A DNA stretch of 64,000 bases from Candidatus Obscuribacter phosphatis. GTDB lineage: Bacteria; Cyanobacteriota; Vampirovibrionia; Obscuribacterales; Obscuribacteraceae. A program made the translations under genes and the position numbers. Positions 1-64,000 of the stretch are shown in pieces. The DNA is taken from positions 3,025,556 to 3,089,555 of the forward strand of contig MOYA01000001.1 of the NCBI GenBank assembly GCA_001899315.1. The letters run 5' to 3'. Within the stretch, counting starts at the first letter, position 1, and each line of letters begins with the position of its first letter. The notes under the pieces are model-generated. The model did no database searches. It saw only the letters and a program-made list of their open reading frames with translations, and was not told the origin of the DNA.

Positions 1-300
1 GAGAGAATACGGTCCACTCTTGTTTGTGATCATAGTGGGACCACCGGCATCTTTGCCGTTGCCCTTTAATTCAGTCTCTCTCTGGGCATGTTTATTCCTG
101 TCGTCGTAATTTTTTCTAACGGCAGGCGCACCTTCAACGTTCTGTTCGGAAGCCGAGCCGCCTCCGTTTTGCGCCGGCTGAGCGAAAGCGGCGCCAATAC
201 TAAAGAAGAGAGAGAAAGCAACCATGACTAGCAGCGAGCTAAGGTCTTGCTTCTTATGAACGGCCTTTCGCATTTCTATTTGCCTCATCGAGTTACGCAT
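1..300 (-). CDS. Exported hypothetical protein, 3' end outside window
   Basis: Only the first 100 codons are visible; the reading frame stays open to the window edge. The ATG at 298-300 overlaps the stop of the upstream gene (TAA at 293-295). It is preceded by an AGAGGA Shine-Dalgarno about 8 nt away, so the two genes are probably translationally coupled. In-frame ATGs at 288 and 273 are alternatives. A hydrophobic stretch (SLLVMVAFSLFFSIGAAFAQ) ends in an AFA-Q-like signal peptidase site, and a polar segment rich in Asn, Lys, Gly and Glu follows. I do not recognise the family. It is the last visible member of the minus-strand operon that runs from 6578 and encodes exported proteins, so it probably works in the same envelope assembly. 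Confidence 0.7.
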   Translation of the reverse strand, partial: MRNSMRQIEMRKAVHKKQDLSSLLVMVAFSLFFSIGAAFAQPAQNGGGSASEQNVEGAPAVRKNYDDRNKHAQRETELKGNGKDAGGPTMITNKSGPYSL

Positions 301-2857
301 CTTTCTTATCCTCTTTCGAGCCGCCGGATTTACCCTGCATGTCGGTGACAGTCTTGTCGCCTGCTAGGTCAGCGGTGCGAGTTGCACTGGCGCTGGCACC
401 GACCTGACCACTGGAAGCGTCGACCGTGACGCTCTGAGGTGCAGAGTCGGACTTACCGGCATCGCCACTCTTGGCGCCCTGACCAGCGTTCTGGTTGCCG
501 CCGGCTTGCGGAGGCGGTGTCGTGCCAGAGCCACCACCGTCACCCTGTCCAGACGAACCTTTGTCGCCTTGTCCACTGGCCGCCGCAGCGTTGGCCAGTG
601 GCACAGCGGCCGAGCTTTTGTCTTTGGCACTACCGCTATTTGGACTGAGTGGCACAGGCATCTTGCCTTGATCGCCTTTGCCGCCCTGTCCTCCAGCATT
701 CTGCCCAGGTGGCAAACTGCCTGCACCAGAAGCATTAGCATTGGCACCGTTGCCTCCGGCTTCGCCCGGAGGCTTACCGGTATTAGGCCCGGCATTGTCA
801 CCCTGCTGCTCGCCGCTCACCTTCGGAGGCGCTACTTCAACGCGTCCATCTTTCTTGCCGTCTGAGCCGGCATTACCGGTTATGTTCAAACCACGAGTAT
901 CAGGCGCGGCATTGGGATTACCTTCGGCACTATCGTTGCCTTGTCTGCCTTGAACGCTGGTAGAGTTTCTAGACTCAGTTTCGTCACCACCCTCTTCGCT
1001 CTTGCCTGAACCTTTGTTGCTTGTCGGAGCGGCATCTTTGCCGCCGCCGCCACCGCCACCACCGCCGCCGCCGCCACCGGCTGCCTGCATGCCTTGTTGC
1101 ATGCCGGAGCGGTACTGAGTTTCAGCACGGGTGAAGGCACCTTTGGGATCGAACACAAAAGGCTCAGTCGGAACATAAAGAAGTAGACCGAGGAAGCTGG
1201 CAAAAATACACACTTCCCACTGCAAGTCTGAAGTACCACCACCGGTATAGATCAGTCTCTGGGTCATGACTGCCAAAATTACCATCCAGAAGAATCGCCA
1301 GAGCGAAACTTTGATGACTGCTTCCACCCAGTTACCGAAAACACCGCGAAAAAGTCTTTGACCGGTAGCGGGCCAGGCATAGAAAGCAGCAGCTAACGGT
1401 CCCATCAAGAACAGATAGCATATTAGGGTAATTTGCAAGGCCGACATGATCACAAGGAAGAGTGCTGCCACCCAAACCATGTAATTGAAAGCAAACTGCA
1501 AAATAATCGATATGAAGCCCTGGCGCTCCATGTGCACGGTACCTTCTCTCATATTCATGAAGATACCTTCGCCCGGCGCGAACCAGCCGCCCAAGGCAGC
1601 ATCAAGCAGACCGCCCAGATAGGCGCCTATGCTGCCCAAGAAAGAGCCGCCCAAGGCAGCAAAAGTACCGCCGCCTCCACCGCCTCCGCCGGAAGCTCCG
1701 CCACCGCCGGCACCACCACCGCTGTAATTTGGGTTAGCATTAGGAGGCAAGATGGTGTTGTCGTAGTTGCCCGGCTTGGGGTCATAAGATAGTTCACGAC
1801 ACCAGTTGACAATCATTGGAATATCAACCCAGTCTCGCATTGAATAAGCCATCGAATTGCCAACGTCGATAGACCAGCTGACAATCACCTGGGTACCGGG
1901 AATCAAGAATACAGCCACAATGGCGCGCATGATACCGTCGAAGGGGTTCATCGCCTCGGGTGCATTGACCACCGAACCAAGACCACGAGCAGCTATGCCT
2001 TTGACTTGGCTGATAACTGCACCGGGCAATAGAAAGAGAATAGCCATCGGTATATAGACATGCTTATACATCTGCATGACCATACCTACAGCATCAGGAA
2101 TAGTACGAAAGAGGGCGCCGACGTTACCGCCGGTGCCGGAAGCCTCATTAGCCACGTTAATGAGAGCACCCGAGCCATCAGCTTCGACAATGCGCTCAAA
2201 TAGAGTGTTTAGCGAGTTCTCGCCGCCATATGCCGAACTGTTCGAAGCACCAGCGGTGGTGAGACCAGCCGCACCGGCAACGTTCCAATGCAGTCTCTCG
2301 GGGTCAAGAGAACGCTCTAAGCCCCTAGTCAAAGCCTGGTTGAGTAGAATACCAGCACTGGTATCAGTAATCGGAAAACCGGGAGTAGAGTAAACATCTT
2401 GCAAATCACCAAGGTTCTTCGGCGATATTTGTGTAGTACCGGCGGTTTCTTCCATGTGCAAAAGCCAGTTTCTTCCAGAACTGTCTACCGGTGTACCGGT
2501 GGTCATAAACTGACGCATAGGAGCCGTTATCGGCTCAGCCTCGATATAGTTCTCAGTACCAGGCCGTTTCTGCATACTGGCTCTGTCTCGTTCCCAGTCT
2601 TTCTTAGCCCAATAGTTCCTATCAAGATACCTTTCGCGGTTGGCATAACTGTCTTGACCGGTGGGAGTGTCTGGACCAGGGGCGGCGTTGTGATTTACCT
2701 GTACAGCCTGCGCAGAAGCGGCACTATAGAATGAGCCTCCGATGAAGGCAAAGGCAGCCAGACTAAAAGCCAGCATAGAAATATGACCGGCTCGAGCACT
2801 AAGACTAGCCTCGGTCCTTTCAAAAGATTTCAATATATTTGCAATCATCTTCTTCAT
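293..2857 (-). CDS. Large polytopic membrane protein, TrbL/VirB6-like, with disordered Gly-rich C-terminus
   Basis: This 854-residue protein has an N-terminal hydrophobic signal or anchor (about residues 27-50). Several membrane segments lie at about 255-345 and 400-560; the most hydrophobic block is about 445-560. Poly-glycine runs interrupt the middle (about 375-395) and follow the last membrane segment (about 595-610). The final 240 residues are hydrophilic, rich in Gly, Asn, Ser, Asp and Ala, and look disordered. Clustered long helices with a conserved-looking stretch around WPATGQRLFRGVFGNWVEAV recall TrbL/VirB6 inner-membrane proteins of conjugation and type IV secretion systems. This is a resemblance by eye, not a demonstrated homology. 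It lies between a lipoprotein gene and another exported protein gene on the same strand, consistent with an envelope-spanning complex. The ATG at 2857 has only a weak GAGA-type ribosome binding site. Confidence 0.75.
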   Translation of the reverse strand: MKKMIANILKSFERTEASLSARAGHISMLAFSLAAFAFIGGSFYSAASAQAVQVNHNAAPGPDTPTGQDSYANRERYLDRNYWAKKDWERDRASMQKRPGTENYIEAEPITAPMRQFMTTGTPVDSSGRNWLLHMEETAGTTQISPKNLGDLQDVYSTPGFPITDTSAGILLNQALTRGLERSLDPERLHWNVAGAAGLTTAGASNSSAYGGENSLNTLFERIVEADGSGALINVANEASGTGGNVGALFRTIPDAVGMVMQMYKHVYIPMAILFLLPGAVISQVKGIAARGLGSVVNAPEAMNPFDGIMRAIVAVFLIPGTQVIVSWSIDVGNSMAYSMRDWVDIPMIVNWCRELSYDPKPGNYDNTILPPNANPNYSGGGAGGGGASGGGGGGGGTFAALGGSFLGSIGAYLGGLLDAALGGWFAPGEGIFMNMREGTVHMERQGFISIILQFAFNYMVWVAALFLVIMSALQITLICYLFLMGPLAAAFYAWPATGQRLFRGVFGNWVEAVIKVSLWRFFWMVILAVMTQRLIYTGGGTSDLQWEVCIFASFLGLLLYVPTEPFVFDPKGAFTRAETQYRSGMQQGMQAAGGGGGGGGGGGGGKDAAPTSNKGSGKSEEGGDETESRNSTSVQGRQGNDSAEGNPNAAPDTRGLNITGNAGSDGKKDGRVEVAPPKVSGEQQGDNAGPNTGKPPGEAGGNGANANASGAGSLPPGQNAGGQGGKGDQGKMPVPLSPNSGSAKDKSSAAVPLANAAAASGQGDKGSSGQGDGGGSGTTPPPQAGGNQNAGQGAKSGDAGKSDSAPQSVTVDASSGQVGASASATRTADLAGDKTVTDMQGKSGGSKEDKKDA

Positions 2858-2911
2858 CGTATTTCTCTATTGCGCTGTAAAGACACTTAGTAAGGTTTCA
2901 AGAAAAACTGT

Positions 2912-4933
2912 TCATCGCCGCAATGGCACATTCCGGCTTCCGTCCGTCAGTGAAACCGAAAGACGATCGTTCCAAGGCCTACCAAAAATTGTAATTGTGC
3001 CCTTAACCTCCTGATTAGGCTGCACCAAGGTAGTTTCAAAATCAGCTCGCAAAGCAGCTTCTGCCAATTTGCGATTATTCTCCGAGACCGAAAAGGCCTC
3101 GGGGTCAAAACTAAAATCGTTATCGCTGTTGTTCTTTATAGAGACTGTCAATATAGATTTGCGGGCTGTCACGTTCACACCCTTGAGTTCCATTGAGATG
3201 CCGGGAGCACTGGAGGCGGCAGCCTTGGGTTCGGGTTCAGACTGAACAACCGGAGCCGACTTGAGGTCTGACTCCGAAGCAGCACCGGAAGAGGAAGCAG
3301 CAGCAGTTTTGCCGCCTTTCTTGTCTTCTTTCTTGTTGCTCGCTTTAGCGTTAGGAACGGCTGCCACTTTTGCCACTTTCTCTTTAGGCGCTTCAGCCTT
3401 ACCGAAGCCGAAGAGCGAACCAAAGCCGAAACCACCTTTGTCGGGCTGAGGTGCAGGTTCAGGTTCGGCGACAGCTAATGACTCGGCTGAAGGAGAGATA
3501 CCAGAGACCTTACCAATGATCGAGCGGGCAGCTGATACACCAGCAGTAGAAGCCAGTTCCATCTGTGCCGCCTTCAAATCTTCTTTAGCCGAATCAGCCT
3601 CGTTCTGTGACTGAGCCACATCGGCGGCCGCTCTCTGCTTCTCAGAGTCTGAACCGGCCACTTCCACCTCTTGCCGACGAGCGGCCAGGGTTTGCTGAGC
3701 CAGAGCAAATTTATGATAGGCATAGAGATAACGGTAATAGGACTGCACTAAGTCGGTCTGCATGCGACGCACAGTGGAATAGGTCTTCTTGTCCATGGCC
3801 ACTGGTTTGAAAATCGCATCAACCTGGCGAGGGTTGACATTGAAACTACCCCTGGTGGCATCACCGGGTAAACCAACATCGATACGAGAGAGAGTCTCAG
3901 CCAGCTTGGCATCACGCACTGCATCTTTAATGGCGCCGCCGTTCAGAGCTCCCTTCCAGAGAATCTTCAAATCATCACGCTGTTGGTAAGGAGATCTGGC
4001 GTCCATGCCTTTAGGAATAATTGGAACAAAGGTGGACTTCTTCTTCTCAGGCTCATCGTCCGACTGCCTGCGTTGTCCGCCACCGGCACCGCTGCCTGCA
4101 CCGCCACCGCCAAAAAGCCCGGCTGGTCGCTCAGGCTGCTGCGGTGCCATCTGCGGCGGATAGCCGCCGGGATAGGGATTGCCGTAAGGATTTAGATAAG
4201 GATTGGCGTAGGGGTTGGCATAAGGATTAGCATAGGGATTGGCATAAGGATTGGCATAGGGATTTGCCGATGCATCACCGTTGTAGGCCACATTTGCCTG
4301 GGTGGAAAGCGTCACTGCCGGTGGTGGCGGCGTTAGAGCCCCGCCACTGACCAGAGACCCAGGCGGCGGGGGCGGTACGACTCCGGCATTGCCAAAGGCG
4401 CTCTGATAGGAATTACCGTAGGAAGCCATCTCGACAGGCTTGGCTTCTTCAGCCGGTTTACCAGTGCCGGGAATTTGACCGGCAGAGGCAGTGGAACCGG
4501 CATTATCTGTCACACCGGTGGGCAGCCCAGTCACCGAACCTTGAGCCTGGTTGAAACCAAAACCGGAAAAATTACCGGAAGAAGCAGTGGCGTTTTGACC
4601 GGAGATTGGATCGCGTGAAACCTTGGGCAATAAGCGGCCGAGCCCATCAAAGCTGAAGCCGCCAAAACCACCGCGCTGTCCTTGTCCCTGACCTTGACCC
4701 TGGGCCTGGGCTTGGGCCCGCAAAGCCGCTTGTTCTTGGTCTGCCTGCTCTTCTTGCTGAGCCATTTCAACAAACTTAGGATCGACTCGCGGACGGAGAC
4801 GACCGAGGGCGCCTCCACCTGCAGGGACCATGGCTTGACTGTCGTTCTTACCCAAGCCACCACCAATTCCACCGCAGCCGCTCAGGACTGTGGTGGAAGC
4901 GATCAGGACAAGGATAACGAGGACGTAATTCAT
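2912..4933 (-). CDS. Repeat-rich outer-envelope lipoprotein with coiled coil and C-terminal beta domain
   Basis: The 673-residue product starts with a lipoprotein signal peptide ending in the lipobox LSGC (Cys about residue 20). Gln/Ala/Gly-rich sequence follows, then a run of NPYA units at about residues 223-250 and a Gly-rich stretch. Residues about 390-470 form a long Ala/Gln/Glu-rich helix, with a YYRYLYAYHKFALAQQ segment recalling the helical hairpins of TolC-type proteins. The last 100 residues resemble a small beta-sandwich. A basic Lys-rich region with FGFG repeats lies between. It is 20 bp downstream of the 211-residue exported protein and upstream of the TrbL-like gene. Function unknown; a structural role in the same envelope complex is inferred. 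The only nearby SD (AAGGAG) is about 16 nt upstream, which is long. Confidence 0.75.
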   Translation of the reverse strand: MNYVLVILVLIASTTVLSGCGGIGGGLGKNDSQAMVPAGGGALGRLRPRVDPKFVEMAQQEEQADQEQAALRAQAQAQGQGQGQGQRGGFGGFSFDGLGRLLPKVSRDPISGQNATASSGNFSGFGFNQAQGSVTGLPTGVTDNAGSTASAGQIPGTGKPAEEAKPVEMASYGNSYQSAFGNAGVVPPPPPGSLVSGGALTPPPPAVTLSTQANVAYNGDASANPYANPYANPYANPYANPYANPYLNPYGNPYPGGYPPQMAPQQPERPAGLFGGGGAGSGAGGGQRRQSDDEPEKKKSTFVPIIPKGMDARSPYQQRDDLKILWKGALNGGAIKDAVRDAKLAETLSRIDVGLPGDATRGSFNVNPRQVDAIFKPVAMDKKTYSTVRRMQTDLVQSYYRYLYAYHKFALAQQTLAARRQEVEVAGSDSEKQRAAADVAQSQNEADSAKEDLKAAQMELASTAGVSAARSIIGKVSGISPSAESLAVAEPEPAPQPDKGGFGFGSLFGFGKAEAPKEKVAKVAAVPNAKASNKKEDKKGGKTAAASSSGAASESDLKSAPVVQSEPEPKAAASSAPGISMELKGVNVTARKSILTVSIKNNSDNDFSFDPEAFSVSENNRKLAEAALRADFETTLVQPNQEVKGTITIFGRPWNDRLSVSLTDGSRNVPLRR
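4171..4265 (-). repeat. 12-bp tandem repeat encoding NPYA units
   Basis: About eight consecutive 12-bp units, slightly diverged at the DNA level, encode NPYA (last units NPYL, NPYG, NPYP) inside the lipoprotein gene. The phase is a multiple of three, so copy-number change would alter repeat length without a frameshift. Confidence 0.8.
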
Positions 4934-4953
4934 ATTTTGAAACTTCAGTCTCC

Positions 4954-5589
4954 TTACTTACCGAGCAACTTGGCTCTAACTGCAGTGGACGAACTGGATC
5001 CGCCGCCGCCGTAGTAGCCACCGCCGCCACCGGAGCCACCATAGCTCGAACCATAGCTGGCAGGCGTCGCGGCAGCACGCATACCAGAAGCTGGTTTACC
5101 TAAGCCGACCGGGCGGGCGGCGACATTGGTCTTGGCCTGTTGCTGTTGGGCATACTGATTGCCAAGCCCACCCATCTTAACGCCGGGCAGAGCAGTGGCT
5201 GGTCCCATCCCTCTAGCCGGAATATTTGAACCAAAACCAGCCTGAGGCAGATTTGGGGTCTGAATGCGCGGTGTTACCGGACCAGAACCAGTATTGAAGG
5301 GCAGACCGCCTTCAGGAATGCGACCGCCATTGTTACCAGTGGGAGCGAGTGGGATGTTGTAACCCTGATCGTTTGCTGGAGCAGTGCGGTAGTCTTTGAT
5401 AACCGGACCATCATCCAAGATCTGGACTTGCAATGGTGACTTGTGCCAGCCAGCCTGCTGCAACTGATTTTTTTTGATATTGATGGAACCGGCATTCTGT
5501 GCCGATGCTTCAACTTGTGAAAATACCGCCAGGCCGAGAACAGCTCCCAGCACTGTCAGATATTTCGATTTTAGAAAATTCGGATTCAT
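4954..5589 (-). CDS. Exported glycine/asparagine-rich hypothetical protein
   Basis: This 211-residue protein has a signal peptide (hydrophobic about residues 13-28, cleavage after ASA). Its mature part is rich in Gly, Pro, Asn and Gln and ends in a Gly-Tyr-Ser stretch (YYGGGGSSSS) before a basic tail. The ATG at 5589 has a good SD, AGAGGAC, 6 nt upstream. It sits between the 302-residue Gly-rich exported protein and the lipoprotein, all on the same strand, so it is almost certainly co-transcribed. The family is not recognised. The composition suits a disordered or fibre-like periplasmic or surface protein. Confidence 0.75.
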   Translation of the reverse strand: MNPNFLKSKYLTVLGAVLGLAVFSQVEASAQNAGSINIKKNQLQQAGWHKSPLQVQILDDGPVIKDYRTAPANDQGYNIPLAPTGNNGGRIPEGGLPFNTGSGPVTPRIQTPNLPQAGFGSNIPARGMGPATALPGVKMGGLGNQYAQQQQAKTNVAARPVGLGKPASGMRAAATPASYGSSYGGSGGGGGYYGGGGSSSSTAVRAKLLGK

Positions 5590-5672
5590 AAAATTGTCCT
5601 CTTAAATCCCTGCCAACTCCAATTATTGATTGTAAAAATCTTTCGCCAGTTTTGCTTGCTTAAACCCGTTGT

Positions 5673-6578
5673 TTAGCGTCCTCCGGGAAATCTAATCGGT
5701 ATAGGCATGGCATTGATGCTGTTGATCATGCGGTTACCGACTCTGCCGACGGTACGCTGCAAGATGCGACTACCTTGACTGTTGGAGCGCTTCTTGTTGC
5801 TGGAGGAACTATTCATCTCATCGTCAGGCAGAGAAAGGTCTTGCGATGTAGATTGATTGACCTGTACAGCCTGAGGTGCCTCCGGGGCAGCCTGGTAGCC
5901 CTTATCATCGAGACCGGGTTCTTTACCCATGCGCTTAAGCGCATTCTGAGCGGCACTCACCTGAGGAGAGGGAGCCGTACCGGCAAAGACATCGCCGGGA
6001 CCAGAACTGGTATTGCCGCGTCCATAAGGAGTCTCGCGCTTGACGAAGGCACCAGGTGGCACTGATGTATAACCTTGCGAGGTGCTCACCTTGCCGCCCC
6101 CTGCCGGGGCACCCATGCCACCAACAGATACCGAGCCGCCGCCAGAACCACCGTAAGTAGAGGAGAAACTGCCGCCACCGCCACCGCCGCCGGCGATGCG
6201 AATCATGCCTCCGCCCTTCAAGCCGGGCAGATCAAGCTGCTCAGGCATAGGAGGGAAGCCTGTCGGTGCCACAGGCTCTTCACAAACAATGGGAAGGAGC
6301 GATATGTCGGCACGTCTGGGTTTGGGCGTGGGACGCCAGCCTGGGCTAGCCAAAGGAATGTTGACCGGAGCCGCTTGCTGAACCGGAGCCGGAGCACCAT
6401 GACGGGACTGTTGGGTTTCATTGGAATACTGGTTATCGCCGGGTTGATGTACCCACTTGCCCATGTTGACCGGCGGCAACTGCGCCAGAGCCGGTTCGCA
6501 GATATATGGAAGCAGGATTCCCGAGGCAATCAGGGCCGAAAGAATTACTCTTGACATGGTTGTTTGAGCTTGTATCAC
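5673..6578 (-). CDS. Exported glycine-rich hypothetical protein, first gene of the operon
   Basis: The protein has about 302 residues: a signal peptide (hydrophobic core ILSALIASGILLPYI, site near ALA-Q), a Pro-rich region, a poly-Gly and GGSGGGS segment, and a basic C-terminus. I choose a GTG start at 6576-6578 because GGAGGG lies at the ideal 7 nt upstream. Reading from the ATG at 6638 would add 20 residues with no ribosome site and bury the signal peptide. It heads the minus-strand operon of exported proteins. The family is not recognised. Two cysteines in the first 110 residues are the only obvious candidate functional residues. Confidence 0.7.
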   Translation of the reverse strand: MIQAQTTMSRVILSALIASGILLPYICEPALAQLPPVNMGKWVHQPGDNQYSNETQQSRHGAPAPVQQAAPVNIPLASPGWRPTPKPRRADISLLPIVCEEPVAPTGFPPMPEQLDLPGLKGGGMIRIAGGGGGGGSFSSTYGGSGGGSVSVGGMGAPAGGGKVSTSQGYTSVPPGAFVKRETPYGRGNTSSGPGDVFAGTAPSPQVSAAQNALKRMGKEPGLDDKGYQAAPEAPQAVQVNQSTSQDLSLPDDEMNSSSSNKKRSNSQGSRILQRTVGRVGNRMINSINAMPIPIRFPGGR

Positions 6579-6585
6579 GCTATAT

Positions 6586-6591
6586 CCCTCC
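6586..6591 (-). promoter_or_regulatory. Ribosome binding site that fixes a GTG start
   Basis: The minus strand reads GGAGGG followed by 7 nt and GTG. This makes GTG at 6578, not ATG at 6638, the likely start of the Gly-rich exported protein. Confidence 0.65.
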
Positions 6592-6848
6592 ACGGGACGG
6601 TTGAAACCACGGCCGGTTTCTAGCAATTTCATGCCCATTTTTAGTAAGTAGAGAACGCCAAAATGGTGAATTTATGGGCTTGACAACTAGATTATGCGAA
6701 CTTTATGCGCCTGTTTAAGACCCCTCGAAAAATATGCACGGAAACCCCAGATAGCAAGCGGAGTCCCTCATTTGTAAGCCCTTACCCGCCCCTTGTCAAT
6801 AAGAAATTACAGTATTCCAGGAGCAAGTGTTGGCTAGATAACATTTTT

Positions 6849-6874
6849 GCGAAATGGGGAGATTCCCATTTCGC
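6849..6874. repeat. Perfect 10-bp inverted repeat
   Basis: GCGAAATGGG, a 6-nt spacer (GAGATT) and CCCATTTCGC form a perfect dyad in the middle of the divergent intergenic region. It has no T-run typical of a terminator. A regulator binding site or an RNA hairpin are both possible. Confidence 0.7.
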
Positions 6875-7072
6875 CGCAAATTTATCTGCAATTAATCGGA
6901 AAAGCTTTGCCACCGGAAAATTCGACAGATTAATTATGGCGATTGCAAGCTCGCCGGCAAAATAGCCAGCAAATTTTTCGAACAAGACTACAATAAACCG
7001 TAACCTGAAGCGTATTCTGGGTAGGAAATGCAGCAAGGCATGTTTATTTATTAGGCTGTAAGTAGAAGGCAA

Positions 7073-8878
7073 ATGACCGATAAAGATCCAGATTTAAAAT
7101 CTCACCGCATCTCGAAACCCCTGGCATTCGCCCTGGTGTCACTTATATTTAGTACAGCCTCACCGCACTGTCAGGCACAAGCAAAAGGTCGAGGCGGCGG
7201 CGGCGGCGTCTATCTCACCACCCCCGAGCCGACCAACCCGCTTGAACATAACAACCGCGCCGTCGAGCTGGGCACAAAGGGACTTTGGGACGCAGCCATC
7301 AGAGAACACGAAATCGCCTTGGACGGCGATCCCGAAAATACAATGTTTCGCCGCAATTTATCGGGCGCACACCTTAGATATGCCGATATTTTGGCGAGCA
7401 AGAAAAACTATACAGCCGCCATCGATCACTATCGCAAAGCCCTTTTTGCCGACGAACACAACGGACCGGCCGACGGTAATTTAGATAGATGCTTAGCCAA
7501 TCTCGGCAAGAACCCGCTTGATCAGTCTTACAGACTAAGCCTGGCTGAAGGAGCCGACAAAAGCGGACACTTCATCGACGCTGTAGTCGAATATCAAAAG
7601 TGCCTGAGACTATCGGATTCAGGAGCCAATCACTACAAACTTGGACGCTGCCTGCTTAGGGGCGGGAAAATAATGGAAGGCTATGACCAGCTTATTCAAG
7701 CCTTGCGCAAGAGCTGGCCAAAAGATGATCCCCTGCTTGTCGATTGTCATCTTTTACTAGCCGACACCTTAAAAGACTTTGCCTATAAAGCCAAGGCTTA
7801 TCCAGACAAAACAGTTTATATAAAGCGCCTCAACAATGCTTTCGTTGAGTATCGCCGGGCTGTTATGCTCAACCCCATTAACGGTGAGGCCTTATCTGGC
7901 ATGGCTGAAACAGCCAGAGAAGCCGTGGCCCTCAATCCAAGCTTTAGAAACCTGCTCAATTTAGGTGCAGCCTATTTGCTCTCGGGCGACTACGACCGAG
8001 CCAAGGTCAATTACGAAAAAGCCTGGAGACTGGAGCCGACTAATCCAGATTTAGCCAAGGCCCGCATGGCTTATCACCGGGCCATAGCCGAAGCCCCAGT
8101 TGGCATAACTTCCAATTTGCGGGTCGCCGAGTCGGAGCAAAAAATTCAAGACATGCTGGCTAAAGAGCCTAACAATGTGCAGCTGCTCTATATTCTGGCG
8201 CGCTTAAAGGAAAAACTGGGCGACAAAGAAAGCGCCATCGAGCTTCTGGAAAAAGCCAAATCTATCAGTGCTTTCTTAGAGCCGGCAGTGATTCCGTCTT
8301 TAGATAGATTGAAAGGCGTCGCCAGTGGTGGCACCGAAACTGGTGGCAAGCCGGCGCTCGGACCAGACGGCAAGCCGGTGGCGTCTAGTACTACCGCACA
8401 AGCGGCAGCCGAGAAAGCCAAGGCAGAAGCGGAAGCAGCCAAGAAATACGGCGAAGTGGAAAGCCTTTTGTCGAGCGGCAAACTTGATGAAGCCGACAAA
8501 GAAATTGAAAGTTTATTGGCAGCCAATGCCGCCGACGGCAAAGCTTGGATGTTCAAAGGTACACTCTTGGAAAAGAAAGGCAATATCGACGACGCCTCGG
8601 TGAGCTATCGCCAAGCAGCCGGATTTAAGATAAGCGGCGCCGAAGAAGCATTGATAAGATTGGAAGAAAGTCGAGTCAAGCCGCTTGTACAAGATGCAGA
8701 CAAGTATTTGGCCGAGAAGAAACAGGTGGAAGCAGCCGAAATCTTGAGAGAGGCGGCCAGACTGGCACCCAAGCTGCCGAGCGTGCATAAAAAACTAGCT
8801 GAACTGCTCAGATCGATGGGTGAAACCAAAGAAGCAGAGAAAGAGGAACAGAAGGTCAAAGACATGGAGAAGAAATAG
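7073..8878 (+). CDS. Exported TPR-repeat protein
   Basis: The 601-residue protein has an N-terminal export signal (hydrophobic about residues 17-30, site near CQAQA) and a short Gly run. Many tetratricopeptide-type helical repeats follow at about residues 55-400 and 465-600, for example units beginning with NRAVELGTKGLWDAAIREHE and AIDHYRKALFADEHN. An Ala/Lys/Glu-rich linker at about 420-460 divides the two arrays. TPR arrays are protein-binding scaffolds; the partner is unknown. The ATG has AAGG just upstream. It is the first of several plus-strand exported or membrane genes up to 12583 and is divergent from the Gly-rich protein operon, so it may serve the same envelope structure. Confidence 0.8.
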   Translation: MTDKDPDLKSHRISKPLAFALVSLIFSTASPHCQAQAKGRGGGGGVYLTTPEPTNPLEHNNRAVELGTKGLWDAAIREHEIALDGDPENTMFRRNLSGAHLRYADILASKKNYTAAIDHYRKALFADEHNGPADGNLDRCLANLGKNPLDQSYRLSLAEGADKSGHFIDAVVEYQKCLRLSDSGANHYKLGRCLLRGGKIMEGYDQLIQALRKSWPKDDPLLVDCHLLLADTLKDFAYKAKAYPDKTVYIKRLNNAFVEYRRAVMLNPINGEALSGMAETAREAVALNPSFRNLLNLGAAYLLSGDYDRAKVNYEKAWRLEPTNPDLAKARMAYHRAIAEAPVGITSNLRVAESEQKIQDMLAKEPNNVQLLYILARLKEKLGDKESAIELLEKAKSISAFLEPAVIPSLDRLKGVASGGTETGGKPALGPDGKPVASSTTAQAAAEKAKAEAEAAKKYGEVESLLSSGKLDEADKEIESLLAANAADGKAWMFKGTLLEKKGNIDDASVSYRQAAGFKISGAEEALIRLEESRVKPLVQDADKYLAEKKQVEAAEILREAARLAPKLPSVHKKLAELLRSMGETKEAEKEEQKVKDMEKK

Positions 8879-8975
8879 GCAGCCGTTTTTAGGATAATAA
8901 TTCCAGGGTAAACAGCTATTGCCAGAATGCACTTTCAGCCTTAAATTATAGAGGTTTCCAAGGGGCGCATTCGAG

Positions 8976-9004
8976 ACAAACAAACAAACAAACAAACAAA
9001 CAAA
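8976..9004 (+). repeat. ACAA tetranucleotide microsatellite
   Basis: Seven perfect tandem ACAA units plus one base lie 22 nt upstream of the GTG start at 9027. Tracts of this kind can gain or lose units by slippage. Here that would change promoter or leader spacing rather than the reading frame. Confidence 0.9.
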
Positions 9005-9026
9005 TTAGGTAACACTGAGTCAAACC

Positions 9027-10763
9027 GTGAATAGAAATAGCAAAGCGACAATCTTATCTTTATCTCTCGGTCTGCTCTTGAGCGGCGTCATTGTCGAGTT
9101 GCCCGCGGCCCTGGCCATGACCCTGGCCGAAGCTGATCAATTGCTTTTGCAGGGCAAGCTGAAAGCGGCTGAAGAAGCTTATCGAGAGCTCTTAGGCGAA
9201 GACGAAAACGGTGATGCGGTGGCCGGTCTCTCAGTAACACTGGCTAAACAAGGACTGGAAAAACCATACAAGATTGTCGAAGCAGAAAAACTGCTCAGAA
9301 AAAGTCGCGAAAAGTTTGGCGATAACCCCAATGTGCAAGCCGCCACCGGCTATGTCGCCTATGTGCATTCAAAGACAGTAGCCTCGCCCGCAAAAAGAGA
9401 TTTATTGCTGGAAGCAGCTGAGAGTCTGTCAAAGAAGGCGATAGACCAAAATCCCGATATAGTCATTGCCCAGCAAACTCTCGGCATGGTCAAGATTGCC
9501 CAAGATGATATCGAAGCAGCCGTGCCCCCCCTAAGAAAAGCCTGCAACCTGGCTGAAAACTGTGTCAACCTTACTTTGTTGGCCCAGGCTCTGCTCAAGC
9601 TAGATGCCAAAGACAAAGAGGCGGAAGAACTGGTCAACAAAGCCTTGCAGCTCAAGTCTGATTATTCAGCCGCTCGTTTGCAAAAGGCTATTGTCTTGTC
9701 GGCCCAAGGCAAAAACGAAGAGGCCTATCTAGAACTCAAGACTATTCCAGCCGACCTGCGCAATTCAGAATGGCATACTGTGGCAGGCAATATAGAAAGC
9801 CGCCAGGGTGATGGTCCCTCGGCACTGCAAAGCTGGAACAAAGCCAGCATGGAAGACCCCCGCAATCCTGAACCATATAAAAGAAAAGCCGAACATTATA
9901 TGATGCGCGGCGACGGCGCAATGGCTATTGCCGAGTACCATACCGGTCTTGAGATTTTGCCCAACGACTGGGCCATGCGTGCAGAACTGGCAGAACTAGC
10001 CCTGCGTCAAGATAATCTCGATGTGGCCGAAACCGAATTCAAAACCATTCTAGCCACCAAACCGGATGATCCAAAAGCTATGCTTGGTCTAGCCCGGGTC
10101 TATTTTCGCAAGTATCGCAAAGAAGGCAATTTCCCGCCCAACTTTAGCCAACACATGGACAGATTGCAGCAAATCATCACCGAACAAGCTGTGCAAGGTA
10201 AAGTGCTCAAAGACGGCGCCCGCAATTTGCAAGAAAGTATCGAGCTTTCAGAAGCCACCAAAGCCATTTCGCAAAGACGCTTTCGCGAAGGCAGACAGAA
10301 GTTTTTGGACGTTATCGAAAAGCATAAAGACGAACCCTTTGATGTAATCACACTCGGCGAACAATGCTATTTCGAAGGTGACTATAAGGCGGCGGAAAAG
10401 GCTTTTAACTATGCCAAAGAATTGCCCGAGGTGAGCACCCGTGCCGAACAAGGTCTGAGCAAGATAAACTCGCAGCGCACCGAGGCATCTAGACATGTGA
10501 AACTGGGGGATGCCGCTTGGAAGATTCCCGAAATTGCCATAGACCACTATAAGCAGGCTCTAAACGCCGATCCGCAGTATTCGGAAGCCTATTTCGGACT
10601 TTTCAATCTTTATACCAAGTCTGATAAACAAGACCCAGCCCAAGCCATGTCTTATGCTGAAAGTTTTTTAGAAGCAGCCGAAGACGCCAGTCCGCAGCGC
10701 AAGGAAGTGGAAACTGGTCTAGCCAAGCTTAAGAAGAAAACAAGCGGTGGTAAGGGTAAATGA
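9027..10763 (+). CDS. Exported TPR-repeat protein
   Basis: The 578-residue product starts with GTG, without a strong SD. It has a signal peptide (hydrophobic about residues 9-29, site near ALA). The rest is a nearly continuous array of TPR-like helical pairs, with units such as AEEAYRELLGEDENGDAVAG and AIDHYKQALNADPQYSEAYF. It ends in a Lys/Gly-rich tail. Architecture and neighbourhood match the preceding TPR gene, so they may be paralogues or partners. A tetranucleotide microsatellite immediately upstream could modulate expression. The ligand is unknown. Confidence 0.8.
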   Translation: MNRNSKATILSLSLGLLLSGVIVELPAALAMTLAEADQLLLQGKLKAAEEAYRELLGEDENGDAVAGLSVTLAKQGLEKPYKIVEAEKLLRKSREKFGDNPNVQAATGYVAYVHSKTVASPAKRDLLLEAAESLSKKAIDQNPDIVIAQQTLGMVKIAQDDIEAAVPPLRKACNLAENCVNLTLLAQALLKLDAKDKEAEELVNKALQLKSDYSAARLQKAIVLSAQGKNEEAYLELKTIPADLRNSEWHTVAGNIESRQGDGPSALQSWNKASMEDPRNPEPYKRKAEHYMMRGDGAMAIAEYHTGLEILPNDWAMRAELAELALRQDNLDVAETEFKTILATKPDDPKAMLGLARVYFRKYRKEGNFPPNFSQHMDRLQQIITEQAVQGKVLKDGARNLQESIELSEATKAISQRRFREGRQKFLDVIEKHKDEPFDVITLGEQCYFEGDYKAAEKAFNYAKELPEVSTRAEQGLSKINSQRTEASRHVKLGDAAWKIPEIAIDHYKQALNADPQYSEAYFGLFNLYTKSDKQDPAQAMSYAESFLEAAEDASPQRKEVETGLAKLKKKTSGGKGK

Positions 10764-10849
10764 GCTTTTGGACAAGACCGGTGAGCTGATGTAAGTGTTT
10801 AGTTGTATTGTGGGTATCATATTAGAGAGTTTAGTGACGGGGATAGTCT

Positions 10850-11254
10850 ATGACGGTCGGCAAGAAGAAACCAGTGAAAGGAGCCTTTAACGGTTCCTTC
10901 AAAGGAAGTCTCAAAGGTAGAGATGAAGTCTTCGACGCCTCGCCCGATGCCGGGGACAAAGCCGACTCCAGTTCCAGCGCCAAAGTCAAAGGCAAGGCAG
11001 CCGGCTTTATGCAGAAGTACACCAATACTCTCAAAGCTTCTTTCGATGAGATGGACAGCGACGAACAAGAAGCGATGATCACCAAATTTTGTTATGTCAT
11101 TAGCATCGGTATCGCCATGGTGGCTCTCAGTTGTTTCTATACCATCCTACCGCCCTTGATTAGAATTCTGGCTCTACCTATAGTTTTGACAGGCGCTTGG
11201 TTTGTAGGCTCTAAAGTGGTTGCCCCAGCGATGATAGAAAGATTCCGCAAATAA
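10850..11254 (+). CDS. Small membrane protein with basic N-terminus
   Basis: This 134-residue protein has a Lys/Gly/Ser-rich hydrophilic first half and two hydrophobic segments at about residues 82-101 and 106-122, followed by a short basic end. No signal peptide cleavage site is visible, so it is probably a two-pass inner-membrane protein with a cytoplasmic N-terminus. The family is not recognised. It is about 60 bp upstream of another two-pass small protein with similar layout and probably co-transcribed with it. Confidence 0.65.
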   Translation: MTVGKKKPVKGAFNGSFKGSLKGRDEVFDASPDAGDKADSSSSAKVKGKAAGFMQKYTNTLKASFDEMDSDEQEAMITKFCYVISIGIAMVALSCFYTILPPLIRILALPIVLTGAWFVGSKVVAPAMIERFRK

Positions 11255-11312
11255 TCTAATCTAGTCAATTTAGCCAATCCAGCTAAATCTTCAGCTCCAA
11301 CGAGGCAAACTT

Positions 11313-11558
11313 ATGGCTCTACCGAAAAACCTTAGCAAATATGCAGGTGGCCTTGTCGTACTTGTTGCCGCCTCACTTATGCTCGGCTCGATTTTCGACT
11401 ATGTTTCGGGACTGATTCGCATCGTCTCGGTTATTGTCACTGTTGTTGCAGTTTCTTGGCTGGCTGTCTTTATTATGTCTAGAATGAAGGGTAGCAAAAG
11501 TAAGCGAGCTGGTAGCACACAACCAGACCAAGACGACACGAAAGATGAAGAGACCTAG
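11313..11558 (+). CDS. Small two-pass membrane protein
   Basis: The 81-residue protein has two hydrophobic segments (about residues 10-28 and 33-53), a basic cluster and an acidic C-terminal tail ending DDTKDEET. It resembles its upstream neighbour in the order of segments but not in sequence. The stop codon is 2 bp before the next start, which points to one operon with the VirB10/TrbI-like protein. Function unknown. Confidence 0.65.
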   Translation: MALPKNLSKYAGGLVVLVAASLMLGSIFDYVSGLIRIVSVIVTVVAVSWLAVFIMSRMKGSKSKRAGSTQPDQDDTKDEET

Positions 11559-11560
11559 CT

Positions 11561-12583
11561 GTGATGAGAAATTCAATCAAACCAATCTTGCTGGCCTTCC
11601 TAGGGCTGGCCATCTGTCAAAGTGCCGAGGCGCAAAACCGCCAGCAAGACCTATACAAACACAATAGCGGTCTAGCCGGTAAATCAGCCGTTCTGCCCAT
11701 CGGCACGTCATTCGAAGGGCGCATACAATCGACCATAGGCTCAACTGCATCCAAGCCTGGTGAGAGATTCTCAATAGAAGTGTCGGCTCCGGTCATGGCC
11801 AACGGTACCGAAGTCTTGATCCCTACAGGTTCTCAGATCATCGGTGAAGTAGTGGAAGCCATTCCTTCATCAAGGCAAGAAAAAGACCGCGAGAAGCGCA
11901 TCAAACCTTTAGGTAAATTGCGCACACAACTTATGTCGCTGCAGATGCCCAGCGGAATGAGTTATCCAATCGTCGCTTCCATGACCGGTGAGGTGACTCA
12001 TAGCCGCTATGGCACTTACCAGGGTCTTTCCGGGCGCAAAAGTTCGGTGGCTTATGTCGGCTCCCAGTCTGGCTTTGATGCGGTCAATCCAGCGCTGCGC
12101 GCCCCCAAACGCAATGGACAGCTGGCTGTAATCAAAAAAGATGAATTACTGCACGACCCAATTTTGGGCGAGGACAATCGCGGCAGCGATGGACAAAAGA
12201 AAGTGATCCGCTCTCTAGTAAAAAAAGGCAGAGACCTCTATATCTATTCCGGCTCACCGATCACAATCAGATTAGATGCGCCTCTCAAGCTCAGTTACAG
12301 CGCCTCAGCCGGCGGCAGCTCTATCGATATGGTCAGCGAAGACGATGACCCTCTAGGCAAACAAGCTCCTAAGAACGGCAGAAGATTTAGCCCGACCCGC
12401 GAGCGCAATAAAGACAATCAACAGCCAGAAGTGCAAGATCTTTCCGGTCCTTCTGCGGTAATGGGACCGGCAGGAGGTCAAGGCGGCAATCAGACCGGCA
12501 GCTTCGGCGGCGCTAATGCCCCTAATAGCGGTAATAATATGGGAACTATCGCCCCGGGTAAGCAACCCGGCAGCGATTTCTAG
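11561..12583 (+). CDS. Exported protein with VirB10/TrbI-like segment
   Basis: The 340-residue protein has a signal peptide (about residues 7-23, site AEA-Q). A folded part follows (about 40-260) with the pattern LPIGTSFEGRIQST, then VMANGTEVLIPTGSQIIGEV. This recalls the VirB10/TrbI outer-membrane-channel domain, where a Gly-rich segment precedes an IPxGxxIxG motif. The last 70 residues are Gly/Asn/Pro-rich and disordered. GTG at 11561 and ATG at 11564 are adjacent possible starts. If the resemblance is real, this and the TrbL/VirB6-like protein are two type IV secretion-type components flanking the TPR genes. Without a profile search this remains tentative. Confidence 0.7.
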   Translation: MMRNSIKPILLAFLGLAICQSAEAQNRQQDLYKHNSGLAGKSAVLPIGTSFEGRIQSTIGSTASKPGERFSIEVSAPVMANGTEVLIPTGSQIIGEVVEAIPSSRQEKDREKRIKPLGKLRTQLMSLQMPSGMSYPIVASMTGEVTHSRYGTYQGLSGRKSSVAYVGSQSGFDAVNPALRAPKRNGQLAVIKKDELLHDPILGEDNRGSDGQKKVIRSLVKKGRDLYIYSGSPITIRLDAPLKLSYSASAGGSSIDMVSEDDDPLGKQAPKNGRRFSPTRERNKDNQQPEVQDLSGPSAVMGPAGGQGGNQTGSFGGANAPNSGNNMGTIAPGKQPGSDF

Positions 12584-12613
12584 GTAGCTAAGAGAAGAAA
12601 GAGAGCACCCTCG

Positions 12614-13267
12614 ATGAAAGACAACGACCAAGAGAAATTGCCCTTTGTGGTGGCAATTACAGGGGCGTCCGGCGCCATTTATGGACTGCGACTTTTGCAA
12701 TATTTGCTCGAATCGGGGCAGCCGGTAGACCTACTGCTCTCAAAAGCGGCACAGCGAGTCATGAAAGAAGAGCATGACTTAGAACTCGGCAACGAAGTGG
12801 AGAGCAAACTGCTGGCTTATCTAAAGCTACCACAGGCAGTACCACTAAAACTGCATCCACTGAACGACTATGGCGCCAGCGTGGCCAGCGGCTCCTATCG
12901 CACAAGGGGCATGGTAGTGCTACCTTGCAGCCTTGGCAGTCTTGGTGCACTCGCCGCCGGACTGACTGAAAATCTTATTCACAGAGCCGCAGCAGTGACG
13001 CTCAAAGAGAGACGCAAGCTCATGGTGGTGGTGAGAGAAATGCCCTTCGGGCACATCCAACTGAAGAATATGCTTAGTTTGAGTGAAGCAGGAGCCATCG
13101 TTGCCTGCGCTTCACCAGGCTTTTATCACCGCCCCGAAAGCGTCGGCGATCAAATTGACTTTGTGGTCGGACGAGTTCTAGATCAATTCGATTTCGACAA
13201 TAAGCTTTTCAAAAGATGGAAAGAAGATAGTCGACCACTGGTACAAAGCCCGCGTCAAAGCCATTGA
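12614..13267 (+). CDS. ubiX: Flavin prenyltransferase UbiX
   Basis: UbiX attaches a dimethylallyl group to FMN to make the prenylated flavin used by UbiD-type decarboxylases in ubiquinone and related pathways. The 217-residue protein matches the family in length and order: an N-terminal AITGASGAIYG nucleotide-binding loop, a central VVLPCSLGSLGALAAGLTEN segment, VTLKERRKLMVVVREMP (the phosphate/prenyl site) and a C-terminal SVGDQIDFVVGRVLDQF. No ubiD partner is visible in the window. It overlaps or abuts rimM, so the two are likely co-transcribed. Confidence 0.93.
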   Translation: MKDNDQEKLPFVVAITGASGAIYGLRLLQYLLESGQPVDLLLSKAAQRVMKEEHDLELGNEVESKLLAYLKLPQAVPLKLHPLNDYGASVASGSYRTRGMVVLPCSLGSLGALAAGLTENLIHRAAAVTLKERRKLMVVVREMPFGHIQLKNMLSLSEAGAIVACASPGFYHRPESVGDQIDFVVGRVLDQFDFDNKLFKRWKEDSRPLVQSPRQSH

Positions 13268-13278
13268 GCAGGAATCTA

Positions 13279-13860
13279 ATGGACAGTTTCAATTCAAAGA
13301 TTGCCAAAATAGTAGGTTTCAAGGGCTTAAAAGGAGATATCAAACTCTCTTTGGAAACCGACTTTGACCTCATATGCGGTATCAAGAGCGTCAAGCTGAC
13401 AGCACCTATTTCAGCACTCCCTGCTGAAAGCATCAATGCTAGAGTCGATAGACTTTACTGCGAAGGACGACTGGTCTTGCTTAAACTGAAAGGCTTTGCC
13501 GATCGCACAGCTTGTGAAAAACTCTTGGGCTACACGGTCTATACTGAAAAGGAGCAACTGCGAGCTTTAGACGAAGATGAATGGTGGATAGACGATCTTA
13601 TTGGTCTGACTGTCTATATCAGACATCCCCTCAAGATTTTCGGCAAGGTGAGCACAGTCTACGGCGACAGCAATATGACCCTGGCAGTTTGCGACAAAGC
13701 CGGAAAAGAATACTTGGTACCTTTTGTGAAAGCTTTGGTACCGGTGGTGAATATTGCCGAAGGGCGAATTGAAATCGAGAATATCCCTGGACTTTTGGAT
13801 GAATCTGTCGATGATTCTGTAGATGAATCTGGCGATGATTCGGAAGAAGACCAAGAGTAA
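13279..13860 (+). CDS. rimM: Ribosome maturation factor RimM
   Basis: RimM binds the 30S head and assists 16S rRNA processing. The N-terminal domain begins IAKIVGFKGLKGDIKL, matching the usual GxxGxxGxx motif of the family. The C-terminal PRC-barrel-like domain starts near DEWWIDDLIGLTVY and contains EYLVPFVKALVPVVN. I prefer the ATG at 13279, which has AGGA 5 nt upstream. A TTG at 13264 would overlap the ubiX stop and add five residues. The C-terminal tail is unusually acidic with tandem DDSVDES units. The usual neighbours (rpsP, trmD, rplS) are not seen here. Confidence 0.88.
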   Translation: MDSFNSKIAKIVGFKGLKGDIKLSLETDFDLICGIKSVKLTAPISALPAESINARVDRLYCEGRLVLLKLKGFADRTACEKLLGYTVYTEKEQLRALDEDEWWIDDLIGLTVYIRHPLKIFGKVSTVYGDSNMTLAVCDKAGKEYLVPFVKALVPVVNIAEGRIEIENIPGLLDESVDDSVDESGDDSEEDQE

Positions 13861-13892
13861 GCGGCGGCAGATTAACAAGAACTCCAATTAAT

Positions 13893-13930
13893 TCGACACA
13901 TGGCAACTTGCTATGTGGTTCGATTTCCTT
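13893..13930 (+). terminator. Possible terminator after rimM
   Basis: A near-perfect dyad (CACAT-GCAA with TTGC-ATGTG, flanked by TCGA on both sides) is followed by TTTCCTTTAATTT. The T-run is imperfect, so it may be only a weak terminator. Confidence 0.4.
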
Positions 13931-14251
13931 TAATTTATACGAAGCTGCATAGAGTCTTTAGAAATCTGTCCCGGAAGTGCAACCTTGTCATAGGTCTATC
14001 CGCCGGGCCCGACATCTCAAGACTTGTTTCTCACGACCGACTCAGCTGGAATCTCTAAAACAAGTCATCCCCGACACAATAAGCCTCTGCATTCGATGAG
14101 AGTGCGGTTTAGATTTGCTTTTGTCGGCTGACTGTCCAGCGTTGCTTAGTCTGGGTTTTACCCCTCAGTCTTGGCACAGTCATCTGGCAGTCTTCTCAAA
14201 AATGTCCTAGAACTTCCAAGCCATGCTCACCAGCTCCAGAGAGTAAGAAAA
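13931..14251. other. Intergenic region before trehalose-phosphate synthase
   Basis: About 320 bp between the hairpin after rimM and the preferred otsA start. No further gene, clear promoter or riboswitch was recognised. A TTG at 14171 is in frame with otsA but lacks a ribosome binding site. Confidence 0.4.
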
Positions 14252-15754
14252 ATGTCTTCCATAGTGCAATCAAGAATGCAAGCCAGAGCCCAATCGGCTC
14301 TATCAGTTCCGCAAAGCGAAGAACTGGAACTAGCCCTACCTAGCGTCAGTGTCATCTCATACTCTGGCCCAGGTGGTGTCGGCGGCGTTCCCGCCTCACT
14401 GGCTCCGATGGTGAAGCGCCTCAACACCAGGGTCAACTGGTATGCCCTCACCGAGCAGCCCCAAGCTGATTTCACCCCGCCAAGCGAGGGCAATGGCAGA
14501 CTCTCGGTTAAGCAGCAAAAAGCACAGTCTCCCACTTATTTCGGCTTCTCCTTTCATAAACCGACCTTGCCCGAGCGCTTGATGGACGGGCACAGACGCT
14601 TCTGCCAGAGCTATCTTTCACCGCTTTTGCACGGCTTTCCCGAAAGGGCAATCTTCGACCAAGAAGACTGGAAATCGTTCAAGCACTTGAACGAGCTTAT
14701 GGCCTCGCATTGTTTAATTGCCAATTCAGACAGTTATCCCAGTCTCTTCTGGCTGCACGACTATCAGCTATCGCTTGCCTCAATGCTCATTGGTTCGCAA
14801 GCCGGCATCCTGCTTTCACAGTTCTGGCATGTGCCTTTTCCCAGCGCCAAAATCATCACTGCCTATCCTTGCGGCAAAGAATTAGTGGAAGCACTGCTGC
14901 AAAACAGATTGGTGGGCTTTCACACCAAAGACTATGCTGAGAACTTTATGGACGCCGCCCAGTTTTTCTATCCCGAGCTGGAAGTAGATAGACTAGCGAT
15001 GACTCTTATCTCTGAAAGAGGCAAGAGAACCAAACTATCGGTGATGCCTCTGGGCATAGATGTGCCCTATTGGCAAAATCTGGCCAGAATATCAAAGCCC
15101 TATTCCGAAGCACTGGCTTTCAAGCATGACCTTGCCCCGCAGGTGATTCTCGGTGTAGACCGCCTAGAGAGCAATAAAGGCATTTTAGAGAGACTGCAAG
15201 GACTAAAGCATCTGCTCTCAAACAAACCGGAGTGGCACAAACGTTTTCACTTTGTGCAAATTGCCCAAGAAGTAAAAGAGCCAAGCGGCGAGCTGAAAGA
15301 ATACACCGAAGCGGTGGAGAGAAAGATAGCCATTATCAACAACGAATTCGCCAAAGAGAATTGGTCGCCGATAATCTATATAAAGGGCTCTCTCAACCAC
15401 GAAGAACTGGCCGCCTGGTATCAGAAAGCCTCGGTCCTGAGCGTCAATTCCACAGCCGACGGGCTTAACCTGGTGGCCAAAGAATTCGTTGCCGCAAGAG
15501 AAGACGAACAAGGCGCCCTGGTCTTGTCTAAGAATGCCGGAGTATCAAGAGAACTAAGCCATGGCGCTTACCTTGTCGATCCTAACGACGCAGCCGGACT
15601 GAGCAGTCAACTATTTAACGCCCTCACAGCAGATGCCGAAGAAAACCACAGACGAATGCTTAGTCTGCGCCATGCCATCGGCTGGAATCAATTGCACAGC
15701 TGGGCTCAGGGCTTTTTGCGAGAAACCCTGACCACCGAAGAAAATAAGTTCTGA
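14252..15754 (+). CDS. otsA: Trehalose-6-phosphate synthase, GT20 family
   Basis: It transfers glucose from a nucleotide sugar to glucose-6-phosphate, giving trehalose-6-phosphate for osmotic or desiccation protection. Family landmarks in order: an N-terminal Gly-rich GPGGVGGVPASLAP loop, WLHDYQL, the HVPFPS motif (canonical HIPFPS), GFHTKDYAENF, DRLESNKGILERL (canonical DRLDYTKG) and ADGLNLVAKEFVAAR. The protein is about 500 residues, normal for the family. I prefer ATG at 14252 (AGAGAG about 8 nt upstream) over the in-frame TTG at 14171. No otsB phosphatase is adjacent. A hairpin after the stop may terminate transcription. Confidence 0.88.
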   Translation: MSSIVQSRMQARAQSALSVPQSEELELALPSVSVISYSGPGGVGGVPASLAPMVKRLNTRVNWYALTEQPQADFTPPSEGNGRLSVKQQKAQSPTYFGFSFHKPTLPERLMDGHRRFCQSYLSPLLHGFPERAIFDQEDWKSFKHLNELMASHCLIANSDSYPSLFWLHDYQLSLASMLIGSQAGILLSQFWHVPFPSAKIITAYPCGKELVEALLQNRLVGFHTKDYAENFMDAAQFFYPELEVDRLAMTLISERGKRTKLSVMPLGIDVPYWQNLARISKPYSEALAFKHDLAPQVILGVDRLESNKGILERLQGLKHLLSNKPEWHKRFHFVQIAQEVKEPSGELKEYTEAVERKIAIINNEFAKENWSPIIYIKGSLNHEELAAWYQKASVLSVNSTADGLNLVAKEFVAAREDEQGALVLSKNAGVSRELSHGAYLVDPNDAAGLSSQLFNALTADAEENHRRMLSLRHAIGWNQLHSWAQGFLRETLTTEENKF

Positions 15755-15802
15755 CTTTCACGATTTATTCACAGGTCATCATTTAACTTATAGTTGCTGC
15801 CT

Positions 15803-15835
15803 GGGCCCGGAGGAAATCTTCCGGGCTCAATAATT
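15803..15835 (+). terminator. Probable terminator after otsA
   Basis: GGGCCCGGA and TCCGGGCTC form a 9-bp GC-rich stem (one G-T pair) with an 8-nt loop, followed by AATAATTTT. Confidence 0.55.
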
Positions 15836-15948
15836 TTCAAAGGTTTTGAAAAGCGATTTACAAATTTTTCACAGATGTCATTGTAATCTAGCGCCATAAG
15901 CCGAAGAGCTAACCCGCCCCTCTTTCTTTTCAAGCCATAGGTGACCGT

Positions 15949-16680
15949 ATGGTGATTTCTTATGCACGCCCTGAAATGGGTGACTTTAGTAATGCAAAAA
16001 AACAAGACACCGTTGAGAATGCCGGCAACGACAATCTAAGCTTTGCCGTCTTCAAACCCCAAGATCTACAAAAGCTCAATGATCTGCAAAAGCTCGATAC
16101 CCCTCAGGGCCAGCACCAAGCAGACAAAAGCAGCATCTTGCCATCACTGGAAATAGCCGGCGCCTTCAACAAAGGCACAATGAGTGATGCCGACGCCGAA
16201 CTGATTTTGGCCGGTATGAGAAAGAAAACGGCCGACCCCTTAGCCGCGGCCCAGGCCCACGAAGGTGAAAAGCTCTGGCGCCGCAGCCCCTACAAAAACC
16301 TGACCGAAGACGGCGAATATGGTTGCGCTGCTTCCCTGGGCGTCATGCTCAAAGAAATGGGACATAGATTTCAGACCTCACCTTTGGCAGCAGGTCTATA
16401 CAACAATCTGCGCGACTCTGGATGGAGCCGCTCCAGCATGAATATGGCTCAACCGGGAGATGTCATTTTCGGTGAGAAGCTGGGTAGAGACGCTAACAAA
16501 GGCGGCGGAGCCGGACACATTGCCATGGTGGTGGGCAAAGACTCTAGAGGCAATCTGATTGTTGCCGACAATAACGGAGCCGAAGGCGGTGTCTGGTCCA
16601 TAAGACCGCTCACCGAAAGTTTCAAGCCGGAACGCTATAACATGAACGCCCTGAAAGTAATTAGACCGCCACGGGGCTAA
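15949..16680 (+). CDS. Cysteine-peptidase-like protein, CHAP/NlpC-P60 type
   Basis: The 243-residue protein has a hydrophilic N-terminal half and a C-terminal domain with a Cys-His-Asn arrangement: YGCAAS (Cys126), GHIAMVVG (His190) and VADNNG (Asn208/209). Together with the QPGDVIFG segment this is typical of CHAP or NlpC/P60 papain-like folds, which usually cut peptidoglycan amide bonds. No signal peptide is evident, so it may act in the cytoplasm or leave by another route. AGGTG lies 5 nt before the ATG. The gene stands alone between otsA and a histidine kinase. Assignment rests on motifs; the substrate is unknown. Confidence 0.7.
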   Translation: MVISYARPEMGDFSNAKKQDTVENAGNDNLSFAVFKPQDLQKLNDLQKLDTPQGQHQADKSSILPSLEIAGAFNKGTMSDADAELILAGMRKKTADPLAAAQAHEGEKLWRRSPYKNLTEDGEYGCAASLGVMLKEMGHRFQTSPLAAGLYNNLRDSGWSRSSMNMAQPGDVIFGEKLGRDANKGGGAGHIAMVVGKDSRGNLIVADNNGAEGGVWSIRPLTESFKPERYNMNALKVIRPPRG

Positions 16681-16776
16681 TTTAGGAGATAATATTGAGG
16701 GTCCAGGTAGTGACTTTGCCCGAAAAGACAGATTAACTCTGAGAATCTTGACAGGCAGCGATAAGAAAAACCATTC

Positions 16777-18258
16777 TTGAACTCAACCCTTAAACAACTC
16801 CTAGAGCCAAAGGTCTTGCACAAGAGCTTGATTCTTGTGCTTTTGCCACTCTTGATTCAGACTATCTTTTTCTTTCAACTGGGCGGCGTGGTCGCCAAAG
16901 CAGAAAGAATGGCGCTTGCCGAGAGAAGACAAAGCACTGTGGTAGAGCAAGTGAATTGGCTTATAGCCATTTTCATGAGCACAACTTCTAATTTAGGTAC
17001 GTATATAATCACCGGCCACAAACCTTATGCCGAAGAAGGCAAACTTGCCCTTATCGACCTGCGTCGTCAATTTGATGAACTAGAGAATCTCTTGGCCGAC
17101 AGCCCCAAGCAGTTGGGTCATGTTAGGCAGATGCGCGAAATAGTCGAAGTGCAACTGAAGGAACTGCAAGCCCTGGAACCGACCGAAGAGCGAAACAGCT
17201 TCACCTATTTGTGGAGCCATATGAAAGAGTTTCGCGAGACCATGCAAGAAGTCGGTGTGAGAACCGGGGTGCTGATGCGCATGATCTCTTCTGAGAAAGA
17301 CCAACTCTCTAAAGTAAGGAAAGAAGAGGCAAGAGCCAGACAATCAGTAAAAGACCAGCTGCTCATCGGTATGATCGTCAACTTTATTTTGGTGGGTATT
17401 TTGTTGATTTGGTTTATCAACGACATCACCGGGCGCCTTTCACAACTTGTGGAAAACGCCCGCAAAATTCCCACCGGACAACTCTTGGACGCCCATGTCA
17501 AAGGCAGCGATGAACTGGCCTACCTAGATGAAGTCTTGCATAATGCCGCCGAAGACCTAAAGAAAGCCAACGACCACAGACAGTCATTGATGGAAATGGT
17601 GGCGCACGATCTGCGGTCCCCCCTGATGAGCTGCCAGGTTTCAATGCAAATTTTGAGCAGCGATAAAATGCCTGAATTGCCACCAATAGCGGTGCGGCAG
17701 ATCAACTCGGTACAAGGCAATATCAAACGGGTAGTAGAGATGGTCAATGACCTTCTTACCATCGACAAACTAGAAGCAGGAAAGCTCGAGCTGGAAATAG
17801 ACGAAATCGATGTCAGTGAGCTTGCCGCTGAAGCTATCGAGAGTGTCTCAGCCCTTGCCCGCGAAAAGCAAATCAAGATAAACAATACCTGCACCGGTGA
17901 GATCGTCGACGGCGACTTCAAGAGACTCTTGCAGATTTTGCTAAATTACCTTTCAAATGCCATAAAGTTTTCACCGCCCCAATCAACCATCTCGGTATAC
18001 TGCGGCAAGCAAGACGACTTTGTCGTCATCTTTGTGCAAGATCAAGGACCAGGGCTGGAACAAGAAGATCAAGAACATTTGTTTGAGAAATTCTATCAAG
18101 TCTCAAACAGCGAAGACAGTCAAGGACAGAAAAGTAAAGGTTTTGGACTAGGATTAGCCATATGCAAATTGCTGGCCGAAGCTCATGGCGGTGAAGTCGG
18201 CGTAGAAAGCCAACTTGGCAAAGGCAGCCGTTTCTGGCTGACTTTACCGCGCAGCTGA
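16777..18258 (+). CDS. Membrane sensor histidine kinase with CHASE3-like domain
   Basis: The 493-residue protein starts at TTG; no nearer start would keep the first membrane helix. Order of parts: transmembrane helix about 16-38, an extracytoplasmic helical domain about 40-190 resembling CHASE3, second helix about 194-214, HAMP about 214-265, then HisKA with [10 protein letters not shown] (phospho-acceptor His277). The HATPase domain follows, with an N-box ([14 protein letters not shown]), VQDQGPG and GFGLGLAI. It autophosphorylates in response to an unknown signal. No response regulator is adjacent, so it is an orphan kinase here. Confidence 0.9.
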
Positions 18259-18300
18259 CAGAAAGAGAAAGAAAAACAAAATCAATAAGAAGCAAAATCA

Positions 18301-19341
18301 ATGAGAAAAGAGCCTAAAATGCAAAGCAGCACTGAACCTAAGGAAAGCCGATCTTTCTCTGCCTTTGCATCTGCATCTCTGCTTATTACTTCGGCAATCT
18401 TGGCTCTCTTCTCACCAATAATCAGACCGCCTGTCGTCAGCGCTCAAACGCCACCAATGGTGGTGTACCGTTTTCCGGTCGACAACAGTGTGGGAGAAAT
18501 ATATCGCATCACAATCGAAGAAAAGCCCCAGTACCAAAATTTAGGACAAAAGCTATTTTGTCGCGCCATGGGTAATGTTGGACTGCGCAAAGATTGGACG
18601 ATAAATTTGCGCTATAACCCAACCATCGTCAAATACCCAGACAGCATAAACAAGATTCCAACCGAGCAAGTAATCGCCATGGGCTTTGACTACGCCGGTA
18701 TTGGAGACTCTTTTGTAGACTCTATTGCCCGCTTCAAAAACATCTATGAACTAGACATCAGCAATAGCGAAGTCAGCGATAAAGGGCTGGAGAAATTGCT
18801 GACACTTAGCAAGCTGAGGAAGCTAGATGCCGGTCATGCAGCCATATCTGGTTCTGGCATAAAAGCCCTAGCCAAATTACCCCATCTGAAAGAGATCTCT
18901 TTTCGCTTTAATGATCTGCAAGTGGAGAACCTAAAAGACCTAAAGAATCTACCCTCGCTTACCCATCTAGACCTGATGAAATGCCATTTGCGAGACCAAG
19001 ATATAGCCGCCCTAGCCGGTTGCAAAAAGCTTGAGTATCTAAACCTACAAGAAAATCACCTGCTGTCAGATAAATGCATCCCGCACTTACTTAAGCTAAA
19101 AGGGTTGAAGGGGCTGGATTTACGAATTACAGCGCTCACCTATAATGGCTTGAAACAGCTCAAAGTTATGAAACTGCAATCACTTGCTATAGACCGCAGA
19201 TCGGTCAGCGAAGAAGAAGAAAAGTTGCTTAAGGCCGCTCTCGCCCCTACCAAAATCATCATAAAGAACAAAATGAAAAACAAACTGCGCATCTTTGAAG
19301 ATGTGACTGGAGAGAAGTTCACACTGCCAATAGGCAAATAA
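18301..19341 (+). CDS. Exported leucine-rich-repeat protein
   Basis: The 346-residue protein has an N-terminal hydrophobic segment (about 23-45) ending near VSAQ, which looks like a long signal peptide or anchor. Leucine-rich repeats lie at about residues 135-300, with units such as LSKLRKLDAGHAAISGSGIK and CKKLEYLNLQENHLLSDKCI, roughly 23-25 residues each. LRR solenoids bind proteins. The partner is unknown. It follows the histidine kinase by 42 bp on the same strand, so the two may be co-expressed. A possible role as the kinase's envelope sensor partner is speculation. Confidence 0.78.
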   Translation: MRKEPKMQSSTEPKESRSFSAFASASLLITSAILALFSPIIRPPVVSAQTPPMVVYRFPVDNSVGEIYRITIEEKPQYQNLGQKLFCRAMGNVGLRKDWTINLRYNPTIVKYPDSINKIPTEQVIAMGFDYAGIGDSFVDSIARFKNIYELDISNSEVSDKGLEKLLTLSKLRKLDAGHAAISGSGIKALAKLPHLKEISFRFNDLQVENLKDLKNLPSLTHLDLMKCHLRDQDIAALAGCKKLEYLNLQENHLLSDKCIPHLLKLKGLKGLDLRITALTYNGLKQLKVMKLQSLAIDRRSVSEEEEKLLKAALAPTKIIIKNKMKNKLRIFEDVTGEKFTLPIGK

Positions 19342-19424
19342 TCGACTAATCCAAAGCGCTATCTCATCAATAGCTATCTCGCAAAGAGTTACCCCAAGCC
19401 AGAGACCAATACAGAGACAACTTT

Positions 19425-19922
19425 ATGAATCCAAAAAACTTACTTATATTGATCGTCATTATTGCCGCTCTTTTTGCTGCATCGAAATATTTCAATCCAG
19501 TGCATTCCACCGAAGCCTTCATAGACTTAGCCCAAGTCTGCCAAAACAAACCGGAAGCCAGTGAAGCACCAAGAGATCCGGAAGCGGTCAAGATGGACGC
19601 ATCCTTGCCGGGCGGCAATGCCGTCTCAGCTATTCCTACCACCGTGCCCGATGAAAGACCGCCGACCGAACTACCGATACACCGCATGACCGTGAAAAAA
19701 GGTGATGCCATCAATGTTCAAATAGAACAGCGCGACCTGCCGCTTTACACTTGCTATATCAAAAATGCCCTGCTCAAACGCGATCAAGAAGCGAAGACAC
19801 TGATCAGGCTAAAGGCTGAAAGCACAGGCAAAGATTATGTCTATTTCTATTGCCACAATGGCATCGGTGGAAAAAGAGAAGAATATCCACAATGCTTAGT
19901 GATTGTGGATATTCAACCTTGA
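19425..19922 (+). CDS. Membrane-anchored hypothetical protein
   Basis: The 165-residue protein has one N-terminal transmembrane segment (about 5-22), a Pro/Ala/Glu-rich linker and a C-terminal region (about 90-165) with two Cys (YTCYI and YFYCHN) that could form a disulfide outside the cytoplasm. The family is not recognised. It is convergent with nuoK, ending 22 bp from the nuoK stop. Confidence 0.6.
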   Translation: MNPKNLLILIVIIAALFAASKYFNPVHSTEAFIDLAQVCQNKPEASEAPRDPEAVKMDASLPGGNAVSAIPTTVPDERPPTELPIHRMTVKKGDAINVQIEQRDLPLYTCYIKNALLKRDQEAKTLIRLKAESTGKDYVYFYCHNGIGGKREEYPQCLVIVDIQP

Positions 19923-19944
19923 GCTTCAATTGTCTTTTCGACCG

Positions 19945-20520
19945 CTACCACTTCAAGATATTGAACTTGTCCATATCTACTGTAGAAGTATTGCGATAGA
20001 GCGAAAGCACGATGGCTAAGCCGACTGCTGCTTCGGCGGCGGCCACGGTCAAGATAAAGATGGCAAACAACTGCCCCTTGAGCTGGGTGGGGTCGACATA
20101 GCGAGAGAAAGCAATCAAATTGATGTTGACTGCATTGAGCATAAGTTCGATTGACATCAAGACTCTAACGGCGTTGCGCGACTTGCACATACCATAGACA
20201 CCCATGGCGAACAAAACCGCTGCCAACACTAAGTATTTGACTAGAGGCGCTTGATAAAAGGTAAGCATGACGAAAGCCGACAAAATTGTGGTGGCCACGA
20301 TAACAGGCTTGTTGCCGCCCACAGAGCGAAAAGCCCAGCCCAAGCCGGCTAGCATAAAGGAAAACCAAACATCATAGTGATTGGTGATCACTCTTTCGAC
20401 GCCAAGACCGGTAAAGGTACCGACAACAGCCGCACATATAGCGACATAGACAACGGCTAGGTTGGCCGAAAAACTTTCACGTTCGCGTTTAGCAACGCCG
20501 GCAGTGTTTTGTGCGTTCAT
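19945..20520 (-). CDS. nuoK: NADH-quinone oxidoreductase subunit K with N-terminal membrane extension
   Basis: NuoK is a membrane subunit of complex I in the proton-pumping arm. The C-terminal 100 residues are the standard NuoK: three helices with MSIELMLNAVNINLIAFSRY carrying the conserved membrane Glu, and AAAEAAVGLAIVLSLYR with the second one. The protein is 191 residues, about twice the usual 100. The first 90 residues add about two or three further membrane helices. The start is well supported: ATG at 20520 is 2 nt after the nuoJ stop and is preceded by GAGG, so nuoJ and nuoK are coupled. Last gene of the operon; nuoL, nuoM and nuoN do not follow. Confidence 0.9.
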   Translation of the reverse strand: MNAQNTAGVAKRERESFSANLAVVYVAICAAVVGTFTGLGVERVITNHYDVWFSFMLAGLGWAFRSVGGNKPVIVATTILSAFVMLTFYQAPLVKYLVLAAVLFAMGVYGMCKSRNAVRVLMSIELMLNAVNINLIAFSRYVDPTQLKGQLFAIFILTVAAAEAAVGLAIVLSLYRNTSTVDMDKFNILKW

Positions 20521-20522
20521 TA

Positions 20523-21149
20523 TTACCTCGAAAGCGCCAAGTTTTCCTCGGCTTTTTGTTCTTCAGTGGAAGTAACTTCAGTGGACTCGGGCTTCTCGTT
20601 CTTAGCCATCATGATGGCGCCCATCAAGGCGGCGAGCAAGAGCACAGAAGCAAACTCAAAAGGAATAGCGTAAGAAGTGGTGAGCTGCTCGCCCAAAACT
20701 CTCACGGCATTATCAGGTAGAGCCTCGGTCGAGACCGGCCAGCGCTTCTCGCCGGTAAGAGCGGCAAAGATAGTGGCAAAGATAAAGACTGAAACCCAGA
20801 GAGGAAAACCTTGCTTGACATTCTGCCAAATCTGAGCAGGCAGAGGCAAATTATCCGAACTGCCGGGAGCGGCTTCCACTTCGGAGCGCGGATTGGTCAA
20901 CATGAGGGCGATAACAATAACCAGTGTGATAGCCACTGCATAGATCATGATCTGAGCCAGGGCTAGAAACTGTGCCGACAACAAGAGAAAGAGACCGGCG
21001 ATGGTTCCGAATACTCCGATGAGAATAAAACCGCTTCGAATGACGACGCGGTCCACTAGAACCCCTACCGCCAAGCAAATAGCCAGCGAGGCAAAGATGT
21101 AGAAGAGCCAGGTCTCTACTGCCGGAGCTGCCAACAAAGTTGCAAGCAT
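20523..21149 (-). CDS. nuoJ: NADH-quinone oxidoreductase subunit J
   Basis: NuoJ is a membrane subunit of complex I. The 208-residue protein shows five hydrophobic helices. The characteristic third helix region has FLLLSAQFLALAQIMIYAVAI, where the family carries its pi-bulge. The C-terminal tail is hydrophilic and Glu-rich. Order, strand and tight spacing to nuoK and nuoI support the call. The length is slightly above the common 165-200. Confidence 0.9.
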   Translation of the reverse strand: MLATLLAAPAVETWLFYIFASLAICLAVGVLVDRVVIRSGFILIGVFGTIAGLFLLLSAQFLALAQIMIYAVAITLVIVIALMLTNPRSEVEAAPGSSDNLPLPAQIWQNVKQGFPLWVSVFIFATIFAALTGEKRWPVSTEALPDNAVRVLGEQLTTSYAIPFEFASVLLLAALMGAIMMAKNEKPESTEVTSTEEQKAEENLALSR

Positions 21150-21199
21150 TTTTTCTTAGTCCTCTTCTTTCGGTAATCTCGAAACTAATTAGTTTGTAG

Positions 21200-22012
21200 T
21201 TAGTCTTTCTTTTCTTCGGCTGCAGGAGAATCGGCCTTGGGCTCTTCTTTCTTCTCTTCTTTTTTCTCTTCAGCTTTAGGAGCTTCGGCTTTAGGCTCTT
21301 CTTTCTTCTCTTCTTTTTTCTCTTCGGCTTTAGGAGCTTCGGCCTTAGGCTCTTCTTTCTTCTCTTCTTTTTTCTCTTCAGCTTTAGGAGCTTCGGCTTT
21401 GGCAGCAGAGGCACCGGCAGCAGCAGGCGCGGCAGCACTGGCAGCAGCAGGCGCGGCGGCACCGGCAGCAGCAGCCGGTTTGGCAGCAGCGGCAGCACCA
21501 GCAGCAGGGGCAGCTTTGGCTGGCTTGGGCTTGGGAATAGGCATTTCTTTGCGCTCGAAATAGAAAGCCGACTCGTCTTGGCTCAAGGTGAGCTTCTTCA
21601 AGTCATAAATGAGGTCTTCGCGAGCATACTCCGAAAGTTCAAAGTCATTTGTATTGATGATGCAATAAGTAGGACAAACTTCGGTGCAAAGTCCACAAAA
21701 CATACAAAGACCGTGGTCGATCTTGAAGTCAATCAGTTCCAGTTTGCCGGTTTCGGCGCTCTTTGCCGAAGTAATCTCGATGCATTTATCGGGGCAAACA
21801 CGCTCACACTGACGGCAGGAAATGCAAAGATGGTCACCGGTTTCAGGGTTGACTGTGAGAGCCAATCGTCCTCTGAAGTTAGTGGTGATATCAGGCACAA
21901 TCTGGGGATACTCTTTGGTAATAGGCTCCCGGAAGGAGTGACCAAATACTGTAGCCAAGCCGCGTCTGACTTGATTCAGTCCGTGAAAAGCTCTAGCCAA
22001 CAAATTAGCCAT
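21200..22012 (-). CDS. nuoI: NADH-quinone oxidoreductase subunit I with repetitive charged tail
   Basis: NuoI carries two 4Fe-4S clusters (N6a, N6b) that lead electrons towards the quinone site. Both ferredoxin motifs are present: CISCRQCERVCPDKCIEI (about 53-70) and CMFCGLCTEVCPTYCI (about 101-116). A standard NuoI would end near residue 160. Here about 110 more residues follow: an Ala/Pro/Lys stretch, then three 18-residue repeats rich in Lys and Glu. It overlaps the nuoH end by 8 bp. The tail is not part of the known complex I core and its role is unknown. Confidence 0.92.
   Translation of the reverse strand: MANLLARAFHGLNQVRRGLATVFGHSFREPITKEYPQIVPDITTNFRGRLALTVNPETGDHLCISCRQCERVCPDKCIEITSAKSAETGKLELIDFKIDHGLCMFCGLCTEVCPTYCIINTNDFELSEYAREDLIYDLKKLTLSQDESAFYFERKEMPIPKPKPAKAAPAAGAAAAAKPAAAAGAAAPAAASAAAPAAAGASAAKAEAPKAEEKKEEKKEEPKAEAPKAEEKKEEKKEEPKAEAPKAEEKKEEKKEEPKADSPAAEEKKD
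21241..21402 (-). repeat. Three 54-bp tandem repeats in the nuoI tail
   Basis: Units begin at 21241, 21295 and 21349 and differ by only a few bases. Each encodes an 18-residue Lys/Glu/Ala/Pro unit. The period is a multiple of three, so unit gain or loss keeps the frame. Confidence 0.9.
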
Positions 22013-23378
22013 GGCAGTTTACCAACCCCCTTGCGAATACCACAATCACAAAAACAATCAAAGAAAGAGGAATGAGCCGCTTCCAACCGAAGTCCATCAA
22101 CTGGTCTATACGGAAGCGAGGCAAGGTGCCGCGAATCAGAATAGCGAAGAAGACCAGTGAATAAACTTTGAGAATCACCCAAAGAGTAGAGAAAAGTGTC
22201 TCAGGATTGATCAAGTGCAGAGTCTGCACTAAGAAAGAATCTCTCAGGGCTTGCACCAGCTGCGGCACAAGAGGCAGCTTGTCTAGAATCCATACCGGTA
22301 TCGGATTGTCTCCGCCGCCTAAGAACATGACGGTGGCGATGCTTGATACAACGAAAAGGTTGGTGAATTCAGCCAAGAAAAAGATAGCGAATTTGATACC
22401 GCTGTACTCTGTGTTATATCCGCTTACGAGCTCAGATTCTGCTTCAGGCAAATCAAAGGGAATACGGTTGATTTCAGCGCAGGCGCCGGTGAGATAAAGC
22501 CAGAAGCTGATGATAGTGCAGCAGATTAGAGCACCGGTAGCCACGGCTGAAAGAGCCGAAAAAGGATAACTGGCTTGCAGTATGCTGCCCACCGGTTGAC
22601 CACTGATCATCGCTGCCAGATATTTATCGATGCCGCTCAAGGCGCCACCACCCAGCAAGTTCCAGTTTAGAATACCGCCAGCTTGCTGTTCGGTTATCTT
22701 GACCAGGTCTAGGGTACCGGCCAAAACACAGATTGTGATTATGGAGAGCACCAGAGGAATCTCGTAGCTGATCGCTTGGGCGGCACTTCTCAAACCACCG
22801 ACCAGAGAATATTTATTGTTGGAGGACCAACCAGCCATCACCAAGGCCACAACCGGCACAGAAGCAGCAGCGAGGACATAGAAAATACCGGTCGGTAAAT
22901 TCAAAACTTGGAAGAGAGCATGATTATTAGTAACGGCAGCAAGAAGCGGCACGGCTCCAAAAATAGAAGGAGCAAAGAACACTATCGGCGCCAGAGTGAA
23001 CATAACGGCGTCGGCGCCGATGGGAGTGATGTCTTCTTTGAAGAGCAGCTTGACGGCATCGGCAGCGGTTTGCAGATAGCCATCAGGTCCAACGATATTG
23101 GGACCCTTACGCACAGTAAAGAGAGCCAGGGCACGGCGCTCGATCAAAACCATGAACATGGCGTTGATTGGAATAAAGACCAAGATAGAGACGACCGGTG
23201 TGACGAAACGCAGAATCTCGTTGATGAGCATGGCTCTTTCGCCTAGACCGTTCTGCAAAAGCATGGGCAGTAGAATACCGACCGCCCATGTGGCCATCCA
23301 GACAGCAGTAAAGACTATCGTCAGCCAGACCAGACTGAGTAAGGTAAGTTTTCCAATTTCGGCGCCGTTTGAAATCAT
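22005..23378 (-). CDS. nuoH: NADH-quinone oxidoreductase subunit H
   Basis: NuoH links the peripheral arm to the membrane arm and forms much of the quinone chamber. Eight or so membrane helices are visible, with family blocks ERRALALFTVRKGPNIVGPDG, DAVKLLFKEDITP, GGLRSAAQAISYEIPL, EINRIPFDLPEAESELVSGY and EYSGIKFAIFFLAEF. The protein is 457 residues, above the usual 325-400. The excess is in the N-terminal helix and the loops before the last helices. Lies between nuoD and nuoI. Confidence 0.93.
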   Translation of the reverse strand: MISNGAEIGKLTLLSLVWLTIVFTAVWMATWAVGILLPMLLQNGLGERAMLINEILRFVTPVVSILVFIPINAMFMVLIERRALALFTVRKGPNIVGPDGYLQTAADAVKLLFKEDITPIGADAVMFTLAPIVFFAPSIFGAVPLLAAVTNNHALFQVLNLPTGIFYVLAAASVPVVALVMAGWSSNNKYSLVGGLRSAAQAISYEIPLVLSIITICVLAGTLDLVKITEQQAGGILNWNLLGGGALSGIDKYLAAMISGQPVGSILQASYPFSALSAVATGALICCTIISFWLYLTGACAEINRIPFDLPEAESELVSGYNTEYSGIKFAIFFLAEFTNLFVVSSIATVMFLGGGDNPIPVWILDKLPLVPQLVQALRDSFLVQTLHLINPETLFSTLWVILKVYSLVFFAILIRGTLPRFRIDQLMDFGWKRLIPLSLIVFVIVVFARGLVNCHG

Positions 23379-23414
23379 TTTTTTAACTCTCTTATCTCTT
23401 TCAACTTAATTTGG

Positions 23415-24578
23415 TTATCTGTCTACATCGGGAAGAATGACGTCGATTGAGCCGAAGATAGCCATAATATCGGCGATGGGACTGCCAACCAAAAGTTCGG
23501 ACAGCACCGACAAATTACAGAATGAAGGATTGCGCCAGCGGAAGCGGAAAGGTTTCTCGCCACCGGTGGAGGTGACATAGCAACCGATGATGCCCCGAGG
23601 CGATTCGACGGCAGCGAAACCTTCACCGGCTTTTATACGCATACCGGCCATCTGTTTCTTGCCCATGATCTCGCCTGCGGGAATCATGTCGAGACACTGT
23701 TTGATGATCTCGTTCGATTGGCGCATTTCCAAGATACGAGCCATGTATCTATCCCAGGTGTCGCCTTCTTTGTCATAAGTGATGACATCGAACTTGAGTT
23801 CGGGATAAACCGAATATGGCTTAGTTCTTCTCAAATCTAAAGGAATACCTGAGCATCTAATGCAGGGTCCGGTCACACCGTAGTCTTTGGCTACCGACTG
23901 CTTGAGAATACCGACACCCTTTGTACGCTTGAGAAAAATCGGGTTCTCGGTAACGATAGCTTCGTATTCATCAACTCTTTGGGGGAACTCTTCGGTGAAC
24001 TTGCGCACCTTTTGGAACCACTCAGCTTTGGGATCGCGGTGCACGCCACCTATTCTTATATAGTTGAACATCATGCGCTGACCGGAAATCTCTTCGAATA
24101 GGTCAAGCAGCTTTTCTCTTTCTCTGAAAGGATAGAAAGGGAAACCGAACATGGCGCCAAGGTCGATGAGATAGGTACCGAGCCAGAGCAAGTGAGAAGA
24201 GATACGATTCATCTCAGCCACCATGACTCGCAGATACTCGGCGCGAGGCGGCACGGTGATACCATCCAGTTGTTCGCAAGAGCGAGCCATCGCCCATGAT
24301 GTGAACATGCCAGAGAGATAATCGACTCGGTCAATCAAAGCCTGATACTGAAACCAGGTGCGATTCTGACCTTGCCATTCCTGAGCCCTATGCAGGTGAC
24401 CGAGAATAGGCTCGACATGCTTAACCTTTTCACCATCAAGGGTCAAAATCAGTCTCAAGACACCGTGGGTGGCAGGGTGCTGCGGACCCATATTGATGAT
24501 CATTTCATCGGTTCTCAGGTCATCAGTTCTCAGGTCATCAGATCTGAAGTCTTCTGTTTTAACTAGTTCGGTAGCCAT
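23415..24578 (-). CDS. nuoD: NADH-quinone oxidoreductase subunit D
   Basis: NuoD (49 kDa subunit) lines the quinone-reduction site with NuoB. The 387-residue protein has MGPQHPATHGVLRLILTLDG, the DYLSGM segment holding the quinone-site Tyr, REREKLLDLFEEISGQRMM, GPCIRCSGIPLDLRR and the C-terminal PSFCNLSVLSELLVGSPIADI. The usual HRGxE loop reads HRAQE here. An N-terminal extension of about 28 residues contains a tandem DDLRTD sequence. It follows nuoC by 28 bp. Confidence 0.94.
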   Translation of the reverse strand: MATELVKTEDFRSDDLRTDDLRTDEMIINMGPQHPATHGVLRLILTLDGEKVKHVEPILGHLHRAQEWQGQNRTWFQYQALIDRVDYLSGMFTSWAMARSCEQLDGITVPPRAEYLRVMVAEMNRISSHLLWLGTYLIDLGAMFGFPFYPFREREKLLDLFEEISGQRMMFNYIRIGGVHRDPKAEWFQKVRKFTEEFPQRVDEYEAIVTENPIFLKRTKGVGILKQSVAKDYGVTGPCIRCSGIPLDLRRTKPYSVYPELKFDVITYDKEGDTWDRYMARILEMRQSNEIIKQCLDMIPAGEIMGKKQMAGMRIKAGEGFAAVESPRGIIGCYVTSTGGEKPFRFRWRNPSFCNLSVLSELLVGSPIADIMAIFGSIDVILPDVDR

Positions 24579-24606
24579 TTCTTGATCCTATTTCTAAATG
24601 CCTTGC

Positions 24607-25146
24607 TTATCTAAAACTGACTCTGTGCTTGGAGTTGAGATCGTCTGCAGGCTGTTTGTAGTCTCTTCTAAGAGGGTGACCTTCCCAATCCCAAGGATTG
24701 AGAATGCGGCGGGGATAAGGATGACCGGTGAATCTAACCCCGGCTAAATCATAAGTCTCGCGCTCATGCCAGTTAGCAGCCGACCAGAAGTTGGAAATGC
24801 TTGGTACTTCAGGAAGCTTGCCTTCTGGAATGGAAGCTTTAGGAGTCATCACCTTGAGGACCAGCTCGTCGTTGTTGTAGTAGGACCAAAGGTGATAAAC
24901 GGCATCGATAGTGTCGTTATTGTCGACACCAGATACGGTGATGAGCAAATCAAGCTTGGTTTCTTGCGAGCTGCGCAGAAGCTTGAGAGCTTGGTGCAGA
25001 TCATCTGCCGAGATGGTGATCGTTTCTACACCGCAAGAATCAGGCAGTCTGTTGGTGGAGATGCCGTGCTCTTTCAAGAACTGGCCAAATTTACCCGGCT
25101 CTAGCGGAGCTTCAGGTTGGGCTGGCGGTTTTGCTTCAGTACTCAT
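24607..25146 (-). CDS. nuoC: NADH-quinone oxidoreductase subunit C
   Basis: NuoC (30 kDa subunit) is a peripheral-arm scaffold. The 179-residue protein carries SNFWSAANWHERETYDLAGV, FTGHPYPRRILNPWDWEGHPLRRDY and a C-terminal ending typical of the family. Separate from nuoD, as in most non-enteric bacteria. Spaced 16 bp from nuoB. Confidence 0.94.
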   Translation of the reverse strand: MSTEAKPPAQPEAPLEPGKFGQFLKEHGISTNRLPDSCGVETITISADDLHQALKLLRSSQETKLDLLITVSGVDNNDTIDAVYHLWSYYNNDELVLKVMTPKASIPEGKLPEVPSISNFWSAANWHERETYDLAGVRFTGHPYPRRILNPWDWEGHPLRRDYKQPADDLNSKHRVSFR

Positions 25147-25162
25147 TTTCTTTTAGTAGACC

Positions 25163-25843
25163 CTATGCTTGTTTCTTTTCAGTAACTTCGTCGGTGAACT
25201 CTTTAGCCTCAGCCACCAGGTCGTCGACCAAGCGTCCGGTATCGTAGTCGACATAGCGAACGGCGCGCTGATTGTAAGTACGCTTCTTGCGCTCATGGTA
25301 GTTTTCGGTTCTGATTTTCTGTTGCAACTTGAGCAGGGCGTCGAGAATAGCTTCTGGACGAGGCGGGCAGCCGGGCAGATAAACATCGACGGGGATGATG
25401 CGGTCCACACCTTGCACGACTGAATAGCTGTCATTGAACATGCCACCAGTGATGGTGCAAGCCCCCATGGCGATGACATACTTGGGTTCGGGCATTTGCT
25501 CATACAGAGTAATGAGAGCGGGAGCCATTTTACGAGTGATCGTGCCGGCAGTGAGAATCATGTCGGCTTGGCGCGGAGTGGCTCTAAAAACTTCAGAACC
25601 GAAGCGAGATATATCGAAGGCCGACATACCGACGCACATCATTTCGATGGCACAGCACGATGTTCCGAATGTCAGAGGCCAGACCGAATTAGAGCGGGCG
25701 GCATTGGCTATGGGTGTAATAACCGGGCTGAGAAGCTCACCCAGAGTGTCGATCGCATGATCGAGCGAGGTGAGAGTGACAGTGTCGCGCAGCTCTTCTG
25801 GAACCTGCGGACTGCCTGTTTGAATTAGTTTGCCTTCACTCAT
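25163..25843 (-). CDS. nuoB: NADH-quinone oxidoreductase subunit B
   Basis: NuoB holds the N2 4Fe-4S cluster that reduces quinone. The ligand cysteines are visible: the tandem pair in [12 protein letters not shown], a third in [10 protein letters not shown] and the fourth in [16 protein letters not shown]. The 226-residue protein is longer than the usual 160-190 because of extensions at both ends; the C-terminal one is charged. Second gene of the operon. Confidence 0.95.
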
Positions 25844-25914
25844 TTCCCTATCCTATTTTTATCTGGAAATTTGGTTTTGTTCTGAAAATCTGGTGAAACT
25901 CTACGAAACCTTGC

Positions 25915-26370
25915 TTATTGCTCCCACTCTAGGGCGCCTTTCTTCCAGGCATAAGCCAAACCGGTGGTAAGGATGACTAGGAAGATACCGATTTCGATTG
26001 GTCCAATCATTTTTAGACTGAGCAAAGTGCCAGAGTTGGCGGTGCTTATCACACTGTTGAAATTTTCACCCAGGAGAATGCGAGGAATATTGTCGGTGGC
26101 GAGGAGCCACGGAATAATGAATATCACCTCGATATCGAAGAGTATAAAGAGCAGGGCGTACAGGTAATAACGAATATCAAACTGCACCAGGGCTTCCTGG
26201 AACGGTTTCATACCGCATTCATAGGGTTGGTTCTTGATGGTGTTCGGCCTGTGATAGCCGAGAGCCAACTGCAAGACCCAGGCAAGCAAAATCATGCCCA
26301 GGGCAGGCAGGGCAAAGCCCACCACCACGAAGAGAATAATTTGGATTATCTGCAGCGCACTTTGATCCAT
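25915..26370 (-). CDS. nuoA: NADH-quinone oxidoreductase subunit A
   Basis: NuoA is a three-helix membrane subunit at the junction of the two arms. The 151-residue protein shows helices at about 10-30, 85-108 and 120-140, and the diagnostic PYECGMKPFQEALVQFDIRYYLYALLF block, split across the loop. First gene of the nuo operon, with a long upstream region. Confidence 0.94.
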   Translation of the reverse strand: MDQSALQIIQIILFVVVGFALPALGMILLAWVLQLALGYHRPNTIKNQPYECGMKPFQEALVQFDIRYYLYALLFILFDIEVIFIIPWLLATDNIPRILLGENFNSVISTANSGTLLSLKMIGPIEIGIFLVILTTGLAYAWKKGALEWEQ

Positions 26371-26857
26371 AGTGATCAGAGCCTTCCTCTTATGTTGACC
26401 CTCTCAAGAGTTTCAACCCGAAGCGGCTCATTTAGGTGCTTGGCGGAACGTTCTCAAGAAGACAGTTCCGATTCGATACTAAATTTACGGCTTCCTGGCT
26501 GCCACTAATCAAGAGGCTAACTATTTTATTTCGCCTTAAAGCATACCAGGCTAAAGACTAGCTGGCATGTCACCCAGATTATAGCCAAGTAAGCACAGTT
26601 ACCCACCGGTTGTAATCAGGATTATGGAAAATGCCTTAATTGCCCGACATGCGACAAAAAATAAAAGTCGAATCTATAGATACACGACAAGAAATGTCGT
26701 TAACTTAAGGTGAAGCAACCTCTTGATAAGCGAGCCCCTCTGTTTTAGAGTTGAAACAACCAAGTAACTAAGCCAATCTAAGGCGCTTTTGAGGAAACAA
26801 TGGTTAACAAAGCCGGACCTCACACCTTACCTCTTGTAGTCTCGGTAATAGGAAGAC
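26371..26857. other. Divergent intergenic region between nuoA and rnc
   Basis: Nearly 490 bp without a convincing gene. It should hold the nuo promoter on the minus strand and the rnc promoter on the plus strand. A perfect -10 hexamer (TATAAT, minus strand, 26578-26583) lies about 200 bp upstream of nuoA but lacks a good -35. A 6-bp hairpin (ACGACA/TGTCGT, 26684-26700) is seen on the rnc side. No riboswitch was recognised. Confidence 0.45.
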
Positions 26858-27706
26858 ATGAGGCGCAGGAATCTTTTGGAAACGACCGTTAAAACACCAA
26901 CCAAACCGAGACGAACCTCGGCTAGACCGATTGCAATAACAAATATTGCTACAACACCTACTTTCAGCCCATCAGAAAATCAAATGAATTCATCAGGAAA
27001 CCAAGCAGGCGCCTCCCCCTCTCCCAAAAGGCTGAAGGAGATTGACCAACTGTGCTCTAGATTGGGCGTCACCTGCGGACGCATGGGTCTCGTGCATGAA
27101 GCCCTCACCCATAGCTCGGCCGCCAAAGAGATGCCCGGCGCCAAGGACAATGAAAGACTGGAGTTCTTCGGCGACGCTGTTTTGCGCTTTGTTGTCAGCG
27201 AATATCTACTAGAAAGATTTCCCGAATATGACGAAGGCAAACTTACCGAACTGCGCTCGGTCATAGTCTCAGATAAGGTCTTGGCTGAAATCGCCCAAAA
27301 CATGGGACTAAGCAAATATATTTTGCTCGGTCAGAAAGTTCAGATGCGCCCCTCCATAATGGCTCAAGCCTTAGAAGCCCTGATTGGAGCTATTTATCAA
27401 GACCTTGGTCTTTTCCACGTGCAAGGTCTTGTCGTGAGACTTTTCGGCGACGCCACCACCATTGCCGACCGCGACGAAGTTAAGGACAACTTCAAAGCAC
27501 AGTTGCAGGAGTTTACCCAAGCAAGGGGTCAGGGGCTGCCAAGCTATCAAGTCTTGGAAACCGAAGGACCGCCGCATGAGCCGACCTTCAAGGTTTCGGT
27601 GGAGATTGCTGGAGAAACCATAGCCAGCGCCAGCGGCAAATCAAAAAAAGCAGCAGAACAAGAAGCCGCTCGCCTGGCTTATGAAAAGGTCATGCCTAAG
27701 AAATGA
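26858..27706 (+). CDS. rnc: Ribonuclease III
   Basis: RNase III cleaves double-stranded RNA in rRNA and mRNA processing. The catalytic signature NERLEFFGDAVL (about residues 97-108) and the second acidic motif QALEALIGAIYQD are intact. A dsRNA-binding domain ends the protein (SYQVLETEGPPHEPTFKVSV, GKSKKAAEQEAARLAYEK). The 282 residues exceed the usual 225-250 because of a basic Thr/Pro-rich N-terminal extension. An in-frame ATG at 26984 would give a protein of normal size and may be the real start. A bidirectional terminator overlaps the stop codon. Confidence 0.93.
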   Translation: MRRRNLLETTVKTPTKPRRTSARPIAITNIATTPTFSPSENQMNSSGNQAGASPSPKRLKEIDQLCSRLGVTCGRMGLVHEALTHSSAAKEMPGAKDNERLEFFGDAVLRFVVSEYLLERFPEYDEGKLTELRSVIVSDKVLAEIAQNMGLSKYILLGQKVQMRPSIMAQALEALIGAIYQDLGLFHVQGLVVRLFGDATTIADRDEVKDNFKAQLQEFTQARGQGLPSYQVLETEGPPHEPTFKVSVEIAGETIASASGKSKKAAEQEAARLAYEKVMPKK

Positions 27707-27738
27707 AGAGAGCTCTTGCGAGCCCTCTTCATTTCTTC
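27703..27738. terminator. Bidirectional terminator between rnc and the next minus-strand gene
   Basis: ATGAAGAGAGCTC and GAGCCCTCTTCAT form a 13-bp stem with one mismatch and a TTGC loop, followed by TTCTTC on the plus strand. It overlaps the rnc stop and separates two convergent genes. Confidence 0.75.
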
Positions 27739-27754
27739 AACTAAACAAACTAGG

Positions 27755-28273
27755 CTATTGGCTTAGATTGCCCAAGTCATTGAGCGTAGCCGGCTGAACA
27801 GCTGGAGAGGCAGCATAGGGGTCGATTCTGCCGGCATTGAGGCTATTGCTGTTTGGCACAGGGGCGCCGGCGCTGACTGCTTCGCTGCTAGAAGCATCAG
27901 TCTTCACTTCAGCGGCGGCATTGAGGGTGGGGTCATTAGCCGTACTGGCCAATTCGGTGGCCTTGGTTCTCAAAAGCAAAGCTTCTTTCTCGGCACGAGC
28001 AGCTTTGTACTCAGCTTCCGCTGCTCTCAAATGAGCCTTGGCAGCTTCTAACTGTTGACGAGCCTGTTCAGTGCGCTTGCGCAAAGCTTCTACTTTCTGA
28101 TTGCTACGATCCAGTTCAGCCGAGCCTACTACGGTCTGGCTTGCTTCAGCTTTGCTCGAACCTGAGAACTTGAGCAACTCCAACTGGGGCTTGGCGCCAA
28201 CCGAGGTACCGGCCAGCCCTGCTCCTATACTGATTGCCGAAGCAACCAGGGTCAAATGACGAACTTTCCTCAT
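27755..28273 (-). CDS. Exported coiled-coil hypothetical protein
   Basis: The ATG at 28273 has GGGAG 7 nt upstream and starts a clean signal peptide (hydrophobic about residues 7-22, site near VGA). Starting further up, at 28465, would add 64 residues of unlikely composition. The mature part has a helical coiled-coil segment (about 50-105) rich in Ala, Glu, Lys and Arg, then a Ser/Ala/Pro-rich tail. About 172 residues. The family is not recognised. It is convergent with rnc. Confidence 0.7.
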   Translation of the reverse strand: MRKVRHLTLVASAISIGAGLAGTSVGAKPQLELLKFSGSSKAEASQTVVGSAELDRSNQKVEALRKRTEQARQQLEAAKAHLRAAEAEYKAARAEKEALLLRTKATELASTANDPTLNAAAEVKTDASSSEAVSAGAPVPNSNSLNAGRIDPYAASPAVQPATLNDLGNLSQ

Positions 28274-28623
28274 TGAAAAACTCCCTGCAAGGCCTCGATG
28301 ACCCCGCCTCACATATCCAAATCCGAGTAAATTATAGTCAAGAGAGACCAAGATAAGCAGCAAGTATGCCGCCGAATTTATCGAGCAAAATCGGCTTGGC
28401 CAGCCGCTTGCGACCAAGCCGACCGACAAGCCGAGATAGTCTTTGCATAAGCGAGAGGCATACATTTATATTCGAAAAGGTGCCGCTTAAAGATCGGATG
28501 CAAATACATACAACTCAAACCGGTCAAAGCCAGGTAAGAAGGAAGCGGCGGCAACCTTAGCGGAAAATAACCATCTAGAAGCCCTTCAAGTCTAAATGTT
28601 CACTTAAACCTCAAATACTTCTC
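28274..28623. other. Intergenic region between a coiled-coil protein gene and the rpsA promoter
   Basis: About 350 bp between divergently oriented genes. No gene could be supported. It presumably includes the promoter of the minus-strand coiled-coil gene, which I could not place. Confidence 0.4.
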
Positions 28624-28653
28624 TTGAAAGCTGCATATACATTGGTCTATATT
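28624..28653 (+). promoter_or_regulatory. Probable sigma-70-type promoter of rpsA
   Basis: TTGAAA, an 18-nt spacer and TATATT match the -35/-10 consensus well. Transcription would begin near 28660, giving a leader of about 200 nt before the rpsA start. Confidence 0.55.
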
Positions 28654-28732
28654 GTGGAACTCGCCAGCGTGCGACCGCTCTATTTAAATGTTTATTCCTA
28701 AACTTTGAATACGAGTAAGGTGAAGTCTTGAA

Positions 28733-28839
28733 AGGCTTGTGCCCCAGAGACGTAAACTAATAAGTCGCACCAGCACAACCATCTAAGCGTACCCCGCTGG
28801 ATGGCGGTTCGTGCTAAGGCGTCTGTGGCTTGACAGCCT
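28733..28839 (+). promoter_or_regulatory. Structured RNA leader of rpsA
   Basis: Three nested stems can be drawn. The outer pairs AGGCTTGT (28733-28740) with ACAGCCT (28833-28839). The middle pairs CAGAGACG (28745-28752) with GCGTCTGTGG (28819-28828), with a bulge. The inner is a long hairpin (28772-28815) pairing AGCAC-AACC-AGCG with CGCT-GGTT-GTGCT around a 5-nt loop. It ends 12 nt before the SD TGGAG. The position fits autoregulation of ribosomal protein S1, known in other bacteria, but the structure matches no class I recognise, and it lacks SRP RNA and tmRNA signatures. Confidence 0.5.
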
Positions 28840-28863
28840 GGCAAAGTACTTGGAGTAACCATA

Positions 28864-30009
28864 ATGACAGTAGCCGAGCCACCAATTCTAAAGGACAAGG
28901 GAGTGACAATTTCAGTGGCAGAACAGCAGTTGGAAAACGCAAAATCCGAATTCGAGCGTCTTCTTGAGGAATCTCTTAGCTTCAAATTCGAACAGGGCGA
29001 TATTGTCCCTGGTTGCGTAGTTCGTATAGAAAGAGACGGCATACTCGTTGATGTAGGCGGTAAATCAGAAGGTTTCGTACCTCTGAAAGAAGTCTCCAAC
29101 ATGAGCGTAGACAGCATCAAAGATGTTTGCAAAGAAGGCGAGAACCTAGAGTTCTACATTCTGCGCGAAGAGAACGAGAACGGTCAGCTTACCCTCTCAC
29201 TGAAGAGAGTCGCCCAAGCCAGAGGCTGGGTCCAGCTGGAAAATATGAAGCGCAACGATGACACCATCCGCGCCAAGATTTCACAAGTGGTCAAAGGCGG
29301 CGTAGTAGTCGATGTATACGGACTGAGAGGTTTCGTACCGGCCAGCCAACTGCGCGTCAAAGGCACCACCCCCGAAGAACTGATCGGCATGGAAATTCCG
29401 ATGAAGATTCTCGAAACAGACACCAAGCGCAACAAACTCATCCTCAGCCAAAGACTGGCTGTACAGGAAGAGAAAGCAGCTCAAAGAGAAAAAATTCTCT
29501 CCACCCTGGAAAGCGGCCAAGTCGTCACCGGCGAAGTGGTCAGAATTGCCGATTTCGGCGCTTTCATCGACCTGGGCGGTTTGGATGGTCTATTGCCCAT
29601 CTCCGAAATTTCGTGGGAGCGCGTCTCGCATCCTTCCGATGTACTCAAAGTCGGACAAATGGTCACCACCAAAGTTCTCAAAGTGGACCAAGAGAAAGGT
29701 CATATCAGCTTGAGCCTCAAGCAGATGCAGCCTGATCCGTGGAAAGAAATCGAAGACAAGTTCAACGAAGGTCAAGTTGTGAGCGGTACCGTTCGCAAAA
29801 TCCAGAGCTTCGGCGCCTTTGTTCAGATTTATCCCGGCGTCGATGCCCTTCTGCCCACAGTAGAAATGTCTGAATCACCCACCACCAAACCTGAAGAAGT
29901 GGTACAGGTCGGACAACAAGTCAAAGCCATCATCAAGAAATTCTCGCCCAAAGAGCACAAAATCTCTCTGAGCTTGAAAGGAATGGATGTCAGCGACCTG
30001 CTCGGCTAA
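28864..30009 (+). CDS. rpsA: Ribosomal protein S1, four S1 domains
   Basis: S1 binds mRNA on the 30S subunit and helps initiate translation. Four S1 RNA-binding domains are seen at about residues 42-113, 128-197, 213-282 and 298-368. Typical phrases are GCVVRIERDGILVDVGGKSEGFVP, split by domain, and GEVVRIADFGAFIDLGGLDG. The protein is 381 residues, like the four-domain forms of Gram-positive and other bacteria and shorter than the six-domain E. coli S1. SD TGGAG lies 8 nt before the ATG. A strong terminator follows. The leader is long and structured. Confidence 0.93.
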   Translation: MTVAEPPILKDKGVTISVAEQQLENAKSEFERLLEESLSFKFEQGDIVPGCVVRIERDGILVDVGGKSEGFVPLKEVSNMSVDSIKDVCKEGENLEFYILREENENGQLTLSLKRVAQARGWVQLENMKRNDDTIRAKISQVVKGGVVVDVYGLRGFVPASQLRVKGTTPEELIGMEIPMKILETDTKRNKLILSQRLAVQEEKAAQREKILSTLESGQVVTGEVVRIADFGAFIDLGGLDGLLPISEISWERVSHPSDVLKVGQMVTTKVLKVDQEKGHISLSLKQMQPDPWKEIEDKFNEGQVVSGTVRKIQSFGAFVQIYPGVDALLPTVEMSESPTTKPEEVVQVGQQVKAIIKKFSPKEHKISLSLKGMDVSDLLG

Positions 30010-30050
30010 AGCAATCTAGCTCGGTCAATACCGAACAGAAAACCATCAAA

Positions 30051-30080
30051 AGAACCTGCCCCAAGCAGGTTCTTTTTCTT
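30051..30080 (+). terminator. Intrinsic terminator of rpsA
   Basis: AGAACCTGC, a 5-nt loop and GCAGGTTCT form a perfect 9-bp stem followed by TTTTCTTT. Confidence 0.85.
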
Positions 30081-30163
30081 TCACGTCTTTATCACGCAGA
30101 CAAGCTTAGCATTTGCTCACTTAACCCCCTGACAGAATTTTCTTTTATTGCAGGTACTTACTA

Positions 30164-31318
30164 ATGAGCAACCCCGAGTCTGACGGCGTAAGAAACAATT
30201 TCGAAGGCCAAAATTTCAGCCAACCCGGCGACGGTCAAATAAGCCAGCAAGCAGCCAACACTTACAGCGACGGCGCCTTTCAGCAAATGGCCGCCAACGA
30301 TAGAGTAAGCAATGCTCTAGCCAGCGAACAAATGGCTAAAAATGGACAATTAGGCAATCTAGAGATCACAGGCGATAGCCAAAAATCAGGAAATAGCCAG
30401 AACAAAGCCGGCGACAGCCAGAATAGTGATAGCCAGAATAGAGCTGGACAAGCAGAGAACTCACAAATCAATAGCAACGACAGTAAGTCACTAGAGGGCT
30501 CAGAAGAAATCCAAAAGGACGCAGACAAAGCCGGCAAAGCTGGTGAAGCAGGTAAAGATGGTAAAGCTGGAGTCGAAAATATAGACAGCAACGGTCAGAA
30601 AGACGGCGCTGCAAGCAAAGCCAATCCGGAAGGGGCCCAGGAGGCGATGAACGCTAATCCGCTGGATGGCAACAAGGACGACAATGTTAGTGAAGCCCCT
30701 TCAAGCGAAATAGATCAAGACCAGCAAGGCGAGAATAGCGCTCAAGAGGCAAGCAACATTCATCATTTAGACATGCCGAATAATAGCAGCCAAAAACAAA
30801 TGGCAGACGGCAGCCCCGCTGGAGCAAACGACAATATGCCCCCGAGTGGCTTCGGGACAGGCGGCGACGGTAAGGGGGGAGCCGCGCCAGAGCCGGGACA
30901 AGAGCCTAAAAAAGACTCTAGTAAAGATCTGGGCAAAGACTCCGGAGCCGATGGGGCGGGTTCAATAGTCAATGACAGAAACGACAACGCCCAAGAAAAC
31001 AAACAACTCTTCGGTGACCATAGAAATTCATTGCCAGCTCAGTCTAAAGCAAATGATCAGGTAAACAGTCACGGACAGTCTTCTCAAGAGCACTCAGAGA
31101 CTTTGGACCCAGAGTTCTCACCCGAGTCTAACGGAGGACACGGCAAGTCGGCACCCGAATCTCAAAGCCAAAAGGAAAAGATGGATTTCAATCCCGAATC
31201 GAATCGCAATAAAGAGGGCGATGCCATGAGGGACGCAGCCGGTCAAGCCACAAACAACAGTATGGGCGCCAACAGAATGGGAGCAGGCAAACTTCCGGCA
31301 AGCAGACCGCGTTGGTAG
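30164..31318 (+). CDS. Low-complexity Asn/Ser/Gln/Asp-rich hypothetical protein
   Basis: The 384-residue product is hydrophilic throughout and has no signal peptide, membrane segment or cysteine. It is dominated by Asn, Ser, Gln, Gly, Asp and Lys, with short repeats such as SQNRAGQ, GDSQNSDSQ and AGKAGEAGKDGKAG. It looks intrinsically disordered. The coding frame is maintained over 1.1 kb and is bounded by terminators on both sides, supporting a real gene. Family and function unknown; stress-protective hydrophilins have similar composition, but no hydrophilin motif is recognisable. Confidence 0.65.
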   Translation: MSNPESDGVRNNFEGQNFSQPGDGQISQQAANTYSDGAFQQMAANDRVSNALASEQMAKNGQLGNLEITGDSQKSGNSQNKAGDSQNSDSQNRAGQAENSQINSNDSKSLEGSEEIQKDADKAGKAGEAGKDGKAGVENIDSNGQKDGAASKANPEGAQEAMNANPLDGNKDDNVSEAPSSEIDQDQQGENSAQEASNIHHLDMPNNSSQKQMADGSPAGANDNMPPSGFGTGGDGKGGAAPEPGQEPKKDSSKDLGKDSGADGAGSIVNDRNDNAQENKQLFGDHRNSLPAQSKANDQVNSHGQSSQEHSETLDPEFSPESNGGHGKSAPESQSQKEKMDFNPESNRNKEGDAMRDAAGQATNNSMGANRMGAGKLPASRPRW

Positions 31319-31343
31319 ACTGGGTTGCTAGATATAAAAGGAA

Positions 31344-31375
31344 GAGAGCCCTCTAATATAGAGGGCTCTCTTTTC
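31344..31375. terminator. Bidirectional terminator
   Basis: GAGAGCCCTCTA, ATA and TAGAGGGCTCTC make a perfect 12-bp stem followed by TTTT on the plus strand; the minus strand also runs into T-rich sequence. It lies between convergent genes. Confidence 0.87.
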
Positions 31376-31406
31376 AAACAGACAAATTAAACAGACAAAC
31401 CTTCGA

Positions 31407-31838
31407 TTAAACAGTGGCTACCAATTTGGCAGTCAAAGTGATCTTGGTGTTGAGCAATCTGGAGATGGGGCAGCCTACTTTGGCTTTCTCAGCACATTCC
31501 ATGAATTTGGCTTCGTCACTGCCGGGGATGGCAGCTTTGAGATCCAAGTGGATTTCAGTAACGGTGAAGCCGGCATCTGTCTTTTCGAAAGTAAGGGTGG
31601 CTTCGGTATCGATAGAATCAGCTTTCAGACCAGCTTCGCCTAGGATGTTGGAAAGAGCCATCGAAAAACAACCAGCATGAGCAGCAGCGATCAGTTCTTC
31701 CGGATTGGTACCTTTGCCGTCTTCAAAGCGGGTGCCGAAGGAATACTGGGTTTTCTCGAGAATACCGCTCTCGGTCGAGACTGTTCCCTTGCCATCTTTA
31801 AGACCACCGGCCCAATGAGCAGAAGCTTTACGTTTCAC
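31407..31838 (-). CDS. OsmC-family peroxiredoxin
   Basis: OsmC/Ohr proteins reduce organic hydroperoxides with two cysteines. The 143-residue protein matches the OsmC branch: [20 protein letters not shown] with the first catalytic Cys (about 57) and a second in [10 protein letters not shown] (about 123). The GTG start at 31838 is secure because AGGAGG lies 5 nt upstream. It is probably a stand-alone transcription unit ending in the shared terminator at 31344. The exact substrate class (OsmC or Ohr) cannot be settled by eye. Confidence 0.88.
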
Positions 31839-32023
31839 AGAAACCTCCTGTTGCCGACTGGCAACTGCATGTGAATGAACTAAATGAGTATAGGGTCCAG
31901 TCGGTTCAACTTAGAGCAAACATAGCTTTTCTTAAAAGTTCAGCGCAAACTAAAGTTAGGCTTAGGCAGCCTCAAAGCCTCCGCCAATGCCACCATAGGC
32001 GACACCAGAGGCGAAGCCCACCT

Positions 32024-34792
32024 CTACATAGAGGGTGGTACTTTACCAGCTGCCAGAGCCTGAATCAGAGCTTGCACCGCAGTCGGATCAAACATCTTGC
32101 CGGCATTCTCAACCACGTCTTTCTGAGCCTTGGTCGGATCTTCAGACTTAGAGCCATTGCGCTTCTTAGCGACCATCTCGTGATAGCGATTAGCCAGACC
32201 GATGATTCTCGCCGCTACGGGAATCTCATCACCCTTGAGTCCAAGAGGGAAGCCATTGCCGTCAAATTCTTCATGATGGGCGCGCACTATGGGCGCAAGG
32301 GGCTTCAAATCAGGGAAAGAGTCAAGCAACTCGGCCCCGTCTATGGGATGATGCATGACCATGAGTAGTTCGGCATCAGAAAGTTCAGTTTCGGCTTTCT
32401 GCAAAATCTGAGCGGCCGAGCCCAGCTTACCAAGGTCATGAACTAATGCAGCCTGCCTGATCACGTCAAGCTCCGGACCACTGAGGCCCATCTCTCTAGC
32501 AATGGCCAGCGCATACTCGGCTACAGCTCTAGCATGACCCGGTTCGTATTTGTCCTTACTTTCAATTTGCGAGACCCAACCATCAATGCGTCCCAACATA
32601 CGCATATCAAGACCCGGTGTGGCAAAAATATAGTCCGAAGTCTCATCCTTAGAACTCTTCATCAGAGCATCGAGCTTCTTCTTAGCCGCCTCTTCATCTA
32701 GTTCCTGGCTAGGGGCGGAAGCGGCCGGTGCAGAGACAGCGGCAGGCGCAGGCGGCGGAGCGGGAGGTTGAGTCTGTCCCAATTTGGGCTTGAGAGAACC
32801 GCCACGGCGACCACCCAACATGGAGCCGCCTAGACCGCCGCGCAAGCCGCCGGCAGGGGGAGGGGCACCAGCAGCGCCACCACCAGCAGGTGTAGGAATA
32901 GCATCGAGGTTGCCCCATTCAGCGGAGGCACCGCTCTTTGGTGTAGGAATAGAATCGAGATCGCCCCAAGATCCTGCAGCCCCTGCATCAGCCGCAGGCG
33001 AGGGAGCAGGAGTTGGCTCTGGAGCTGGTGCCGGTGCTGGAGCAGGTGCTGGAACTGGCTCTGGAGCCGGTGCTGGAGCAGGTACTGGTGCCGGTGCTGG
33101 AGCAGGTACTGGTGATGGTGCTGGAGCCGGTGCCGGTGCTGGAGCCGGTGCTGGAGCAGGTGCTGGAGTCGCTCCGAATACAGCCCCCGGGGCGATTGTC
33201 TCAGCTTGTGGATCTTTTTCACGCTCACGACGCACTGGAGTGATCGACACAGGCGAGATGCCGGAGGGAGGCATAGTAGCCTCTTGGTCTAGGTCTTCCG
33301 GAAGATCGCCGAAATCTAGATCTGCATATGGATCGTCGGCAGAGCCTGCCGCTGGTGCCGGAGCGGGAGTTGGTGCCGGAGTTGGTGCCGGAGTCGGTGC
33401 CGGAGTCGGTGCCGGAGTCGGTGCCGGAGCCGGAGTTGGTGCCGGAGCAGGAGTTGGTGCCGGAGCCGGAGTTGCTGCCGGAGCCGGAGTCGGAGTAGGC
33501 GCTGGAGTAGCGGCTTGTGTCGGAGCCGGTGCCGGGGGCTGGGGCAAGCTGACCGGAGCATTATGATTTGGCGGTACCGGCACCTTAGAGGCGGGATAAT
33601 CACCCGTGACTTGTTGAATTTTCGCTTGCTGAGAGGCGTCGAAGACCTGGGGCGGACTATTTTGCGCCGGGTATTCGCCGGTCACCTGCTGCGCTTTAGC
33701 TTGAGGAGCGGTGGCGGCATTTGGTTTAGTCGTCGGCGGCGCCGGAGGCTTCGGCTTAGCCGGCTGCACCGGTGGCGGTGGCACCGCATGCTGCCCGGTC
33801 TTACTGGCTTGCGGAATGGCCTGTTGCCCCAAAGCACCTTTAAGAGCCCGTCTCACATCGATTGCCGAAGCACTGGCCTGCTCGGTAGGAGATGAGACTA
33901 TGCGCTGATGCAACTGCATAATTGGCTCACGCGCTCTCTTCTCAGCCGGCAACTTAAGTAGAGCCTCAGCGACTTTGTCAGCCACATTCTGGACCATATC
34001 AAGCTCATTTTTGGTCCAGGCTCTACGATAGTCGCATTGCTGCAAAATGACACAGCCATGAGTGCCGTGTGAACTGCGCAGAGATACACCAAGCAAGGAC
34101 TTGGCACCAATTAGTTGCAATTCTTCCTGAGCCGGAGAAACATAGCTATTTTGCTGACCTTCAAATAGCTTGAGCGGCTCACGGGCAAGCAAAATCTGTG
34201 CTACCAGAGAAGAATCAGCCGAAGGCCAATAGCAGTGTTGCAGACTCTGCACTTTATCCTGCTGCCAAAACTCATAGCATTTCCAACCGGCCTGTTGATC
34301 GTCTGTACAAATAAACAAGCATCGGCTGACATTAAGAGCCTTGCCAAGAATATTGACCACCATAAACAAGGCATCGCCGATGCCCAGTGAATAGGTCATC
34401 AAATTGCCTATCTCGACGAGAAATGTATCTCGAAAAGTATCGCGCTGCACAACGTCGTTAATCTGCGCCAGTCTGATAACATCGCCCAGCTCGCCGAGAA
34501 TGACTCTCATCACATTCAGCTCTTCCGGGGTAACATCAACCGAACGACTCAGAGTGAGAGAGCCAAAGGTGCGCCCCTGCAAAACCAAGGGCAGGGTGGT
34601 TGATTTTCCCGGCGGGACATTGCCTGTAGTGCGATACTCACAAATAGAAGTAACGTTCTGGTCCAAAGGATTGCTCAGCACAATTTGACAGGCATCTGCT
34701 GAAAACTGATCGCCCAGCTCTTTAACTGTGGTCTCCAGGATGCGACGTAAGTCGCGCACTCCGGTCAGTTTTTGTACGAGTGGACTGTTCAT
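32024..34792 (-). CDS. GAF-GAF-linker-HD-GYP signalling protein
   Basis: The 922-residue protein has two GAF-like domains (about 15-130 and 150-300), then about 400 residues of Pro/Ala-rich low-complexity linker. A C-terminal HD-GYP domain (about 745-915) follows, with VHDLGKLG and HHEEFDGNGFPLGLKGDEIP. HD-GYP domains hydrolyse cyclic-di-GMP; the signature reads GFP instead of GYP, so activity is likely but unproven. GAF domains bind small molecules or light-sensing cofactors. No membrane segment. It stands alone on the minus strand. Function in c-di-GMP control is inferred from the family. Confidence 0.87.
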   Translation of the reverse strand: MNSPLVQKLTGVRDLRRILETTVKELGDQFSADACQIVLSNPLDQNVTSICEYRTTGNVPPGKSTTLPLVLQGRTFGSLTLSRSVDVTPEELNVMRVILGELGDVIRLAQINDVVQRDTFRDTFLVEIGNLMTYSLGIGDALFMVVNILGKALNVSRCLFICTDDQQAGWKCYEFWQQDKVQSLQHCYWPSADSSLVAQILLAREPLKLFEGQQNSYVSPAQEELQLIGAKSLLGVSLRSSHGTHGCVILQQCDYRRAWTKNELDMVQNVADKVAEALLKLPAEKRAREPIMQLHQRIVSSPTEQASASAIDVRRALKGALGQQAIPQASKTGQHAVPPPPVQPAKPKPPAPPTTKPNAATAPQAKAQQVTGEYPAQNSPPQVFDASQQAKIQQVTGDYPASKVPVPPNHNAPVSLPQPPAPAPTQAATPAPTPTPAPAATPAPAPTPAPAPTPAPAPTPAPTPAPTPAPTPAPTPAPAPAAGSADDPYADLDFGDLPEDLDQEATMPPSGISPVSITPVRREREKDPQAETIAPGAVFGATPAPAPAPAPAPAPAPAPSPVPAPAPAPVPAPAPAPEPVPAPAPAPAPAPEPTPAPSPAADAGAAGSWGDLDSIPTPKSGASAEWGNLDAIPTPAGGGAAGAPPPAGGLRGGLGGSMLGGRRGGSLKPKLGQTQPPAPPPAPAAVSAPAASAPSQELDEEAAKKKLDALMKSSKDETSDYIFATPGLDMRMLGRIDGWVSQIESKDKYEPGHARAVAEYALAIAREMGLSGPELDVIRQAALVHDLGKLGSAAQILQKAETELSDAELLMVMHHPIDGAELLDSFPDLKPLAPIVRAHHEEFDGNGFPLGLKGDEIPVAARIIGLANRYHEMVAKKRNGSKSEDPTKAQKDVVENAGKMFDPTAVQALIQALAAGKVPPSM
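33001..33175 (-). repeat. Pro-Ala coding low-complexity repeat
   Basis: A run of GGTGCTGGAGC-like units encodes alternating Pro-Ala dipeptides in the interdomain linker. The opposite strand also appears open, because the repeat has no stop in several frames. Confidence 0.8.
33346..33510 (-). repeat. Second Pro-Ala/Pro-Thr coding repeat
   Basis: Tandem GGTGCCGGAGTC-like units encode PAPTPAPT stretches in the same linker. Period is a multiple of three. Confidence 0.8.
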
Positions 34793-35048
34793 TAAGATCC
34801 TTCAAAAACTTCCTTTGACAGCTCTATCTTTCAAAACCCTTGGTCTTTAGAACTCTTAGCTTCAAAACTGTTGGCACTAAACTTCCCGTCAAGACTCTAT
34901 AGCTCAGTATAATTCTTCCCCATCTTATCAATCACCATAACACTAAGAAAGCCCTTAGCTTGTAAGCACATCAATAAATTATGCAAGAACCGGGAATATT
35001 GCCAGAGAATAGCGGCAATATCAATATAGAAACTGAAAGCCCATCCTT

Positions 35049-35054
35049 AAGGAG
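35049..35054 (+). promoter_or_regulatory. Ribosome binding site that fixes a TTG start
   Basis: AAGGAG followed by 6 nt and TTG at 35061 supports the unusual start codon of the membrane protein. Confidence 0.75.
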
Positions 35055-35060
35055 CATCGC

Positions 35061-36053
35061 TTGACCGATACCAAACTGAGCCTGCAGCATGAAATACATT
35101 TTCAAGGACCACAGTCCGTCGGCGATATTATCGGACAGGGCTTTCGCATTTTCAGACGTAATTTGCCTGTTATCTTCCGCACTTTGCTACTTCCGACAAT
35201 AATTCTCAGCCTCGGCAGAGTGGCGGTCAGCATAGGTACAAGCTACATTTTCAAGGGGAAGACCTTGGTACCAAACCCTGCCTGGATTGCGGTGGAAGGT
35301 ATAGGGATAGCCCTCTTGGTGGCCGGCGTGATCATTTTATATGTCAGACAATTGGCCCTTGTGCGTCTGTTCACCGGCGTTACCGATGATATTAAAGAGG
35401 CAATCGCCGCTAGCAAAAAGAAAATCTGGCAGATTGTCGCCCTGTTTTTGGCCTGGATGGCAATTATGGTGGTCACCTTAATCACTTGGGCCTTGATTGC
35501 CGCCTTTCTGGCACCAATGCTCAAAACATCGGGCTCACCCGCCATCTTAGCTTCGGTAGGGCTAGCCATTTCAGTTATAGGCTCGGTTCTGTCTTTAATA
35601 TTTATCGGTCTCGCCGGTTCGCTGGCTTACTATGGGCTTGCCGTCGAAGATCTAGACCTAGGCACGCTAATTTCCAAATCTTTTAGTTTCGCCCTCAATT
35701 CACTCTTGCGGACCATCGGCTTCGGCTTCCTTTCCACCCTGGCCATAAGCATCTTGGCTTATCCCCTCAATTTGCCTATCTTCATAATATCGATAATCTA
35801 CTTTCTGGCAGCGGGCGTGGCGTCGGGTGCCAGCGAGACAACCCAGCTGCCGGTCTGGCTGCAAGTGCTCAGCGCCATATGGGAAACCCTTTCACAAATG
35901 GTTCTTGGACCAATCTGCCATGTTGCATATGGGCTTTACTATCTAGACCTAAAAATGCGACAAGAAGGCAGCGACTTGCTCAAGCGCATGAAATACCTCG
36001 AACAGAACGACAGAAGAGAAGAGCCGCCCCTGAGCAACCGCGCTCTAATCTAA
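35061..36053 (+). CDS. Polytopic membrane protein heading the MoxR/DUF58 operon
   Basis: The 330-residue protein has about six or seven membrane helices, in pairs at about 38-60, 75-100, 120-150, 160-190, 210-250 and 265-285. The N-terminus has the GDIIGQGFRIFRRNLPVIFR pattern seen in membrane proteins near DUF4129 genes. TTG start with a strong SD. The next gene starts 18 bp downstream, so the five genes to 40331 form an operon. Function unknown; a role in assembling or sensing something at the membrane with MoxR is inferred. Confidence 0.82.
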   Translation: MTDTKLSLQHEIHFQGPQSVGDIIGQGFRIFRRNLPVIFRTLLLPTIILSLGRVAVSIGTSYIFKGKTLVPNPAWIAVEGIGIALLVAGVIILYVRQLALVRLFTGVTDDIKEAIAASKKKIWQIVALFLAWMAIMVVTLITWALIAAFLAPMLKTSGSPAILASVGLAISVIGSVLSLIFIGLAGSLAYYGLAVEDLDLGTLISKSFSFALNSLLRTIGFGFLSTLAISILAYPLNLPIFIISIIYFLAAGVASGASETTQLPVWLQVLSAIWETLSQMVLGPICHVAYGLYYLDLKMRQEGSDLLKRMKYLEQNDRREEPPLSNRALI

Positions 36054-36071
36054 GCAACTGACGAGGTCTAA

Positions 36072-36716
36072 GTGGAAAAGAATATCGCCAAAGAGATAGC
36101 GGCCGTCGCCAAAGACTATCAGTACCACGATCCACCTGGTGCGCTGGTCTGGCTGCAAGAGCTGATTTCCAACATTTTGAGAGCCATTTCTGAATTCCTT
36201 TCACTCTTGCGCTTGCCGATTGGAACCGCATCCGATTCGAGAGCGGCAGCCTCTTTTGTGCAATATCTGGTGGTGGGAATAGGTATAATTTGCGCAATCT
36301 GCCTGGTGCTGGTCATTGCCGGCAGACTGCGTCATATAGCCGCAGCAAAAAAATTAGCCCAAGCAGGACTGATTGACCAAGAAACCATATTAGACAGAAG
36401 GGGCTGGCGTGCGCAAGGCGAGCAACTAGCCGCCGCCGGCAAGCATAGAGAAGCAGTGCGAGCCCTCTATATGAGCGCCCTTTATTGGCTGGACGAACAA
36501 AGCATAATTGCCTTTGCACCCACAAAAACCAACTATGAATACTTCTATTCAATCAAGGACAAGACCAGAAATCAGCAATATCTTGGGCTAGACGAGCTCT
36601 TTGCTTCATTGGTAGACAGAGTAGAGACAATTTGGTTCGGCTTTGCCGAAGCGGGCGCTGAGGACTTTTCATTCTGCCTGGACAAGCTTAGTGAAATGGA
36701 GCGTCTGAAAGAATGA
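36072..36716 (+). CDS. DUF4129 domain protein
   Basis: The 214-residue protein has one central membrane helix (about 65-85) and a cytoplasmic C-terminal DUF4129 domain with GKHREAVRALYMSALYWLDE and a tail containing ETIWFGFAEAGAEDF. The GTG start has GAGG 5 nt upstream. It overlaps the next gene by 4 bp (ATGA), so translation is coupled. DUF4129 proteins are regularly encoded with MoxR ATPases and DUF58 proteins. The biochemical role is not known. Confidence 0.85.
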   Translation: MEKNIAKEIAAVAKDYQYHDPPGALVWLQELISNILRAISEFLSLLRLPIGTASDSRAAASFVQYLVVGIGIICAICLVLVIAGRLRHIAAAKKLAQAGLIDQETILDRRGWRAQGEQLAAAGKHREAVRALYMSALYWLDEQSIIAFAPTKTNYEYFYSIKDKTRNQQYLGLDELFASLVDRVETIWFGFAEAGAEDFSFCLDKLSEMERLKE

Positions 36717-38026
36717 CGACTAGCCCTTCAACACCGAAAGAGCGCGAAAATAAAGGGCTGATGCTGCAGCTTTTCGTTCTGTTTCTGGTCTGCGGCTTGA
36801 TGACCTATGCCACCATCAATAGTGACAAAGACATGGAAAAGCTGATGCCCGAGTCGAAGGTCTTCGCCTCAAGCTACAACTTGAAGCCGAGCGGCTTAAG
36901 CGCGCTTTTCGAGCTGCTCGAGAAAGTCAATCATGGCAAAGATCAAAAGCACATTAGCCGCTGGGAAAAACCCTATCGAAAATTGAAGGGCGGGCAAGAC
37001 CTGCCTAAAATTCTAGACAGCACTAGAACCAAAGAGTTTGTCAAACCGGCGCGGGGCACCCTGCTCATTGTCAGACCAGATAAAGCCTTGGCCGAATACG
37101 AAGTCAAGGAACTGCTCGAATGGGTGAAAGACGGCAACACTCTTGTCTACCTGGATGATTTTCGCTTTTCCTTCAGCCGCCGCATGCTGGACAAAGTGGG
37201 CATGAGCATCGAGCGCATCACCAAGAAGAGCCCGGAAGGCTCACCAAGTGACGCTATCGACTGGCAAAAGCAAGTCGGCAATGAGAACAATCTGGCCGCA
37301 CTATACAGCCATCTCCACAATCTCAGATTGACTACCAATGAAGGACTTATCGGCGGACAACCTCTAGCCAAAGTAGATGGTCATACGATTATTGCTCAGA
37401 AAAACTGGGGGCGAGGCCGCCTGCTGATCAGCACTGCACCGTCAATGGTATCAAACAAGTTCATTGCCAAAAACGAATACTGGGGTAATTTTCAATTTCT
37501 CTATAACTGGCTCAGCAGCGCCGAAGGCGACATTATCTTTGATGAACGCTGTCACGGCTTCAAGCCGTCTTCCAATGTATTGATCTACTTTTTGAGGGGA
37601 CCGGCGGGCTATGTCACTTGGCAAATTCTTATCTTGCTTGGCATCGGTATTGTCAGCACCCACCAGAGATTCGGTAAATTGCAAAAGCTCGAAAAGAAGA
37701 GACGCATCGCCGACAGCGAATACATAGACGGACTTTCAAACACCTACGCCAGAGCCAAAGCGCGCCAAGCCGCTTTAGAGATCATCTACCAACAGATGTT
37801 CAATCGCCTTGCCAAGAAATACTCGGTCTCGCCCCACGAGGGAGCCCAAAATCTCATCGAGGCGATCAACAAATCGTCGACAGCAAGCGAGCTTACCGCC
37901 CTTACCGTGGCCACAATCCAAGAATGCTCCACTCTCTCGAAGGAACTCAGCGATGAAGACTTCCTTAGACTGACCCAAGCATGCGATAAGATACTGAGAA
38001 GCCTAAATGAAAAGAAGGAAGAATGA
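36713..38026 (+). CDS. DUF4350 domain membrane protein
   Basis: The 437-residue protein has an N-terminal membrane helix (about 16-34), a central globular DUF4350 domain (about 45-275) containing RGTLLIVRPDK and NWGRGRLLISTAPSMVSN, and a second helix (about 290-310). A charged cytoplasmic tail follows. It overlaps both neighbours by 4 bp. The family is typical of MoxR/DUF58/DUF4129 clusters. The central domain recalls a GATase-like or ABC-auxiliary fold that binds something outside the membrane, but the ligand is unknown. Confidence 0.85.
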   Translation: MTTSPSTPKERENKGLMLQLFVLFLVCGLMTYATINSDKDMEKLMPESKVFASSYNLKPSGLSALFELLEKVNHGKDQKHISRWEKPYRKLKGGQDLPKILDSTRTKEFVKPARGTLLIVRPDKALAEYEVKELLEWVKDGNTLVYLDDFRFSFSRRMLDKVGMSIERITKKSPEGSPSDAIDWQKQVGNENNLAALYSHLHNLRLTTNEGLIGGQPLAKVDGHTIIAQKNWGRGRLLISTAPSMVSNKFIAKNEYWGNFQFLYNWLSSAEGDIIFDERCHGFKPSSNVLIYFLRGPAGYVTWQILILLGIGIVSTHQRFGKLQKLEKKRRIADSEYIDGLSNTYARAKARQAALEIIYQQMFNRLAKKYSVSPHEGAQNLIEAINKSSTASELTALTVATIQECSTLSKELSDEDFLRLTQACDKILRSLNEKKEE

Positions 38027-39012
38027 TGCAACAGGAAGCAGTGGAGACATCCTCAGCCAGCCAAAATGAACTGAGCCTGACCAAAGTGACTTTTTCAAGG
38101 CTAAGAGAAGCGTTGAACGAGGTCATAGTCGGACAGTCAATGGTTATCGACCAAATTTTGACAGCTATACTAGCCGACGGACATGTGCTCTTGGAAGGCG
38201 TACCGGGAACAGCCAAGACTCTTTTGGTGAAAACAATAGCCTCACTTGTCGGAGCCGAATTCGGGCGCATCCAGCTCACTCCCGACATGCTCCCTTCCGA
38301 CATTGTCGGCACAAGTGTCTACGACCTCAATAGTCGCACTTTCAATCTCAAGAAAGGTCCAGTCTTTACCTCGCTGCTCTTGGCGGATGAAATCAACCGC
38401 ACCCCGCCCAAGACGCAATCGGCCTTGCTCGAGGCCATGGAAGAAAGACAGGTGACTCTCGATGGACACACTGAGAAATTGCCCGAACTCTTTCTGGTGG
38501 TGGCGACCCAGAACCCGGTTGAATTCGAAGGCACTTATCCCTTGCCCGAAGCGCAGCTCGACCGCTTTATGCTCAAGGTCTTGATTGGCTATCCGGGCGC
38601 CGATGCTGAGAGAAAGATGCTCTTCAACTGGCAGGAAGGAAAGTATCGAAATAGTCGCAAGCTAGAGCCGGTCACGTCTACAGAAGAAATACTCAGATGC
38701 CGAGAAGAGCTCTTAAAAGTAAAGGTAGAAACCAGCATCATGGACTATCTGGTCGAGCTTGTCCAAAAGTCGCGCAATATCTCAGACCTGCAACTGGGTG
38801 CCAGCCCTAGAGCGGCACTTTCTTGGTTGGCTGCAGCTAAAGCTCATGCTGCCATGGAAGGACGCGACTTTGTCACCCCCGACAATATTAAGTTTGTCGC
38901 TGAACCAGTCTTGAGACACCGCCTTATTCTTACTGCCGAAGCCGAACTGGACGGCGTGACGATATCGCAGGTAGTGGCAACTATCTTGCGCCAGGTAACC
39001 GTACCGAGATGA
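38023..39012 (+). CDS. MoxR-family AAA+ ATPase
   Basis: MoxR ATPases act as chaperones for metal insertion or complex assembly, usually with a von Willebrand A partner. The 329-residue protein has Walker A GVPGTAKT (about 59-66), Walker B LLADEINR (about 120-127), sensor VVATQNPVEFEGTYPLPEAQLDRF (in pieces) and LGASPRAALSWLAAAKAHA near the C-terminus. The next gene encodes the DUF58 partner and overlaps by 4 bp. Confidence 0.93.
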   Translation: MMQQEAVETSSASQNELSLTKVTFSRLREALNEVIVGQSMVIDQILTAILADGHVLLEGVPGTAKTLLVKTIASLVGAEFGRIQLTPDMLPSDIVGTSVYDLNSRTFNLKKGPVFTSLLLADEINRTPPKTQSALLEAMEERQVTLDGHTEKLPELFLVVATQNPVEFEGTYPLPEAQLDRFMLKVLIGYPGADAERKMLFNWQEGKYRNSRKLEPVTSTEEILRCREELLKVKVETSIMDYLVELVQKSRNISDLQLGASPRAALSWLAAAKAHAAMEGRDFVTPDNIKFVAEPVLRHRLILTAEAELDGVTISQVVATILRQVTVPR

Positions 39013-40331
39013 CGGCCAGCCAGCGTTTCTATCTCTTAGCCATACTGGCTATTGCCCCTCTGGCAGCCGCAGCTTGGTGGCCCGAACTGGCCAAAATAGG
39101 CTTGGTTCTAGATGTGCTCTTGCTTTTGGCTGTGCTGATAGACCGTCAATTGACACCGCCTGCTTCTCAACTTTCCGCTAGTCGCGAAGTAGACGCTAGA
39201 CTTTCGATAGGCAGAGAAAACGACGTAGTTCTCACCCTCTCTAATAATGGCGCCTTGGCTCTAGACTGCCTCGTGCGCGACGATGCCCCAGAGATAGCCG
39301 GAGCAGGGGCAACCTTGCATGCCAGGTTGGAACCACAAAGCACAGTAAAGATCTCATACCGACTTAGCCCCAAAAGGCGGGGCGCCTACAAGTTCGGCAA
39401 CATCAACCTGCGTTACCGCAGCAAACTAGGTTTGTTTTTTGTTGAAAAGAAAGTCAAGGTGCCACAAGAAATCAAGGTATACAGCGATCTCAAGGCCCTG
39501 CATGATCTTTCGGTCAAACTTTCTCATTCTTCCGAATTGGGAGAACTGCACCAAAAGAAAAGGGGACAGGGAACAGACTTTGCTTCACTAAGAGACTACA
39601 GCGCCGGTGATGACAGCAAAGCCATAGACTGGCGGGCAACAGCCAGACGAGACCGACCGGTGATACGCACCTATGAAGCGGAACAAGAGCAAAGGCTTTT
39701 GATTTTAGTCGATGCCGGACGCATGATGGTATCAGACCTTGAAGGTTTGAGTCGCTTTGATAGGGCTCTCAATGCCGCCCTTTGCCTGGCTCTTACCGGT
39801 CTGTCTCATAATGATCAAGTGGGCATCGGCATATTTGCCGACAAACCCCTACTCTATATGCCGCCTAAGCGCGGCAAGCCCTATATGCATCGCATCTTAG
39901 AGAGCACCTTTGCTGTAGAACCTCGCATGGTAGAGCCTGACTATGCCGGGATCTTGTCATATTTTGCCCAAGCTCAAAAAGGACGCTCGCTTATGGTCGT
40001 GCTCACCGACCTGACCGACCCGATAGGTTCTCAGGCCTTGTTATCAGGCCTAGCCAGCCTGGCCCCGCGCCATCTGCCTTTCTGCGTCACCTTGAAAGAT
40101 CGAAATGTGCAGCAAATAGCAGCCTCTGCCATAAAAGATCAAAAAGATGAAAAAGAGCAAAAGCTGGAAATATATCGCAAGGCTGTCGCTCTTGATCTAC
40201 TCAGTCAGAGAGAACTGGCACTTTCAGTCTTGACCAGGCGCGGCTGTCTGATATTAGATGCCGCCCCCCAAGACCTTTCGGACAAACTGGTGGAAAAATA
40301 CTTAGAAGTTAAAGCGAGAGGCCGGCTATAA
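39009..40331 (+). CDS. DUF58 / von Willebrand A-like protein
   Basis: The 440-residue protein starts with two membrane helices (about 5-45), then a beta-rich part and the DUF58 signature RGQGTDFASLRDYSAGDDSKAIDWRATARR (split). A vWA-like domain follows, starting LLILVDAGRMM. The usual MIDAS DxSxS is reduced to DAGRM, so metal binding may be lost. Functions with the MoxR ATPase. Last certain gene of the operon; a membrane spermidine-synthase-like gene starts 5 bp later and may also belong. Confidence 0.9.
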   Translation: MTASQRFYLLAILAIAPLAAAAWWPELAKIGLVLDVLLLLAVLIDRQLTPPASQLSASREVDARLSIGRENDVVLTLSNNGALALDCLVRDDAPEIAGAGATLHARLEPQSTVKISYRLSPKRRGAYKFGNINLRYRSKLGLFFVEKKVKVPQEIKVYSDLKALHDLSVKLSHSSELGELHQKKRGQGTDFASLRDYSAGDDSKAIDWRATARRDRPVIRTYEAEQEQRLLILVDAGRMMVSDLEGLSRFDRALNAALCLALTGLSHNDQVGIGIFADKPLLYMPPKRGKPYMHRILESTFAVEPRMVEPDYAGILSYFAQAQKGRSLMVVLTDLTDPIGSQALLSGLASLAPRHLPFCVTLKDRNVQQIAASAIKDQKDEKEQKLEIYRKAVALDLLSQRELALSVLTRRGCLILDAAPQDLSDKLVEKYLEVKARGRL

Positions 40332-40336
40332 AATTT

Positions 40337-42439
40337 ATGGATAGACTATTCTTCTCAAGCTTTGTCATGCTTTTTGCCGAAACCATGGCCATTCGCTGGC
40401 TCGGCATAGAAATTCCGGTACTGAGGGCCTTTCCCAATCTAGTCTTGATGCTGGTCTTTATCGGAGCCTCAGCCGGCATTGCCCAGCCAGATAAGAAGAG
40501 CGCCCCCTGGAAAGCAGCGCTCTCAATCATCTTGCTCTCTATTTCGGTGATAGCGGTGCCGCTTACGCCCCTAAAAGATCTGTCTTTGCGCATCGATGAA
40601 AACAATACCACCGCCGGTGCCACAATCAGCCTTGTACTAATTGCACTCAATGCCTTTAGTTTACTCACTATCTTTAGATGCATAGGCGCAACCGTCGGCG
40701 AAGAATTCAAAAGAAGAGAACCACTCAAAGCCTATTCTGTCAACATTCTTGGTTCAATGGCCGGGGTCTTGGCTTTTGCCGTTTGTTCCTTTCTAAATAC
40801 ACCCCCCTGGCTCTGGCTCACCATCACCGGTGCCGCCGCCTATACCTACAACAAAAATGCCAAATTACTCTGTCTTTTATTGCCAATCATAATCGCCTCT
40901 TTCTTTACTGCCCAAGGGGCTTTCTGGTCGCCCTACGGCAAGCTCGAAATCAAAAGCTTCGACGTACCAAGCAATAGTCCATTCGGCACCGGCAATTACA
41001 ATCTCTTTTGCAATAACGTCTATTTCCATTCTGCCACCCATGTGCCCGATCAGCAAAAATTTGATGGCTATGACGCCGCCTCGCCTTCTCAGGACAAAGA
41101 GAAAGGAGAACGCCTGCTTGTCCACGCCTACAAACTAATGAAGTTGCCCTATCGCTTTGCACCGTCCAGCTCAGACGTGCTCATACTGGGTTCAGGTTCG
41201 GGTAACGATACGGCTTTTGCCATCAAGCAAGCAGGAGTGGAGAGGGTAGATGCCGTTGAAATCGACCCGGTTATTGGCAATTTTGGCAAAACCATCCATC
41301 CTGACAAACCCTATCTCGATGACAAAATCAAACTGATAATCAACGATGCCCGTTCTTATTTACACGATAGCGAAAGAAAATTCGACATAGTAAACTTCGC
41401 CTATCTAGACCCGGGCGGCACCTTGAACACAGCCTCGTTCATGCGTGTGGACAATTATGTCTTTACCGAAGAGAGCATCAAAGATGCACTGAAACTGCTC
41501 AAGCCCAATGGCATTGTCGCAATGAGCTTTGCCACCGGTAGAGACCATCCGGTCACAGCCAGACTCTACAATACAATCAAGAGCGCAAATGGCAAGGCTC
41601 CACTTACTCTTTGCGACGACAGCTTCTCTAGCTGCATTTTCTTGTTCGGCCCGGGCATTGAAATGCAAGAAAGCAAGCTTCCAGAGCTTGTCAAAGAAGC
41701 TCTCAGCGCCGACAAAGAACTAATTGTCTGGCAGCCAAACGAGACGCAGGCCAAAATAAGAAAAGCAACCGACGACTGGCCCTTTCTCTATCTGCAGTTT
41801 GATACCACTGGACTGATCATCTACAGCACCTTTCTGATTTTCACCATACTCATACCGGTTCCCTTTATTTTCAAACTAGACAAGACCTCGGTTTTGGCAC
41901 CGCAATCTTTTGCCATGTTCACTCTCGGTGAAGCCTTTATGCTAATGGAAACAAAGTGCTGCACCGAGTTGTCTCTACTCTTCGGTAACACCTGGATCGT
42001 CAGTTCAGTTGTCATCTTTTCTTTCCTGACTTTGGGCTTTCTGGCAAATCTTTTCGTTCTCAAGCTTAGCGACGATAAGCTCAAAAAGGTCAAGCCCATT
42101 TGCTATCTGCTGCTTACGGTCGTACTCTTGTCAGACTTCTTTCTCACCTTAGCCAACCTCAACCTACCTTCCGGTTCGGCAAAAATCCTGACTACAGTGC
42201 TCACGTGCCTCCCAGTCTTTTTCGGCGGCGTGCTCTTTTCCTCTTATTTCAAAGAGATCAAAGATGCCAATCTAGGGCTGGCTGCCAACTTGCTTGGTGT
42301 CACCTTCGGCGGTCTGCTTGAGAATCTCTGCGTAGTCGGCGGCATCAAAAGCCTCAGCCTGCTAACCCTACTTCTTTATCTTCTCTCAGCACTGCCGGCG
42401 GTGCGACTCAAACTATTCCCTTATCGCAAGCATACTTAA
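40337..42439 (+). CDS. Membrane protein with spermidine-synthase-like domain
   Basis: The 700-residue protein has an N-terminal block of about six helices (about 1-200), a cytosolic Rossmann methyltransferase/spermidine-synthase-like domain (about 205-480) and a C-terminal helical block (about 490-690). The nucleotide loop is VLILGSGSGNDTAF, followed by VDAVEIDP and a VNFAYLDPGG segment. Such fused spermidine-synthase-like membrane proteins occur widely in bacteria; the product is not established. The typical catalytic Asp of aminopropyltransferases is not evident. It follows the DUF58 gene by 5 bp and overlaps the converging LuxR gene by 32 bp. Confidence 0.82.
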   Translation: MDRLFFSSFVMLFAETMAIRWLGIEIPVLRAFPNLVLMLVFIGASAGIAQPDKKSAPWKAALSIILLSISVIAVPLTPLKDLSLRIDENNTTAGATISLVLIALNAFSLLTIFRCIGATVGEEFKRREPLKAYSVNILGSMAGVLAFAVCSFLNTPPWLWLTITGAAAYTYNKNAKLLCLLLPIIIASFFTAQGAFWSPYGKLEIKSFDVPSNSPFGTGNYNLFCNNVYFHSATHVPDQQKFDGYDAASPSQDKEKGERLLVHAYKLMKLPYRFAPSSSDVLILGSGSGNDTAFAIKQAGVERVDAVEIDPVIGNFGKTIHPDKPYLDDKIKLIINDARSYLHDSERKFDIVNFAYLDPGGTLNTASFMRVDNYVFTEESIKDALKLLKPNGIVAMSFATGRDHPVTARLYNTIKSANGKAPLTLCDDSFSSCIFLFGPGIEMQESKLPELVKEALSADKELIVWQPNETQAKIRKATDDWPFLYLQFDTTGLIIYSTFLIFTILIPVPFIFKLDKTSVLAPQSFAMFTLGEAFMLMETKCCTELSLLFGNTWIVSSVVIFSFLTLGFLANLFVLKLSDDKLKKVKPICYLLLTVVLLSDFFLTLANLNLPSGSAKILTTVLTCLPVFFGGVLFSSYFKEIKDANLGLAANLLGVTFGGLLENLCVVGGIKSLSLLTLLLYLLSALPAVRLKLFPYRKHT

Positions 42440-44078
42440 CCAGAGCTGTCCGACTCTTCAGTTTCAACTTCTTGCGTATGCGAGAAGCATGCAATTCCAC
42501 AGTCGACTCCGTCAAGAAGAGCCTTTGGGCAATTTCTCTATTGGCATAGCCCGAAGATATCAGGCGCAATACTTCCAACTCACGTGCCGAAAGATTAGCC
42601 TCCGGGCTCTCGCTCGACTTTTCTTCCGGCAGGGGACGCAGGCTTTTCTGGTTGCCTGAAACCGACTCTAGGGCCGAAATCAACTGCCCGGTCAAATTAC
42701 TGATCAAACCGGCATGAAATAGCTGATCTCGCGCACTTTGAAATTCAAGACAATGACCTAAAGCAATAGAAGCTTGCTTGGTCAAAGTGTCCAAACATTC
42801 CATTTCAAGGTCAGACCAATGCCTCTTTTTAGAAGAGACCAAGGCAATAACGCCAAAGCTTGACGAGCCCTGAAACAGAGGCAAGCCCACCATACTTTCT
42901 ATACCATCAAAACTGAGCATGTCATACTCATCTTCGCTGAGCCGTCCCTCTTGCTTGAGGAGGGAAAGGTCGCTGTAGGCAGACAAACGCCCCAACAATT
43001 CGCAGGCAAAGAGCGGAAACTGACTAGTGCGACCAAGTCCTAGAGGAGAAAAATCAGGGTCTTCCCATTCATGCAAGACCTGCGCCGCACCACCGGCAGT
43101 GCGCACCACCAAACATCGTGAAGGTTTCAAACCCCTTCCCAATGAGTCGGCGAGAGTCTGCATAACGAAATCGTGGTCAAGCGAAGAATGCACAGCGCAT
43201 ATAGATTGCCGCAACCACTGCTCGGCGGAAAGACGGCGGGACAATTCAGGGGAGGCAGCGCTATCTTCCTGAAACCGAGTAGATATCAAAGACAACATCG
43301 GACGTGAGAGCAAAGAGGCCAGCAGGTAACCGGTCTCTTCGCAATGCAGCTGCTCTTCTTTCGACGGATGATTGGAAGAGAAACCAAGCAACAGCAAACC
43401 GCATACTCTCTGAGTGCGCAAACGACTGGCATTGGTCAAGGTGACTGTGACCGGTATGAGCAAGCCGCCTGTTTTTTCTTGCCCATCTTGGGACGGCAAA
43501 GCAGCCAAGGAAAGAACGGGAGAATCGCCAGCATGGCACAATTGTTGCAGTTCTCCGCAAGCAACCTTGACGGCTTGACCAAGGGACAAGTTGGCGGCAG
43601 CCTCGGCTGAGCACAAAAGCCGAAAAGAGCTTTCGGAGGTGATTGACTCAGGCTCAAGACGACGCCCCTCTCTGGCGAAGTCACGACCGCGCACCAAGCC
43701 TTGCAAAAGCGCACCGGTCAAACCAACCAAATAACGAGTTCTTACTTCGACACCAGGCTCGATGGAAAAAGCATCTACAGCAAACAAACTGAGGGTGGGA
43801 AGTGAAAGGGCAGCGGCTAGGTCGGCGACGTCGCGGTTGAGCGCAGCCCAAAAATTAGAACCCCCATCAGCCTCGGAAGACTGCTTACGAATTCTAGCCA
43901 AAATTGAAATTGGGCCCTCAGACCAGCTATTCATCCCACACCCGCCAACTGGCTTACTTTCTAAAATAGCCCAACTGGCAAGATTGCGGCAGCAGCCAAG
44001 CCTTTGCGCCTCGAAATCCAGTAAGGCATACGCAACAAGGCTTTTGAGACTGATAACTAATTGGCGCCCCAAGAGCAT
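42408..44078 (-). CDS. GAF-containing LuxR-family transcriptional regulator
   Basis: The protein, up to 556 residues, ends in a LuxR-type helix-turn-helix (about 495-555): LSARELEVLRLISSGYANRE, then STVELHASRIRKKLKLKSRT. A GAF-like domain lies at about 290-470 (VGLPLFQGSSSFGVIALVS), and a second GAF-like region probably precedes it. No response-regulator receiver domain is seen, so a small ligand rather than phosphorylation is likely sensed. Starts at 44078 (ATG with AGGA close by) or 43934 are possible; the latter omits 48 residues of low similarity to anything. It overlaps the tail of the upstream convergent gene by 32 bp. Confidence 0.85.
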   Translation of the reverse strand: MLLGRQLVISLKSLVAYALLDFEAQRLGCCRNLASWAILESKPVGGCGMNSWSEGPISILARIRKQSSEADGGSNFWAALNRDVADLAAALSLPTLSLFAVDAFSIEPGVEVRTRYLVGLTGALLQGLVRGRDFAREGRRLEPESITSESSFRLLCSAEAAANLSLGQAVKVACGELQQLCHAGDSPVLSLAALPSQDGQEKTGGLLIPVTVTLTNASRLRTQRVCGLLLLGFSSNHPSKEEQLHCEETGYLLASLLSRPMLSLISTRFQEDSAASPELSRRLSAEQWLRQSICAVHSSLDHDFVMQTLADSLGRGLKPSRCLVVRTAGGAAQVLHEWEDPDFSPLGLGRTSQFPLFACELLGRLSAYSDLSLLKQEGRLSEDEYDMLSFDGIESMVGLPLFQGSSSFGVIALVSSKKRHWSDLEMECLDTLTKQASIALGHCLEFQSARDQLFHAGLISNLTGQLISALESVSGNQKSLRPLPEEKSSESPEANLSARELEVLRLISSGYANREIAQRLFLTESTVELHASRIRKKLKLKSRTALVKYACDKGIV

Positions 44079-44244
44079 TAGGTCCTGAAGTGCTTGAAGG
44101 GCGGACTATTTGAGACAGAGAATCTACAATTGGCCAAATCTCAAAAATTAATATTAAACACCACCTGCCAAGCATCAAGAGCCAAGCCAAACTTGCCAGG
44201 AATTCAGGCTTTCCAGCGCTTCCCCTTGAGAACATATTGTTATA

Positions 44245-44280
44245 GAATTAATCTATAGCCGATCTATATATGAATTAATC
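44245..44280 (+). promoter_or_regulatory. Direct GAATTAATC repeats before the metalloprotease gene
   Basis: GAATTAATC occurs at 44245-44253 and 44272-44280, 27 bp apart centre to centre, in very AT-rich sequence just upstream of the start. Possible operator or promoter region. Confidence 0.35.
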
Positions 44281-44291
44281 AAGAGACCACC

Positions 44292-44885
44292 ATGCCAAGA
44301 AAGACCGACTCTGAACAAACAAAAGCAAAAGCCAAGGCCGTAAGCACTTCCTTGCGCAACTTGAGACGCCAATTCGGTAAGAGGATGGTCGAGACACTAT
44401 TGAAGTCGCCCACCCTCATGGAAGATATTGACAAAATCAGAGAAGCAGGCGTGCGAATCAGGCTGGTGGACGGACCATGCCGGGCTTATTATGACCGCAA
44501 GAAACGCACTATTTACATTGGGCGCTGGTGCCCGCGCAACTACAAGCTGATAAGCATTGCACATGAATTTGTACACGCTCTGGTCAAACCCACTCTCGAT
44601 CCTATCCCCGGCAAAACCGGCAGACAGGAATTTATCGACCGTTGCCTGGAAGAAGAAACTGAAGCAATTGTGCACGAAATAGAAATTGTTAAAGAGCTGA
44701 TTAAGGCCGGAACGCCGGTAGATCCAAAAGAACTCGAGTGGCTCAAGCGCTATCGCCGCGGCGGGCGCAAAGCCATTCGCAAAGCTCTGGAGAAGACGAT
44801 TACATCAACCACAGGTGAGGATTACCCCGAATATTACGGCAGCTGGTACGACGAGATTGTGCCGCCAGCTCAGCGCTTACCGTAA
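44292..44885 (+). CDS. HExxH putative zinc metalloprotease
   Basis: The 197-residue protein has a basic N-terminus, then the zinc-binding motif HEFVH (His91, Glu92, His95) in an IAHEFVHALVKP helix. A downstream Glu-rich helix (CLEEETEAIVHEIE, about 116-129) could supply the third ligand. It has no signal peptide or membrane helix, so it should be cytoplasmic. No family could be named. The gene is preceded by direct GAATTAATC repeats. Confidence 0.72.
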   Translation: MPRKTDSEQTKAKAKAVSTSLRNLRRQFGKRMVETLLKSPTLMEDIDKIREAGVRIRLVDGPCRAYYDRKKRTIYIGRWCPRNYKLISIAHEFVHALVKPTLDPIPGKTGRQEFIDRCLEEETEAIVHEIEIVKELIKAGTPVDPKELEWLKRYRRGGRKAIRKALEKTITSTTGEDYPEYYGSWYDEIVPPAQRLP

Positions 44886-44906
44886 GCAAAGCCTCTTAAT
44901 CGGCTA

Positions 44907-44939
44907 CTGTCTTATCGCAGCAAGATCGCGATTAGACAG
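44907..44939. other. Hairpin between convergent genes
   Basis: CTGTCTTATCGC and GCGATTAGACAG form an 11-pair stem with one mismatch, and it includes the stop codon of the minus-strand gene. Neither strand has a T-run after it, so a terminator role is doubtful. Confidence 0.4.
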
Positions 44940-45864
44940 AATAAGCAAGACTGGGGAATTCCGAGTCTTCGGTTGTGTCGATTGAGTACGGCTCAGCAGT
45001 CAATGCCGAAGCATCGGGGATGAGTCGGCGAATTTCTTCTGCAACAGCATGGGCTTCGGGCATACGGCTGTGCAAGTGAATGGTCTCAAACTCAAGCGGT
45101 ACGCGACTGCCATCCGAGGCGGTTACTTCACCATAGCGCAATAGACTGTTCACTTGCTTCATAACTTCGCCTGGCGACTTGATAATGGCGCGGGAATGAG
45201 TGTGCGGTAAGAGACTGCCATTGGCATCATAAGAGCGGTCAACCCAAGCTTCTCCAGCTACACGAATGCCGGCTCTCTCACCGCAGGCAAGCAATGTGTT
45301 GCCGGCCGGACCGATAAGCACCAACCAGCGATCAAATTCAGCAACAGCGCGGGCGACAATGGTGGCGATGCGAATGTCATGGCTCATTTGTCTGTAAAGA
45401 AAGCCATGGGGGCGCACCTGGGTTATATCCAAGCCGAAAGTGCGAGCCAAACCAGACAGAGCGCCCAATTGATACAAAATAGAGGCTCTCAGTTCGGCAG
45501 AAGTAAGGTGGATTTCTCTGCGACCGAAGCCAGCCAGGTCGGGATAGCCGATATGAGCACCGAGAGCTAAACCGTAATAGCGAATGCTCTCCAGAGCAGC
45601 TTCCATAAGGCTGGGATCGCCAGAATGGGCGCCGCAGGCTACGTTGGCTGAAGTAGCGAAAGGTAGAATCTCTTGCTCACCTTCCACACGGTAAGGACCG
45701 AAACCCTCACCGATATTGGTATTTATGTCATAGCCGCGTGAGATGAGGATGCGGGAAGCCGCGCCCTGGTGCGAAAACGCCATCGTGCTGGCGGCAGGCG
45801 ATGACTGCTCTCTGCTATTTCTGTCACCACGACCTTTTTGATTCTGATGCTTTGTTCTTCGCAC
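44932..45864 (-). CDS. pxpA: 5-oxoprolinase subunit A (LamB/YcsF family)
   Basis: PxpA acts with PxpB and PxpC to hydrolyse 5-oxoproline to glutamate using ATP. The 310-residue protein has YDINTNIGEGFG (canonical DLNCDxGE), SANVACGAHSGDPSLM, GLALGAHIGYPDLAGFGRR and the later HSRMPEAHAVAEEIRR. The canonical KPHGALYN reads RPHGFLYRQ, a visible divergence in a conserved block. The usual length is about 250; a basic Ser-rich N-terminal extension of about 48 residues precedes it. GTG start with GAGGG about 8 nt upstream. No pxpB or pxpC is adjacent, so the activity is inferred only from the fold. Confidence 0.85.
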   Translation of the reverse strand: MRRTKHQNQKGRGDRNSREQSSPAASTMAFSHQGAASRILISRGYDINTNIGEGFGPYRVEGEQEILPFATSANVACGAHSGDPSLMEAALESIRYYGLALGAHIGYPDLAGFGRREIHLTSAELRASILYQLGALSGLARTFGLDITQVRPHGFLYRQMSHDIRIATIVARAVAEFDRWLVLIGPAGNTLLACGERAGIRVAGEAWVDRSYDANGSLLPHTHSRAIIKSPGEVMKQVNSLLRYGEVTASDGSRVPLEFETIHLHSRMPEAHAVAEEIRRLIPDASALTAEPYSIDTTEDSEFPSLAYSV

Positions 45865-45986
45865 CGCTATTCCCTCATTTCATGCCGACTCAGGCGGACC
45901 AGAAATTCTAACAAGAAATGAGACAAATTACTCTTCCCAGGCGAAACCCTATGGCGTTCTATGAAGTTAGCATTAAAATGGTTACA

Positions 45987-46020
45987 GGTTCTAATGTGAA
46001 CATTGGTTTTAATGTGAACT
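45987..46020 (+). promoter_or_regulatory. Direct repeats upstream of a TPR protein gene
   Basis: GGTTCTAATGTGAACA and GGTTTTAATGTGAACT are tandem near-identical 16-mers with an 18-bp period. A degenerate third copy (GATTTTAGTGCGGTT) follows. Could be a regulator binding array. Confidence 0.45.
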
Positions 46021-46063
46021 TAGATTTTAGTGCGGTTGTAGAGTTTTTAAGGGTAGAAAGCGC

Positions 46064-47542
46064 TTGAGAAAAGCACTATGCACAAATATAGCGGCGCTAA
46101 CCCTTTTGACGGCTTTGTCATTGGGGCTCAGTGAATTCTCCGCCAATCTTCCCGCTCAAGCCGAAGCAGGCTTTATGGAAAGCCCTAGCGACCTACGCCT
46201 AAAAGCCATGGAAGCCCTGCTCAACCAAAACAAAGAGCGCGCATTTGAGTTTTACAGCACCGCCATCGAAAGGGCTGTCACTGAATACGGCACAAAATCA
46301 ACCTTTCTGGCCGACCTCTGCTATGAAGCCGGCTCTCTGGCCAACCGCATGGACCGTTTCGACCGAGCTGAGACCTATCTAAGACAAGCCCTTGCCATCA
46401 ATCCGCGCTTATCAATGGCACGTATGGAATTAGCCGAGGTCACTCGCAGAAGAGGCAAGCCCTTGGAATCACTGGAACAGATTCAGCGAGACCTGGCTAA
46501 TCATCCCAATTCGATCATTGCCCGTAAGCAGTTTGTGCGCTGGCTTGGTACGAATAGCAAAACTTTGACCGACCGCTCTATTGCCCATCAAGAAAGCGTT
46601 CGCCTGGCTATGGCGACCAGATCTGGGGGCAGTACCGACGACAGGCTGTCAGCCTTGACCGGCGGCAAAACAAAAGCACCGCCTCAATCTAAGTCAGAAA
46701 GTGACGAACCGGTGTTAAAGCCGCAAGATAAACCTGGCGACACACCCAAGCCAAGCGAAGAGCCTGAGCAAACCCACAGACTGCCAGGCAGACCGAAAAT
46801 CAGGTCGAGCGAAGAAATCGATAAAGAAGAGAAGCTCAAAGAAGAAGCTCGCAAAAAGGCTGAACAAGCCAAGAAAGAAGAACAAGCTAGAAAAGAAGAG
46901 CAAGCTAGAAAAGAAGAACAGGCTAGAAGAGAAGAACAAGCCAGAAAAGAGCGTCGCAAGCAAGCTCAAAAAGAAGCCCAAGCGAAAGCGCGCCTGCAAA
47001 TGAATGAAAGCAAGCTGGAAGCGAAGAGTGAAAGCAAGAAGAAAGTAAACACTGCAGCAGAGAGCAAAGAAAAGCCAGAAGAAAAAGCAGAAGACAAAGC
47101 AGCAGCTAAGCCCGAGAAAGCAAGCAAAGCAAATAAGCCGAAAGCAGCCGAGCAAGTGACTCCATCTTCGCAATCACTGGTGCCGTCTGCAGGACAGGGC
47201 ATGCCCGCTGTGCCGATGCAACCATACCCAATTTATGCGCCGGTGCCTGTTCCTTCCGGACCGCCGACCAAGCGCCCGAAAGCAGGCGTACTAGTACCGC
47301 CGCCGCCGCCCACACCGCTCATCTTCCCCGGCATGCAGCCACCACCGGCGATGATGCCGCCGCAACAAATGCAGCCCAAGCCTAAGAAAGAAAAGCCGGC
47401 GGTTAAGCCCCAGCCGAAACAGGAAGAAGAAACCAAAGAACCGGAAGAGAAACCACCGGTTACTTCCACACCCACCGACCAAGATGCCGAATTTATCCTC
47501 GACTGGGGCGGAGTCAAGAAAGGCAAAGGTAAAGGTAAATAA
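46064..47542 (+). CDS. Exported TPR protein with Lys/Glu-rich coiled coil and Pro-rich tail
   Basis: The 492-residue protein starts at TTG and has a signal peptide (hydrophobic about 9-27, site near AEA). TPR-like helices cover about residues 45-165. A long charged helical stretch follows (about 255-360) built from repeats of KKEEQARKEEQ type, then a Pro/Met-rich region (about 385-450) and a basic Lys/Gly end. Ten direct-repeat bases upstream may regulate it. The layout recalls TolA-like or adaptor proteins that span a wall or envelope gap, but no recognisable C-terminal domain was found. Confidence 0.72.
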   Translation: MRKALCTNIAALTLLTALSLGLSEFSANLPAQAEAGFMESPSDLRLKAMEALLNQNKERAFEFYSTAIERAVTEYGTKSTFLADLCYEAGSLANRMDRFDRAETYLRQALAINPRLSMARMELAEVTRRRGKPLESLEQIQRDLANHPNSIIARKQFVRWLGTNSKTLTDRSIAHQESVRLAMATRSGGSTDDRLSALTGGKTKAPPQSKSESDEPVLKPQDKPGDTPKPSEEPEQTHRLPGRPKIRSSEEIDKEEKLKEEARKKAEQAKKEEQARKEEQARKEEQARREEQARKERRKQAQKEAQAKARLQMNESKLEAKSESKKKVNTAAESKEKPEEKAEDKAAAKPEKASKANKPKAAEQVTPSSQSLVPSAGQGMPAVPMQPYPIYAPVPVPSGPPTKRPKAGVLVPPPPPTPLIFPGMQPPPAMMPPQQMQPKPKKEKPAVKPQPKQEEETKEPEEKPPVTSTPTDQDAEFILDWGGVKKGKGKGK

Positions 47543-47561
47543 GCCCGGATTGCTAGGTGGC

Positions 47562-48296
47562 TTAGTTGTCGGAGTTCATAGCCGGTCCCGAAGCTTGTTG
47601 CGAACTTTGTTGAGAGCCTAGTTGAGAGGGCTGAGGTTTGCGCATGCCAGGCTTAATAGAAGGCAATTTCTTTTTCTGCTCGGCAGTGAGAACGGAACGA
47701 ATGGCTATAAAGTCATCAATCATCAAGCTTTCAGCCTCACCTTGAATCTTGCGCAATTCACTATGTTTGGCTCTTATTTGTTCGTCCGTTGAACCTGGTT
47801 CAAAGAGTAAATCGCGCATCTCAGCCCGTTTCGCTTTGATATCTTTCTGCAGCTCTTTAGCCTTTGCTTGAGTTTGACTGCGCATCGTTTTTATTTTGTT
47901 CTTTTGCTCTTCGCTGAGATTGAGTTCGGTGAGGTTGAGCGGAGTACGGCCTGGCATGCCCAAGCCTTTGCCGCCAATTCCACCACTCAGTCCACCTCCC
48001 TGCATACTTCTAAGGCGATTGCGCACTGGGCCATCACCGCTCTCGCGCAATTGCTTCAAACGGGCGAAACGATCATCATCGCCGCCCATCTCTCTTCCTC
48101 CTGCCTGACTATCAAAGTTTCGCCTGAAGCGTCTCAATCTAGTTTCAGGGTCTCCATTTCCAGCCTTATCGCCAGATCCGCTCTCCATCACTTCGGCGCC
48201 GCTTTCAGGCGCGGCAAAAGCGAGAGGAGAGGCTGCTTGCATCAAGGTGAAAGCAAGCAACAAAGCGGTTGCATTTGCTCTAAAGTTGAATTGCAT
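47562..48296 (-). CDS. Spy/CpxP-like periplasmic protein
   Basis: The ATG at 48296 has GAGG 9 nt upstream and gives a clean signal peptide (hydrophobic about 10-28, site AFA). The mature protein has a Gly/Arg/Asp-rich segment, then a helical domain with two LTxxQ-like motifs (LSEEQ and LTAEQ) typical of the Spy/CpxP family of stress chaperones and heavy-metal sensor domains. The tail is Gln/Ser-rich. About 245 residues, longer than CpxP. It follows the anti-sigma factor on the same strand, overlapping it by a few bases. A role in envelope stress is inferred from the module. Confidence 0.78.
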   Translation of the reverse strand: MQFNFRANATALLLAFTLMQAASPLAFAAPESGAEVMESGSGDKAGNGDPETRLRRFRRNFDSQAGGREMGGDDDRFARLKQLRESGDGPVRNRLRSMQGGGLSGGIGGKGLGMPGRTPLNLTELNLSEEQKNKIKTMRSQTQAKAKELQKDIKAKRAEMRDLLFEPGSTDEQIRAKHSELRKIQGEAESLMIDDFIAIRSVLTAEQKKKLPSIKPGMRKPQPSQLGSQQSSQQASGPAMNSDN

Positions 48297-49140
48297 AAAG
48301 ACCATCCTCATTAGTACTGATGCCGTAATCGTCTACGCCACCACCAACAATATCATCGTAAGCATCCACGACATCATCCTTATCGGCAGAAGCAACTGTT
48401 GCAAGAGCTTCTACTTTGCGAGGCTTAGCTGGCTTAGCATCTTTCGACAAGGGCTTCACCGGGTTATTTTTAGCAAGTGCCGCAGTCACTACATCCTTCT
48501 GATTAGTGCGCACCGCTTCAGTGGGAGAAGCTTTCTTTTGTGGCTCACCAACCGAGGCAGTGGGCGCCTGAGCCACCAAGGTGGGAATAGTTTGGCTGCG
48601 ATTGCCGCTAAAGAAGTAGACACCGGCAGCCAAAACTGCCACAACCGCCGCCGCCGCTGCATAGCGAAAAGTACCGGCTCTGCGCTTATTGTCTGCGAAG
48701 GCCTGCATAGAAACCACTGGGGGCGCAGCAGTTGTTTCAGCCGATATCGCAGTTGAGTCTGCCAGAATCGGCGGCGCGGTCTTCTCTAAACGCGCCGCAA
48801 TAGAATCGGCCAGGTCCCGACTCAGTGTTGGCTCGGGCAGAGCCTTAAGTCTGTCGACTAATGCTTCGAGCGCTTTGAGTTGAGATTGGCAAGTCGAACA
48901 CGTACTCAAATGAGAGTCGACCGAGGCAAACTCTGCTTCGCTCAGCTCCAAATCGAGATAGGCGCCGAGCATCTCATGCACTTGCTCACAAGCGGAGTGC
49001 TCGAGCTCGTGCTCACAAGCGGAGTGCTCGAGCTCGTGCTCACAAGCGGAGGGCTCGAGCTCGGGCTCACAAGCGGAGTGCTCGAGCTCGTGCTCTTTCT
49101 CGTACTCTTGGCCCCCTAGATTATTTTCCTGACTGGTCAT
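48280..49140 (-). CDS. Zinc-binding anti-sigma factor with Cys/His tandem repeats
   Basis: The 286-residue protein opens with four 9-residue repeats (residues 17-52, HELEHSACE pattern, one PELEPSACE). A ZAS-type anti-sigma zinc motif follows, HLSTCSTC (His77, Cys81, Cys84), with an upstream Cys51 or His55 to complete the site. Then come a linker, one membrane helix (about 154-174) and an extracytoplasmic tail with acidic end. It binds and holds its cognate ECF sigma factor encoded immediately upstream (start 18 bp after the sigma stop). The membrane anchor suggests release by signals outside the cytoplasm. SD GAGG at the ATG. Confidence 0.88.
   Translation of the reverse strand: MTSQENNLGGQEYEKEHELEHSACEPELEPSACEHELEHSACEHELEHSACEQVHEMLGAYLDLELSEAEFASVDSHLSTCSTCQSQLKALEALVDRLKALPEPTLSRDLADSIAARLEKTAPPILADSTAISAETTAAPPVVSMQAFADNKRRAGTFRYAAAAAVVAVLAAGVYFFSGNRSQTIPTLVAQAPTASVGEPQKKASPTEAVRTNQKDVVTAALAKNNPVKPLSKDAKPAKPRKVEALATVASADKDDVVDAYDDIVGGGVDDYGISTNEDGLYAIQL
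48985..49092 (-). repeat. Four 27-bp tandem repeats in the anti-sigma N-terminus
   Basis: Near-identical 27-bp units encode HELEHSACE. Each adds a Cys and usually two His, so copy-number change would vary potential zinc ligands near the ZAS site without a frameshift. Confidence 0.9.
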
Positions 49141-49158
49141 ATAAGAACCTCAAATAAC

Positions 49159-49794
49159 TCAGCGCGACTTCACTGGCTGGCAGCCGTGTTCGCTGTAGTA
49201 AGGATCAAGCATTTCTTTCAATTTCATTCGCCCATAATGAAGACGTGAACGCACTGTCCCTATACTAGTGCCGACTATTTCAGCAATTTGCTGATAAGAA
49301 AAGCCCTGTATATCGTGCAATACCAGAACCACTCTCTGATTATCCGGCAAGAGCCTGATCGACTCTTCAAGCAAACGACTCTCTTCTTGATTATCGAGTA
49401 CCTGCGATGGGCTCGGTCCTGAATCGGCCACTTGAGACACAGTTCGTCCGGCACCACTGCCGCATTCATCATCACTGCCATAGGCTTGCGGATCGAAAGA
49501 AAGAACTTCATCGTCTCTTCGGCGCTGCTTCATTCGTATCGCGTCCATACAAAGGTTCTGGCAGATTCGAGCAATCCAGGGCGCAAAACTAGTCTGGGCG
49601 CGATACTTATCAAGATTCTGATGAACTTTGATAAAGCAGTCCTGGACTATTTCTTCCGCTTCTTCGGCATTGCCAATCAGACGATAGGCAAGGGCGAAGG
49701 CCCGGGTTTGATAGCGCCTAACGAGAACTTTGAAGAGATCAATATCGCCTCCTTCCCGATATTTTCTAATTAGTTCCTCGTCGGTCAGCTCCAC
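49159..49794 (-). CDS. ECF-family RNA polymerase sigma factor
   Basis: Sigma region 2 is at about residues 18-85 (YRLIGNAEEAEEIVQDCFIKV, with the -10 recognition helix) and region 4 at about 135-190 (RLLPDNQRVVLVLHDIQGFSY and IAEIVGTSIGTVRSRLHYGR). Between them is a Ser/Gly/Asp-rich linker. I prefer GTG at 49794, which is 9 nt from an AGAGGTGG ribosome site. A TTG at 49803 is only 3 nt from it. The anti-sigma factor and a Spy-like protein follow. Expected to direct RNA polymerase to envelope-stress promoters. Confidence 0.92.
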   Translation of the reverse strand: MELTDEELIRKYREGGDIDLFKVLVRRYQTRAFALAYRLIGNAEEAEEIVQDCFIKVHQNLDKYRAQTSFAPWIARICQNLCMDAIRMKQRRRDDEVLSFDPQAYGSDDECGSGAGRTVSQVADSGPSPSQVLDNQEESRLLEESIRLLPDNQRVVLVLHDIQGFSYQQIAEIVGTSIGTVRSRLHYGRMKLKEMLDPYYSEHGCQPVKSR

Positions 49795-49978
49795 GGCTAT
49801 CAACCACCTCTGGGTGCTTCACTTGTATAAACGTAATTTGGACTGAAAAAGTTCAATGAAATCAGATAAAAATCGCTCAAATTAACAAAGGTTAATAATT
49901 CACAAAGCAGTCTTGAAAAATCACTCCTCCATATTTACCTTTGCCTCTAACTAATCAAAGGTGTAATAACACAGAAAT

Positions 49979-50569
49979 ATGCCCAAATCATTCGTCGACC
50001 TCGAGAAAAGGCTGAATCTTCTCTTTTTGCTTGTCCTTTTTTCGCTCTGGCAACTCTCAAGCACAGTAGCTTTTGCCAAAGACGGACAAGATTCAAATAT
50101 TGAAACCTGCAAGAAAAAAGAAACAGCCGACCTGCCCAATTTCCACCAGGTACATCCTTACCTATATAGAGGGGGAGAACCCAGCGAAGTCGGACTGAAG
50201 AAATTGAGCGATCGCGGTATCAAAACCATTATCGATCTGCGCGCTAAAGGGGCGCGCACCAGCAAAGAAAAGGCGCTAGCTCAGACATTAGGTATGGACT
50301 ATATCAATCTACCAATGAGTGATAAGGCCCCGACTCAGAGCCAAGTAGAGACTTTTTTAGCAGCGGTAAAAGAAGGAAGAGAGAAAGATCGCCCTGTCTT
50401 CCTGCATTGCGCCCATGGCTCAGACCGCACCGGCTGCTTAATCGGCATCTACAGAGTGAGCGAAGACGGCTACACCTACAAAGAAGCTTACAAAGAAATG
50501 CGCCGCTACTATTTCGGTCCCCAATTCAAAGAGCTGTCTGGGGCAGTAAAAGCAAGAGCCAAAAACTAA
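49979..50569 (+). CDS. Exported dual-specificity/tyrosine phosphatase-like protein
   Basis: The 196-residue protein has an N-terminal hydrophobic signal (about 12-32, site near AFA). The signature HCAHGSDRTG (Cys144, Arg150) fits the Cx5R active site of cysteine-dependent phosphatases. The general-acid loop is probably LPMSDKAP (Asp115). Upstream is YLYRGGEPSEVGLKKLSDRG, typical of bacterial exported DSP-like proteins. It would act outside the cytoplasm, where protein phosphorylation is rare, so a non-protein phosphate ester such as an inositol or lipid phosphate is possible. The substrate is unknown. Confidence 0.85.
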   Translation: MPKSFVDLEKRLNLLFLLVLFSLWQLSSTVAFAKDGQDSNIETCKKKETADLPNFHQVHPYLYRGGEPSEVGLKKLSDRGIKTIIDLRAKGARTSKEKALAQTLGMDYINLPMSDKAPTQSQVETFLAAVKEGREKDRPVFLHCAHGSDRTGCLIGIYRVSEDGYTYKEAYKEMRRYYFGPQFKELSGAVKARAKN

Positions 50570-50827
50570 CTAATTGGATTCCTTCAAGATTTTGCCCACA
50601 GCAAATTTAAAGGCGAAATACGAAATAGGCAGCGAAGCCAACATACCTACGATGGGACAGATTGTCATCACTAAGGGCTTCACCATTTCGGGTTGGTGAA
50701 TAATAGCCCCAAATACGCCCAGACAAAAGCCAAATATCATGCCCAAGAAACCACCAGCGAGAAAACCGCCGACTGCGCTTATGGCAAAAAAGACCAACCA
50801 CCACTTAAAAATCAATTTGTTGTTCAC
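50570..50827 (-). CDS. Small two-pass membrane protein
   Basis: The 85-residue protein has three hydrophobic runs (about 8-22, 25-42 and 52-74) and short polar ends. A gene too small for family recognition, but a coherent membrane composition supports it. It ends right at the stop codon of the convergent phosphatase gene. Confidence 0.55.
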   Translation of the reverse strand: MNNKLIFKWWLVFFAISAVGGFLAGGFLGMIFGFCLGVFGAIIHQPEMVKPLVMTICPIVGMLASLPISYFAFKFAVGKILKESN

Positions 50828-50869
50828 TGCCGATCCTCAATAAAAAGAGCTGCTTAGATAAAACCTCTC

Positions 50870-54243
<3,374 letters not shown>

Positions 54244-54274
54244 TTATCTTCCTAAGTGAAACTGTAGAATACCT

Positions 54275-54667
54275 ATGGCATTGTATCAGCAAGAGCAGGC
54301 TAAGCATTTTGCCCCTATGAAAGATGAAAAACCCTATCGAGTAGACGACAAAAGAGGCGGTATCAAACTCTATGTCCTAGTGGAGCCGGGAAAGTCCGTT
54401 AGCCAATTCCACGCCTTGATCTCGGCAGATGATCCGAGGGTGAGCACCGCGAGACTGGCTGTAAGACTGGCAGCGAGGGCGAAAGAGGGTGAAGCCAATA
54501 AAGCTCTCTTGGAATTTCTAGCCAAAGAATTAGGCTTGTCTAAATCATCTATAACCCTGGAAAGTGGAGCGCACAGTCAGCACAAAACGCTCTTTCTCAA
54601 GGGGGCGACAAAAACTCTAGATAAGCTTCTGAGCGACATTATTGAGTCTTTGCCGCCTAAAAATTGA
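54275..54667 (+). CDS. DUF167 (YggU-like) protein
   Basis: The 130-residue protein matches the DUF167 fold: KLYVLVEPGKSVSQF, ARAKEGEANKALLEFLAKELG, then TLESGAHSQHKTLFL. The family is small, conserved and of unknown function. The first 20 residues precede the domain. It is divergent from kdsA with a 34-bp gap. Confidence 0.85.
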   Translation: MALYQQEQAKHFAPMKDEKPYRVDDKRGGIKLYVLVEPGKSVSQFHALISADDPRVSTARLAVRLAARAKEGEANKALLEFLAKELGLSKSSITLESGAHSQHKTLFLKGATKTLDKLLSDIIESLPPKN

Positions 54668-54669
54668 GC

Positions 54670-55053
54670 TTAGCTGCGCTTCACCAGCTTATAGACTGTA
54701 TGACCGGCACGTTGCGAAACCGGCATAATCAGACCGAGTCTGATTGCTTCTGCCAGAATCGGACGCAGGGTCTTGATGCGTTTTAATTGGCGTGGTCCAC
54801 CGGCCATTTCAGGCAAGGTCATGCCAAGTGGGTTCTTCTCCAAGAGCCTGACAACCTTGTTTTCGGCAGAAGGCGGTTTGACCACAGGTTTGCGGGCTAT
54901 GGGCGGACGACCGCGCTTCTTCTCGGTCTTTTCCGACTCCGATGCGCCCTCTCCCAAAGTTTCTAGATTGTCAGTTTCGCCATGCCCCGAATCTACTTCT
55001 TCAGGGTCGGCTTCTTCAGGGTCGACTTCGGTATTCTCGACATCGTTAAGCAT
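54670..55053 (-). CDS. AT-hook-like winged-helix protein
   Basis: The 127-residue protein has an acidic N-terminal half (many Glu and Asp), then KKRGRPP (about residues 46-52), which matches the core of an AT-hook minor-groove-binding motif. The C-terminal 65 residues predict as a small winged-helix-like domain with VVRLLEKNPLGMTLPEMAGG. Suggests a DNA-binding protein, perhaps nucleoid-associated. The family is not recognised. It converges with the DUF167 gene, ending 3 bp from it. Confidence 0.65.
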   Translation of the reverse strand: MLNDVENTEVDPEEADPEEVDSGHGETDNLETLGEGASESEKTEKKRGRPPIARKPVVKPPSAENKVVRLLEKNPLGMTLPEMAGGPRQLKRIKTLRPILAEAIRLGLIMPVSQRAGHTVYKLVKRS

Positions 55054-55129
55054 CGACTGCCTTTCTTATTTTAGGGAAGAGAGTAAGAACCATCTAAGGT
55101 GATATTATACGCGCCATAATAAGCCGGTC

Positions 55130-56452
55130 TTGATCATAAAAGTGTCCGATTTCGAGAAAGCATTAGAAAGCCGCTATCGCATCCTTGGCAAACTTGGCGA
55201 AGGCGCCATGGGCCAGGTTTATCGAGCTGTGCAATTAGAGACCGGCCGACCGGTGGCCATTAAGGCCTTGGCCAGAGATCTGGTTGCCGATCCCAAATCT
55301 TTGAAGCGGCTGGAGAGAGAAGCCAAGTCTTTATCGGTACTAAGCCATACCGGTATTGTCTGTGTCTACGAATTTGACACAGTCACAGCCGATGTGCCCT
55401 TTCTAGTCATGGAATTTGTGCCGGGACGCTCACTGAAACAGATTTTGAAAGAGCGTCAGCTGAAACTGAAAGAGACTCTCAACCTGATGGCCCAAGCAGC
55501 CAAAGCGCTGAGCCATGCCCATGTCAAAGGAATCATACACAGAGACGTCAAGCCGGCTAATATGCTCATCGATGAAGCGCGCATGGAGCTCAAGATAGTT
55601 GACTTCGGCATCGCCAGAAAAGCAAGCAATTTGACCGAACAGCTCACCATCGAAGGTGAAGTTTTCGGCAGCCCCCTTTACATGAGCCCCGAACAGTGCC
55701 AGGGTAACGAATTGGACGCAAGAGCCGATATCTATTCACTGGGCTGCGTGCTTTTTGAGTGCTTGACCGGCAGACCGCCCTTTCGCGGCATTTCTGCTTT
55801 CGACACAATGACCATGCACCTTAATGAAAAGCCGGCGGCGCTGGCAAATTTGATCAATCTAGGAGCTTACGGCGAACTCGATGAGATTGTCGGGCGTTGC
55901 CTGGAAAAAAATCCCGAAAACCGTTACCAGCAGATGAGTGAACTGGCTTCAGCCTTGGCGGTTTTGAAAGAAACAGCAGCGGCAGCGCTAGAGAATAACA
56001 ACGGGGAAGAACCCAAAACAGCCGCGTTCCTGCAGACCTCGGGCGCCAGAAAAGAAAACGGCGAAGAGTCTAGCAAGAAAAGCAGCAAGGCACCGGTGGT
56101 TGTCATTATCACCATTCTTGTCATCTGCTTGGCGGCGGCCTTCTTCAGGCTCAGCAAAGTCTCCAGTACCAAAGAGACAAAATTGCCGCCTGCGCAACCA
56201 GAAATCAAAAATAGGGCGCAAAAAAATCCGCCGGCAAACTCTCAAGATGCAAACTCTCAAGACGCAAGCGGGCCGGCTAGTGCAGAGAACACAGCGCCAC
56301 CACCAGTTTCACAAATCGGCATTCCAGCCTTACCGTCGCACTCCAATTCAAGCGAGAAGAAGCCCCTTGACGACGAAAGCAGCAAGTTTTCACAGACCGC
56401 TCCCCAAGGCTTGCTAATCGAAGTAAAAGACGAAACCAGCAATAAAGAATAG
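55130..56452 (+). CDS. Membrane-anchored Ser/Thr protein kinase
   Basis: Hanks-type kinase domain at about residues 15-285: glycine loop LGEGAMGQV, ATP-binding Lys45 (PVAIKAL), catalytic HRDVKPAN (Asp139), DFG (VDFGIARK) and SPLYMSPEQC as the activation-segment end. A membrane helix at about 325-345 follows, then a Pro/Ser/Glu-rich tail of about 95 residues outside. TTG start is the first plausible one; GTG at 55142 is possible. A -10-like TATTAT lies about 25 bp upstream. GH57 and FHA genes follow on the same strand. Confidence 0.9.
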   Translation: MIIKVSDFEKALESRYRILGKLGEGAMGQVYRAVQLETGRPVAIKALARDLVADPKSLKRLEREAKSLSVLSHTGIVCVYEFDTVTADVPFLVMEFVPGRSLKQILKERQLKLKETLNLMAQAAKALSHAHVKGIIHRDVKPANMLIDEARMELKIVDFGIARKASNLTEQLTIEGEVFGSPLYMSPEQCQGNELDARADIYSLGCVLFECLTGRPPFRGISAFDTMTMHLNEKPAALANLINLGAYGELDEIVGRCLEKNPENRYQQMSELASALAVLKETAAAALENNNGEEPKTAAFLQTSGARKENGEESSKKSSKAPVVVIITILVICLAAAFFRLSKVSSTKETKLPPAQPEIKNRAQKNPPANSQDANSQDASGPASAENTAPPPVSQIGIPALPSHSNSSEKKPLDDESSKFSQTAPQGLLIEVKDETSNKE

Positions 56453-56566
56453 TTACAGGTTGCAGCAATAGACCCATACGACCTGGGCACAATTGATATA
56501 TTCCAGAGTGTTCTTTGCAAGTTAAGTTTCATTGCTTTTCATTGCTGCGTTTAGAGGATAAATACC

Positions 56567-58231
56567 TTGAGCATCGGCTCGTTCGTTTTTATGTTGCACA
56601 GCCATTTGCCTTATTACAAAAAGGCAGGCATGTGGCCCTTCGGTGAAGAAAGCGTTTATGAGTGTATGGCGGAGACCTATGTGCCGCTGCTCAACGCCAT
56701 TGCCGACTTGCACAATGACGGTATCAATGCCAACCTGACCCTCGGTCTGACACCAGTGCTTTGCGAACAGCTCGCCGATGAACATTTCAAGAAAGGCTTC
56801 GAAAAGTTCTTGAAAGCTCGCATTGAAGCTGCCGGTGAAGATGAACAACGCTATTCGAACCAGGGCAAAACACCCAATCCAGAACTGCATCAGCTTGCCC
56901 GCTTTTATCTAAACTGGTTCAAACAGATAGAGAAAGACTTCACCCATCGCTGGGGTAGAGATATCTTGAGCGGTTTCAAACGCTATCAAGATCTCGGTGC
57001 CATAGAAATAACCACATCGGCGGCCACCCACTGTTTCTCACCACTCTTAGAAGAAGATGTCACTCTGCAAGCAGAGTACAAAACAGGTGTAGCTAACTAT
57101 AGAAAACATTTCGGCAAAGACCCGCAAGGTTTCTGGCTGCCGGAATGCGCCTATCGCCCCGAAGAAAACGGACGCGCCGGTGTTGAAAAATACATGTACG
57201 AAGCAGGCATCAAATACTTCTTCACCGAGAGCTTTGTCATTAAGGGCGGTCAAACAGCAGAAGTAAGAAGAATAGTCGGACCCTATGGTTCGGTTCAATA
57301 CATACCTACCGCCACCACATCTGATACCGGTCTCGATACCTACGAAGCTTTCTGGCTAAAAGAGTATCCGGTTGCAGTCATGGGTCGCCACGAAGAAGCT
57401 GGATACAAAGTTTGGTCGGCCGACCACGGCTATCCAGGCGACGGCAATTATCGTGAGTTCCACAAAAAAGACGACAAGTCGGGCTTGCATTACTGGAAGT
57501 TGACCTCGAAAAGCACCGACCTTGGCGCCAAAGAAATCTATAATCCCGAAGCAGCCGAGAGCCGCATGCGCGAGAACTCTGATCACTACGCCGGCTTCAT
57601 ACAACAGTGCCTAACCGAGCATCTGAAAGCAACCGGTAAACCAGGCTTGATCATGGTTTCTTTCGACACCGAACTCTTTGGTCACTGGTGGTTCGAAGGC
57701 GTCACCTGGCTGAAAGAAGTGATTCGCAAGCTAAAAACCTATACAGCCGTCAAACTGACCAAAGCCTCCGATTATCTCTCCGAGTTCCCTCCCGAAAAGA
57801 CAATCGAACTGAAGCAGTCTTCTTGGGGTTCGGGCGGCCACTATCAAGTTTGGCTCAACGATGAGACCGAATGGATGTGGCCCCAAATTCATGACAGCGA
57901 GAAGAAAATGGCTGAAGTGGCCGATATGGCTGCGGTGGGTCATGACAAACTGATTACCCGTGCCGCCAAGCAATTAGCCCGCGAACTTTTATTGGTCGCT
58001 TCTTCCGACTGGCCCTTCTTGGTCACCACCGGACAAGCAAAAGACTATGCCACCGACCGCTTCAAAGAGCACAAAGAGCGCTTCGACGATCTCTATAAGA
58101 TGATCAAGAGCGGTAATGTCGATGAGAAAGTACTGGCTCAACTGGAAGATACCGATAGCCTCTTCAACGGCGAAGATCTCGATCTGAAGAACTTCTCGCC
58201 AACAACACTCTCGCAGTCGCTTACAGTCTAG
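56567..58231 (+). CDS. GH57-family 1,4-alpha-glucan branching enzyme-like protein
   Basis: The 554-residue protein fits the GH57/DUF1957 family that makes alpha-1,6 branches in glycogen. Catalytic nucleophile candidate is Glu in GFWLPECAYRP (about 191), and the acid/base candidate is Asp in VSFDTELFGHWW (about 367). N-terminal HSHLPYYKKAG is the usual first motif. The TTG start has GAGGA 8-9 nt upstream. The FHA gene begins 9 bp after the stop, so the two are probably co-transcribed. Confidence 0.9.
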   Translation: MSIGSFVFMLHSHLPYYKKAGMWPFGEESVYECMAETYVPLLNAIADLHNDGINANLTLGLTPVLCEQLADEHFKKGFEKFLKARIEAAGEDEQRYSNQGKTPNPELHQLARFYLNWFKQIEKDFTHRWGRDILSGFKRYQDLGAIEITTSAATHCFSPLLEEDVTLQAEYKTGVANYRKHFGKDPQGFWLPECAYRPEENGRAGVEKYMYEAGIKYFFTESFVIKGGQTAEVRRIVGPYGSVQYIPTATTSDTGLDTYEAFWLKEYPVAVMGRHEEAGYKVWSADHGYPGDGNYREFHKKDDKSGLHYWKLTSKSTDLGAKEIYNPEAAESRMRENSDHYAGFIQQCLTEHLKATGKPGLIMVSFDTELFGHWWFEGVTWLKEVIRKLKTYTAVKLTKASDYLSEFPPEKTIELKQSSWGSGGHYQVWLNDETEWMWPQIHDSEKKMAEVADMAAVGHDKLITRAAKQLARELLLVASSDWPFLVTTGQAKDYATDRFKEHKERFDDLYKMIKSGNVDEKVLAQLEDTDSLFNGEDLDLKNFSPTTLSQSLTV

Positions 58232-58239
58232 AGGGGAAA

Positions 58240-58551
58240 ATGACAGAATCACAAGGGCAACAGGGGACACGTTTGCCGGTTCTGGTCAATCTAGAAGACG
58301 GTCAACGTTTCACAATACAAACTCAGGCCGTGACCTTGGGGCGAGATCCTGATTGCGACCTAGTCTTGGCAGAGGACGGTTATGCCTCGGCTAATCACTG
58401 TCGCATATTCTGGGATCAAGGCCGTCTCTGGTTGGAAGACTTGATGAGCAGTAACGGCACCACCTTGAACGAGCAGATTGTAAAAATACCCACAAAGCTA
58501 ACCCCTGGCGACGTTATCAAAGCCGGGCGCACTCATTTTCGCATCGAATAG
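58240..58551 (+). CDS. Stand-alone FHA-domain protein
   Basis: The 103-residue protein is essentially one FHA domain, which reads phosphothreonine peptides. Binding residues are conserved: GRDPDCDLVL with Arg35, YASANHC with Ser50 and His53, and SSNGTTLN with Asn72 and Thr74. No other domain. It lies between the GH57 enzyme and the convergent AKT-motif protein (7 bp gap at the stops) and 1.8 kb from a Ser/Thr kinase. A reader of kinase output is the obvious hypothesis. Confidence 0.92.
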   Translation: MTESQGQQGTRLPVLVNLEDGQRFTIQTQAVTLGRDPDCDLVLAEDGYASANHCRIFWDQGRLWLEDLMSSNGTTLNEQIVKIPTKLTPGDVIKAGRTHFRIE

Positions 58552-58557
58552 AAAAGA

Positions 58558-59826
58558 TCAAGGACGAGCACTACTGGGATACTGACCGGTTGACTCGATA
58601 CCTTCATTCTTTTCTTCTTTCCAGAATTCGCCGGTTTCATCTTCTTTGGTATAGGTCGGCACCGGTGCCGCCTCTTCGCTAACACTGCCTGGTGCAGCCA
58701 CCGGTGGTGCTTGCAAAACCCTGGCAGCATCCGGCGCATCGGCATCATAGTGAAAAGTACCGCCCGTTCTAACCTTGCCGCCGCCTGCACCCGAGATGGG
58801 CTTTCCTTGCGGCAAAGCATGGTTAATACTATCTTGCGGCTTTTCTTGCGCTTCGGTAACTGACTGAACCGATTTAGATGGAGGTGCCGAAGGAGGAAAG
58901 ATAATGAAAAGGGCGACCACCACGATGGCGAAAGCGGCAATTCCGGCTATCAACATAAACTTCTCGCGTTTATGCTTCACCTCTTCCGGACAATCGCGGG
59001 TCATATATTTGCCGTCGCTGCGCTTGTAGAGAGTGTACTTCTCAAGATTTTCTCTCTGCAAAATAAGGGCGTCGATCTGTTCTATTTGCAGACCTTCTAA
59101 ATGATAGACCGGGGTTTGACAGCGCTGACAATAGCGAAAACGCTCGCGTCCCTCTGCTTCAGCCCACTTCCAGGGGCAAGGCAAGGCTTTCTTATGGCAA
59201 GGGATAGGTTCTATCTGCGCCTGCGGCTCTAGGGCTTTGGCTTTGATAGTTTCTTTAATGCGCGCTTCCTTCAAAACAAAAGACTGCGAGACCGCCAAAT
59301 TGAGCGCGTCATGATCAATCATGGTCTTGGCCACGGGCTGTTTGGTTTTCCGGGTCTGACTCATGTTCTGGCTAATGTTCTGACCAAGAACCTGATCGTT
59401 AAACTTAGCAGCCTGCTCGACAATACTTGATATATCAGTGGTAACTAGTGTTTTGGCGATTCGTCTTGTTTTCTTCCGTTCCGGTTTGGCTGTCTCAGAT
59501 AGAGACGGCACCTCGTTTTCCAGCATGGTCTTGGCCACGCGGCGGGGTTTCTTACCACCCGCGGCATTGTCATTACCACTTGCAGCAGAAGCATCTACCG
59601 AATTTATAGGAAGAGCAGTATTTTCAGGGTTGACTGTGGCTTCTTCTGCGGCTTTGGCAGCCAAATTCATCAGAGCCTCGATATCAGGCTTAGCCATATC
59701 GGCTTCCAGCATAGTCTTTGCCACACGGCGACGCCGCTCTTTTGTTTTAGAGGGGTCGAAATGCATTTCAAGCTTGGTCTTAGCGACCTTTCGCTTTTCT
59801 TGATCTGACTCTCCGCCTTCTTGCAC
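58558..59826 (-). CDS. Zinc-ribbon membrane protein with five AKT-type motifs
   Basis: The 422-residue protein has a cytoplasmic N-terminus carrying five related motifs of the form basic-x-Ala-Lys-Thr-hydrophobic with Thr at about 17, 38, 100, 126 and 168: KRKVAKTKLE, RRRVAKTMLE, PRRVAKTMLE, TRRIAKTLVT and KQPVAKTMID. A Cys-rich region follows: Cys210, Cys217 (PCPWKW) and CQRC (233/236), plus a later RDCP. It resembles the small zinc-ribbon module with a CxxC and PxY. A membrane helix (about 290-311) and a Pro/Gly/Glu-rich extracytoplasmic tail follow. Family not named. It lies tail to tail with the FHA gene. Confidence 0.82.
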   Translation of the reverse strand: MQEGGESDQEKRKVAKTKLEMHFDPSKTKERRRRVAKTMLEADMAKPDIEALMNLAAKAAEEATVNPENTALPINSVDASAASGNDNAAGGKKPRRVAKTMLENEVPSLSETAKPERKKTRRIAKTLVTTDISSIVEQAAKFNDQVLGQNISQNMSQTRKTKQPVAKTMIDHDALNLAVSQSFVLKEARIKETIKAKALEPQAQIEPIPCHKKALPCPWKWAEAEGRERFRYCQRCQTPVYHLEGLQIEQIDALILQRENLEKYTLYKRSDGKYMTRDCPEEVKHKREKFMLIAGIAAFAIVVVALFIIFPPSAPPSKSVQSVTEAQEKPQDSINHALPQGKPISGAGGGKVRTGGTFHYDADAPDAARVLQAPPVAAPGSVSEEAAPVPTYTKEDETGEFWKEEKNEGIESTGQYPSSARP

Positions 59827-59974
59827 TTTTATTAAACCCTTCTGAAATTTATATTGTAGATCAAAGTTCTAATCTAGCAGACTGAACTGATTCTCCTAAA
59901 GCGACGAAGTCGAGAGTATAAATAGGACAGATTCGGCCCAAAATCACCTGGACTTACTTAAATTCAATACCTAT

Positions 59975-60472
59975 ATGCCAGCTAAAGAGATGAAAAACAG
60001 ACGAAAGAGAAACGAGAGAGGCGGCGCCTCGATAGCCGAGTTTGGACCAGCCCTCGGTCTAATTCTTATCTGTATCTTCTTTCCACTGGTAGATATGCTG
60101 GCCATGGGTGTCTCTTATGGACTCTGTATGGTGCTCAATTACAATCAAGTGCATGAGGCGGCGCTACTGCCAAGCAGCGAAGCCTTGAGTAATGCCGGAC
60201 CAATCAAGAAAGGCATCCCCGACCAGTGGCTCAATGGCATGGGTCATTTTGTGAATATGTCCGGCTATCCAAGCACTGTGATTTCTTACAGAAACGGTCA
60301 AACAGACGCTACCTTGAATCAAGATAAAATTGTGACTGTATCTACGACCGTCGTTTGCAATCCATTTCTGCCGATACCCTTACCCGTCATTAATGTACCG
60401 GGGTTAAACGGACCAATGAGCTTCACGGTCACGTCAGAAAGCCAGATGGAAAATCCTGACCATGTTCAATAG
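59975..60472 (+). CDS. TadE-like pseudopilin-type protein
   Basis: The 165-residue protein has a basic N-terminus and the TadE-type start ERGGASIAEFGPALGLILICIF, followed by a long hydrophobic helix (about 22-48). A globular extracytoplasmic part follows with one Cys pair candidate. TadE/TadF-like proteins are minor pilins of Flp/Tad pili. It overlaps the next gene by 11 bp, so the three genes to 62583 form an operon. Confidence 0.75.
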   Translation: MPAKEMKNRRKRNERGGASIAEFGPALGLILICIFFPLVDMLAMGVSYGLCMVLNYNQVHEAALLPSSEALSNAGPIKKGIPDQWLNGMGHFVNMSGYPSTVISYRNGQTDATLNQDKIVTVSTTVVCNPFLPIPLPVINVPGLNGPMSFTVTSESQMENPDHVQ

Positions 60473-60881
60473 AGACTGGAAAATTGCTCACAGAGTCCAC
60501 CCCAGAAAGAATGGACACAGTATCGTTGAAGCCGTGACAGCCGCTCTCATTCTGATACCTATCACCTTGCTAATTCTAGACTTGCTTGTGCTTGTAATCG
60601 CCAATTCCATGAATGATACAGCAGCTAAGAATGCCGCCCGAGCCGGTGCCAATCACTCAGATTCAGGAGCGGCTTTCACCGCGGCCCAAACAACTTTGAA
60701 CAGTTTTCATAGTTCTCCCATTCTAAAGACACTTCAAATAAAGGCTTTCGACTATCCGTATCAAGGCGACAAAGTAGCCTGCACGACAAGAATGATAGTA
60801 AACCTTCCAGTACCCTTTCCAGGTTTCTCTACCTTTACCTTCGAAGCTAAAGCAGTGGAGCCATTGGTGGGTGAGAAATAG
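60462..60881 (+). CDS. TadE-like pseudopilin-type protein
   Basis: The 139-residue protein has basic N-terminus, NGHSIVEAVTAALILIPITLLI as the TadE-like membrane start (with the conserved Glu) and an extracytoplasmic domain of about 80 residues. It shares the pattern of its neighbour but has different sequence, so the two are probably distinct minor pilins. Overlaps the preceding gene. Confidence 0.75.
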   Translation: MFNRDWKIAHRVHPRKNGHSIVEAVTAALILIPITLLILDLLVLVIANSMNDTAAKNAARAGANHSDSGAAFTAAQTTLNSFHSSPILKTLQIKAFDYPYQGDKVACTTRMIVNLPVPFPGFSTFTFEAKAVEPLVGEK

Positions 60882-60897
60882 GAGAGGCTTGACCTAA

Positions 60898-62583
60898 ATG
60901 ACAAAACGCCGAAACATACGCAAAGAACGTGGTTCGATTATTACCTTTGCCACAATCCTAGCCCTTACCCTAGTAGTGCTGGGCTCGGCCTTTCTGTTCT
61001 TTGTGCTCTTTATGGGTGGTCAGAAGGAAACCAAAAATGCCGTAGATGCTGGAATCTTAAACGCAGGAAAACAAGCCCTAGACAAAATTAGCGTGCCTCT
61101 TCCGGCAGGTCCGGCTAGTACATTCGCTGATATAACCACAGATCGAGCCGCAAATTATCTCATCGGAGACGGGCAGATAAACCTGCGGCGAGTAAACCGT
61201 ATGTGGGGCAAGGCCATGCTCATGGCAATCAACATACAGGCAATGCAAGCAGAGGGTACAGCCGGCAGCGGACAGGGCAATGTATCAAATGCCCTCAGTG
61301 AAGCGCAACAAACTTCGGATGCGCTGGCAAAAGAATTGATGAAGCAAGAGAGACTTCATCAATTCTTTCAAGATGTAGCCGGGCAAAACTCAGTGCGAAT
61401 GCTTGGCAATGGTGCCCAAATAAAGGTGAAGGCAGGCAGCAACTGGGAAACTTCACTGCTGGATAGAGGCTGCGAAAGCAATATAGTGCTCAACGGAGGT
61501 CCGCCTCTATTCAACCTACCTCCGGGCTATGTACTTCCGAATAACTACTATACCCAGTGCACAAGGCCTAATCCTCCCGCTGACGCGGCAAAGCTCTACT
61601 TTCTCAAAGGCTACACCCCGCTGCTTGTAAATGACAAAACATTTTGGCAAGTGCCTTTCAAGTTTGACGACAAACCACATTTGGTGGCGCGTTCAACCTT
61701 CGACGCCAACACGATGAAGAACCAACCACTCAACTGGAATTTTGCTGTTCCAAATGCTTTTTCTGGTGAAGGCGAAGCCGTCAAGAACGGACCCACAGAA
61801 AAAGCGATGTCTTGGATGCTCACCAATCCAAGAGAGCCCTTTCAACTGGCTATGCCTCATTCATTCGTGAAGATTCACGTTGACGAAAACAAGTCGCATT
61901 GGTTCTATTACCCAGGCGGTCCACCGCCACTCCCTGATACCGAATTCGGTATTGCGCAAACCTATGGCTACACAACCGAGACACAAAGCAGCAGCATGCC
62001 GGGCGGTGGACTGCTCTGCACAACAGTGTCGGCAATGAGCGTTCTGCTCGGCACTGACGTGGTAGGCAGAAGCCTAGACGGTATCATTTTTGGACTGCCG
62101 GAAGGAAACACAACAGCGGTAGAAAACTACCTAACGAACCGCTGCAATGAGATGATATCGGTGACTGGTCATTCAGTGGGTGTCAACCAGGTGCATCAAG
62201 CTTTGAGCAATCCTGTGACAATTGGAGCCCTCATCGCCGGAGTGAGAGATTTCTATCTCTACAGTCCAGATGGTATGAGCCTGAAATGCAATCCGGCGCC
62301 TCTTGCTATTGCCGAATCCCCCTGGTTAGCGACAATGATCTCCAATAATCCGGACGGTTCAGAAAAACTTGTTATAGACGAAGCCTCTATGCCAGCACCA
62401 ATCTTTTTTGTTCCCACGGTTGTGCCGGCCCCTTTTTGCTCGCCCAAACTAGCCCTCGGCTGGGGTCTATGGAAAAAAGATGTAGCCTGGCAACCGGGCA
62501 CCGGTTATAACGGCTGCCTTGGTCAAATTAGAGTAAAGCGCTGGACCAATGTGCACGCACTTGGGGTATGCACCTTCCCTTAA
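60898..62583 (+). CDS. TadG-like protein with long extracytoplasmic region
   Basis: The 561-residue protein has a basic N-terminus and ERGSIITFATILALTLVVLGSA, the TadG-type N-terminal segment, then GGQKETKNAVDAGILNAGKQAL. The rest is a large extracytoplasmic region with several Cys (CTRPN, CNEM, CNPAP, CSPK, CTFP). Usual TadG proteins carry a von Willebrand A domain after this segment; I see no clear MIDAS motif. Third gene of the pseudopilin operon. No TadA ATPase, TadB/C or Flp pilin genes appear in the window. Confidence 0.72.
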   Translation: MTKRRNIRKERGSIITFATILALTLVVLGSAFLFFVLFMGGQKETKNAVDAGILNAGKQALDKISVPLPAGPASTFADITTDRAANYLIGDGQINLRRVNRMWGKAMLMAINIQAMQAEGTAGSGQGNVSNALSEAQQTSDALAKELMKQERLHQFFQDVAGQNSVRMLGNGAQIKVKAGSNWETSLLDRGCESNIVLNGGPPLFNLPPGYVLPNNYYTQCTRPNPPADAAKLYFLKGYTPLLVNDKTFWQVPFKFDDKPHLVARSTFDANTMKNQPLNWNFAVPNAFSGEGEAVKNGPTEKAMSWMLTNPREPFQLAMPHSFVKIHVDENKSHWFYYPGGPPPLPDTEFGIAQTYGYTTETQSSSMPGGGLLCTTVSAMSVLLGTDVVGRSLDGIIFGLPEGNTTAVENYLTNRCNEMISVTGHSVGVNQVHQALSNPVTIGALIAGVRDFYLYSPDGMSLKCNPAPLAIAESPWLATMISNNPDGSEKLVIDEASMPAPIFFVPTVVPAPFCSPKLALGWGLWKKDVAWQPGTGYNGCLGQIRVKRWTNVHALGVCTFP

Positions 62584-62602
62584 CCAACTGCTTGTTGATT
62601 TG

Positions 62603-63115
62603 TTATTTGAGGGCCCAGCTGATTGAAATAATCGTGCCGCGGTCTTTTGGATTACGCACCAGTACTATGGAAAGTTTCTGTTTAAGATTGTCGGCATTGA
62701 TGATAAAAAGATCACCGACCTTACCGATTGCCTTGCGCCCTTCTTCGCTTGGTGTAACTGTGTTGAGCTTAGCCTCGCGGCAGGCATCCATGTACCATTT
62801 ATGCACTACATCTGGTGCATCTTTGCTGTACATGGTCAGCCCGGCGGTGGGCTTACCACTGGTCGAATTAACAAAGCCTTTGTCGTAGGCGTTGGGATAC
62901 GGCTTAATTGGAAAGTTTTCCGGTATATAAGGCCTCAACTTCAAACCAGGAATGTTCAGGTCTTTGAGAGCCTGAGCTCTTTGCTTGGCTCTCTCCTCAG
63001 CGCTTGGAGGATTCGGATGGGGAGCCGTCGGTCTACCGCCGGCATCTAAGGTCTGCCCAAAGGCAGGAGCACTGGCCAGAAGATGAATAAGAAGAAGCGG
63101 CTTTACGATTTTCAT
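62603..63115 (-). CDS. Exported hypothetical protein
   Basis: The ATG at 63115 starts a signal peptide (hydrophobic about 5-18, site AFG-Q). The frame also extends upstream to 63193, but that adds 26 basic residues before the signal. The mature protein has a Pro/Arg-rich segment then a globular part with WYMDACREAKLNTVTPSEEG. About 170 residues. Family not recognised. It converges with the TadG-like gene, ending 20 bp from its stop. Confidence 0.65.
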   Translation of the reverse strand: MKIVKPLLLIHLLASAPAFGQTLDAGGRPTAPHPNPPSAEERAKQRAQALKDLNIPGLKLRPYIPENFPIKPYPNAYDKGFVNSTSGKPTAGLTMYSKDAPDVVHKWYMDACREAKLNTVTPSEEGRKAIGKVGDLFIINADNLKQKLSIVLVRNPKDRGTIISISWALK

Positions 63116-63298
63116 GAGAGTAATTCTACTACCTCGCTGAGCCCACCGCTCCTGACATCCCCGCTCACGCTTTTTCTCAGCAAAACTTGTCAAACATAGT
63201 GTTTTTGGTGTCTGTTTTGTTATTTCTTTTGATATTTCTTCAATGACAAGCCTTTGCCCTTTCGCCCCGGCGCCTCACTGTTGTACCTTATCAACCTT

Positions 63299-64000
63299 AT
63301 GAGGAATACCAGAACAAAAATAATAGCCACCATCGGTCCCGCTTGCCGTGACCCCAAGGTGTTGACCGAAATGGTCCGAGCCGGCATGGACGTTGTCCGT
63401 ATCAACTGCTCCCATTCGTCTCCCGAGTTTATTCAAGACGTAGTCAAGGATGTGCGTGAGATAAGCAGCCGTATGGAGCTGCCCATCGGCATATTGCTTG
63501 ATCTTTCCGGACCGAAGCTGCGTACAGGCAAATTGCAAAACAATGAAGCTGTCATGCTCGAACGCGGCAAAACTTTCACCCTGACCAATAAGAAGCTTGA
63601 AAACGGCGGCAACGAGAGCATTGTCAGTACCAACTATCCGCCCCTAGCTAAAGAAGTAAAGCCGAACGATGTCATTTTGCTTGATGACGGCTTGATCGAA
63701 CTAAAAGTGCTGCGCACTTCTGAAACCGATGTGGAATGCGAAATCATCATCGGCGGTCTTCTCAAAAACCATCAGGGAATCAATATTCCAGGCGTCAGGC
63801 TCTCAATTCCAGCTTTGACTGAAAAAGACCGCGAAGACCTAAAAGTAGGACTGGCCTGCGAAGTAGACTTTGTCGCCCTCTCTTTTGTTAGAGACGCCCA
63901 AGACATAGTCGAACTGAAAGAGCTGATAGGCGACCACTGGCCGCCGGTCATGGTCGTAGCCAAGATTGAAAAACCCGAAGCTGTAGACAGCCTCGACGAA
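63299..64000 (+). CDS. pyk: Pyruvate kinase, N-terminal part (3' end outside window)
   Basis: Pyruvate kinase transfers phosphate from phosphoenolpyruvate to ADP, ending glycolysis. The first 234 residues are visible and match the family: TKIIATIGPACRD, MVRAGMDVVRINCSHS, ILLDLSGPKLRTGKL, INIPGVRLSIPALTEKDRED, then the active-site region VDFVALSFVRDAQDI and VVAKIEKPEAV with the catalytic Lys and the metal-binding Glu. ATG at 63299. An in-frame TTG lies 18 bp upstream. The B domain looks complete. The rest runs off the right edge. Confidence 0.95.
   Translation, partial: MRNTRTKIIATIGPACRDPKVLTEMVRAGMDVVRINCSHSSPEFIQDVVKDVREISSRMELPIGILLDLSGPKLRTGKLQNNEAVMLERGKTFTLTNKKLENGGNESIVSTNYPPLAKEVKPNDVILLDDGLIELKVLRTSETDVECEIIIGGLLKNHQGINIPGVRLSIPALTEKDREDLKVGLACEVDFVALSFVRDAQDIVELKELIGDHWPPVMVVAKIEKPEAVDSLDE

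Follow-up and report, generated by a model that had tools for sequence, protein, structure and literature searches.

Bacterial FHA proteins are common, and their targets are mostly unknown. FHA control of a secretion machine is described for the Agrobacterium T6SS, where an FHA protein recognises a membrane component once a Thr close to the N-terminus of the latter has been phosphorylated, which switches on the export machine (the PpkA-pTssL-Fha pathway, PMC3953482). In Mycobacterium tuberculosis, the ABC transporter Rv1747 carries a disordered phosphorylated region and FHA domains in one polypeptide, and these drive clustering at the membrane (PMC9312465). Several FHA proteins also accompany a Tad-type apparatus, the Kil/Tad-like system of Myxococcus xanthus; there, the FHA domain is fused to the ATPase KilF or belongs to proteins of unknown role, and no multi-tag acceptor scaffold is described (PMC8460266).

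The locus studied here lies in a window (the whole stretch of DNA that was analysed) of 64,000 nucleotides from Candidatus Obscuribacter phosphatis (MOYA01000001.1; genome G000 below). It encodes a small FHA protein and, tail-to-tail with it, a membrane protein bearing an array of threonine-centred tags, hereafter the scaffold. As with TssL, phosphothreonines on a membrane protein would be read by an FHA protein acting on an export machine. However, the T6SS case involves one phosphothreonine, a larger Fha and a known dedicated kinase, whereas an array and Tad-type genes are found here, and the scaffold showed no homology to a named family. The likeness to Rv1747, drawn here from sequence, lies in a disordered acceptor region combined with an FHA domain, but the two reside in separate proteins. 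A tandem acceptor array separate from its reader is unlike the bacterial FHA systems found in the literature compared, and no description of the FHA-scaffold pair was found in the literature on FHA proteins, TadE/Tad pili, Obscuribacterales and repeated motifs. The pair usually lies beside genes for pilus-like proteins, and this suggests a phosphorylation-controlled switch for cell-surface machinery that is new to the literature searched.

Organization of the locus

The features of the locus are the following (strand in brackets).

55130-56452 (+): membrane Ser/Thr kinase; adjacent to the system but not conserved as part of it, with an orthologous neighbour only in genomes G001 and G002
58240-58551 (+): stand-alone FHA protein of 103 aa (Pfam FHA), proposed phosphothreonine reader, convergent with the scaffold gene
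58558-59826 (-): motif-array scaffold of 422 aa; predicted disordered N-terminal array, helix, zinc ribbon, one transmembrane helix and extracytoplasmic tail
59776-59778 (-): Thr17 codon, motif copy 1 (RKVAKTKLE), kept in congeners
59713-59715 (-): Thr38 codon, motif copy 2 (RRVAKTMLE), Thr kept in a congener
59527-59529 (-): Thr100 codon, motif copy 3 (RRVAKTMLE), Thr kept in a congener
59449-59451 (-): Thr126 codon, motif copy 4 (RRIAKTLVT), Thr kept in a congener
59323-59325 (-): Thr168 codon, motif copy 5 (QPVAKTMID), immediately preceding the pre-ribbon helix; both this Thr and the Asp at +3 are invariant in the aligned family
59975-60472 (+): TadE-like minor pseudopilin 1; its gene diverges from that of the scaffold, and the protein itself matches no Pfam model
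60462-60881 (+): TadE-like minor pseudopilin 2, weak TadE match, conserved beside the preceding gene
60898-62583 (+): TadG-like protein, which has a long helix at the N-terminus and, outside the cytoplasm, a large region
62603-63193 (-): predicted exported protein at the end of the cassette, conserved in most cassettes

A preliminary description of this DNA had placed a kinase with intact catalytic residues, an FHA protein with its phosphothreonine-binding residues and a five-motif membrane protein within 5 kb. All three were recovered: the kinase matches Pfam Pkinase (182 bits) and displays the HRDVKPAN and DFG motifs of Hanks-type enzymes, the FHA protein scores 67 bits against Pfam FHA (cut-off 20.7), and the scaffold has a single transmembrane helix and a four-Cys ribbon (C217, C233, C236 and C279). 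The distance is correct as well, but the three genes do not form one operon, since those for FHA and scaffold lie on opposite strands and converge, with 13 bp between the matches in the window.

In the FHA protein, the pocket residues G34, R35, S50, H53, N72 and G73, which make up the G-R, S-x-x-H and N-G motifs, are invariant among 16 orthologues. FHA domains select phosphothreonine over phosphoserine by means of a pocket for the methyl group, formed by a conserved His (PMC3146460); this His is H53 here. The best-scoring named family is FhaB/FipA (NF049868), at 84.6 bits where membership requires 125; only positions 61-157 of the 158-position profile are covered, so nothing corresponds to the N-terminal part of FhaB. 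The protein resembles GarA/OdhI in its small size, and GarA/OdhI is its sequence match among solved structures, but the OdhI model gives 30.5 bits instead of 200, and the N-terminus is short, not conserved and devoid of a conserved phospho-acceptor Thr. For the T6SS-associated family (TagH/Fha), the score is 41 bits against a threshold of 120. Elsewhere in the genome (L141, G000:C3:76000-92000), a gene for an FHA protein of 729 aa lies about 6 kb from those of two tandem ribbon proteins.

No significant Pfam, NCBIfam or PDB profile or fold match was obtained for the scaffold, and a fold search with the ribbon domain likewise returned none. T168, D171 and the four cysteines are invariant in the aligned family. 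In an AlphaFold model of residues 154-332, the tag is poorly ordered (pLDDT about 61-64) and is followed by a helix, the ribbon and the transmembrane helix. Basic residues precede the transmembrane helix and a Pro-rich stretch follows it, which, by the positive-inside tendency, suggests a cytoplasmic location for the N-terminal half. The tail (residues about 350-405; 58612-58779, minus strand), predicted to be extracytoplasmic, contains conserved GTFHYD and DETGEFW sequences; FHY-like and acidic-G-x-FW motifs are kept in many orthologues and perhaps represent a second interaction site.

The threonine tag

In the window scaffold, [VI]AKT occurs five times, the threonines being Thr17, Thr38, Thr100, Thr126 and Thr168; an example of the tag peptide is KKPRRVAKTMLENEVP. 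Across 24 FHA-adjacent scaffolds, 122 copies (3 to 7 each, mean 5.1) define the consensus R-[KR]-[VI]-[AP]-[KR]-T-[ML]-[LIM]-[DE]. The preliminary description held that recurrence of the motif in diverged sequence looked selected, and this is borne out by several observations. The strict pattern, which leaves out the one remaining copy (VAKTK), occurs four times, as compared to a mean of about 0.02-0.03 and a maximum of 1 in 500 shuffles of the N-terminal part. Relative to a congener, motif columns are 80% identical against 27% for spacers, and all five motif Thr are kept against one of the ten other Thr. Synonymous codons are randomised between copies of one protein (0.312 identical, 0.29 expected), so that selection acts on the protein, and the copies appear to be old or convergent and maintained at the protein level. 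A search of the genome with the tag DNA pattern gave four matches, three of them in the scaffold. Because many single-site paralogues share one [KR]TxLD-like site before the ribbon, the array may have arisen by amplification of this ancestral site.

The centre of the tag is strictly threonine. When all scaffold proteins collected were searched with the flanks only, ignoring the centre, Thr was found in 120 of 120 cases and Ser never; with the N-side flank alone, the count was 72 of 72, again without Ser. In the linkers, Ser outnumbers Thr about two to one (9.5% versus 5.1%). If only a kinase were involved, Ser would as a rule be accepted too, while FHA domains exclude phosphoserine. Position +3, the classical specificity position of FHA domains, is acidic (Asp or Glu) in 80% of copies, and in 100% of the last ones.

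Pairing of the FHA and scaffold genes

Obscuribacterales are little-known non-photosynthetic relatives of cyanobacteria, and about 40 of their genomes were compared; the family counts below cover 36 genomes. The relatives are Candidatus Obscuribacterales (Melainabacteria) genomes. When 84,980 species genomes were scanned with an alignment of the scaffold, every match bore the label Obscuribacterales, Melainabacteria, Cyanobacteria or Obscuribacter, or came from an unplaced bin (one was labelled Proteobacteria), which is consistent with one lineage carrying the scaffold. A genome from another family of the same class (G059) has a weak match, to the ribbon part only.

Twenty-five loci hold both an FHA orthologue and a scaffold, and in all 25 the two genes converge, with 13 to 560 bp between the matches. 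As these loci were found through the scaffold, a genome-wide count is the fairer test. An FHA orthologue (E below 1e-26) is present in 19 of the 36 family genomes, and in 17 of these 19 an array scaffold lies beside it; among the matches listed, none of the 17 genomes devoid of the FHA orthologue has an array scaffold (Fisher test, 2e-8, treating genomes as independent of shared ancestry). The genomes are relatives, such that the counts are not independent events, and in the fragmentary assemblies among them an absence may correspond to missing data. Tag arrays recur beside FHA genes in related genomes (24 FHA-linked scaffolds), and the motif is present in orthologues of the scaffold.

The two exceptions, G022 and G035, have scaffold relatives with single tag-like sites. 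Conversely, G025 and G060 have no FHA orthologue and a Tad-linked scaffold that retains the last tag only, so this last tag has another role or another reader. In G022 (isolate SW_5), there are some 25 ribbon-scaffold matches, many with one pre-ribbon [KR]TxLD-like site, and the FHA orthologue is unlinked.

Association with a Tad-like operon

On its other side, the scaffold gene forms a divergent pair with an operon for TadE-TadE-TadG-like pseudopilins (60-62.6 kb); the preliminary description had missed this operon. The TadE- and TadG-like assignments are putative and based mainly on N-terminal features; the second TadE-like protein matches Pfam TadE weakly, below the cut-off (E 0.013). Orthologues of the TadG-like protein are encoded at 22 relative loci, and its AlphaFold model (pLDDT 87, helix at 13-63) had no similar solved structure in a fold search. 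The operon adjoins the scaffold gene divergently in 18 of the 25 FHA loci. Since Tad-linked scaffolds without an adjacent FHA gene also occur (L044, L047, L050 and L065), the wider unit is the scaffold together with the Tad-like operon, on which the proposed FHA reader and the array form a linked layer.

A Tad core is encoded elsewhere in the genome, with a T2SSE-family ATPase at G000:C1:1154684 and, beside it, TadZ-, TadB/C-, RcpC- and TadE-like genes, named by reading the sequences. In that region (L142, G000:C1:1150000-1169000), the core genes (TadA, TadB/C-like, TadZ, RcpC-like, TadE and TadG-like, at 2545-9582) are followed by two kinase genes.

A possible mechanism and its alternatives

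We consider it probable that the array is a series of phosphothreonine acceptors on a membrane scaffold, read by the dedicated FHA protein and acting on Tad-type surface assembly. The scaffold would be a single-pass membrane protein whose cytoplasmic, disordered half exposes 3 to 7 phospho-acceptor tags, and phosphorylation of the tag threonines would fall to one or several of the numerous Hanks-type kinases that the cell possesses. The FHA protein encoded tail-to-tail would then bind these phosphothreonines and, given several tags, could do so with avidity, or cluster or shield the scaffold. The zinc ribbon, transmembrane helix and extracytoplasmic tail might pass this state on to the divergently encoded TadE/TadE/TadG-like pseudopilins, the outcome being control of their assembly or export. 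Against this reading stand the last tag kept in G025 and G060, the FHA orthologues of G022 and G035 with no array scaffold beside them, and the fact that no kinase was found to be conserved in the cassette. For the fuller statement that Obscuribacterales possess a two-protein phosphothreonine code, made of a multi-tag scaffold and its own FHA reader and gating Tad-type surface pseudopilins, we regard the chances as even. Here sequence alone points to a likely FHA target and to the motif by which it would be recognised. The array is a candidate multivalent phosphothreonine array that can be compared with the FHA-docking clusters of eukaryotes, and it comes from a relative of the cyanobacteria with about 95 Ser/Thr kinase matches in one genome; the pair opens a route to how phosphorylation controls Tad-type surface structures.

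Three other explanations are considered. That the arrays are functionless low-complexity expansions seems hardly credible: the varying copy number and spacing and the disorder of the region would fit, but the randomised codons, the preservation of tags amid diverged spacers and the near-absence of copies in shuffled sequences argue against it. Alternatively, the tag may serve, independently of phosphorylation, as a short linear motif for binding to a partner, for example a Tad component, with the FHA gene linked only through a common regulon. The [KR]TxLD-like site kept in many paralogues, also where the FHA orthologue is gone, and the broader linkage of the scaffold to the Tad-like operon than to FHA speak for this possibility. 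However, such a motif does not account for strict Thr, never Ser, amid more flexible flanks, nor for arrays that coincide with the FHA gene, and an FHA domain unused for phosphothreonine could lose its pocket residues, all of which are invariant. We therefore find it unlikely.

The third explanation is that of the preliminary description, a relay of kinase, FHA protein and scaffold in which the kinase at 55130 would be dedicated to writing the tags, with the GH57 enzyme as a possible tie to glycogen. The reader and scaffold part of this relay is strongly supported by the gene pairing, the Thr-only centres, the acidic +3 position, the invariant pocket and the co-occurrence, whereas the parts given to the window kinase and GH57 are not supported. 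Within the genus, both genes are conserved neighbours of the pair, and the kinase gene lies on the strand of the FHA gene, about 1.8 kb upstream. Outside it, no GH57 match was found near the pair, so that the hint at carbon storage is lost, and no orthologous kinase was found beside the FHA-scaffold pair across genera. In a best-match comparison that took in 56 own-genome kinase-bearing regions, none of the kinases near FHA loci of other genera had the window kinase as best match (its rank was 2 to 50); they are closer to other kinases of G000, and the window kinase was rejected as conserved partner. Moreover, 14 of the 25 FHA loci have no kinase match within 5 kb, and the genome contains about 95 kinase matches and a separate PP2C-FHA-kinase cluster. 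Some kinase gene does occur at a distance of up to 5 kb from the FHA gene in about 6 of the 12 genera, as compared to about 14% expected per position, a post hoc comparison that gives a weak hint that kinases, though no particular one, gather near the cassette. A dedicated role for the window kinase is thus quite improbable. The PP2C-FHA-kinase cluster (G000:C1:108905-110732), whose phosphatase, FHA protein and kinase genes lie on one strand and resemble a housekeeping kinase/phosphatase/FHA cluster, is an equally plausible source of both writer and eraser.

Two further genes lie upstream of the kinase gene in the window. The product of 49979-50569 (plus strand), about 4.5 kb from it, is a small protein with a signal-like N-terminus, an HCxxGxxRT cysteine-phosphatase signature and weak matches to phosphatase-related models. 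The other, 50870-53380 (minus strand), encodes a protein of 836 aa that combines TPR-like repeats with two aspartyl protease-like domains of the retroviral type.
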